The notes beneath the pieces are model-generated. The model worked only from the letters and a program-made list of their open reading frames with translations, was not told the DNA's origin and made no database searches. A stretch of DNA of 34,591 bases from an uncultured bacterium (GTDB lineage Bacteria > Bacillota > Clostridia > Lachnospirales > Lachnospiraceae): NCBI GenBank assembly GCA_947177425.1, contig CAMWUN010000038.1, positions 1 to 34,591 on the forward strand, given 5' to 3'. The translations under genes and the position numbers were made by a program. This document shows positions 1 through 34,591 of this stretch, piece after piece; position 1 is the first letter of the stretch; each line of letters starts with the position of its first letter.

Positions 1-302
1 TGAAGGAAAAAAAACTGGAGAAAGCGGAAATGAAGGAAAGTATACTGACAGGAGAGGCATTGGCGTTAAATGACGCGGAGCTGGAAGGTGCGGCAGGCGG
101 CTGCTGGGGTCCTGAATCTGAGGCGGCGCTGGCGGACTTTCGGTATACAAAGGAAATATTGGAAAATCGCTTTAAGGAAAATGAAAATCAGGATCCAGAG
201 GAAATACTGAAAAAGCGCCTTAAGGAAAACTCGAATACTGTTTCGCGAACAGATCCATTTACCCGTTCTGGACAGGATATTCCGGGGCGTCGTGTTAGAT
301 AA
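1..302 (+). CDS. Double-glycine leader peptide, copy 1 (5' end one base outside window)
   Basis: The window opens with TG of an ATG whose A lies just before base 1. The next copy, at 424, has the same sequence with the full ATG, so the true start is almost certainly there rather than at the internal ATG at 30. The product is about 100 aa. Its first 34 residues form a leader ending in ELEGAAGG, the pattern of double-glycine leaders of secreted bacteriocin-like or RiPP precursor peptides (LxxxELxxxxGG). The remaining part is charged, rich in Glu, Lys, Arg and Asn, starts with Cys-Trp, and has only that one Cys after the GG. The leader matches the next gene almost perfectly while the C-terminal half does not. 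No C39 peptidase/ABC exporter or modifying enzyme lies next to it, so processing is inferred. It could instead be a non-secreted signalling peptide. Confidence 0.7.
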   Translation, partial: KEKKLEKAEMKESILTGEALALNDAELEGAAGGCWGPESEAALADFRYTKEILENRFKENENQDPEEILKKRLKENSNTVSRTDPFTRSGQDIPGRRVR

Positions 303-525
303 ACACGATAGAGGATGGCAATTATGGGGAACTCATGGAGAAGAACGGGTACTTTGCAGAACTGATCACAAGGCAGATGTGTTGTGTCCAAAAGAACGGA
401 CAAAAACAGAAATGGAGGAAAAAATGAAGGAAAAAAAACTGGAGAAAGCGGAAATGAAGGAAAGTATACTGACAGGAGAAGCATTGGCGTTAAATGATGC
501 GGAGCTGGAAGGTGCGACGGGCGGC
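1..525 (+). repeat. Direct repeat of leader-coding DNA (1-101 and 425-525)
   Basis: Bases 1-101 and 425-525 are the same sequence at an offset of 424, with four mismatches that I can count (two near the middle, two just before the GG codons). The repeat covers exactly the leader-coding part of two adjacent peptide genes and stops at the Gly-Gly codons. After that the genes have no obvious similarity. This indicates recent duplication of the leader with replacement of the cargo region, or strong constraint on the leader at the DNA level. Confidence 0.9.
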
Positions 526-726
526 GTCAGTAACAGTGAGAGGGGGGACGGGTATGCGTATGTACGCGAAGTGATGGAACAGGTGCACGAGGCGAGTAAG
601 GGAGGCGGGAATCCTCCTGTTGAGGAACCAGATCTGAATATGATAAAACAGGAGATGGTAGAGAAATTCGGCAGTGAAAGATTTGAAGCATGGCAGCAGA
701 AGATGAATGGGGCGGGTATTCCGTAG
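424..726 (+). CDS. Double-glycine leader peptide, copy 2
   Basis: A 100-aa product that starts at the ATG at 424 behind GGAGG at 414-418. The frame is open further upstream but has no better ribosome site. Residues 1-34 are the leader, nearly identical to copy 1 and ending ELEGATGG. The predicted cargo after the GG is about 66 aa, without Cys, with a Gly-rich stretch (KGGGNPP) followed by an amphipathic charged helix near the C-terminus (MVEKFGSERFEAWQQKM). The lack of Cys argues against lanthionine rings. The GG leader suggests cleavage by a C39-type peptidase during export, but no such exporter is seen in this window. It precedes the third peptide and the sigma factor gene on the same strand with about 55 bases between, so co-transcription is plausible. 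Function unknown. Confidence 0.75.
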   Translation: MKEKKLEKAEMKESILTGEALALNDAELEGATGGVSNSERGDGYAYVREVMEQVHEASKGGGNPPVEEPDLNMIKQEMVEKFGSERFEAWQQKMNGAGIP

Positions 727-781
727 CAGGGATGAGAAACGGGATAACAGAGGCAAAGGGGACTGGAAGGAGGAGGTTTCG

Positions 782-979
782 ATGAAGCAGGCAGGACTGG
801 AAGTTCTCTTTGATTTTCAGCGCTTTTGGAAAAATGCCCGTTTGGAGGCACTGGCGGAAGAAACCATGAAACGGTATTGTCTGGAATTGTCGGACGAGGA
901 GCTGGCTTATGTCAGTGCAGCGGGGGAAACAGATCTCGCCCCAAATCTGTTTTGGGGGGAGGACGGCGGCGATGGCTGA
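782..979 (+). CDS. Small leader-like peptide overlapping the sigma factor gene
   Basis: A 65-aa product. The start at 782 is supported by a strong GGAGGAGG site just upstream; the open frame before it has no such site. Residues 34-46 (LELSDEELAYVSA) resemble the LSDEELxxVxxG segment of RiPP and bacteriocin leaders, although the double glycine is replaced by Ala-Ala-Gly. The C-terminal tail (about 20 aa) is acidic and Gly-rich with a Trp. The stop codon TGA lies inside the start of the sigma factor gene (overlap 972-979), so translation of the two is probably coupled. It may be a precursor peptide, or a small partner or anti-sigma peptide of the sigma factor. No family is recognised with confidence. 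Confidence 0.6.
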   Translation: MKQAGLEVLFDFQRFWKNARLEALAEETMKRYCLELSDEELAYVSAAGETDLAPNLFWGEDGGDG

Positions 980-1490
980 GCCTCTTGGCATTTTTACAGA
1001 AAAGGAAAAAGAACAGATTTATCTGGAATACCGTGATAAGGTATATGCATATATCCGTGGGAAAGTAGCAGATCCTCATGAAGCCGAGGATCTGCAGTCC
1101 TGCGTTTTTGTGAAAGTGTTTCAGGGACTTGGAGGTTTTGACCAGACGAGGGCATCTCTGTCCACATGGATTTATACCATTGCGAAAAATACGGTATATG
1201 ATTTTTTCCGCCTGCGGCGCGTCCATGAAGAACTGGATACGGACAGGCAGGAGGCGGAAGGCCTTCAGGGAAGGGATCTGGCGGAAGGCCTGGTTTTGGC
1301 GGAAGAACTGGAACGGCTCTCCTATGCCCTGGAAAAGCTGCATGAGAGGGAGCGGGACCTGATCATTCTGCATTATTATAAGGAATATACGCTGAAGCAG
1401 ATTGCGGAGATGATGGGAATGTCCTATGGCAATGCCAAGGTAGTCCACAAAAAGGCGCTTAAAGCGCTGGAAAGGGAAATGCAGGATTAA
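972..1490 (+). CDS. RNA polymerase sigma factor, sigma-70/ECF family
   Basis: A 172-aa product of normal ECF size. The start at 972 (MAEPLGIF) is chosen because it overlaps the end of the preceding peptide gene; the open frame extends 21 codons upstream without a good ribosome site. Region 2 spans about residues 15-85, with the YAYIRGKVADPHEAEDLQS and STWIYTIAKNTVYDFFR motifs that bind core polymerase and the -10 element. Region 4 spans about residues 110-168, with LHERERDLIILHYYKEYTLKQIAE followed by the recognition helix GMSYGNAKVVHKKAL. The linker is short and acidic. The gene following downstream encodes a HATPase kinase of the anti-sigma type, so activity is probably controlled by protein binding. 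Its targets may include the upstream peptide genes or the NRPS operon, which is inference. Confidence 0.92.
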   Translation: MAEPLGIFTEKEKEQIYLEYRDKVYAYIRGKVADPHEAEDLQSCVFVKVFQGLGGFDQTRASLSTWIYTIAKNTVYDFFRLRRVHEELDTDRQEAEGLQGRDLAEGLVLAEELERLSYALEKLHERERDLIILHYYKEYTLKQIAEMMGMSYGNAKVVHKKALKALEREMQD

Positions 1491-1500
1491 GGAGGGCTGT

Positions 1501-1593
1501 GTGGAATATAAAAAGAAAATGTCGGATGTCTGGACGAAAGACAGCCAGAAGAAAGCGGAGGAGACGGGAGAAGATGAAGGAGTTAATTATTGA
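1501..1593 (+). CDS. Possible 30-aa peptide between sigma factor and anti-sigma kinase
   Basis: A GTG at 1501 sits four bases after GGAGGG (1491-1496), which directly follows the sigma factor stop codon. It opens a 30-codon frame (VEYKKKMSDVWTKDSQ...) that ends in TGA at 1593, overlapping the first 20 bases of the kinase gene in another frame. The peptide is highly charged and hydrophilic. The good ribosome site otherwise has no use, since the kinase start at 1574 has its own purine-rich site. It may be a coupling ORF or a small regulator. The same site could alternatively serve an N-terminally extended kinase (GTG at 1499), but that extension is an Arg/Lys-rich tail that looks like an out-of-frame reading. 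Confidence 0.3.
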   Translation: MEYKKKMSDVWTKDSQKKAEETGEDEGVNY

Positions 1594-1981
1594 CGCAACA
1601 GTTGAAAATATCGAAAAAGTTACAGAATTTGTGGACGAACAGTTAGAGAGGCTGGAATGCCCCATGAAAGCGCAGATGCAGATAGATATTGCCATTGATG
1701 AACTGTTCGGGAATATTGCCCACTATGCCTATAATCCGGAGGTGGGTTCGGCCACTGTCCGTGTGGAGGTAATGGAAAATCCCCTGGCGGTGGCGGTTAC
1801 CTTTATCGACAATGGTGTACCCTACGATCCGCTGGCTGCACAGGAGCCGGATACCACCCTTTCCGCAGAAGAGAGGCAGATTGGCGGCCTTGGTATCTAT
1901 ATGGTGAAAAAAAGCATGGACGATATTTCCTATGAATATAGGGAAGGAAAAAATATTTTGAAGATTAAAAAGAATATATAG
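1574..1981 (+). CDS. Anti-sigma regulatory kinase, SpoIIAB/RsbW-like (HATPase_c_2)
   Basis: A 135-aa GHKL-fold ATP-binding protein. The N-box is DIAIDELFGNIAHYAY (Glu and Asn for Mg-ATP), the G1 box is FIDNGVPYDP and the G2 box is IGGLGIYMVKKSMDDISYE. The protein ends with the usual beta strand (EGKNILKIKK). Family members bind and inhibit a sigma factor and phosphorylate a STAS antagonist on Ser. The sigma factor immediately upstream, a STAS protein at 7110 and a PP2C phosphatase at 11798 supply all the other parts of a partner-switching loop. The ATG at 1574 is chosen because the sequence before it in this frame is Arg-rich and non-homologous. The domain call is secure; its partners are inferred from context. 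Confidence 0.9.
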   Translation: MKELIIDATVENIEKVTEFVDEQLERLECPMKAQMQIDIAIDELFGNIAHYAYNPEVGSATVRVEVMENPLAVAVTFIDNGVPYDPLAAQEPDTTLSAEERQIGGLGIYMVKKSMDDISYEYREGKNILKIKKNI

Positions 1982-2039
1982 CAAACCGTACCCAAAAAAA
2001 TACGAACCATGCCATATGGCCCAAATCAGTAATTTAATC

Positions 2040-2048
2040 TGCTATAAT
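2040..2048 (+). promoter_or_regulatory. Extended -10 promoter element before the DUF6485/nucleotidase operon
   Basis: TGCTATAAT at 2040-2048 is a perfect extended -10 about 50 bases before the start codon at 2101. A convincing -35 hexamer is not seen at 17 bases, as is common with extended -10 promoters. A perfect 10-bp palindrome, GCCATATGGC, lies at 2011-2020 where an activator or repressor could bind. The assignment rests on motif and position only. Confidence 0.5.
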
Positions 2049-2100
2049 AATCTGGCTGACGCCGGAACATTGCGGGGTATTGGCAGCATGGAGGATTATT

Positions 2101-2295
2101 ATGACAAATTGTGACAACAAAAGACCTTGCCCATGTACTTATGACTGTCCGAGACATGGGAAGTGTTGTGCCTGTGTGGCCCATCACAGAGATAACAACG
2201 AAGGGGTGCCCGGATGCTTTTTTTCTGCGAAGGCGGAAGCATCCTACGACAGAAGCATAGAAGCCCTGTGCCGGGACAGAGGGATTATAAAGTGA
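2101..2295 (+). CDS. DUF6485-like cysteine-rich small protein
   Basis: A 64-aa product. The start at 2101 follows GGAGG at 2090-2094 with a six-base spacer. The N-terminal half is packed with Cys and His (NCDNKRPCPCTYDCPRHGKC, then CACVAHHRD and PGCFF), the pattern I know from DUF6485 proteins of Clostridia. It is probably a metal-binding or Fe-S type small cytosolic protein of unknown role. The TGA stop (2293-2295) overlaps the GTG start of the nucleotidase gene as GTGA, so the two are translationally coupled. That tight link suggests a shared function or simply a shared transcript. Confidence 0.8.
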   Translation: MTNCDNKRPCPCTYDCPRHGKCCACVAHHRDNNEGVPGCFFSAKAEASYDRSIEALCRDRGIIK

Positions 2296-4115
2296 TACGG
2301 AATAAGAAAATTCCGTTGGGAATTTCAATACTGTGTGTCCTTATAACGGCAGCAGTTTCCGTAGCAGTTACATGGCAGGCAGCAGGCAGGGAGAGGAAAA
2401 TATCCGGAGACGAAAATCCGGCAGATACAGAACTGACAGAAAACGGGGCAGATGCCTTAAAGACAGATACGAAAGAATCCGTTTTTTTAGAGGATACTCT
2501 GTTTGACGAAGATAAAATTTTGGTTTTGTATACAAATGATATCCATTGCAGCATGGAGACGGATGAGGACAGCTTAGGCATGGCCGGGCTCGCAGCGGCA
2601 AAAGAGTGGGCCGGAGCGTTTTCGGAATATGTGACGCTGATAGACTGCGGCGATGCCATACAGGGAGAAGTGGCCGGAACCCTTTCCGAAGGGATGAGCA
2701 TGGTCAATCTTATGAATGAACTTGGATACGATGTCTGTACCTTCGGCAACCATGAATTTGATTATGGAATGGAGCAGATTCTCACTATCGCCAAAGAACT
2801 GTCAAAGGCAGAATATGTGTCCTGTAATTTTGTGGAACTGGAAACGGAGAGTACCGTCGTAAAACCTTATGTAATCATGGAATATGATGATATTTCGGTG
2901 GCTTATGTGGGGATTTGTACACCGCGGACAATAACCGCTTCCACACCAAAATTTTTTATGGATGAAAATAACAATTTTCTCTATGGTTTTTGTCAGGGCG
3001 AAAATGGGGCGAAACTGTATGACGCTGTACAGAAGGCTGTGGATGAAGCCAGGGCAGAGGGAGCCGATTATGTGGTTGCGGCGGCTCATCTTGGCATAAA
3101 CGAAGATGACGCTCCCTACCGTTCCCTTGATGTGATTGCAAATACCACAGGCATTGATGTTGTGCTTGACGGACATTCCCACACTGAGGTAGAGCGCGGA
3201 TTTGTAAAAAACAAGGATGGACAAAACGTTATTTTAAGTTCTACAGGGGCAAGGCTTGCCAATGTGGGATGTCTGATGATTGATACGAAAGGAACAGAGG
3301 ATGTTTCGGACGATTCTCTGTATACGTTTTTTCTCTCTGGTGAAAAATCAGGGAAAATGCATGCGGCCGTTAAAGAGACAAAAGCGGAATACGATGAGAT
3401 AGAAAACGAAGTTATGGCGTATTCTGATGTGTCACTGCATACAGCAGACCAGGAGGGAAACCGTATGGTACGGTGCAGGGAGACAAATTTAGGAGACTTT
3501 TGTGCCGATGCCTACCGTGTGGTTTCCGGTGCGGATATTGGCGTCATAAATGGGGGCGGTATACGGGCAGACCTTCCGGCAGGGGAAATTACCTATGGCA
3601 GTCTTATCAGTGTCCACCCTTATGGAAACATGCTGTGTGTGGTGGAGTGTACGGGAGCGGAAATACTGGATATGCTGGAGATGGCTTACCGGAATGTGGA
3701 GGCGGAATATGCAGACGAAAACGGCCCTATAGGGGAATCCGGCGGTTTCTGGCAGATTTCTGGTATGAAGCTTGCTATTGACACAGGGACAGAATCTTCG
3801 GTGCAGTTGGATGAGAACGGAATGTTTGTCTCCGTATCGGGGCAGCGGCGTGTGTATGATGTGTGGATTTTAGACGGGGAAACCGGAGAGTACAGGGAGA
3901 TTGACACGGAGAAGACCTATACGCTTGCGTCAACCGATTACATGCTTCACGAGTGCGGCGACGGTTTCAGTCTTTTTGAGGACAATGTTTTTGTGATGGA
4001 TCGTTTTATTCTGGATTACCAGGCATTGATTACCTATGTATCGGATTATCTGGACGGTTTGGTGGGAGAAGAATACACAAAGTCCCAGAATAGAATCATG
4101 GCTGACGGAAAGTGA
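2292..4115 (+). CDS. Membrane-anchored or exported 5'-nucleotidase (UshA/NT5E family)
   Basis: A 607-aa product starting at GTG 2292, which overlaps the preceding stop codon. Residues 8-30 form a signal/anchor helix after a basic RNKK start, followed by a charged linker. The metallophosphatase domain (about 75-330) shows YTNDIHCSME, DCGDAIQG, GNHEFDYG, AAHLGINED and LDGHSHTE, the full set of metal-binding and catalytic motifs. The C-terminal 5'-nucleotidase domain (about 370-580) has RETNLGDFCADAYR, GVINGGGIRADLPAG and TYGSLISVHPYGN. Such enzymes hydrolyse extracellular nucleotides and related phosphate esters for salvage. In this operon it might instead act on a product or a signal outside the cell, which is speculation. 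Confidence 0.92.
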   Translation: MIRNKKIPLGISILCVLITAAVSVAVTWQAAGRERKISGDENPADTELTENGADALKTDTKESVFLEDTLFDEDKILVLYTNDIHCSMETDEDSLGMAGLAAAKEWAGAFSEYVTLIDCGDAIQGEVAGTLSEGMSMVNLMNELGYDVCTFGNHEFDYGMEQILTIAKELSKAEYVSCNFVELETESTVVKPYVIMEYDDISVAYVGICTPRTITASTPKFFMDENNNFLYGFCQGENGAKLYDAVQKAVDEARAEGADYVVAAAHLGINEDDAPYRSLDVIANTTGIDVVLDGHSHTEVERGFVKNKDGQNVILSSTGARLANVGCLMIDTKGTEDVSDDSLYTFFLSGEKSGKMHAAVKETKAEYDEIENEVMAYSDVSLHTADQEGNRMVRCRETNLGDFCADAYRVVSGADIGVINGGGIRADLPAGEITYGSLISVHPYGNMLCVVECTGAEILDMLEMAYRNVEAEYADENGPIGESGGFWQISGMKLAIDTGTESSVQLDENGMFVSVSGQRRVYDVWILDGETGEYREIDTEKTYTLASTDYMLHECGDGFSLFEDNVFVMDRFILDYQALITYVSDYLDGLVGEEYTKSQNRIMADGK

Positions 4116-4121
4116 GGAAAA

Positions 4122-5873
4122 ATGGTATTGCAGAAAAAAACAGCGTTTTTGACAGTTGCCCTTTTTGGAGCGCTTTGGCTTTGGGGATGCAAAAGTGGGG
4201 AAACCGAAAAAATTACCTCCATAGAGCAGCTTAACAATCCTGCATATACGATTGGCGTGCCGGAAGGCGGGGCAGGCATGTATATGGCGGAAAAATATCT
4301 GCCAAAAGCGGAGCATAAAACATTTTCCGGTAATTCCTCGGGATATCTTGCCATTTCCCAGGGAAAGCTGGATGGGTTTGTATATGACCGGGTGATGATG
4401 GAGTTTGCCATTGCAAGCGGGCTTGAGGGTGTGGAGATTTTAGAGGAAAATCTGGGAGAGAGTATGGATGTGGCTGTGGGGATTTCACCCAAAAGCCGGA
4501 TTGACAATTTAAAAGAGAAGGTGAATCAGTTCCTGGCAAAAGCAAAGGCAGAGGGGACGCTGGATGATATGTATGACCGCTGGGTAAGCAGGGCGGAGGG
4601 AACCATGCCGGAAATACCAGCGCCCCAGATGCCGGACTGTAAGCTTAAGGTGGGTACCACGGGAACGGTCCAGCCTTTCAGCTACTATGAGGGGACCACA
4701 CTCACCGGGTACGATGTGGAACTCATTTACCGGTTCGGGGCATGGTTAAATGCGGAAGTGGAGATTAAGATTTACGACTATGACGGAATCATTGCGGCGG
4801 CCCAGGCAGGGGACATTGACTGTATCATGGCAAATTTAAACGCCACAGAGGAAAGGCGGAAGCATATTGAGTTTTCCGACTGTGTTTATCCTTCGGTTAC
4901 TGCCGTTATGGTAAGGTCGCAGCAGGGCAGCGGCACAGAAGCAGGAAAAATATATGAGACACTTTCCGATTTTGAGGGAGCAAGGTTTGCCGCTTTAATC
5001 GGAGGGGTTTACGATAAGCTTTTGCAGGAAGTAATTGCGGATGCGGTCAGCGGAAGCATGTCAATTACAGAAGAGAGAGAGAAAAAGGTGGATTTTGCGG
5101 ATTCCCACTATGACTCGGCCATGGTGCTTCTGGTGCGTGACGCAGGAGGTGCGGTGCAGAAAAATGGCTTTTTTGCAGGTTTGGAGGATAGTTTCCAAAG
5201 TACCTTTGTGGTGGAGGGCCGGTGGCGGCTGATATTGCAGGGCCTTGGCATCACAATACTGATTTCTGTTTTTTCGGGAATTTTTGGCCTTTGTCTTGGC
5301 TTTGGGCTCTGTATGCTGCGGCGGACAGGATGCAGGCCCGTCCAGTGGTTTGGAGCGGTTTTTGTCCGTGTGATCCAGGGGATGCCTATTGTGGTCTTTC
5401 TGATGATTTTATATTACGGCATTTTCGGTTCGGTGGATATTTCCGAAATTCTGGTTGCAGTCATTGGTTTTTCCATCAATTTTGCGGCCTATTCATCGGA
5501 GATGATGCGGACAGGAATAGAAACCGTGGATAAGGGGCAGAGCGAGGCAGCCCTTGCCATGGGCTATACGAAAAGCCAGACATTTTTTAAAATTGTATTT
5601 CCCCAGGCGGCCATAAATTTTATCCCTGTACTGAAAGGTGAATTTATTTCCATGGTAAAAATGACTTCCGTGGTGGGGTATATTGCGGTACAGGATCTGA
5701 CCAAGGTGTCCGATATTATCCGTTCACGTACTATGGAGGCGTTTTTCCCGCTGATTGTGACGGCGGTGATTTATTTTGCAGTTGCCAATGTGATGACGGC
5801 GGCCCTTTCCTTTGCAGAGAGGAAAGCTTCGCCGAAGCGGAATAAGCGGAGAATAAAGGGGGTATGCATGTGA
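4122..5873 (+). CDS. Fused amino-acid-type ABC transporter substrate-binding protein/permease
   Basis: A 583-aa product. A signal sequence with a lipobox-like LWGC (Cys near residue 23) is followed by a half-domain like the C-lobe of a solute-binding protein (about 27-160). A second binding-protein segment (about 170-300, [30 protein letters not shown]) comes next, then a short N-lobe end (about 308-345, [20 protein letters not shown]). The inner membrane permease domain (about 370-570) has the BPD motif [22 protein letters not shown]. It forms an importer with the ATPase encoded next, whose start overlaps its stop codon. The abrupt switch around residues 300-313 suggests an internal in-frame deletion relative to longer relatives. 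The substrate is probably an amino acid or similar polar compound, not resolvable by eye. Confidence 0.88.
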
Positions 5874-6985
5874 TGGCAGATAAGTATGAATCCCAAAGCA
5901 TAATTTCTATCCGGCATCTGCGCAAGGAATATCCCAATGTGACTCCTTTGCGGGATGTCAGCGTGGAGATTAAAAAAGGCGAAGTAGTCTCCGTTATCGG
6001 GCCTTCGGGCACTGGTAAATCAACCCTGCTGCGCTGCATCAATCTTTTGGAGAGGCCTACAAAGGGTGTAATTACAGTGGACGGCGTGATAGCGACGGAT
6101 AAGAAATGTAAGGTGAATCTGGTGCGGAAGAAGATGGGCATGGTATTCCAGTCTTTCAACCTGTTTGCCCACAAGACCATTATTGAAAATATCATGATGG
6201 GGCAGGTTGACCTTCTTGGCAGGAGCCGTCAGGAGGCTTATGACAGAGGGATGGAGCTGCTGCGCACCATAGGACTTGGGGACAAAGCCCTTGCTTACCC
6301 GGATGAACTTTCGGGGGGACAGAAACAGCGGGCGGCAATCGCCCGGACGGTGGCCATGGAACCGGAAATCATTCTCTTTGACGAACCGACTTCGGCGCTG
6401 GATCCTACCATGGTGGGGGAAGTCCTTTCGGTTATCCGCAGCCTGGCTATGCAGGGTATGACCATGATGATTGTGACGCATGAGATGAAATTTGCCCGGG
6501 ATGTGTCTACAAGGATATTTTATATGGATCAGGGAGAAATCTATGAGGACGGAACGCCGGAGCAGATTTTTGAACATCCCAAGAGGGAGCGGACCCGGAT
6601 ATTCATCCGGCAGCTTAAGGTGCTCCATGTGGAAAAAATCTCACGTGATTTTGATTTTCCGGCATTTACTACACAGCTTGAGGAGTTCGGACGCCGACAG
6701 CAGCTTTCCCAGAGGCAGATTTACGCTATGCAGCTTGCGGCGGAGGAAGTTCTGATGCAGAAACTTCTGCCTGCGGCAGGGGAAGCGGGAGATATGGACA
6801 TTTCTCTGGATGCTGAATACAGTGAGCGGGAGAATCTTGCACAGATGCGGTTTTCCTATGGCGGGCCTTCTTTCCATCCTTTTGGCAGCGGGGAAGATTT
6901 GTCCGGCAGAGTGATAAAGGGAATGTCTAAAGAAACAGAACATATGTTTAGCAATGGGGTAAACCATTTTATTATAAGTATCTAA
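5873..6985 (+). CDS. Polar amino acid ABC transporter ATPase with RsbW-like C-terminal extension
   Basis: A 370-aa product. The ATG at 5873 overlaps the preceding TGA and lies ten bases after GGGGG; the ATG at 5864 is too close to that site. Residues 10-240 are a GlnQ/HisP-type ATPase with Walker [10 protein letters not shown], signature LSGGQKQR, Walker [14 protein letters not shown] and switch His in VTHEM. The family norm is about 240-255 aa. The extra 125 aa contain [21 protein letters not shown] and a final [14 protein letters not shown], which resemble the N-box helix and last strand of RsbW/SpoIIAB-type domains but lack clear ATP-binding G boxes. The extension may dock to the STAS protein encoded next, which would couple transport to partner switching; that is inference. 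Confidence 0.9.
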
Positions 6986-7088
6986 AGTCATCACCCCCGC
7001 TGCAAGCAACGGGGTATGTGACCCTCGCGGCAGTCGCCAGATATCCGTGCAGGCACGTCTGCCTGGCTTGTTGCTCGCGGGAATCAAA
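6986..7088 (+). repeat. Intergenic hairpin-forming repeat element, copy A
   Basis: The gap between the ABC ATPase and STAS genes holds a structured element. A first hairpin pairs CCCCG (6995-6999) with CGGGG (7010-7014). A second pairs the ends of 7026-7040 (CGCGGCAGTCGCCAG) with 7063-7079 (CTGGCTTGTTGCTCGCG), enclosing a small GTGC/GCAC inverted repeat. A related copy lies at 16296-16370 with shared cores GCGGCAGyCGCCAGA and CCTGGCTTtG. It lies inside a likely operon and has no T-tract, so it may be an RNA-stability or attenuation element rather than a simple terminator, or a dispersed REP/MITE-like repeat. Confidence 0.65.
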
Positions 7089-7109
7089 AATAGAAAAGAG
7101 GTATAAAAA

Positions 7110-7412
7110 ATGAAAATCATGAAAACACAAAACGGAAACAGTTTATGTCTTGCACTGGAAGGGAGACTGGACACCAATACGGCGCCGGAGCTGGAGACGG
7201 TCATTAAAGGCTCCATTGACGGAACTGCGGAACTGACCATCGATATGGCAGCGCTGGATTATCTGTCATCAGCAGGGCTTCGTGTCCTTTTAGGAGCCCA
7301 GAAAATCATGAATAAGCAGGGAAGCATGCGTGTGACCCATGTCAACGACACCATTATGGAAATTTTTGAAGTGACAGGGTTTGCGGATATTCTGACTATA
7401 GAGAAAGCATAA
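7110..7412 (+). CDS. STAS-domain anti-sigma factor antagonist (SpoIIAA/RsbV-like)
   Basis: A 100-aa single STAS domain, the usual length. Residues 13-22 (CLALEGRLDT) are the first conserved strands. DMAALDYLSSAGLRVLL (45-61) is the phospho-acceptor segment, with Ser54 aligned to the Ser phosphorylated in SpoIIAA. The C-terminal helix region IMEIFEVTGFADIL is typical. In partner switching the unphosphorylated form binds the anti-sigma kinase and frees its target, the kinase phosphorylates it, and a PP2C phosphatase restores it. The kinase candidate is at 1574 and the phosphatase at 11798. The gene sits directly before the NRPS gene with its own ribosome site (AAAGAGGT). Confidence 0.93.
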   Translation: MKIMKTQNGNSLCLALEGRLDTNTAPELETVIKGSIDGTAELTIDMAALDYLSSAGLRVLLGAQKIMNKQGSMRVTHVNDTIMEIFEVTGFADILTIEKA

Positions 7413-7438
7413 GCGCGGATTCGCAGGAGGACTGCGGC

Positions 7439-7465
7439 ATGGAAACACATAAAAAAATGAGGTAA
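7439..7465 (+). other. Possible 8-codon leader ORF before the NRPS gene
   Basis: An ATG at 7439 lies eight bases after a perfect AGGAGG (7425-7430) and opens an 8-codon frame (METHKKMR) that ends 17 bases before the NRPS start. The ribosome site is better than that of the NRPS gene itself. It may couple or tune NRPS translation, or be chance. Confidence 0.25.
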
Positions 7466-7482
7466 AAAACGGAGATATGATT

Positions 7483-10400
7483 ATGACAGCAGAAAAGCAG
7501 ATGAGAAGACTTAATTTATCACAGACACAGATTGTAATGACAGAGCAGGCACGTCCGGGCAGTGCGCAAAATACGATTTCTCTGAAACTTCACCTGCCGC
7601 ATCATACTCCGTGGATGGTGAAAGAGGCGGCGGATATTGTACTTGACAGTGCGGATATTTTTGCCGCCGCTCTCTGTTGCAGGGACGGAAAGTGGATGTT
7701 TTCCCGGGGCACAGGCAAGGTTTCTGAATGCACGATCGGAAAGGAACGGGATGCGGAACTGGCGGAAGAATACATGTCAGCCATGGACAGGCGTGGGTTT
7801 CCTATGGAGCAGTGTCTGTATCAGGCGGAAGTTATCCCCCTTTCAGGAGGAGGTGTGCTTTTGTATGTGCGTTTTCACCATGTGATTATCGACGGATACG
7901 GCATGAGTCTGTTTGTGCAGAAGGTGCTGGATGTGCTTGCCGGGAAAGGAACTGCCCGGTCAGTGTTTTTCCCTGAATACCTGCCTGCACAGGAGGATGC
8001 AGGTAAAAGCCCTATTGCCGGGGAGGGCCCATCTGTTACATACGGACAGGAGGACGGATTCTGGCCCTCCTATTTTGACGGCGCGGAATTTGAGAGCGCT
8101 GTTTTTCCGCAGAAAGCGGAAGGGAACAGCTTTGGAAGCTGCCGGGTGAGTGTGCCGGAAAAACTTATGAGAGAAGCAGAAGCGTTTGGGGAAAGGGAGG
8201 ATACTTCAATCCCTTATATTTTTGCGGCTGCCACTGCCCTTTATCTGGCCCGGGCCACTGGCAAAAAGTATGCCGTGTTCCTAATGCCCCGTTTAAACCG
8301 TACATCCGGGCAGATGGACACACTGGGCTGTTACACCCTGCTTGTTCCGGTAAGGGTGCAGGTGGAAGGGACGGATACCTTTGCAGAATTATGCCGGAAG
8401 GTGAAAAAAGCGTCAAGGGAGGCATCGGCCCATAAGGAATGCGGCTTTGACCGGATTCTTTCCGCACTGCGGGATAAAAACATGATAGGAGAATCCCTTT
8501 CGGAATATGTATTTAATTTTTATCGGTTTTCTTTCCGCACGGAATTTTCTTACAGCGTCCGGTTCAGTGTGGCGGGAGCTATGGCAAACCATCTGACCTT
8601 TAACCTGTTTTGTAATGAAAAGGGTGGTCTGGATTTACAGCCGGATTATCAGGAAAGCATTTATACAGAGGAAAAGGCCGGGTATTTCTGCGATGCCATC
8701 CTTGCGGTAGTGGTGCAGGGAACAGCGGGCCCGGGGCAGCCTGCCCCGGGCAGCGTCAGTGGGGGCAGTCCGGCGCCGGAGAAGCTTTCAGATATCACAA
8801 CGGCAGGGGAAGCGGAATACCGGAAAATCATGTCGGTGACAGGGAAAACATTTCCCGTTGGAAAAGAACTTACAATTCCGTCCCTCTTTTTGCGGGCGGC
8901 AGAAAGGTATAGGGATGCCCCTGCCCTGTATGCCGGGGAACATGCCTTTACCTTCGGCCAGCTTGATGAGATAAGCAGCCGGATTGCCTGCGGGTTAAGG
9001 CGCCTTGGGGTAAAAAGCGGCGACAGCGTTGCTTTTATGTTAAAGCGGGATTACCGTCTGATTCCTGCAATCCTTGGCATATCAAAGGCAGGGGCGGCTT
9101 TTATCCCGGTAGACCCTGCTTATCCTGCGGACAGAATTTCCTATATAATGGAAAACAGTCAGGCGGCCCGTCTGATTTCGTCCAGGGATGTAGAAATTGC
9201 GGAAAAATACGATTACATAGAGATAGACGCTCTTTTATCCCAGGAGACAGAGCCTGAACTTTTGCCGGAAATTAAGCAGGATGATCTGGCCTATATGATT
9301 TATACGTCGGGCACCACAGGGCGCCCCAAAGGGGTAATGCTTTCCCACAGGGGAATTGCAAATATTGTGTATCCGGATAATAATCCCTTTAACCGGGACA
9401 TCACCAGAAACTGTCACGGTATTGTGGCCATCGGCTCCATCTGCTTTGATATTTCTTTGTTTGAAATCTTTGTGCCGCTGATGAACGGCCTGTTTGTAGA
9501 ACTTGGCAGCGAGAAGGCCATGATGGATGCAGGGGAGCTGGCGGCTCATATCCTGCGCCACGGTGCAGATATCCTCCACTGCACGCCTTCACGGATTACG
9601 GCTTATCTGGCTAACGGCGCCTTTCTGAAAGCCTTAGGCAGCGTGAAAGCCATTCTTGCTGCCGGGGAGGTTCTGCCGGGAAGTCTTGTAAAGCGCCTGG
9701 GGGACACTTACGGGATAAGGATTTACAATGGCTACGGCCCTACGGAGACGACCATCGGGGCCACCATTACCGAGGCGGGGGACGCGGTTTCCATCGGTAC
9801 GCCTATTGCCAATATGGGCATCATTCTCTTAAACGGGGAGAGGAATCCGGTTCCTTTCGGAGCTGTGGGAGAAATATGCGTATATGGGAACGGCGTGGGC
9901 ATCGGCTATAAAGACAGGCCGGAAGAGACAGAAGCAAAATATGTGGACTGGCGAGGCATAAGGCTGTACCGGACAGGGGATCTGGGGTATTTTTCTGACG
10001 AGGGAAAGCTTATGTACTGCGGCAGAAACGACAGGCAGGTGAAACTGCGGGGACTGCGGATTGAGTTATCGGAAATTGAAAACGTTATGGGAGAGTTTCC
10101 CGGTGTGGCGGCATGCTGCTGTATTATACGGAAAATTGAAAAGACCGACCATCTGGCAGGCTTTTATACGGCATTGTCCGGGGAAAAAATAGACGGGGAG
10201 GCGTTAAAGGCCCATATGAAGGCAAGACTTACCTCCTATATGGTGCCGGATGTGTTAAAAGAGCTTGCTGCCATGCCCCAGACGCCAAACGGCAAGGCCG
10301 ATTTAAAAGCCCTTGCCAGGGAGCCGGTGGAATATGTCCGTGTCTACAAAAAACCGGAGACAGAGAAGGAAAAACTGGTCTGCAGCGCTTTTGAAGAGGT

Positions 10401-11781
10401 GCTGAATGTGGAGCAGGCCGGGCTGGACGATAATTTCTTTGAGCTGGGGGGCGATTCCTTAAATGCAGTCACGGTAATGCTTAAAATCGAAGAAAAGCTG
10501 GAACTTTCTGAAAATCAGTTGGAATTTGGGGATTTATACCAGTTTCCCACGCCTGCCCTTCTGCTGGAGCGGATCTACAAAAAGACAGACAGCAGTGAAG
10601 ATGCAGGATTTGACATAAAGACTCTGGATTACAGCGGATTTGGGGAATATCTTGCCGCCCATACCAGGAGGGAGGCGGGCCGTAAGCACCTTGGAAATGT
10701 ACTGCTGACGGGGGTGACAGGGTACCTTGGGATACATATTTTAGTGGATTTGCTTAAGAATCCGGAACTGTGCGGCAAAATCGTCTGTCTTTCACGGCCC
10801 AGAAAAACCCTTACGGCCCTGAAGCGGGTGAAATCCTCCTTATTTTATTATGCGGAAGAGGACTTTTCGGCAAGCTGCGGGGAAAAGTGGATGGTGGCGG
10901 AAGGGGATATCACCAACCCTGACATTTTTGCCCAGGACTGCCCTGTCCACATTGACACGATTATCAATTCCGCCGCCAATGTATCCCATTTTTCCTATGG
11001 GGATAACTTAGAAAAGATTAATACGCAGGGGGTCAAAAATCTCATCTGCTTTGCAAAAAGGGAAGGAGCGGCGCTCTGCCAGATTTCCACCATCAGCGTT
11101 GCGGGACTCACCGCAGGGGACGCCAAAAAGGACAGCTTTGGCGAACCGGATTTTTATATCGGGCAGGAAATACACAATAAGTATATTTATTCCAAATATA
11201 TGGCGGAATATGAAATGCTGCGGGCGGCGGTGGAAGACGGGCTGGAAATTAAAATCATGCGCATCGGGAACTTACAGGGGCGTATCTGCGACGGGGAGTT
11301 TCAGATGAATCTCCATTCCAACGCTTTTACACGCCAGTTTTCTTCCTACATTAAAATGGGGGCAGTGCCAAAGTCTGTCTATGAGGGAAGCGTGAATTTT
11401 TCCCCTGTGGACGAGACGGCACATAATATCGTTGCACTGGCGGCAACAAAGGAAGACACGGTAATCTTCCATGTATACCCGCCTATGGAGCTGAAATTTG
11501 CGGATTTGTTCCGGGGGGCCGTAAAACTGGGGTATTCCATTGACGTACTGCCTGACGAAGAATTCTTTGAGCTGCTTCAGGAGAAAAAGCGGACGGAGGA
11601 AGGAAGGGAACAGCTCCAGGGACTTATGACAAACGAACTGTCTAAGGGCCGCAGGGAAATCCCTGTGGTACAGGAAATTACGGACAGATATTTACAGGAT
11701 TTAGGGGAAAGGTGGAGTACCATTACCGAAGAATATATAAGCAAATATCTGTCTGCTTTAAGCGGCATGGATTTATTTTAA
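7483..11781 (+). CDS. Single-module nonribosomal peptide synthetase, C-A-T-reductase
   Basis: A 1432-aa product. The ATG at 7483 is eight bases from GGAG; the ATG at 7477 is too close. A condensation domain (about 10-420) carries HHVIIDG near residue 131. The adenylation domain (about 455-940) has YTSGTTGRPKG, FDISLFEIF, NGYGPTETT, YRTGDLG, GRNDRQVKLRGLRIEL and PNGKAD with the catalytic Lys. The carrier domain has FFELGGDSL near residue 988. The C-terminal thioester reductase (about 1070-1432) has GVTGYLG and YIYSK (YxxxK), so the product should leave as an aldehyde or alcohol. The specificity code read by eye is roughly D-I-F-H-L-A-G-I-G-K, which I cannot assign to an amino acid. A starting C domain suggests an acyl or peptidyl donor supplied in trans. 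No phosphopantetheinyl transferase is in the window. Confidence 0.93.
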   Translation: MTAEKQMRRLNLSQTQIVMTEQARPGSAQNTISLKLHLPHHTPWMVKEAADIVLDSADIFAAALCCRDGKWMFSRGTGKVSECTIGKERDAELAEEYMSAMDRRGFPMEQCLYQAEVIPLSGGGVLLYVRFHHVIIDGYGMSLFVQKVLDVLAGKGTARSVFFPEYLPAQEDAGKSPIAGEGPSVTYGQEDGFWPSYFDGAEFESAVFPQKAEGNSFGSCRVSVPEKLMREAEAFGEREDTSIPYIFAAATALYLARATGKKYAVFLMPRLNRTSGQMDTLGCYTLLVPVRVQVEGTDTFAELCRKVKKASREASAHKECGFDRILSALRDKNMIGESLSEYVFNFYRFSFRTEFSYSVRFSVAGAMANHLTFNLFCNEKGGLDLQPDYQESIYTEEKAGYFCDAILAVVVQGTAGPGQPAPGSVSGGSPAPEKLSDITTAGEAEYRKIMSVTGKTFPVGKELTIPSLFLRAAERYRDAPALYAGEHAFTFGQLDEISSRIACGLRRLGVKSGDSVAFMLKRDYRLIPAILGISKAGAAFIPVDPAYPADRISYIMENSQAARLISSRDVEIAEKYDYIEIDALLSQETEPELLPEIKQDDLAYMIYTSGTTGRPKGVMLSHRGIANIVYPDNNPFNRDITRNCHGIVAIGSICFDISLFEIFVPLMNGLFVELGSEKAMMDAGELAAHILRHGADILHCTPSRITAYLANGAFLKALGSVKAILAAGEVLPGSLVKRLGDTYGIRIYNGYGPTETTIGATITEAGDAVSIGTPIANMGIILLNGERNPVPFGAVGEICVYGNGVGIGYKDRPEETEAKYVDWRGIRLYRTGDLGYFSDEGKLMYCGRNDRQVKLRGLRIELSEIENVMGEFPGVAACCCIIRKIEKTDHLAGFYTALSGEKIDGEALKAHMKARLTSYMVPDVLKELAAMPQTPNGKADLKALAREPVEYVRVYKKPETEKEKLVCSAFEEVLNVEQAGLDDNFFELGGDSLNAVTVMLKIEEKLELSENQLEFGDLYQFPTPALLLERIYKKTDSSEDAGFDIKTLDYSGFGEYLAAHTRREAGRKHLGNVLLTGVTGYLGIHILVDLLKNPELCGKIVCLSRPRKTLTALKRVKSSLFYYAEEDFSASCGEKWMVAEGDITNPDIFAQDCPVHIDTIINSAANVSHFSYGDNLEKINTQGVKNLICFAKREGAALCQISTISVAGLTAGDAKKDSFGEPDFYIGQEIHNKYIYSKYMAEYEMLRAAVEDGLEIKIMRIGNLQGRICDGEFQMNLHSNAFTRQFSSYIKMGAVPKSVYEGSVNFSPVDETAHNIVALAATKEDTVIFHVYPPMELKFADLFRGAVKLGYSIDVLPDEEFFELLQEKKRTEEGREQLQGLMTNELSKGRREIPVVQEITDRYLQDLGERWSTITEEYISKYLSALSGMDLF

Positions 11782-11797
11782 AGGAGAGGAAAGGGAA

Positions 11798-13237
11798 ATG
11801 GCATCAATTGCACTTTGGAGCTTTGCGGTTTTTATGGCATCGGTTTTTGCCGGACTGCTGACGGGGATTACGCTTACCCCGAAATATAAAGGAACGGTAA
11901 GGGCTGTATTTTGGACCATCGGGGCCATCGTGGGCTATATCATGGCGTTTGTAAGTTATTCCATTAACCTGTACAATGACGCGGTGGGAATACTGGGGCT
12001 GTCCGCCCTTGTATGTATTGTGCCGCAGTTTTTATACAAGGACAGTTGGTCCACCAAGCTTTCCATCTCTCTGATGGCCTGCCTGATTGCGAATGTCAGT
12101 ACCTTTATGTTCTGCGGAACTACCGATACCCTTCTTGGCCCGGCCTTTGGTTTTATTAAGGAAAGCCCTTACGATACGCCGAATCTGATTTTCTTTATCG
12201 GGATCAAACTTGTAGTTTATGCTGTATTTTCGGTACTGTATGCCCGTTTTTTAAAAAAGACCATACACCGCACCATAGAGGCGGTAGGTGGGAAAATGAC
12301 AGTGTTCCTTCCGGCCCTGTTTATCTCAGTGGTAGGTTTTTATTTTATTAATCTTGTGTCAAACGGAGTGGGAATCTATCCGGACAATCCATGGTTTTTC
12401 CTGCTGTATATTACCGTATGCCTGATATTTCTGGTGGAATTCTGGATGATTTTTTACTCCATCAACCAGAGTGCCAGGACGATGAAAACTACGGCAGAAC
12501 TGAATGTGGCAACGAATATCCAGCAGTCCATGCTGCCCTGCATTTTCCCGGCCTTTCCGGATAGGGAGGAGTTTGACGTGTTTGCAGCCATGGAACCGGC
12601 CAAGGAAGTGGGAGGCGACTTCTATGACTTTTTTATGGTGGATGAACGCCATCTTGCCGTTGTGGCGGCGGACGTGTCCGGCAAGGGTGTCCCTGCGGCG
12701 CTGTTCATGGTCATCGGTAAGACTCTGATCAAGGATCACACCCAGCCGGGCCGGGATTTGGGCGAAGTATTCACAGAGGTAAACGATCTTTTATGCGAAT
12801 CCAACAGCGAGGGAATGTTCATTACTGCCTTTGAGGGGGTTCTGGACCTTGTGACAGGGGAATTCCGGTTCGTAAACGCGGGCCATGAGATACCCTTTAT
12901 CTGTAAAAAGAACGGTGTATTTGAACCATATAAGATTCGGGCGGGATTTGTCCTTGCAGGTATGGAGGGGATACAGTACAAATGCGGCTCCATGCAGCTT
13001 GAAGTGGGGGATAAGTTCTTCCAGTACACAGACGGTGTGACGGAAGCCACTAACAGGGATAACGAGCTTTACGGCATGGAACGGCTGGGGAAAGTGCTTT
13101 GCGCAAATGCGACCCTGCCGCCGTCAGAACTTCTTCCGGCTGTGAAAGCGGATATTGACGCATTTGTAGGCGGTGCGGAGCAGTTCGATGATATCACCAT
13201 GCTTTGTTTCGAGTACAGGAAGCGGATGCAGGGATAA
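11798..13237 (+). CDS. Membrane PP2C-type phosphatase (SpoIIE/RsbU family)
   Basis: A 479-aa product. The first 220 residues form about seven hydrophobic membrane segments. After a short linker (about 230-245, LNVATNIQQSMLPCIFP, typical of RsbU-like phosphatases) the PP2C domain runs to the end, with VGGDFYDFF, VAADVSGKGVPAALFM, FVNAGHEIPFI, YTDGVTEATN and DDITMLCFEY. The Asp residues for the two metals are present. It would dephosphorylate a STAS protein such as the one at 7110, in response to a membrane signal. It starts 16 bases after the NRPS stop with a GGAGAGG site, so it is in the same transcript. The membrane sensor part is unlike SpoIIE in detail and its ligand is unknown. Confidence 0.92.
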   Translation: MASIALWSFAVFMASVFAGLLTGITLTPKYKGTVRAVFWTIGAIVGYIMAFVSYSINLYNDAVGILGLSALVCIVPQFLYKDSWSTKLSISLMACLIANVSTFMFCGTTDTLLGPAFGFIKESPYDTPNLIFFIGIKLVVYAVFSVLYARFLKKTIHRTIEAVGGKMTVFLPALFISVVGFYFINLVSNGVGIYPDNPWFFLLYITVCLIFLVEFWMIFYSINQSARTMKTTAELNVATNIQQSMLPCIFPAFPDREEFDVFAAMEPAKEVGGDFYDFFMVDERHLAVVAADVSGKGVPAALFMVIGKTLIKDHTQPGRDLGEVFTEVNDLLCESNSEGMFITAFEGVLDLVTGEFRFVNAGHEIPFICKKNGVFEPYKIRAGFVLAGMEGIQYKCGSMQLEVGDKFFQYTDGVTEATNRDNELYGMERLGKVLCANATLPPSELLPAVKADIDAFVGGAEQFDDITMLCFEYRKRMQG

Positions 13238-13362
13238 AAGGCTGCCGGTCTTGATATGCTGGATAAAAAGAGGCTCAGGGAGAAAAAAGCGCATAGACCC
13301 GGCAGATGACAGAAAAGGACATAGGAAAGAGAGAACAGAAATAAGAGGGAGGCAGAAGGTAA

Positions 13363-13827
13363 ATGGAAAATGCAGCAATGCTGAAATTTCATGCAGACGA
13401 TATTATTTTGAAAGAGGGCGGGACTTATGAGGAAATGTACAAAATCATATCCGGTTCCGTGGCAGTTTATATCCGGTATGGGGAAAAAGAGGAACATCTG
13501 ATTGGGATTTATTCCAAGCCAAAGTGTTTTGGGGAAACCCATGTGCTTTCCGTCCAGCCCAGTATTTACACAGTGGTCGCTTATGACGAAGTGCTGCTGA
13601 TGCGCATTACAAAGGATTCCTTAGAGGAATTCATCAGGAACAATCCCAGAAACGCAATTGATATCATGCAGAATATGGTGCATACCAATATGCTGATGCA
13701 GAAAAATATCGACCTTCTGCTGGATGATATTTATGAAAAGCAGGATATCAATAAAAAGAGGACAGAAGACATTAAAAATAAGATTAAGCAGTACCGCATG
13801 AACGGGTTTAATCTTTTGGGAGTCTGA
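13363..13827 (+). CDS. Cyclic-nucleotide-binding-domain protein without HTH
   Basis: A 154-aa product. Residues 5-95 match the Crp/cNMP beta-roll: FHADDIILKEGG, MYKIISGSVAVYIRYG, PKCFGETHVLSVQPSIYTVVAYDEVLLMRI. A long helix (about 90-135) and a charged tail follow. There is no winged helix or HTH, so it is not a normal Crp/Fnr regulator. It probably senses a ligand or acts as a protein partner. Start ATG 13363 follows a GGGAGGCAGAAGG site. It lies downstream of the phosphatase gene, and such CNB domains are known alongside partner-switching proteins, so a regulatory role on the phosphatase is reasonable inference. The canonical cAMP-binding Arg is not clearly present. Confidence 0.8.
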   Translation: MENAAMLKFHADDIILKEGGTYEEMYKIISGSVAVYIRYGEKEEHLIGIYSKPKCFGETHVLSVQPSIYTVVAYDEVLLMRITKDSLEEFIRNNPRNAIDIMQNMVHTNMLMQKNIDLLLDDIYEKQDINKKRTEDIKNKIKQYRMNGFNLLGV

Positions 13828-13828
13828 G

Positions 13829-13951
13829 ATGCCGGATTTTACCCTTACTATTGCTGCGTTGGGAAAGTGGGGAAGCGTATGGACATCAGATTTCTGCTGA
13901 TGACGCTGATTCTGGGAGGCAGAACTGACAGAGCTGGCCGGGAAACTTAAG
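13829..13951 (+). other. Interrupted reading frame in front of the acyltransferase gene
   Basis: One base after the preceding stop codon an ATG at 13829 opens 23 codons (MPDFTLTIAALGKWGSVWTS...). The same frame is then stopped by TGA TGA CGC TGA (13898-13909), reopens as FWEAELTELAGKLKMPDARK and runs in frame into the acyltransferase gene. Both parts look like protein (hydrophobic start, then a charged helix), so this may be a small gene or N-terminal domain broken by mutation. There is no second copy in the window to compare with, and chance openness is possible. Confidence 0.3.
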
Positions 13952-14011
13952 ATGCCTGATGCAAGGAAGCTGTGGGAAAAATGTGAAAAATTGCAGAGGG
14001 AGATGAAGAAA

Positions 14012-15172
14012 ATGAGTACAGTTTTTTCGCGTGAAGAGATAAATACAGGAAGACAAAGGGAGTTTGATTACCTGAAAGGTATTTTTATGCTGTTTATTTA
14101 CCTGATTCATGCGTTTCAGGCAACCATGTCTGCGGAGGATTCCATTACCAGTGGGGTTTATATGTTCGCCACTATGTCCGGTGCGGCTATTTTCATCTTT
14201 GTTATGGGAATTGGGACTGTGTACAGCAAAAATACAGCGCCGGCGGAGTTTTCAAAGAGCGGTATCCGCATGGTAATTTACCAGTATCTGAATAACATTG
14301 CTTATGTAGCCGCACTGCTTTTACCGTACCCTTTCGTCCGTGGAAACCTGTCGGATGCCGGAATGGGGAATTTTACACTGTTGGTAAAGATTTACATTCA
14401 GTATACAAATATCTTTTTTATTACCGGCATCATATATCTTGTACTGGCATTACTTAGAAAAATTGAAATCAGGCGTTGCTCTGTTTCCCAGGCCGGATTT
14501 TTGAGGAAAGCTGCCGGGTACGTGATAATGGGTCTGGCAGTCAGCATAGCCGCCCCGTTTCTTTATGGAAAAACTGTAAATGTGCCGGTGATTGGGTATG
14601 TGGTGAAGCTTCTGATTGGAGAAGCGGATTTTGTTTCCTTTACACCGCTTTATTTTCTGTCCTATGCGCTGTTTGGAGTTGCCTTTGGCGAAATCCTGCG
14701 GCATGTGAAGGATAAGGCGGGATTTTACAAAAGGCTGGCCATCCCCTGTATTGTCATTGTCATTGCATGGTGGGCGCTGATATTCAGAAAGTATGGTTCG
14801 GACATATCACAGATGCGTGCAGTGCTGGGGGACGCGTATACCCTGCCTGACTTCTGGCATGTGGCAGCAAGTATGGCGCACATATTGTTTTTTGCCATAA
14901 TTATTTTCCTCATTGAAAAAAGAACCGGAAGGAAAGCTGGCAGGAGGATGCAGGAACCAGGGAATCCTGTCACGAGGCAGCTTCTGTATTATAGCAGACA
15001 TATATCAAAGTATTATGCGCTGCATGTGACGGTATATTTCATTGCTTTAGGGATGCATGGTTATGAGAGTTTTAAGAGTTATCAGTGCTGGTTTCTTACA
15101 CTGTTGTCAATGATTGTTACAGAGTTTATGGTAAGGGGATACAATTCATTGTTTGAAAGAATAAAAAAATGA
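14012..15172 (+). CDS. Acyltransferase-3-like integral membrane protein
   Basis: A 386-aa product from the ATG at 14012, ten bases after AGGGAG; earlier in-frame ATGs (13952, 14003) lack good sites. It begins with RQREFDYLKGIFMLFIYLIHAFQ, the R-x-x-x-x-D-x-L-K-G...H motif of membrane acyltransferases (Acyl_transf_3/OafA-like). About nine to ten hydrophobic segments follow. Such enzymes move acyl groups onto sugars, peptides or lipids at the membrane. As the last gene of the NRPS operon it could modify the NRPS product, but the family is wide and some members are not enzymes. The His in HAF is the candidate catalytic residue. Confidence 0.7.
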   Translation: MSTVFSREEINTGRQREFDYLKGIFMLFIYLIHAFQATMSAEDSITSGVYMFATMSGAAIFIFVMGIGTVYSKNTAPAEFSKSGIRMVIYQYLNNIAYVAALLLPYPFVRGNLSDAGMGNFTLLVKIYIQYTNIFFITGIIYLVLALLRKIEIRRCSVSQAGFLRKAAGYVIMGLAVSIAAPFLYGKTVNVPVIGYVVKLLIGEADFVSFTPLYFLSYALFGVAFGEILRHVKDKAGFYKRLAIPCIVIVIAWWALIFRKYGSDISQMRAVLGDAYTLPDFWHVAASMAHILFFAIIIFLIEKRTGRKAGRRMQEPGNPVTRQLLYYSRHISKYYALHVTVYFIALGMHGYESFKSYQCWFLTLLSMIVTEFMVRGYNSLFERIKK

Positions 15173-15193
15173 TTTCCGGTCAGGAGGTAGCAG

Positions 15194-15222
15194 TTGACTT
15201 TTTCCCCTGCGGCCAATATAAT
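15194..15222 (+). promoter_or_regulatory. Consensus-like sigma-A promoter in the gap before tatD
   Basis: TTGACT (15194-15199), a 17-base spacer and TATAAT (15217-15222) match the vegetative consensus in 11 of 12 positions. Transcription should begin near 15229, more than 270 bases before tatD. The 328-base gap 15173-15500 holds this promoter, a hairpin terminator at 15352 and no convincing gene. Confidence 0.85.
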
Positions 15223-15228
15223 TTAATT

Positions 15229-15385
15229 ATTGGGAAAGTTTGTAAAATATGCCAGAATCAGTAGAGACATTCTGTATGAAACGAAACAGAGATTGCTTAT
15301 TGGGCAGGATGACAGAAAATAGCATAATAGTATGATGAAAGTGGTGACGGGGATACGGCGTTGGGGAAGGCCGTATCTTTTGTTT
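15229..15385 (+). ncRNA. Candidate small RNA or attenuated leader upstream of tatD
   Basis: A strong promoter ending at 15222 and a rho-independent terminator at 15352-15385 bound a transcript of about 157 bases. The only ORF in it (ATG 15249, 28 codons) has no good ribosome site. I do not recognise an Rfam class. It could be a free small RNA or a terminated leader of tatD with partial read-through. The ends are predicted, not observed. Confidence 0.5.
15352..15385 (+). terminator. Rho-independent terminator inside the tatD upstream gap
   Basis: GATACGGC (15352-15359) pairs perfectly with GCCGTATC (15370-15377) over a ten-base loop and is followed by TTTTGTTT. It ends the transcript that starts near 15229, about 120 bases before tatD. 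Confidence 0.75.
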
Positions 15386-15500
15386 ACCATTTTTTAAATT
15401 CAATAAACAAATAGCGTGTTCCCATGCATATGTGACCTGTTTTAGTGTAACGGCGTTGGTTTTGGCAGTAATACATGAATACAAAGTGGAAGGAAAAGAA

Positions 15501-16295
15501 ATGGAAATAAAATATTATGATATAGGATTAAATCTCTTCTGCAGACAGTTCCCGGAACCGGAAAAGATTATCAGCGGGGCGGAAAACGAAGGCGTATGCT
15601 GTATTCTGACGGGAACAGATATGAAAGAAAACAGCAGAATCAATGATTTTGTAAAAACCCACAATGTCTTTGGCACAGCCGGGATACATCCCCACAATGC
15701 TGACAGGGCAAAGCAGGAAGACTTTGAACAGATGGAGAAGATATTTTCGGAAAACGAAAAAGTAGTTGCTGTGGGAGAGTGCGGCCTGGATTATGACAGG
15801 ATGTTTTCTGCCAGGGAAAATCAGATTAGATGCTTAGAGAAGCATATTGTGCTTGCGGAAAAGCTGCATATGCCGTTGTTTCTTCACGAACGGAGCGCCG
15901 CGGATGACTTTACCAGAAGATTTAAAAAGCATCCCGAAATATGTAAGAATTCCGTAGTCCATTGTTTCACGGGCGATAAGAAAACATTAGACAGGTATTT
16001 ATCCATGGGATTTTCTATTGGCATAACGGGATGGATTTGCGATGACCGCCGGGGAGGGGAATTGCGGGAGGCTGTATCCATGATTCCTCTGGACCGGATT
16101 CTGGTGGAAACAGACGCACCCTATCTGACACCTAAGAATGTGCCGAATCTTAACAGGACAAACGTACCACAGAATATTAAGTACGTGGTAAGGGAACTTT
16201 CAAAATATATGAAGGTGCCGGAAGAGGAACTGATGGAAAATGCCAGAAAAAATACAGAGAGAATTTTTCATTTAAAGCAGGCAGTCTCTCTGTAA
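15501..16295 (+). CDS. tatD: TatD-family metal-dependent hydrolase/DNase
   Basis: A 264-aa product, close to E. coli TatD in length. The start at 15501 (MEIKYYDIGLNLF) follows GGAAGGAAAAG; the 23 codons open upstream are not conserved-looking. It has the TatD-proper version of the first motif (DIGLNL rather than DxHxH), then TAGIHPHNAD, VGECGLDYDR, LFLHERSA, VVHCFTG, the GITGWICDDRRGGELRE stretch that is nearly the same as in E. coli TatD, and VETDAPYL. TatD enzymes are reported as Mg-dependent 3'-5' exonucleases in DNA repair and degradation. The gene stands apart from the flanking clusters and is probably housekeeping. Confidence 0.93.
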   Translation: MEIKYYDIGLNLFCRQFPEPEKIISGAENEGVCCILTGTDMKENSRINDFVKTHNVFGTAGIHPHNADRAKQEDFEQMEKIFSENEKVVAVGECGLDYDRMFSARENQIRCLEKHIVLAEKLHMPLFLHERSAADDFTRRFKKHPEICKNSVVHCFTGDKKTLDRYLSMGFSIGITGWICDDRRGGELREAVSMIPLDRILVETDAPYLTPKNVPNLNRTNVPQNIKYVVRELSKYMKVPEEELMENARKNTERIFHLKQAVSL

Positions 16296-16370
16296 GCAGG
16301 CGGGGATTGCACCCGCGCGGCAGCCGCCAGAAACAGGGAAACCTGGCTTTGACCCGCTGCCCGTGGGTAT
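16296..16370 (+). repeat. Intergenic hairpin-forming repeat element, copy B
   Basis: This element directly follows the tatD stop codon. It contains GCGCGGCAGCCGCCAGAAA and CCTGGCTTTGACCCGCTGCC, which correspond to the two arms of copy A at 7026-7079. The arms can pair GCCAG with CTGGC and, further out, GGCAG with CTGCC. The upstream part (GCAGGCGGGGATTGCACCC) also aligns with copy A. The inner loop is shorter than in copy A. There is no T-run, so it is not a classic terminator. Confidence 0.6.
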
Positions 16371-16432
16371 AAAATTTAATCAACGGCAGTACAACAGGTA
16401 AAACGATCATTATTTACGAAAGGAGAAGAAGT

Positions 16433-17086
16433 ATGGCAGATTATGGGAATGAGATTTCTTCTATCAGCCTGGGCAGTATTATCGGAGGGGCGCTGAGCGC
16501 AATTGTTGAAGCCCAGAGCCAGGCGGCGCATACGACAGTAAATTTCATAAACGAGGTAGGGTTTGAGGGAAATCCGGAAGAAAGAAAACCTGTATATGTA
16601 AACTTTCAGTATGAAAAGACAATTCAGCCCGATAAAGAAGAAAAGAAGGAAGGACAGGAAGACGAAGGAGGGCAGGCAGTAAATTTAAAACAGATTACAA
16701 ATCTGAAAGTCCCTCTGCTGACAATGGTGCCGATTCCCTATATCAGGGTCGATGATGCCACCATTGATTTTAATGTAAAAATAAACTCCGTACAGGAGAC
16801 AAAAACATCCTCTGATTTGACATATGGAGGGAATGTGGATGCCCATGCCAACTACAACGGATTCCGTTTCAAAACAGGAATTAAGTTAAGCGCTTCCATT
16901 TCCAATCAGAAAAAAAGCAGTAGATCAGATAATGTACAAAGGGATTATTCTTTAAATATCCATGTACATGCAAAGCAGGATGATATGCCTGCCGGTGTGG
17001 AGCATCTGCTGGACCTGCTTTCTGACGCATCGTCCACAGAGACACGGGTTGTTCCGGTTAAAGAGAGGGGTGAGGGTAAATCATGA
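16433..17086 (+). CDS. DUF2589-family protein
   Basis: A 217-aa product starting behind AAAGGAGAAGAAGT. The N-terminal helix (about 10-44, SLGSIIGGALSAIVEAQSQA then TTVNFINEVGF) and the strand block VPLLTMVPIPYIRVDDATID (93-112) followed by FNVKINSVQ are the hallmarks of DUF2589. A charged Glu/Lys/Gln linker (about 64-84) separates them. The C-terminal part (about 125-200) continues as beta strands (GGNVDAHANYNG, SLNIHVHAKQDD). There is no signal peptide. The biochemical role of DUF2589 is unknown to me. It begins a tight co-directional cluster with a second DUF2589-like protein, whose start overlaps this stop as ATGA, and with a LanM-type enzyme. Confidence 0.8.
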   Translation: MADYGNEISSISLGSIIGGALSAIVEAQSQAAHTTVNFINEVGFEGNPEERKPVYVNFQYEKTIQPDKEEKKEGQEDEGGQAVNLKQITNLKVPLLTMVPIPYIRVDDATIDFNVKINSVQETKTSSDLTYGGNVDAHANYNGFRFKTGIKLSASISNQKKSSRSDNVQRDYSLNIHVHAKQDDMPAGVEHLLDLLSDASSTETRVVPVKERGEGKS

Positions 17087-17934
17087 TAACATTTGGCGAG
17101 TTTGCAGGAACACTGATTACGGATTTTTTACAGGCACGTAAAATAGCTGACGCATACAGCGCCGCTTTATCGGAAGAATATTATGTCAATCCGGTTTTGA
17201 GAGGGATGCCGGTTCCGCATTATACCGTTGACGAGGCGGAAATAGATGTTCCCATGAAAATTATGGGGGTCAGAAGGGCGGAGATTACAAAGGAAGACCT
17301 AAGGAACATATTAGTAAAGATTGAGCAGAAACTGCCTGTACTTTTATACCGGAATATTAAAAACAGCTATTATGAAAAGCAGGAAAACATTGTTTTTATA
17401 AAAAATGGAACAATCGAAGCAGAGCAGGTGGGCGTGGCGTTTGATTTTGGCGCTGACAAAAAGGAAAAGGCCGGAATTATCCGTTTAAGCCAGGTGCCGG
17501 AATTAAAAGCCTGCTACAAAGCGTCTACAGCATCGGTCTGCACCCTGATGAATACTTACATGAAAACCTATGTAGAAGAAAACAATATCGGTGAGATGAA
17601 ACTGTTAGACTTTACAGATGCTTTCATAGCCACATTAAAGAGTGTATGCAAACAGGAGTTTGGCACATATCCGGATGAGCAGACGCCCTTCATCAATAAA
17701 GATTCACTGAAAAAGATGTGTGAAACCATAGGAAGCGCCATGTTTTTTGAATTCAGGGAAATATTTGAACAGAAAGAAGGCATCCTGGTGTTACCGGAGA
17801 CTGGTAAAATGGAAAGCAGTTCACCGGAACAGCTTATGCGGGTTAAGATCAAAATCAAAGAACAGGATGTCAGCTTTGTTGTGGACCGGGATGAAAGCAG
17901 CGGAGAAACAAAACGTTTTTTGACATTGGGGTGA
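17083..17934 (+). CDS. Second DUF2589-like protein with long unique C-terminal region
   Basis: A 283-aa product whose ATG overlaps the previous stop (ATGA), so translation is coupled. The N-terminus repeats the DUF2589 pattern in shorter form: a helix (FGEFAGTLITDFLQARKIA) and then GMPVPHYTVDEAEIDVPMKI (41-60), which aligns with VPIPYIRVDDATIDFNVKI of the preceding protein. The remaining 220 residues are mixed alpha/beta with no motif I recognise (for example ASVCTLMNTYMKTYVEENN and FREIFEQKEGILVLPETGK). No membrane segment or signal peptide. The pair probably forms a complex; this rests on the shared domain and the gene overlap. Confidence 0.7.
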   Translation: MITFGEFAGTLITDFLQARKIADAYSAALSEEYYVNPVLRGMPVPHYTVDEAEIDVPMKIMGVRRAEITKEDLRNILVKIEQKLPVLLYRNIKNSYYEKQENIVFIKNGTIEAEQVGVAFDFGADKKEKAGIIRLSQVPELKACYKASTASVCTLMNTYMKTYVEENNIGEMKLLDFTDAFIATLKSVCKQEFGTYPDEQTPFINKDSLKKMCETIGSAMFFEFREIFEQKEGILVLPETGKMESSSPEQLMRVKIKIKEQDVSFVVDRDESSGETKRFLTLG

Positions 17935-17938
17935 TACC

Positions 17939-18508
17939 ATGCTTTCCATACTTGTCATAGAAGAATTTGAAAATTATTTTGCCGGAATGATTCCGGTGGC
18001 GGAATATATTGCAAAAGAACATTATATGCTGGAAGAAAAGGCAGGGGAATATATGGCCGGGCTTGTGGGCTTAAGCGAAAAGTTCCACATGCCTTTTGCA
18101 CCTGACATAGCTGTCATAAAAGGAAAAATTCAGAATTATGTGCCGGATTTGCATGAAGAAGTAAGAAACGGCAGATATGAGAAAAAGATAAAAAGACAGT
18201 ATCTTCTTGACTGCCTGTCGGAGGCAAAAGCCTGCACAGATGATTACTTTGCAAAGACGCGGCAGCTTCTGGAGGAAAGCAGTATTCTGCTTAGAAAAGT
18301 TGCAGCGGTGGCAGCAGCAAAAGGCTTACTGGAAAAGCAACAGGCAGCACGTTCCGCGGGCCAGCTTATCGATATAGATGATATCATATTGTGTATGAAG
18401 CAGGACGCTGAATTAATGCCTGCATTGACAAGCGCCATTGGAACGGCAGGATATCTGAACATGAAATGTCTGCTGGAACGGGCGGTCAGCGAAGTGCTGG
18501 AAGAATAG
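17939..18508 (+). CDS. Unknown helical protein in the DUF2589 cluster
   Basis: A 189-aa product starting four bases after the preceding stop. It reads as almost all helix, with heptad-like stretches (YLLDCLSEAKACTDDYFAKT, LLRKVAAVAAAKGLLEKQQAA) and an acidic segment IDIDDIILCMKQ. There is no signal peptide or membrane segment, and I recognise no family. Tight spacing in the cluster suggests that it works with the DUF2589 proteins, for example as a scaffold or partner. Confidence 0.65.
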   Translation: MLSILVIEEFENYFAGMIPVAEYIAKEHYMLEEKAGEYMAGLVGLSEKFHMPFAPDIAVIKGKIQNYVPDLHEEVRNGRYEKKIKRQYLLDCLSEAKACTDDYFAKTRQLLEESSILLRKVAAVAAAKGLLEKQQAARSAGQLIDIDDIILCMKQDAELMPALTSAIGTAGYLNMKCLLERAVSEVLEE

Positions 18509-18591
18509 CATGTGCAGATGCAGGCAGAAAATTGAAAAGTACGGATTCTGCACAGCAGAGCCATAAAAGAAGTACAGGAATGGAGAAAAAT

Positions 18592-18951
18592 ATGAATAAA
18601 AGAGAATTTGACCAGGTGGTTGACCTGACCCACTTTTTGGAAAAATATACGCAGCAGGCTATTAATACCGAAAGGAATAAGACATCTGCATTCTCAGATG
18701 AAGATAAAAAAATATGGGATTTATATTTTAAAATGTTGATAAAGCCGGGAATTCTGCCAGACGGCATGGCGTTTGGCCAGGCAAGTAACGATACCAATGT
18801 GGGTATCGGCAGTGACGGACGATTCTATCTGGATGAATTTATGCAGTTATTAATGCAGTGTTATAAATATTTGTACACTGCCCTTTCAAGCGGAGAGGTA
18901 TTTTTAAAATATAAGAACTGGCAGACAGCAGATGCAAAAGAAACACTATAA
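18592..18951 (+). CDS. Unknown small protein directly upstream of the LanM-like gene
   Basis: A 119-aa product. The start at 18592 (MNKREFDQVV) is chosen because GGAG lies eight bases before it; the open frame upstream is low-quality sequence overlapping the previous gene. It is helical and hydrophilic, with one Cys (LLMQCYKY) and several Ser/Thr. A central GILPDGMAFGQASNDTNVGIGSDGRF stretch (described in parts: GILPDG, GQASND, GIGSDG) is the least helical and could be a loop. There is no double-glycine leader and no Cys-rich core, so a lanthipeptide precursor is unlikely. It might still be the protein substrate of the next gene's product. Family unknown. Confidence 0.6.
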   Translation: MNKREFDQVVDLTHFLEKYTQQAINTERNKTSAFSDEDKKIWDLYFKMLIKPGILPDGMAFGQASNDTNVGIGSDGRFYLDEFMQLLMQCYKYLYTALSSGEVFLKYKNWQTADAKETL

Positions 18952-18985
18952 TCAGCAAATGAAAAAGTGATAAGGGAGAAAATAT

Positions 18986-20614
18986 ATGTATAGGGCAACA
19001 GATGCATGTGACGAAGACCTGGCGGCATATATTTCAGCCATCAGCAGACTGAATTCCAGAATAGAGTGGCCTCTTCATTCCTATATTACGTGCAAAAGTG
19101 TAGAAAATGAATTTACTTTATTAAAAGGTTTTTATATGAAGAAACAGACCGGAATGTCCAGAGGCGGCATACTGGTACTGCTGGACAGCATACACGACTA
19201 TACACAGTACAAAACCTTAGCCCGTCTGCACAGGGAACTGATGCAGGTCTGTATAAAACCGGAATTCGATTACATAGGAGAAGGGCCATATACCTTTTTC
19301 TATTTTGTATACAAGAACCAGCAGCAGGCTATATACCTGCTGGACTGTGCGGCCGGAATTTACGAATGCTTTGGAGAGAACACGCATAAGGTATTGGAAT
19401 ATTTGTTCCAGTTGGGCAATTATGTGACAGCAGACGGCGGGGAGCAGATTAATGCAGGAAAGTTCGTGGATTTCTTTTTTAGGCGGGCAGGTATCTATAT
19501 GGAAGGATTCCGGAATATCAGACAAATGCTTACCAATGTCCGCCTGCCTGCAGGATGCCGCATTACGGAAGAGAATATGGTGCCAACGACAGGCGATATG
19601 CACGGCAAGGGTAAAATTCCCTATATTATTGAAAATGCGAAAGGAAATTTTGTATATAAGCCCCGGGATATGAGGCTGGACTGTCTGATTATGGAAACAT
19701 TGTCCTTCTTTAACAGTTTTTTGGATGAACAGTTCAGGCTGCCTGTTTTAGGCATTTATCTGCTTCCCGATTATACAGGGCTTATGCAGTTTGCCTTACA
19801 TGCAGAAGAAATGGACAGGGCGCAGGCGGAAGGCTATTTCCTGAAATTTGGAGCGTTGCTGTGTTTTTCAAAATTGTTTGGCATTGACGACCTCCATACG
19901 GAAAATATTATGGCTACGTCAGAAGGGCCTGTTATAATAGATTTGGAATGTTCTCTTTTATCCAGTCTGATAAAAAAGAAATCCATAGCAAACGATAATC
20001 TTGCGCGGATTGCGGCAGCTTTTAGTGAGAAAATAAGGGAAAATGCCACATTTTTGGTGGAAGGGCATATCCAGCCCTTAAGGGTTTTTGGACCTTTTAT
20101 CCTGGAGGGATTTTCCCATGCTGCTGAGCGTTGCCAGATGCATAAAGAAGAACTGGAACGTTACTATACCGATTTGAGGAAACAGCCGTTTTTTTACAGA
20201 GTTGTTCCTGTCCACACATCAGGATTTTATACCTATATGCATGACATCGTAAGTTCCTGCACTGACAGCAGCCAGATAGAAATTATTCTGGGCTATGCAT
20301 TTGAAGAGGCTGTAGATGATTTATGTATAAAATGCTGCCAGACAAAAGAGGCGTTTACAGACTGTCTTCAGACGGATTTGCTGGTTCAGGCAATGTACAG
20401 CGGCATGTTTTGGGGAAATATCCCGCTGTTTCAGTTTGCTGATACAGTTGACGATGGGGGGAATTTTTTCCGTATGGGGTATTTAGATGGTTTCCCGATC
20501 TTTAAGGCGCCCCTTGCAGTGGGGTCGCTTGGACAACTGCTGGCAGAGTTTTCGGAACAGATTGACTGGCTGGCGTCAGAAGAGGCTGCGCAGTCAGTAA
20601 GTGGATTGCTTTAG
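18986..20614 (+). CDS. Free-standing LanM-type dehydratase domain (DUF4135-like), no cyclase
   Basis: A 542-aa product, about half a LanM synthetase. It keeps the kinase-like core: FVYKPRDMRLD with Lys225, DDLHTEN with Asp302, His304 and Asn307, and IIDLE with Asp319. The spacing D-x-H-x2-N and then 12 residues to Asp equals that of the CylM dehydratase site. A later FYRVVPVHT (Arg405, Thr411) has the same six-residue step as the Arg and Thr that CylM uses to eliminate phosphate. GNIPLF near residue 470 matches the end of the LanM dehydratase region. The zinc-binding LanC cyclase domain is absent and the N-terminal region is short. It may phosphorylate or dehydrate Ser/Thr in an unusual protein target; candidates are the neighbouring proteins. 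Confidence 0.8.
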   Translation: MYRATDACDEDLAAYISAISRLNSRIEWPLHSYITCKSVENEFTLLKGFYMKKQTGMSRGGILVLLDSIHDYTQYKTLARLHRELMQVCIKPEFDYIGEGPYTFFYFVYKNQQQAIYLLDCAAGIYECFGENTHKVLEYLFQLGNYVTADGGEQINAGKFVDFFFRRAGIYMEGFRNIRQMLTNVRLPAGCRITEENMVPTTGDMHGKGKIPYIIENAKGNFVYKPRDMRLDCLIMETLSFFNSFLDEQFRLPVLGIYLLPDYTGLMQFALHAEEMDRAQAEGYFLKFGALLCFSKLFGIDDLHTENIMATSEGPVIIDLECSLLSSLIKKKSIANDNLARIAAAFSEKIRENATFLVEGHIQPLRVFGPFILEGFSHAAERCQMHKEELERYYTDLRKQPFFYRVVPVHTSGFYTYMHDIVSSCTDSSQIEIILGYAFEEAVDDLCIKCCQTKEAFTDCLQTDLLVQAMYSGMFWGNIPLFQFADTVDDGGNFFRMGYLDGFPIFKAPLAVGSLGQLLAEFSEQIDWLASEEAAQSVSGLL

Positions 20615-20628
20615 AAAGGAAAAATAAA

Positions 20629-21759
20629 ATGAGATATCCTGAATTTTTAAAGGAAAAAGGCACTGTGGGATTCGTAGCGCCCTCCTTCGGGTGTGCAGGA
20701 GAACCTTACAGAACGGCATTTGAAAATGCCATAAATAAGTGGAAGGAAATGGGATACAGCGTGGATTTGGGGCCTAACTGCTTTGAAGCGTCAGGGACAG
20801 GCATCAGCAATACTCCGGAAAAATGCGCACAGGAACTGACCGGTTATTACTTAAGCCATAAGAATGATGTGCTTATTTCCTGCGGCGGCGGGGAACTTAT
20901 GTGTGAAATTCTGGAGCATGTGGATTTTGATGCCATAAAGCAGGGCGCTCCCAAGTGGTTTATGGGCTATTCCGACAATACCAACATGACTTTCCTGCTG
21001 GCTACCATTTGTGATACAGCATCTATTTATGGGCCCTGCGGGTGTGTTTTTGGCATGGAGCCGTGGCATGTGTCTGTGAGGGATGCGGTGGAACTTATTA
21101 CGGGGAAAAAATGTCTGATGGAAAGTTATGAAAAGTGGGAGAAGGAAAAATTAAAGGATGAAGAACATCCCCTTCTGTCTTATAACTGTACGGAAGATCT
21201 TGCCCTTAAAGTTTATATTCCACAGATAGAGAAACCTGATGCCGGCGGAATAAGAACGGAAGAAAATTCTTTGGCAGATGCATCCGGCAGAGAGGAACTA
21301 CGGGACGGAGACATCCCCATGGAAGAAAGCAGAAGCGGGGTCATGGAAGGCCGTCTGATTGGGGGATGTATGGATTGTCTGGTGAATCTGACGGGTACAA
21401 AATTCGACAAGGTAAAAGAGTTCACAGACAAATACAAAGAGGACGGCTTTATCTGGTTTCTGGAAGCCTGCGATTTAAATGTATTCGGCATTAGAAGAGC
21501 CATGTGGCAGATGGAGCAGGCGGGATGGTTCCGGTATGTAAAAGGCTTCCTCTTTGGCAGGCCCCTGTGCCACGGGCAGGAGATGATGGGGCTTGACCAG
21601 TATGAGGCAGTGCTTCCCACAGCGCGCAGGCATAAGGTTCCGGTGATGATGGATGTGGATCTGGGACATCTCCCTCCCATGATGCCCTTAGTTACGGGAA
21701 GCATGGCAAAAGTTACGGCCAAAGAGGGAAAACTGGAAGTAAGGATGGAGTATCGGTAA
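20629..21759 (+). CDS. S66-family peptidase (LD-carboxypeptidase/MccF-like)
   Basis: A 376-aa product. The catalytic triad is complete: Ser115 in MGYSDNTN, Glu279 in WFLEACDLN and His347 in DVDLGHLPP. The N-terminal GTVGFVAPSFGC and SCGGGELMCEIL are typical. S66 enzymes cut L,D-peptide bonds of murein tetrapeptides (LdcA) or amide bonds of microcin-C-like compounds (MccF, self-immunity). A hydrophilic insert at about 200-240 is longer than I would expect for LdcA and looks like a variable loop. It begins 14 bases after the LanM-like gene, so it is in the same transcript. That position fits immunity or processing for a modified peptide, but recycling of cell wall is equally possible. Confidence 0.88.
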   Translation: MRYPEFLKEKGTVGFVAPSFGCAGEPYRTAFENAINKWKEMGYSVDLGPNCFEASGTGISNTPEKCAQELTGYYLSHKNDVLISCGGGELMCEILEHVDFDAIKQGAPKWFMGYSDNTNMTFLLATICDTASIYGPCGCVFGMEPWHVSVRDAVELITGKKCLMESYEKWEKEKLKDEEHPLLSYNCTEDLALKVYIPQIEKPDAGGIRTEENSLADASGREELRDGDIPMEESRSGVMEGRLIGGCMDCLVNLTGTKFDKVKEFTDKYKEDGFIWFLEACDLNVFGIRRAMWQMEQAGWFRYVKGFLFGRPLCHGQEMMGLDQYEAVLPTARRHKVPVMMDVDLGHLPPMMPLVTGSMAKVTAKEGKLEVRMEYR

Positions 21760-21760
21760 G

Positions 21761-22627
21761 ATGAAGAATGAAAACACAGCGACAAGAGAACTTAAAAGAT
21801 TTTTCCTGGTAGTGGCGGCTGCCTGTATCATGGCCATGAATATTAAAAGCTTTATCCGGGCGGGAAACTTAATTCCCGGCGGCTTTAACGGGCTTACCCT
21901 GCTGATCCAGCAGATAGGGGTGGAATTCTTCGGGATACAGATTCCTTTTACACTGGTCAATCTATTGCTCAATTCCATCCCGGTGTTTATCAGCTTTAAG
22001 TTTATCGGGAAAAAATTTACCGGATATTCCTGTCTTATGATTGTTCTCTCGGGCATTTTGACAGATATACTGCCCGGCTATCCGGTCACGGACGATATTC
22101 TTCTGGTCTGCGTATTCGGGGGGATTATCAATGCATTTGCCATAAGTCTGTGCCTGTTCGCTGACGCCACCAGCGGGGGGACGGATTTTATCGCCATTTT
22201 CTTTTCAGAAAAATACGGAATAGATACATGGAACTATATTTTTGCGGCCAATGTGATTGTTCTTTTGATTGCGGGAGGACTGTTCGACTGGAATGAAGCC
22301 CTTTACTCTATTATATTCCAGTTTACCTCCACTCAGGTTCTGCATTTTATTTATAAACGGTACCAGAAGCAGACGCTGTTCATCATCACCCAGAAACCCG
22401 ATGAGGTTTACGAATCTATCAGGGATATCACCAATCATGACGCCACTTTATTTAAGGGGACAGGATGCTTTAGGAAGCATGAATGTAACATGCTTTATTC
22501 CGTGGTGGGAAGCGATGAAATCCGTAAGGTTGTGTCCAGAATAAGGGAAGTTGACGGGCAGGCGTTTATTAATACGGTAAAGACCGAGCATATTACGGGA
22601 AGATTTTACAAAAGACCTAACGATTGA
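21761..22627 (+). CDS. YitT-family membrane protein (DUF161 + DUF2179)
   Basis: A 288-aa product beginning one base after the S66 stop codon. There are five to six membrane segments in the first 190 residues, with GNLIPGGFNGLTLLIQQ near the start and FADATSGGTDFIAIFFSEK in the middle, both typical of YitT proteins. The C-terminal DUF2179 domain (about 205-285) shows KQTLFIITQKPDEVYESI and VDGQAFINTVKTEHITGRFYKRP. The function of the family is not settled; a transport role is usually assumed. It may be an unrelated member of the transcript. Confidence 0.9.
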   Translation: MKNENTATRELKRFFLVVAAACIMAMNIKSFIRAGNLIPGGFNGLTLLIQQIGVEFFGIQIPFTLVNLLLNSIPVFISFKFIGKKFTGYSCLMIVLSGILTDILPGYPVTDDILLVCVFGGIINAFAISLCLFADATSGGTDFIAIFFSEKYGIDTWNYIFAANVIVLLIAGGLFDWNEALYSIIFQFTSTQVLHFIYKRYQKQTLFIITQKPDEVYESIRDITNHDATLFKGTGCFRKHECNMLYSVVGSDEIRKVVSRIREVDGQAFINTVKTEHITGRFYKRPND

Positions 22628-22652
22628 ATAAAAATCGTGCGATGAATGACAG

Positions 22653-22681
22653 TTGAAGCGGCGTATCATGTTCTTTATAAT
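22653..22681 (+). promoter_or_regulatory. Sigma-A promoter for the Spo0A-like gene
   Basis: TTGAAG (22653-22658), a 17-base spacer and TATAAT (22676-22681) lie in the 92-base gap before the Spo0A-like gene. Transcription should begin about 30 bases before the GGAGGG ribosome site at 22711. Confidence 0.75.
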
Positions 22682-22722
22682 AGATTCATAGCAATATTTG
22701 TGAAAAAGATGGAGGGAACATG

Positions 22723-23238
22723 ATGGAACAGTTAAATTTGTCGGCGGTTAAGGATCCGGAACGGGTATATAAAATCTTGGGAGAACTGATACATATGGAC
22801 AGGGAATTCCAGATTATGATAACAGTCCCGTCCGGCAATCATTCTTCTTTTGCAGAAGAGGACAGGACAGAATCGGACAAGAAGTTAAGCTACAACCTGG
22901 AAAAAGACGTAACAGATATGATTCATGAGATTGGCGTTCCTGCGCATATAAAGGGATATCAGTATTTACGGGAAGCCATTATGATGTCCGTGGAAGACCC
23001 GGAGATGCTCGGCTCCATAACCAAAGTTCTGTATCCGACCATCGCCAGAAAGAATCAGACTACAGCGAGCCGTGTGGAACGGGCAATCCGGCATGCGATT
23101 GAGGTGGCGTGGAACAGGGGCAGAATGGAAACGCTGGATGCCATGTTTGGGTACACCATCAATACCGGAAAAGGAAAACCTACCAATTCTGAATTTATTG
23201 CGCTTATTGCCGATAAAATCCGGCTTCAGTACCGTTAA
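22723..23238 (+). CDS. Spo0A-type DNA-binding-domain protein lacking a receiver
   Basis: A 171-aa product. GGAGGG at 22711-22716 favours the ATG at 22723 over 22720. Residues 60-165 are the Spo0A C-terminal domain: [27 protein letters not shown], then [21 protein letters not shown] and [17 protein letters not shown], all near-identical to the sporulation master regulator. The first 55 residues are not a CheY-like receiver (no phospho-Asp pocket), while true Spo0A is about 265 aa. It may bind 0A-box-like sites without phosphorylation, and so act as an antagonist or constitutive variant of Spo0A. It has its own promoter and a terminator follows it. Confidence 0.9.
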
Positions 23239-23254
23239 AAAACGTAAAAATATA

Positions 23255-23286
23255 AGGGCTGCCTTAAGGCGGCTCTATTATTTTGC
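23255..23286 (+). terminator. Rho-independent terminator after the Spo0A-like gene
   Basis: Bases 23255-23263 (AGGGCTGCC) pair with 23268-23276 (GGCGGCTCT) over a TTAA loop, with two G-T wobbles, followed by ATTATTTTGC. It sits 16 bases after the stop codon and separates this gene from glgA. Confidence 0.75.
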
Positions 23287-23318
23287 AAATTTTGCTTTTA
23301 TTGGACGGTTGAATGTTG

Positions 23319-23324
23319 TATAAT
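23319..23324 (+). promoter_or_regulatory. -10 element of the glgA promoter
   Basis: TATAAT at 23319-23324, preceded by TG, lies 33 bases before the glgA start. A second TATAAT is at 23329-23334. No -35 hexamer sits at the ideal distance for either, so the exact promoter is uncertain. Confidence 0.45.
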
Positions 23325-23356
23325 ACTCTATAATAATAATTACTGGAGGGTTTGTG

Positions 23357-24802
23357 ATGAAAAAGATTCTTTTTGTCGCATCAGAAGGTGTTCCATTTAT
23401 AAAGACAGGAGGGCTGGCTGATGTAGTGGGTTCTCTTCCCAAGTGTATAGACAGGCGGTATTTTGACGTGAGGGTCATTCTCCCCAAATATACCTGTATG
23501 TCACAGGAGATGAAGGACAAGATGAGTTATGTTACTCATTTTTATATGGATTTCCATTGGAAAAATGAGTATGTAGGCATTATGTATGCAGAGGTTGAAG
23601 GCGTAAAGTATTATTTTATCGACAATGAAATGTTCTTTAACGGCTTCAGGCCTTACAGCGACAATGCGCTGTTTGAAATTGAAAAGTATGCATTTTTCTC
23701 TAAGGCTGCTTTGTCGATTCTGCCTGTGATTGATTTCCGTCCTGATTTGATACACTGCCATGACTGGCAGACGGGACTGGTTCCGGTCTATTTAAAAGAG
23801 CGTTTCCAGGGAAGCGATTTCTACCGGGGGATCAAGTCGGTTATGACCATTCATAATCTGAAATTCCAGGGAAAATGGAGCGTAAAGGAAGTACAGGATA
23901 TCACAGGACTTCCGGGCTACTATTTTACCCCGGATAAGCTGGAACTTTACAAGGATGCCAACCTGTTAAAGGGCGGCCTGGTGTATGCAGACGCAATTAC
24001 CACTGTGAGCAGCACCTATGCAGACGAAATCAAGACACAATTTTACGGGGAACAGCTTGACGGTCTGATGCAGGCGCGCAGCAATTCCTTAAGGGGAATC
24101 GTGAACGGTATTGATTACGAAGAATTTAACCCGGAGACAGATAAATATATTGAGCATAAGTACAATGCAATGAACTTCCGCAAGGAAAAGATTAAGAATA
24201 AACGCGCCCTTCAGGCGGAACTGGGCCTGGAACAGGATGACCGGAAATTTATGATTGGAATTGTATCCAGACTGACAGACCAGAAAGGCTTTGATTTGAT
24301 TGCCTATATTATGGATGAACTCTGTCAGGACAATGTTCAGATAGTGGTGCTTGGTACCGGGGAGGAACGGTATGAAAATATGTTCCGGCATTTTGACTGG
24401 AAGTATAATAATAAAGTATCGGCAAACATATATTATTCAGAAGCATTGTCCCATAAAATTTATGCGTCATGTGACGCTTTCCTGATGCCTTCCTTATTTG
24501 AACCCTGCGGCCTGAGCCAGCTTATGAGTCTGCGCTACGGCACGGTTCCCATTGTAAGGGAGACAGGGGGACTGAAAGATACCGTGCAGCCTTACAACGA
24601 ATATGAAGGCACTGGAACAGGATTTTCGTTCGTAAATTATAATGCCCATGAAATGCTGGGAACCATCCGCTATGCGGAGCAGGTTTATTATGATAAGAAA
24701 CGGGAATGGAATAAGATTGTGGACCGGGGCATGGCAGCGGATTTCTCATGGAATGTTTCAGCGGCCAAATATCAGGAGATGTACGACTGGCTGATTGGAT
24801 AG
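23357..24802 (+). CDS. glgA: Glycogen synthase (ADP-glucose-dependent, GT5)
   Basis: A 481-aa product of the usual bacterial GlgA length. The ATG at 23357 is seven bases from GGAGG. The N-terminal ADP-glucose site KTGGLADVVGSLPK is present, with HCHDWQTGLVPVYL and TIHNLKFQG in the N-terminal Rossmann domain. The C-terminal domain has GIVSRLTDQKGFDLI and SLFEPCGLSQLMSLRYGTVP followed by RETGGLKDTV, which hold the donor and the catalytic Glu. It elongates alpha-1,4-glucan in the cytosol. No other glg genes are adjacent. Glycogen storage is often linked to sporulation in clostridia, which fits the neighbours. Confidence 0.96.
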   Translation: MKKILFVASEGVPFIKTGGLADVVGSLPKCIDRRYFDVRVILPKYTCMSQEMKDKMSYVTHFYMDFHWKNEYVGIMYAEVEGVKYYFIDNEMFFNGFRPYSDNALFEIEKYAFFSKAALSILPVIDFRPDLIHCHDWQTGLVPVYLKERFQGSDFYRGIKSVMTIHNLKFQGKWSVKEVQDITGLPGYYFTPDKLELYKDANLLKGGLVYADAITTVSSTYADEIKTQFYGEQLDGLMQARSNSLRGIVNGIDYEEFNPETDKYIEHKYNAMNFRKEKIKNKRALQAELGLEQDDRKFMIGIVSRLTDQKGFDLIAYIMDELCQDNVQIVVLGTGEERYENMFRHFDWKYNNKVSANIYYSEALSHKIYASCDAFLMPSLFEPCGLSQLMSLRYGTVPIVRETGGLKDTVQPYNEYEGTGTGFSFVNYNAHEMLGTIRYAEQVYYDKKREWNKIVDRGMAADFSWNVSAAKYQEMYDWLIG

Positions 24803-24823
24803 AAGTTTTGGAGCGTAGCAGCA

Positions 24824-26740
24824 ATGCCGAACAATGAAAAGAAAGACAGTTTTATACTGCAGGCGGGGATTCTGGCGTCAGCCGGAATCATCTGCCGCAT
24901 TATAGGGCTTCTCTACAATACGCCTCTGGTTATGATTATCGGGGATGAGGGGAATGGATACTACAACAGTGCTTACTATGCATACAGCATTGTCCTGCTG
25001 GTATCCTCCTACAGTATCCCTTCCGCAGTTTCTAAGGTAATTGCCCAGAGGCTGGCAACAAGGGAATATCGGAATGCGCACAGAATTTTTTGCTGCGCTT
25101 TTATTTATGTGCTGGTAGTAGGTGGTATTGCCAGCTTATTTGTGTTTTTTGGAGCGGGGATTCTGGTGAAGATGGAAAGCGCCATCCTGCCTCTTAGGAT
25201 ACTTGCCCCGACCATTTTTTTCAGCGGTATTCTGGGTGTGCTGCGTGGGTATTTCCAGGCCCATAAGACGATGCTCCAGACTTCCGTATCCCAGATTATG
25301 GAGCAGATTGTCAACGCGGCGGCAAGCATCGGCATGGCCTATATGCTGGTGCAGATGGCGGAGGGGAAAGATACCACTACCGTTGCTTCCTATGGCGCAG
25401 CAGGAGGGACCCTGGGAACAGGAGCCGGGGTGCTGGCAGGCCTTTTATTTATGCTGGCTGTTTATGGGCTGAACAGGGGGACGATTAAGAAGCGGGTGGA
25501 AAAGGATACGACCCATACAGATGAATCCTATGGAGATATCTTTAAAATGATTCTGATGGTGGTTACTCCTTTTATCATCAGCACTGGCATTTACAATATC
25601 AATAACTTTCTGGACAACACGATTTACCAGAATATTATGATGGAAGTGAAAGAGATAGAGGAAGCGCTGGTTGCCACGGACTTAAGCTCTGTGTCCAAGG
25701 GGACTAAAATTTCCAATATCCCCATTGCCCTTGCCTCGTCCATGGCAACTGCGCTGATACCGGGGATTTCCAGCGATTTTGTGAAGGGCCGTCTTGGCGG
25801 CGTGCGCAGGAAGGTGGCCAAGTCGGTGAAAGTGACCATGCTGATTTCCATTCCCTGCGCAGTGGGGATAGGTGTGCTGGCTAAACCCATCATGATGGTG
25901 ATATTCCATCAGCCTGACACCCTTGAAATTTCATCGGCTCTTTTGACATGCATGGCGGTAAGTATTGTATTTTATGCATTGTCAACTCTCACCCAGGCAA
26001 TCTTACAGTCTATAGGAAAGATGAAGACTCCTATCGTCAATGCATCGGCGGCGGTGATTATCCACGCAGGGGTAATGATTGCAATGATGCTGTTTATGGA
26101 TGTTAAATATAGTCTTTACTATTATGTTTTTGCAACAGTACTGTATTCCTTCCTGTTATGTATGCTGAACCAGATTTCCGTGCGCCGTCATCTGAAGTAC
26201 AGACAGGAAGCTGATAAGACCTTTTTACGGCCTATAGGCGCCTCTATTGTTATGGGAGCGGTTGCCTATGGGGTATATCAGGGATTATATTACCTCTGCA
26301 AAATTAATATCATATCACTGGCGGCAGCCATTGCAGTGGGCGGAATGATTTACTTTGTCCTGGTCATCCGCTGGAAGGCAGTGACAGAGGAAGAAATGCA
26401 GGGTATGCCGAAAGGCTATATGCTGATTGGAATTGCAAAGAAATTTGGAATCATGAAAACAGAAGAAGACAAATCCGGTAAAAAAAGCGCGAAAAAGAAT
26501 AAAACTTCTTCCAGCAAAAAGAAAGCAGCCGGGGAAAACACAGCCACAAAAGAGAAAAATGCACAGGCAGGAGGAAAGCGCCTGACTGAATGGGAAGCTG
26601 TGCCAGGCAGGGAAACAGAGCGGGAAGATGTGTCTGACAGGGAAACAGAAATACCCACTTGGAAAACCCGGGAAGCAGACAGCCGTCCGGCTATGAAGGA
26701 GACAGCGGAAGAGGACGAGGATTACTGGCTGGATGATTAA
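24824..26740 (+). CDS. MATE-like lipid flippase (SpoVB/MurJ/polysaccharide export family)
   Basis: A 638-aa product. About 14 hydrophobic segments occupy residues 10-525. The opening FILQAGILASAGIICRIIGLLYNTPL and the LRGYFQAHKTMLQTSVSQIMEQIVN stretch are characteristic of SpoVB/YtgP/MurJ-type flippases of Firmicutes, which move lipid-linked wall precursors. The last 100 residues are an unusual cytosolic tail, first Lys/Ser-rich (KSGKKSAKKNKTSSSKKK), then with Arg-Glu-Thr-Glu repeats and an acidic end (EEDEDYWLDD). The gene starts 21 bases after glgA and probably shares its transcript. The exact substrate is not clear. Confidence 0.88.
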   Translation: MPNNEKKDSFILQAGILASAGIICRIIGLLYNTPLVMIIGDEGNGYYNSAYYAYSIVLLVSSYSIPSAVSKVIAQRLATREYRNAHRIFCCAFIYVLVVGGIASLFVFFGAGILVKMESAILPLRILAPTIFFSGILGVLRGYFQAHKTMLQTSVSQIMEQIVNAAASIGMAYMLVQMAEGKDTTTVASYGAAGGTLGTGAGVLAGLLFMLAVYGLNRGTIKKRVEKDTTHTDESYGDIFKMILMVVTPFIISTGIYNINNFLDNTIYQNIMMEVKEIEEALVATDLSSVSKGTKISNIPIALASSMATALIPGISSDFVKGRLGGVRRKVAKSVKVTMLISIPCAVGIGVLAKPIMMVIFHQPDTLEISSALLTCMAVSIVFYALSTLTQAILQSIGKMKTPIVNASAAVIIHAGVMIAMMLFMDVKYSLYYYVFATVLYSFLLCMLNQISVRRHLKYRQEADKTFLRPIGASIVMGAVAYGVYQGLYYLCKINIISLAAAIAVGGMIYFVLVIRWKAVTEEEMQGMPKGYMLIGIAKKFGIMKTEEDKSGKKSAKKNKTSSSKKKAAGENTATKEKNAQAGGKRLTEWEAVPGRETEREDVSDRETEIPTWKTREADSRPAMKETAEEDEDYWLDD

Positions 26741-26852
26741 ATTAAAAGATCAAAAAATTAAATAAAAATGGAATTTGAACGACCGCATAGAATAAAGCCT
26801 TCTGGAAATAATAATACCGTCGCATAAGACAATATTTTCAGGAGGTATTATC

Positions 26853-27038
26853 ATGGCAAATTTATCAGAACTGGATTTACAGAACCTGCGTCACTTAATC
26901 GGCGGTTATGATGTAACACACTGCAAAATGAAGGAATATGCATCCTGTGCAACAGATACAGAGATTAAGCAGTTCTTTGAAAAAGGGGCAAAATCAGCAA
27001 TGGAAAACAAGACTCAGTTGATGAAGTTTTTGCAGTAG
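26853..27038 (+). CDS. Small CotF-like coat-associated protein
   Basis: A 61-aa product behind a perfect AGGAGG with a good spacer. It is helical, with LSELDLQNLRHLIGGYDVTH and then CATDTEIKQFFEKGAKSAM, resembling the N-terminal half of clostridial CotF/coat-associated helical-bundle proteins. It is paired with the next gene, 12 bases away, which resembles the other half. A sigma-K-like -10 (CATAGAATA, 26786-26794) lies upstream without a clear -35, so mother-cell expression is possible but weakly supported. Confidence 0.65.
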   Translation: MANLSELDLQNLRHLIGGYDVTHCKMKEYASCATDTEIKQFFEKGAKSAMENKTQLMKFLQ

Positions 27039-27050
27039 GAGGTAAGGAAG

Positions 27051-27311
27051 ATGCAGATGAATGAAAAGACAATGGTAGCGGATACACTGACAGGTATCAA
27101 TGGGGAACTGGTGCGTTTTGGGGAAATGATCGCGCAGACAGAGGACAAGGAACTGAAACAGACTTTAAAACAGTTCCGCAATACTTGTGAAAAGTCACAG
27201 GAAGAACTGTACCAGATAGCAAGGGAAAAATCTTACTATGTGCCTGCCGCAAAGGCAACACAGGAGGAAGTGGATCATGTGAGGAGCCTGTTTACAGGAG
27301 GAACACTTTAA
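27051..27311 (+). CDS. CotF-family spore coat-like protein
   Basis: An 86-aa product; AGGAGG lies eight bases before the ATG at 27051. It carries the family pattern KTMVADTLTGINGELVRFGEM and the C-terminal YYVPAAKATQEEVDHVRSLF (YxVPAxxAxxxEV), as in CotF/COG5577 proteins. A ferritin-like two-helix bundle is likely. It is cotranscribed with the preceding small gene and followed by a strong terminator. A coat role is inferred from the family. Confidence 0.8.
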   Translation: MQMNEKTMVADTLTGINGELVRFGEMIAQTEDKELKQTLKQFRNTCEKSQEELYQIAREKSYYVPAAKATQEEVDHVRSLFTGGTL

Positions 27312-27316
27312 GCACC

Positions 27317-27383
27317 ATGGCATTTTATAGGTGAGTCAGGGGAGACGGCGCAGCTTCGGCTGGGCCGTTTTTCCAAATGCCAT
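27317..27383 (+). terminator. Strong terminator nested in a 9-bp inverted repeat
   Basis: ACGGC-G-CAGC (27345-27354), a TTCG tetraloop and GCTG-G-GCCGT (27359-27368) form a near-perfect stem followed by TTTTT. The whole is flanked by ATGGCATTT (27317-27325) and AAATGCCAT (27375-27383), a perfect inverted repeat that could extend the fold or form a cruciform. It ends the coat-protein transcript. Confidence 0.88.
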
Positions 27384-27454
27384 AAGCTGGCCTGTGAAGC
27401 GTGCTGTCCGTTGTTTTTTGCAAAGATATTTTGCCTGCTATAGAAAAGGAACAG

Positions 27455-27485
27455 TCACAAAACTGTAACCTTTTTCTGCTATAAT
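27455..27485 (+). promoter_or_regulatory. BceR-like operator and extended -10 for the two-component operon
   Basis: TCACA-AAAC-TGTAA at 27455-27468 matches the TNACA-N4-TGTAA inverted repeat known for BceR-type regulators. Exactly 11 bases later lies TATAAT (27480-27485) preceded by TGC, an extended -10. No -35 hexamer is visible, as expected for an activator-dependent promoter. The same arrangement recurs at 29398. Confidence 0.78.
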
Positions 27486-27509
27486 AAAAAGAAAAGGCGG
27501 AAACCGACT

Positions 27510-28181
27510 ATGGCTGATTTATATTATATTGAAGACGATCCTGATATTGCAAGCGCTGTAAAAGAATATCTGGAACAAAAAGATTTCAGGGTGACGATAT
27601 GTGCGACCCTTGCACAGGCAGTGCAGGCTTTAAAAATGCATGTGCCTGCCCTTGTTTTACTGGACTGGAATATGCCGGATGGACGGGGAGACAGTATGTG
27701 CCAGTGGATTCGGGGCAACTGGAAGGAACTGCCCATTATTTTCCTTACAGTCCGGGGAGATTCCAGCGATATTGTTTCCGGTTTTCAAAACGGCGCTGAC
27801 GACTATGTAGTCAAACCCTTTGAACTGGAAGTATTGCACTCCCGGATCCTGGCATTACTGCGCAGGACTGGAAATGTGTCTAAGCAGTATCTTTCCTGTG
27901 ACGGAATCATGATTGACGTAAACCGCCGGACGGTTTCCTGCCATTTAGAGGAAATAAATTTAAGCGTGGCCGAATATCAGCTTCTTTTGTATTTGATGCA
28001 AAACAAAGGAAGGACTGTTACCAGAGAAAAAATTTTGGAGCAGGTATGGGATGTGAATGGAAATTATGTAAATGACAACACCCTGACAGTTACCATGAAG
28101 CGGCTGCGGGATAAGCTTAGCCAGCCGGAGTGTCTCAAAACAGTCAGAAGTGTAGGCTATCGTATGGAGGATACTATATGA
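27510..28181 (+). CDS. OmpR-type response regulator (BceR/VncR-like)
   Basis: A 223-aa product. The receiver domain (1-115) has acidic EDD at residues 8-10, phospho-acceptor Asp52 in LLDWNMPDGRGD, and DDYVVKPF with the conserved Lys. The winged-helix DNA-binding domain (about 125-220) contains INLSVAEYQLLLYLMQNKGRTVTREKI and a final DKLSQ...VRSVGYRM. It is predicted to activate the ABC transporter genes downstream and its own operon through the BceR-like repeats. The stop overlaps the kinase start (ATGA), so the pair is translationally coupled. The ribosome site (AAGGCGG) is weak. Confidence 0.93.
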   Translation: MADLYYIEDDPDIASAVKEYLEQKDFRVTICATLAQAVQALKMHVPALVLLDWNMPDGRGDSMCQWIRGNWKELPIIFLTVRGDSSDIVSGFQNGADDYVVKPFELEVLHSRILALLRRTGNVSKQYLSCDGIMIDVNRRTVSCHLEEINLSVAEYQLLLYLMQNKGRTVTREKILEQVWDVNGNYVNDNTLTVTMKRLRDKLSQPECLKTVRSVGYRMEDTI

Positions 28182-29404
28182 GTGGACGGAAAAACTGTTT
28201 CGTTGTGATTGGCTTTGTATTATCCACCAGTCTGATTGCCTGTGCAATTTCTGTCATGCTTGTTTCTTACCATTATAGCAGAATCCAGTTTGAACTGTTA
28301 AGCGCTATTTGTGGGAAGGTGGCGGAGCAGGCGCCGGAAACAAAAAAAGTTATTTCTGCTACGCTTAAAGAATATACAGGCGGAAATACCGGGGCAAAAG
28401 CGGAGGATGGTTTTTTATCAACTTTGGGATACCGTATATCTGATTTTGCAGGTCCGGCTTACAGGCAAAATTTTTTATTTTTGACAGCAGGGGTTCTGAC
28501 AGGAGTTTTTCTTTTTCTCTTTACTTTTTTGTACCGCAATAAAATTGAAGCCATGCGGATTCGGGCTTTAGCAGATTATCTGGAACAGGTTAATACTGGC
28601 AAAGCAGTCCTTCCCGCCGTTTCAGGTGAGGATGACTTTTCTAAGCTGGAAGATGAAATATACAAAACTGTGACTTTTCTCTATCACACGAAAGATGCGG
28701 CGGTACAGGCAAAAAATGGTTTTGCGGAAAATCTGTCCAATATTGCCCATCAGATAAAAACGCCGATAACGGCCATTTCTTTGTCGGTTCAGATGATGAA
28801 ACAGGACTTCGCTGACAAACCATCAGGCTCATCCTGCAATACTTTAAGCCCCATGGCAAATCATCTGGAACAGGTGGGAAAACAGCTTTTACGGCTTTCT
28901 CATCTGGAGGAAGCCCTGCTGGTATTATCCCGGATCGATGCCGGGGCATTACTTTTGCAAAAGAATGATACAGATGTTTTTACCATACTTGTCCTTGCTG
29001 CAGACAACCTGCAGGAATTGTTTGCCAGTTATGGCACTTTTGCCGATATACCGGAACTGGGTGAAATGATGGTAACTGTTAACCTGGACTGGACCATGGA
29101 GGCGGTGATGAATCTGATGAAAAACTGTATGGAACACAGCAATGGGGGCCCCATCCATTGCTCATACGGGCAGAATCCCTTATATACGGAAATTCTTATC
29201 TGGGATGAAGGAGAAGGGTTTGCAAAAGAGGATATTCCACATCTCTTTGAACGGTTCTACCGGGGGAAGAATGCCAGTGATGGAGGCATTGGAATCGGAT
29301 TAGCCCTGGCAAAAGAGATTATTGAACGCCAGAACGGAACCATACGGGCCAAAAATAAACCGGAAGGCGGCGCCCTTTTTGAAATCCGTTTCTACAGTCA
29401 CTGA
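28178..29404 (+). CDS. Sensor histidine kinase
   Basis: A 408-aa product starting at the ATG inside the regulator's stop. There are two membrane helices (about 7-28 and 97-117) with a roughly 65-residue outer loop, longer than in intramembrane-sensing BceS kinases, so it may bind a ligand itself or resemble VncS. The H-box is NIAHQIKTPITAIS with His191, the N-box is NLMKNCMEHS, the G boxes are WDEGEGFAKEDI and GGIGIGLALAKEII, and the F box is HLFERFYRG. It would phosphorylate Asp52 of the adjacent regulator. It is probably involved in sensing antimicrobial peptides or envelope stress, given the transporter downstream. Confidence 0.92.
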   Translation: MSGRKNCFVVIGFVLSTSLIACAISVMLVSYHYSRIQFELLSAICGKVAEQAPETKKVISATLKEYTGGNTGAKAEDGFLSTLGYRISDFAGPAYRQNFLFLTAGVLTGVFLFLFTFLYRNKIEAMRIRALADYLEQVNTGKAVLPAVSGEDDFSKLEDEIYKTVTFLYHTKDAAVQAKNGFAENLSNIAHQIKTPITAISLSVQMMKQDFADKPSGSSCNTLSPMANHLEQVGKQLLRLSHLEEALLVLSRIDAGALLLQKNDTDVFTILVLAADNLQELFASYGTFADIPELGEMMVTVNLDWTMEAVMNLMKNCMEHSNGGPIHCSYGQNPLYTEILIWDEGEGFAKEDIPHLFERFYRGKNASDGGIGIGLALAKEIIERQNGTIRAKNKPEGGALFEIRFYSH

Positions 29405-29428
29405 GTTGTAACTTTCGTCTGCTATACT
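29398..29428 (+). promoter_or_regulatory. Second BceR-like operator and extended -10, for the ABC transporter
   Basis: TCACT-GAGT-TGTAA at 29398-29411 matches the operator pattern with one change and overlaps the kinase stop codon. TATACT with TGC before it follows at 29423-29428, again 11 bases after the repeat. Between the promoter and the ATPase start the 5' leader holds a small GGGGA-GCAG-TCCCC hairpin (29447-29460). Confidence 0.75.
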
Positions 29429-29530
29429 GTAAATTGTAAAAACTGTGGGGAGCAGTCCCCCATATGCACAGGTAAATACCAAAAGGGTATACCATTATGC
29501 CTGGAAGGTACTGCAGGTGAAGGAGGAAAA

Positions 29531-30229
29531 ATGATGGAGATATTAAGATGCGAGGGAGTCAGAAAGATATACGGCTCGGGAAGCAATCAGGTAGAGGCGC
29601 TTAATGGAATTGATTTGTCAGTCAGTAAGGGGGAATTTGTGGCAATTATCGGGGCATCCGGCTCGGGAAAGTCTACTCTGCTGCATATTCTGGGCAGTGT
29701 AGACAAGCCCACAGAAGGGAAAGTAACCATAGATGGAACAGAACTTTCACAGTTGAATCAGACACAGGCGGCAATTTTCCGGCGCAGAAAGGTGGGGCTG
29801 GTGTATCAGTTTTATAACCTGATTCCCACCCTTACCGTGCAGAAAAATATACTTATGCCGCTTGCACTTGACAGGAAAAAACCAAATAAGGAATATTTTG
29901 AAAAAATTGTCAGTTCCCTTGGTATTTCTGATCGGCTTGATGCTTTGCCGAACCAGTTATCAGGCGGACAGCAGCAAAGGGTTGCGATTGCACGCTCTCT
30001 GATATACCGTCCGGCACTATTTCTGGCAGACGAACCTACGGGAAATCTGGATCAGAAAAATTCAAAAGAAATTATTGATATGCTCAAACTCTCTAACCGC
30101 AATCTGGAGCAGACGATTTTGCTGATTACCCATGATGAAAAGACAGCCCTGGAAGCAGACCGGATTATAACTGTTGAGGATGGGCGGATTATCAGTGATG
30201 AACGGCGGGAGGTGAAAGCGTTGTCATAA
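29531..30229 (+). CDS. ABC transporter ATPase (LolD/MacB/BceA type)
   Basis: A 232-aa product. AGGAGG at 29521 could serve the ATG at 29531 or, with better spacing, 29534. Walker A is GASGSGKST, the Q-loop segment is [13 protein letters not shown], the signature is LSGGQQQR, Walker B is [12 protein letters not shown] and the switch His is in ITHDE. This is the subfamily that powers FtsX-type mechanotransmission permeases, matching the next gene. It probably confers resistance to peptide antibiotics or takes part in flux sensing with the kinase. Confidence 0.94.
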
Positions 30230-30241
30230 ATATGACAGCAA

Positions 30242-32509
30242 ATGGCTATGTGGAAAGATTATTCAGCAGATTATATTAAAAACAATCGTTCATCCAGCTT
30301 CTCTGTAAGACTCTCAGCTTTTATTTCAGCTTTGCTTTTATCATTGCTGTGCGGGTTATTTTATAACGCATGGAAATATGAGGTCGAGAGGATCGAGCGG
30401 GAAGAAGGCGGCTGGCAGAGCAGGATCATAGGAGAGTTTGATAAGGAAGACCTGGAAGCCATAAAAAATTTTGCCAGTGTAAAAGATGTGGTGGTTACAA
30501 ATGCTGCTTCTTTTGGCGGGCCGGCCTATCGTAATGAAAAGGAAAGCAAAGGGGCGGAAATGGCAGCCGATATTTATTTTGATGATTATGGAGTAGTTTT
30601 TTCCGATACACACCGTATAGCAGAACTGATTGAGATTTCACCGGAAAAGATTATTTATAATTACGAACTTCTGGCAATGTATCTGATTCGCGATGAAGAA
30701 GATACTGCGCCAAGACTAATATTTCCGATGTTCATACTGATAATGGCACTGGCGTCGTTCTCGCTGATTGTGATTATACACAATTCTTTTTCAGTATCCA
30801 TGAACGCAAGAATCCATCAGTTTGGTATTTTCTCCAGTATTGGCGCTACACCAAAGCAAATCCGGGCGTGTCTTTTGCATGAAGCGGCAGTTCTTTGTGC
30901 ATTACCGGTATTGGCTGGAAACCTGCTTGGAATTGCAGGCAGCATGGGACTGATACAGCTATTAAATATATTGCTTGAAGACAATATTCCGGGCCGGCAT
31001 AAATCGGTTCCAGGTTATCATCCGCTGGTCCTGATAGTGACACTGCTTTTAACAGTTATAACTATATGGATTTCTGCGTGGCTGCCAGCCAGAAAATTAA
31101 GCAGGGTGACACCCCTTGAGGCAATTAAAAACACAGGGGAACTGCAGTTAAACCGCAAGAAGGAAGCCCCCATCCTTACTCTTTTGTTTGGAATGGAAGG
31201 GGAACTGGCCAAAAATGCACTGGCAGCCCAGAAGAGAGCCCTGCGGACGGCATCGCTGTCCCTGATATTTTCTTTTATGGCATTTACAATCATGCAGTGT
31301 TTCTTCACACTTTCAGGAATCAGTACAAAGGAAACTTACTTTGAAAGGTATAAGGATGCCTGGGATATCATAGTGACAGTTAAGGATACGGAACTGGATG
31401 CATTTGATGAAACAGAAGCAGTTGGGGAACTTACCGGTGTGAGAAATGCTGTAGTGTATCAAAAGGCAGCGGCAAAGAGAATTATTTCAGAGGAAGAGAT
31501 GAGCGGGGAGATGAAATCCTTCGGCGGTTTTTCCCATGCTTCCGGAAATTATGTAACGCAAGTTGATGGCGGATGGCTGGTAAATGCCCCAGTTGTGATA
31601 CTGGACGACAACAGCTTTTTGGCTTATTGTGAGCAGATTGGCATTGCGCCTCGAATCGATGGGGCGGTGATAAGAAACCAGATATGTGACGTGACAAATC
31701 CTGATTTCAGGCATCCTGATTTTGTGCCTTATATAAAAGAACCTGACAATGGTGAAAACGCTGTAAGTGTTTTAAGGCAGTCAGGTAATGAAGAAATGAC
31801 AGCAGAGGTTCCTATTCTGGCATATACAGAGGAAGTTCCTGTTTTAAGGGAGGAGTATGCATCCATTGATTATTATGAACTGGTGCATTTTATGCCGGTG
31901 TCTTTATGGAAAGAAATCAAAAGACAGGCAGGGGGAATGGAGGAAGATATTTACATTCGTGTCCTTGGCAGGGAAAATGTGACATTGGAGGAACTGGATA
32001 CACTGCAAAGAGAGATAAATCAGCTCGTCAGTCAGAAATATACCGCAGAATTTGAAAACCGTATTCAGGAATATGAAACGAATGATAAGCAGATACAGGG
32101 AATGATGGCTATATTTGGAGGTTTTTGCGTCCTGCTTGCGGTGATTGGCATTGGCAATGTGTTTTCCAATACAATGGGATTTGTGCATCAAAGGAAAAGA
32201 GAGTTTGCAAGGTATATGTCAGTGGGAATGACCCCGAAGGAAATCAAAAAAATGTTCTGCATTGAGGCGCTGGTTCTGGCAGTGCGTCCAGTTTTGCCGG
32301 CCCTTTTCCTGTCAGCTGCGGCAGTGGGGTATATGCTGAAAATGAGTTATCTTGCCGCAGGAGAATTTCTGGCAGAGGCCCCCTTTATTCCAGTCGCTGT
32401 TTTCATGCTGGCTGTTTTAGGGTCAGTGGCACTGGCTTATTCTCTTGCGTGGCGAAATGTCCGCAAAATCAGTCTGGCGCAGGTTCTTAAGGATGATACG
32501 ATGATGTAA
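30242..32509 (+). CDS. FtsX-type ABC permease (MacB/BceB/VncF-like)
   Basis: A 755-aa product. Eight membrane helices in a 1+3 and 1+3 layout (about 25-45, 162-185, 212-240, 268-285; 338-356, 615-640, 672-695, 710-735) enclose two outer domains, a small one (46-160) and a large one (357-613). The repeated FtsX motifs FGIFSSIGATPKQIR and FARYMSVGMTPKEIK, and the ends LSRVTPLEAIKN and KISLAQVLKDD, mark an internal duplication. No Shine-Dalgarno lies just before ATG 30242; translation probably restarts from the ATPase gene 12 bases upstream. It differs from the 10-helix BceB layout, so the VncF-like description fits better. Confidence 0.9.
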   Translation: MAMWKDYSADYIKNNRSSSFSVRLSAFISALLLSLLCGLFYNAWKYEVERIEREEGGWQSRIIGEFDKEDLEAIKNFASVKDVVVTNAASFGGPAYRNEKESKGAEMAADIYFDDYGVVFSDTHRIAELIEISPEKIIYNYELLAMYLIRDEEDTAPRLIFPMFILIMALASFSLIVIIHNSFSVSMNARIHQFGIFSSIGATPKQIRACLLHEAAVLCALPVLAGNLLGIAGSMGLIQLLNILLEDNIPGRHKSVPGYHPLVLIVTLLLTVITIWISAWLPARKLSRVTPLEAIKNTGELQLNRKKEAPILTLLFGMEGELAKNALAAQKRALRTASLSLIFSFMAFTIMQCFFTLSGISTKETYFERYKDAWDIIVTVKDTELDAFDETEAVGELTGVRNAVVYQKAAAKRIISEEEMSGEMKSFGGFSHASGNYVTQVDGGWLVNAPVVILDDNSFLAYCEQIGIAPRIDGAVIRNQICDVTNPDFRHPDFVPYIKEPDNGENAVSVLRQSGNEEMTAEVPILAYTEEVPVLREEYASIDYYELVHFMPVSLWKEIKRQAGGMEEDIYIRVLGRENVTLEELDTLQREINQLVSQKYTAEFENRIQEYETNDKQIQGMMAIFGGFCVLLAVIGIGNVFSNTMGFVHQRKREFARYMSVGMTPKEIKKMFCIEALVLAVRPVLPALFLSAAAVGYMLKMSYLAAGEFLAEAPFIPVAVFMLAVLGSVALAYSLAWRNVRKISLAQVLKDDTMM

Positions 32510-32531
32510 AGGCAAAAGCTGAATGTCAGAA

Positions 32532-32575
32532 AGCGGCGGCCGGAGAGCATACAGCCCGGATAACAGGCCGCCGCT
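32532..32575. terminator. GC-rich hairpin between convergent genes
   Basis: AGCGGCGGCC (32532-32541) and GGCCGCCGCT (32566-32575) are a perfect 10-bp inverted repeat with a 24-base loop, ten bases from the rqcH stop on the other strand and 22 bases after the permease stop. It probably blocks transcription from both sides, although neither strand has a long T-run. Confidence 0.6.
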
Positions 32576-32584
32576 GTGAAAGAC

Positions 32585-34339
32585 CTAAGAGTCAAGTTGC
32601 TCTAAGGAGGAAATATCCGGGTCGATCATCATGGAATAGTTGGTATAGTAGACCACAAATCCCGGTTTGCTTCCGTTAGGTTTTTTCACATTTTTCTTTT
32701 CCGTGTAATCAATTTCAACTTTATCCTGCTCCCGCCCTTTGGAATAGTAGGCTGCGAGCCGGGCGGCTTCCTCAAAAGCGGTGTCGGGAAGGGATCTGCC
32801 TTCCGTTTTCAGGATCACATGGGAGCCGGGAATCCCTTTGGCATGAAACCACCAGTCGCTGCCAGAAGCAGACTTAAAGGTGAGTTCATCGTTCTGGTAA
32901 TTATTCTTTCCTATATAAATGTGAAAGCCGTCACTGCTTAGGTAATGGAAGGGCCTGCTGGTGATTTTTACTCTTTTTCCGCCGCCTTTTCTGCGGATAT
33001 AGCCGCTTTCAATCAGTTCCTCTTTGATTTGAACCAAATCCTCCTCCAGAAGGGCAATGTCAAGAGCGGTCTGGATAGACTCCAGATGGTCAATTTCTTC
33101 CTTTACCTGTGCTGTGAGAGCAGATAAAGCCTCATAAGTGCGTTTCAGCTTGCCGTATTTATCAAAATATTTTTTTGCATTTTCGGAAGGCGTAAGGAGA
33201 GGGTCAAGAGGAATGGTAATCATTTCGCCCGTATAATAATTCAGGGCTTCCAGGGATTTTGCGCCGGGGGACGCTTCATATCCGTAGGTATTCAAAAGTT
33301 CTCCATATATCCTATACTTGTCCTTTTTTTCTGTATCCTGCATCTGCCGTATCTGCAAGTCATATTTCTTCACGTTCCGCTCAAGGGCTGTCTGGACAAT
33401 CCTGCGCAAATCCACAGATTTCTGGCGGATTCGTGTGACAATGCTTTTTTCCGCATAATATTGTTCTAATAAACGGCTGATACTATCAAACTCCCTGCGG
33501 CTGTCTTTATTGTACATGGTAAGGGGGATGGCGGCATATTCTGTGGGAGCGCCTTTCTCATAAGCGATTGCCGGCTGGAAATCCCCTTCCTTTATCTGAA
33601 CCATTATCCCGGAAAACACTTCATAAAGCTTTTTCAGCGCATCAGAACCTTCCGCCGTCTCCATAAAAAAAGCGGTGGAGGAATCGCCGTCTATTCCGGC
33701 CCGGTAACAGACTTCCTGGGAAACCAGGGGGGAAATTCCGGTGAAATGGCTGTAAAGCGCTTTGTACACAGGCATGTTTCTTTCTGTCATTATTTTTTGG
33801 AATAGAGGGAAATCCACTAACAGGGGATTTTGTTTGTCCTGTGTCATGGGGATAAAATAATCCCGTCCCGGAAGCACTTCCCTGACGGAACTTATCATGC
33901 CGGAAATATGCTTGATACTGTCAATAATCATATCCCCGTCATTGACAAAAATAATATTGCTGTGTTTGCCCATGATTTCAACGATTAAACGTTTGCGGCA
34001 CAAATCCCCCATTTCATTCAAGTGTTCGATGTGGATATGAAGGATACGCTCTAATCCGGGCTGGGTAATATCTGTAATCCTTCCGTTTTGTAAATGTTTG
34101 CGCAACAGCATACAAAACCCCGGCGCAGTCATGGGGCTGGGTTTGTTTCCTTCTGTGAGATAAATAAGAGGAAGGGAAGCCCCTGCTGAAATGAGAAGAC
34201 GCTTCTGTCCTTCCTGGGTCTTTATGGTAAGCAGCAGCTCGTCACTTTCCGGCTGGGCAATCTTATAAATCCTTCCTCCGGTGAGATTGTCCCTTAACTC
34301 CTTTGCAACAGCCGCTATTGTAATTCCGTCAAAAGCCAT
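32585..34339 (-). CDS. rqcH: RqcH, ribosome quality control NFACT protein (Rqc2/FbpA family)
   Basis: A 584-aa product on the minus strand, with AAAGGAG before its ATG. The NFACT-N domain (1-200) opens MAFDGITIAAVAKEL and includes FCMLLRKHLQNGRI and EIMGKHSNIIFVN. HhH and coiled-coil regions (about 270-450) follow. The NFACT-R domain (about 455-570) has SDGFHIYIGKNNYQNDELTF, SDWWFHAKGIPGSHVIL and KKNVKKPNGSKPGFVVYY. RqcH binds split 50S subunits and directs Ala tailing of stalled nascent chains. At positions 97-98, where Bacillus RqcH has the tRNA-contacting Asp-Arg, this protein has Glu-Arg (PGLERIL), a conservative change. Confidence 0.95.
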   Translation of the reverse strand: MAFDGITIAAVAKELRDNLTGGRIYKIAQPESDELLLTIKTQEGQKRLLISAGASLPLIYLTEGNKPSPMTAPGFCMLLRKHLQNGRITDITQPGLERILHIHIEHLNEMGDLCRKRLIVEIMGKHSNIIFVNDGDMIIDSIKHISGMISSVREVLPGRDYFIPMTQDKQNPLLVDFPLFQKIMTERNMPVYKALYSHFTGISPLVSQEVCYRAGIDGDSSTAFFMETAEGSDALKKLYEVFSGIMVQIKEGDFQPAIAYEKGAPTEYAAIPLTMYNKDSRREFDSISRLLEQYYAEKSIVTRIRQKSVDLRRIVQTALERNVKKYDLQIRQMQDTEKKDKYRIYGELLNTYGYEASPGAKSLEALNYYTGEMITIPLDPLLTPSENAKKYFDKYGKLKRTYEALSALTAQVKEEIDHLESIQTALDIALLEEDLVQIKEELIESGYIRRKGGGKRVKITSRPFHYLSSDGFHIYIGKNNYQNDELTFKSASGSDWWFHAKGIPGSHVILKTEGRSLPDTAFEEAARLAAYYSKGREQDKVEIDYTEKKNVKKPNGSKPGFVVYYTNYSMMIDPDISSLEQLDS

Positions 34340-34371
34340 GGTTATACTCCTTTCTGCCTGTTTTCCTTCCT

Positions 34372-34400
34372 ATTATATAGCAACTGCCGGATTCCTACAA
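34372..34400 (-). promoter_or_regulatory. rqcH promoter
   Basis: Read on the minus strand, TTGTAG (34400-34395), a 17-base spacer and TATAAT (34377-34372) precede the rqcH start by about 32 bases. Confidence 0.72.
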
Positions 34401-34420
34401 GTGACAGTTGGGGAATAGAC

Positions 34421-34449
34421 TTTACACCTTATGAAGCAACTGCTATAAT
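34421..34449 (+). promoter_or_regulatory. Strong rightward promoter at the window edge
   Basis: TTTACA (34421-34426), 17 bases and TATAAT (34444-34449) with an extended TGC. A second possible promoter (TTGATA 34472, TATACT 34494, 16-base spacer) follows. They diverge from the rqcH promoter and serve a gene or RNA beyond the window. Confidence 0.75.
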
Positions 34450-34551
34450 GATATTATCAGTTAAACGGCATTTGATAATACAAGAAAGAGCGTTATACTG
34501 AATGGAAAGTCATTCTGACAGCTTCGGGCGTAAATAGTTACTGTTTACACA

Positions 34552-34576
34552 GACCTGCGCATTTACTGCGCTGGTC
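34552..34576 (+). other. Hairpin in the leader of the rightward transcript
   Basis: GACC-T-GCGCA (34552-34561) pairs with TGCGC-T-GGTC (34567-34576) over a five-base loop. It lies about 95 bases after the predicted start site, with no start codon or T-run yet, so it is likely part of a structured 5' leader or RNA gene cut by the window end. Confidence 0.4.
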
Positions 34577-34591
34577 GTAAGAAAGTGATTC

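Follow-up and report, generated by a model that had tools for sequence, protein, structure and literature searches.

The question raised by this locus is what a LanM-type dehydratase may do when its reading frame stops at the point where the cyclase should begin, and when its gene closes a small operon opened by a gene of the DUF2589 family. LanM enzymes first phosphorylate Ser/Thr residues and then eliminate the phosphate, and the LanM dehydratases are known from the synthesis of peptide antibiotics. The window, i.e. the whole analysed stretch of 34,591 nucleotides, belongs to a genome of 4.19 Mb (95.3% complete) from an uncultured gut bacterium of the Lachnospiraceae. The first-pass annotation treated positions 18592..20614 as one gene; this interval joins two open frames of the plus strand, a 119-aa ORF (18592-18951) and the dehydratase gene itself (18986..20614, 542 aa), whose product has its closest named match in Lachnospiraceae bacterium 1XD21-87 (94% identity).

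Assignment of the 542-aa protein to the LanM-type dehydratases was obtained from several comparisons. Pfam DUF4135 matched residues 200-333 with E=1.9e-27 and 96.9 bits at a cut-off of 29, as the first-pass annotation had anticipated, and a phmmer search of the PDB returned LicM2 (1.1e-7) and CylM (1.4e-6). A profile built from nine DUF4135 proteins (eight cyclase-less ones including that of the window, and the protein of locus L047) aligned with CylM over 209-586 at 7.7e-31. The AlphaFold model is usable only from approximately residue 211, as pLDDT is under 50 for residues 1-210; with this model the predicted resemblance to the LanM dehydratase fold was borne out, Foldseek placing LicM2 (1.3e-12) and CylM (2.3e-12) at the top of its PDB matches. 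Phosphatidylinositol kinases came next, which is expected from the lipid-kinase fold of CylM as described in PMC4550811. With the LanM synthetases of known structure (CylM, 5dzt; LicM2, 6st5) the protein shares the lipid-kinase-like type of fold, the five residues of the kinase site, the four residues of elimination and, within these four, the six-residue distance between the Arg and the Thr. It differs from them in lacking the LanC half, in belonging to a separate clade and in its score with the NCBIfam LanM model TIGR03897 (79.6 bits against a cut-off of 304), and therefore it is not a LanM synthetase by the NCBIfam test. In all seven other cyclase-less proteins scanned the same model gave 40 to 119 bits.

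Matches to the 542-aa protein were registered in two of 60 relatives (the window's genome and G034), in 28 of 397 family genomes, mostly as open frames above 900 aa, and in 3 of 398 phylum genomes, the window's own genome being counted in each sample. Its nearest independent homologue is a 533-aa protein of genome G123 (loci L033 and L042, the latter from a roe-deer rectum MAG), which is encoded between two DUF2589 genes and has two small ORFs on its upstream side. A pattern scan of genome contigs gave eight loci (L041-L048). Cyclase-less proteins are encoded in seven of them (L041, L042, L043, L044, L045, L046 and L048), while L047 carries a 1009-aa DUF4135 protein of LanM length; this locus (L047:8184-14209, Microbacterium) contains two large DUF4135 proteins in tandem, of 1009 and 910 aa. 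One further cyclase-less protein, L036 of genome G208, came from the search of family genomes. No LANC_like match was found in L036, L042, L043-L046 or L048. In the tree of 39 cores the proteins of the window, L041-L046, L048 and L036 were separated by a branch with 100/98 support from the 30 other rows, in most of which the locus ends within the gene, so that the comparison does not extend to a LanC half. Both this tree and the residue counts given below rest on alignment to a profile of eight clade members and L047. Four loci were dropped before tree building as the same genes (L003, L004, L013 and L035, equal to L034, L042, L036 and L012, respectively), and so was L007, which equals L006 in length and scores although it comes from a different genome. 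The cyclase-less clade contains nine proteins from four phyla (Bacillota, Bacteroidota, Pseudomonadota and Chloroflexota). L034 and L037, two DUF4135 proteins in which LANC_like was likewise not matched, fall outside it, and therefore absence of the cyclase does not define the clade. A phage origin of the dehydratase was considered and rejected, as neither the phage collection nor two scans of viral contigs gave a match. Among plasmids, 18 records matched, annotated as LanM synthetases, and none of them covers 80% of the query.

The 542-aa protein has retained each of the nine residues that were replaced by mutation in the CylM study. The pair presumed to serve phosphate elimination from the P-loop, D204 and H206 (19595..19603; CylM D252 and H254), is followed by the putative kinase residues K225 (19658..19660; CylM K274), D302-H304-N307 (19889..19906; D347, H349 and N352) and D319 (19940..19942; D364), and by R405 and T411 (20198..20218; R506 and T512), predicted to take part in elimination; all are encoded on the plus strand, and the roles are those described for CylM in PMC4550811. 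The seven residues from K225 to T411 had been named in the first-pass annotation, and their positions are right when counted from 18986. Its parallel between the six-residue step of Arg405 and Thr411 and that of CylM also held, since the nine-protein profile aligns the family Arg and Thr to R506 and T512. According to the same paper, alanine mutants of CylM at D252, H254, R506 and T512 accumulate phosphorylated intermediates, while among the kinase mutants (K274, D347, H349, N352 and D364) a small amount of dehydrated product was formed only by co-expressed H349A and K274A. When the incubation was prolonged, modification by H349A and H254A became almost complete or complete, and this residual activity of H349A, K274A and H254A implies that these three positions matter less than the others. 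The nine residues are identical in all nine cyclase-less rows, including L036, which was absent from the profile, so that retention of the Lys/Asp/His/Asn/Asp and Arg/Thr set by homologues, expected in advance, was indeed observed. In the other 30 rows the same letter stands in 26 to 30, two rows having gaps at R506 and T512. The patterns that yielded L041-L048 include the D-L-H-x-x-N motif, and conservation of D302, H304 and N307 in these loci is therefore partly due to selection; the other six residues lie outside the patterns. Based on these data the kinase-phospholyase chemistry predicted for the 542-aa protein can be regarded as well supported by sequence.

A further departure from CylM lies between D319 and R405, in the region of the KA domain. 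The distance was expected to be about 55 residues shorter than in CylM, and it is 86 residues against 142 (CylM 364 to 506), so that the KA segment is shorter by 56. In the nine cyclase-less rows this spacing is 86-116, while in 26 of the 28 other rows measured it is 133-145, with a slight overlap made by L034 (103) and L026 (111). Since the KA domain of CylM, as described in PMC4550811, steadies the activation loop and supplies both R506 and T512, such a truncation could block elimination and leave a protein that acts as a kinase only or as an inactive scaffold. We consider this improbable, as no member of the clade departs from D204, H206, R405 and T411, and such constancy would be difficult to understand if elimination did not take place.

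The expectation that the protein ends where LanC would begin was confirmed, the ORF stopping after the dehydratase half. No LANC_like domain was found in the 95.3% complete genome of the window, which contains one DUF4135 match in all, and this domain is absent from six of the eight clade genomes. Nor did the neighbourhood offer a clear peptide substrate: 12 small ORFs (20-120 aa) outside known genes in 13801-22750 were read by eye and none was convincing. ORFs lying mostly inside known genes were omitted from this reading, and the product of the 119-aa gene is itself a candidate substrate. One of the 12, a 55-aa ORF on the minus strand (15223-15390), carries 3 Cys and 8 Ser/Thr among its C-terminal 40 residues, but it is on the opposite strand and lacks a Gly-Gly-type leader end. 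The first-pass view of a repurposed dehydratase or kinase rather than a lantibiotic maker is therefore supported, with kinase and elimination residues in place, neither cyclase nor convincing precursor found, and a cyclase-less clade around the protein.

One may still suppose that the enzyme makes a RiPP whose precursor and partner proteins are encoded elsewhere. DUF4135 enzymes of another architecture are known to make non-lanthionine RiPPs, the dehydrazoles: their LanMbC dehydratases (CcaM; PMC10676384) likewise perform DUF4135 dehydration without lanthionine formation, but CcaM depends for its activity on a class III-like cyclase domain and comes after a YcaO enzyme. Neither feature was found here, the 542-aa protein having no C-terminal domain and none of the 20 window proteins scanned being a YcaO. 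The genus does contain a YcaO-linked DUF4135 gene in L034, which falls outside the clade, and in the five operon genes no transporter or protease family was matched, although three of the five match nothing at all. Together with the lack of a convincing precursor among the 12 ORFs read and of LanC in the genome this makes RiPP synthesis the least probable of the readings considered, and a very unlikely one. At L034 itself (5733-9639, same genus) the YcaO gene adjoins a 705-aa DUF4135 protein with a 212-aa tail, followed downstream, as judged by eye, by FMN reductase-like and methyltransferase-like genes; this locus may be a RiPP cluster of the dehydrazole type.

Five closely packed genes run in the same direction (16433 to 20614, plus strand), and the dehydratase gene is the last of them. 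The first codes for a 217-aa DUF2589 protein (16433..17086; Pfam E 3.2e-29), which is 44% identical to its homologue in genome G156. It is followed by genes for a 283-aa protein (17083..17934), perhaps a diverged form of the DUF2589 core extended by a long tail, a 189-aa protein (17939..18508) and the 119-aa protein mentioned above (18592..18951). The link of the 17083 product to DUF2589 is weak (30 columns, hhalign probability 12%). For the 119-aa ORF no match was found in Pfam, NCBIfam, PHROGs, PADLOC or the PDB, and its product is a candidate partner, immunity protein or substrate of the enzyme. The same operon, with the 119-aa ORF included, is present in L041, where the dehydratase is 94% identical to that of the window. 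Third-position GC content of the codons amounts to 0.41-0.47 for the five operon genes against 0.47-0.58 for the ten flanking genes measured, which is a weak hint of acquisition. PADLOC, searched for anti-phage defence, gave no match for any of ten proteins. The S66 LD-carboxypeptidase gene situated 15 bp downstream (20629-21759) was rejected as a member of the module: strong S66 matches are present in 20 of the 21 other same-genus genomes examined, while the dehydratase was matched in one of 35 such genomes, by a distant, YcaO-linked protein, and a peptidase conserved in the genus without the dehydratase island was therefore left out. Elsewhere in the window (7477-11781) a 1434-aa single-module NRPS is encoded, with condensation, adenylation, carrier and terminal thioester-reductase domains. 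Its best NCBIfam match, below the cut-off, is aureusimine synthetase, and we take it to be possibly a maker of a peptide aldehyde or pyrazinone.

No function is given by Pfam for DUF2589 (PF11655), which was found in 6 of 299 genomes of the family sample and in 2 of 329 of the phylum sample, the window's genome being included in both counts. The trio 16433-17083-17939 recurs in G156 and G650. The 17083 product is 30% identical to its G156 homologue over 285 columns, and its G650 homologue was found with a profile E of 5.2e-15 among 781 ORFs; the 17939 product shows 22% identity to its G156 homologue (E 2.5e-9 in a set of 24 proteins) and a profile E of 2.7e-13 for that of G650, again among 781 ORFs. 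Downstream of the trio G156 encodes a DUF261 protein, a ricin-type lectin and two proteins of no assigned family, while in G650 no obvious cargo was seen by eye. Beyond these four genes of G156 a solute-binding/glutamate-receptor-like protein is encoded (L061:175-4267), and a recombinase-like ORF was noticed by eye on the opposite side. A second subtype of the module, with a 94-aa partner, occurs in G123, G115, G300 and the Smac51 plasmid. Pairs of DUF2589 genes are also present in viral contigs, of which L102 has genes for the large subunit of terminase and the major head protein, and L100 one for a head-tail adaptor. Given the recurrence of the trio, the varying cargo and the phage contigs, DUF2589 appears to form a module linked to phages, in which the accessory genes can be exchanged. 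Peptidoglycan hydrolases were observed near DUF2589 genes in several loci (muramidase in L063 and L108, GH108 in L099, SLT in L064 and L066, and a DPBB_1 lytic-transglycosylase-like protein in L102), a proximity counted without a control set; none was seen by eye close to DUF2589 in L033, L059, L061, L062 and L109. Two DUF2589 genes are also carried by a 4-kb human-faecal record named "Bacteriophage sp." (L108:144-4015), together with a 259-aa protein weakly similar to the 17083 product (E 3e-4) and the muramidase, which has a peptidoglycan-binding domain; this record may be bacterial rather than phage. A scan of viral contigs with the 189-aa protein gave no match, and a sequence search of the PDB returned nothing for the DUF2589 profile, for the 189-aa and 119-aa proteins or for a 185-aa protein of the G156 locus. 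The predicted DUF2589 structure has a mean pLDDT of 48.5, which is too low for a comparison of folds.

The main rival to the effector role proposed below is that the enzyme phosphorylates or dehydrates the DUF2589 proteins of its own operon, or the 119-aa or 189-aa neighbour, for instance hardening or activating an assembly. Linkage of the dehydratase to DUF2589 in two module subtypes (the window and L041; G123) favours it, although just 6 of 299 family genomes were found to have DUF2589 at all, and for the G123 gene, inserted between two DUF2589 genes, a structural or maturation role fits equally well. Long-form DUF2589 proteins contain a stretch rich in Ser and Thr (22% in that of the window, 35% in the long one of G123). 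This richness was rejected as a substrate hint, since the same stretch reaches 44-46% in three phage-contig proteins. The dehydratase profile, run against every ORF no shorter than 60 aa from 20 DUF2589 loci (a set that excludes the window and L041), found only the known G123 gene; the remaining four DUF2589 genomes of the family sample, G115, G156, G232 and G300, are not among the 28 that matched the 542-aa protein; and of the nine clade loci only those of the window, L041 and L042 showed a DUF2589 gene, the others having been read by eye or scanned in part. Maturation of the operon's own products is, thus, placed second and appears rather unlikely, though less so than loss of elimination activity, which comes third.

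A different partner was registered for the sister proteins, namely extracellular contractile injection systems (eCIS). Pvc16_N and eCIS_core were both found in the same five of the eight clade genomes searched (G208 and those of L044, L045, L046 and L048; the L041 genome was not among the eight). As a background, Pvc16_N occurs in 20 of 200 Lachnospiraceae, and eCIS operons in 1.9% of bacteria according to PMC8213781. From the other DUF4135-matching family genomes only G144 is among those 20, with the reservation that not all of them need be in the 200. In L046 the dehydratase and eCIS_core form one fused protein, whose N-terminal region bearing the latter domain can be aligned in part with L045, and the gene of L044, from Anaerobacterium chartisolvens, lies inside an eCIS cluster, surrounded by Baseplate_J, eCIS_core, DUF4280 and Pvc16_N genes. 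For L036 (G208) and L048 the tie is by genome only, with neither a neighbourhood nor a domain link. Three clade genomes are without eCIS: that of the window, where neither Pvc16_N nor eCIS_core was found, and G123, both having DUF2589 operons, and that of L043. The absence from G123 is weak evidence because this genome is 61% complete, and for the L043 genome there is no completeness figure. At L043 (7840-12183) genes for a LytTR regulator, a 224-aa protein, the cyclase-free DUF4135 protein, a phage-type holin and an amidase stand in a row. In G115 both DUF2589 and eCIS are present, and therefore the two are not alternatives everywhere.

What the computation supports is the family, the fold, the catalytic residues, the clade, the absence of any cyclase found, the DUF2589 operon and the eCIS link of the sisters. 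On this basis we propose that the 542-aa protein works as a class II (LanM-type) kinase-phospholyase on Ser/Thr residues of proteins and is probably the cargo, or effector, of the DUF2589 module, and assign to this reading a probability of roughly 0.45. The cyclase-less enzyme, belonging to a clade apart from lanthipeptide synthetases, would use ATP to phosphorylate Ser/Thr of a protein, and the same active site would eliminate the phosphate leaving dehydroalanine or dehydrobutyrine. It would occupy the cargo position at the end of the DUF2589 operon and would probably act on proteins of another cell. The activity, substrate, delivery and toxicity of the protein are in this scheme what we infer. 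The effector role is put first because the sisters travel with injection systems and because the gene sits in an accessory position of the operon; in G156 this position behind the trio is taken by the DUF261 protein and the ricin-type lectin. The link of the sisters to contractile injection systems also suggests that the targets are elsewhere, which speaks against a neighbouring protein as the substrate, as proposed in the first-pass annotation. Evidence pointing the other way is that no delivery signal was recognised on the 542-aa protein and that the trio of G650 has no cargo obvious to the eye.

Among the systems described so far, the effector role is closest to the eCIS-associated toxins (PMC8213781 and PMC11297309), given that the sister L046 carries eCIS_core and L044 lies in an eCIS cluster, although no eCIS domain was found in the 542-aa protein and no eCIS in the genome that encodes it; neither DUF4135 nor a word beginning with lanthi- occurs in the main text of these two papers. 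A protein similar by description is the 556-aa LanM-like protein of Cardinium cEper2, with distant LanM similarity over 91% of its length, which in PMC12560110 is listed among those with host-interaction potential. From its length it seems too short for a LanC half. The authors of that paper suggest defensive lanthipeptides, unlike the effector role favoured here. No report of an eCIS-linked or DUF2589-linked LanM dehydratase was found, most subscription papers, supplements and preprints being outside the search. A broader and more doubtful generalisation, which we think somewhat unlikely, is that LanM-derived protein-dehydrating effectors form a new class, released or injected by phage-tail-like eCIS particles or by DUF2589 modules and converting Ser/Thr of target proteins to dehydroalanine or dehydrobutyrine, an irreversible lesion for which a single active site would perform both steps. 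If the effector role is true, a chemistry of peptide maturation would have been redirected to the modification of proteins, perhaps as a weapon, and DUF2589, a family distributed in both bacteria and phage contigs, would receive its first functional handle.
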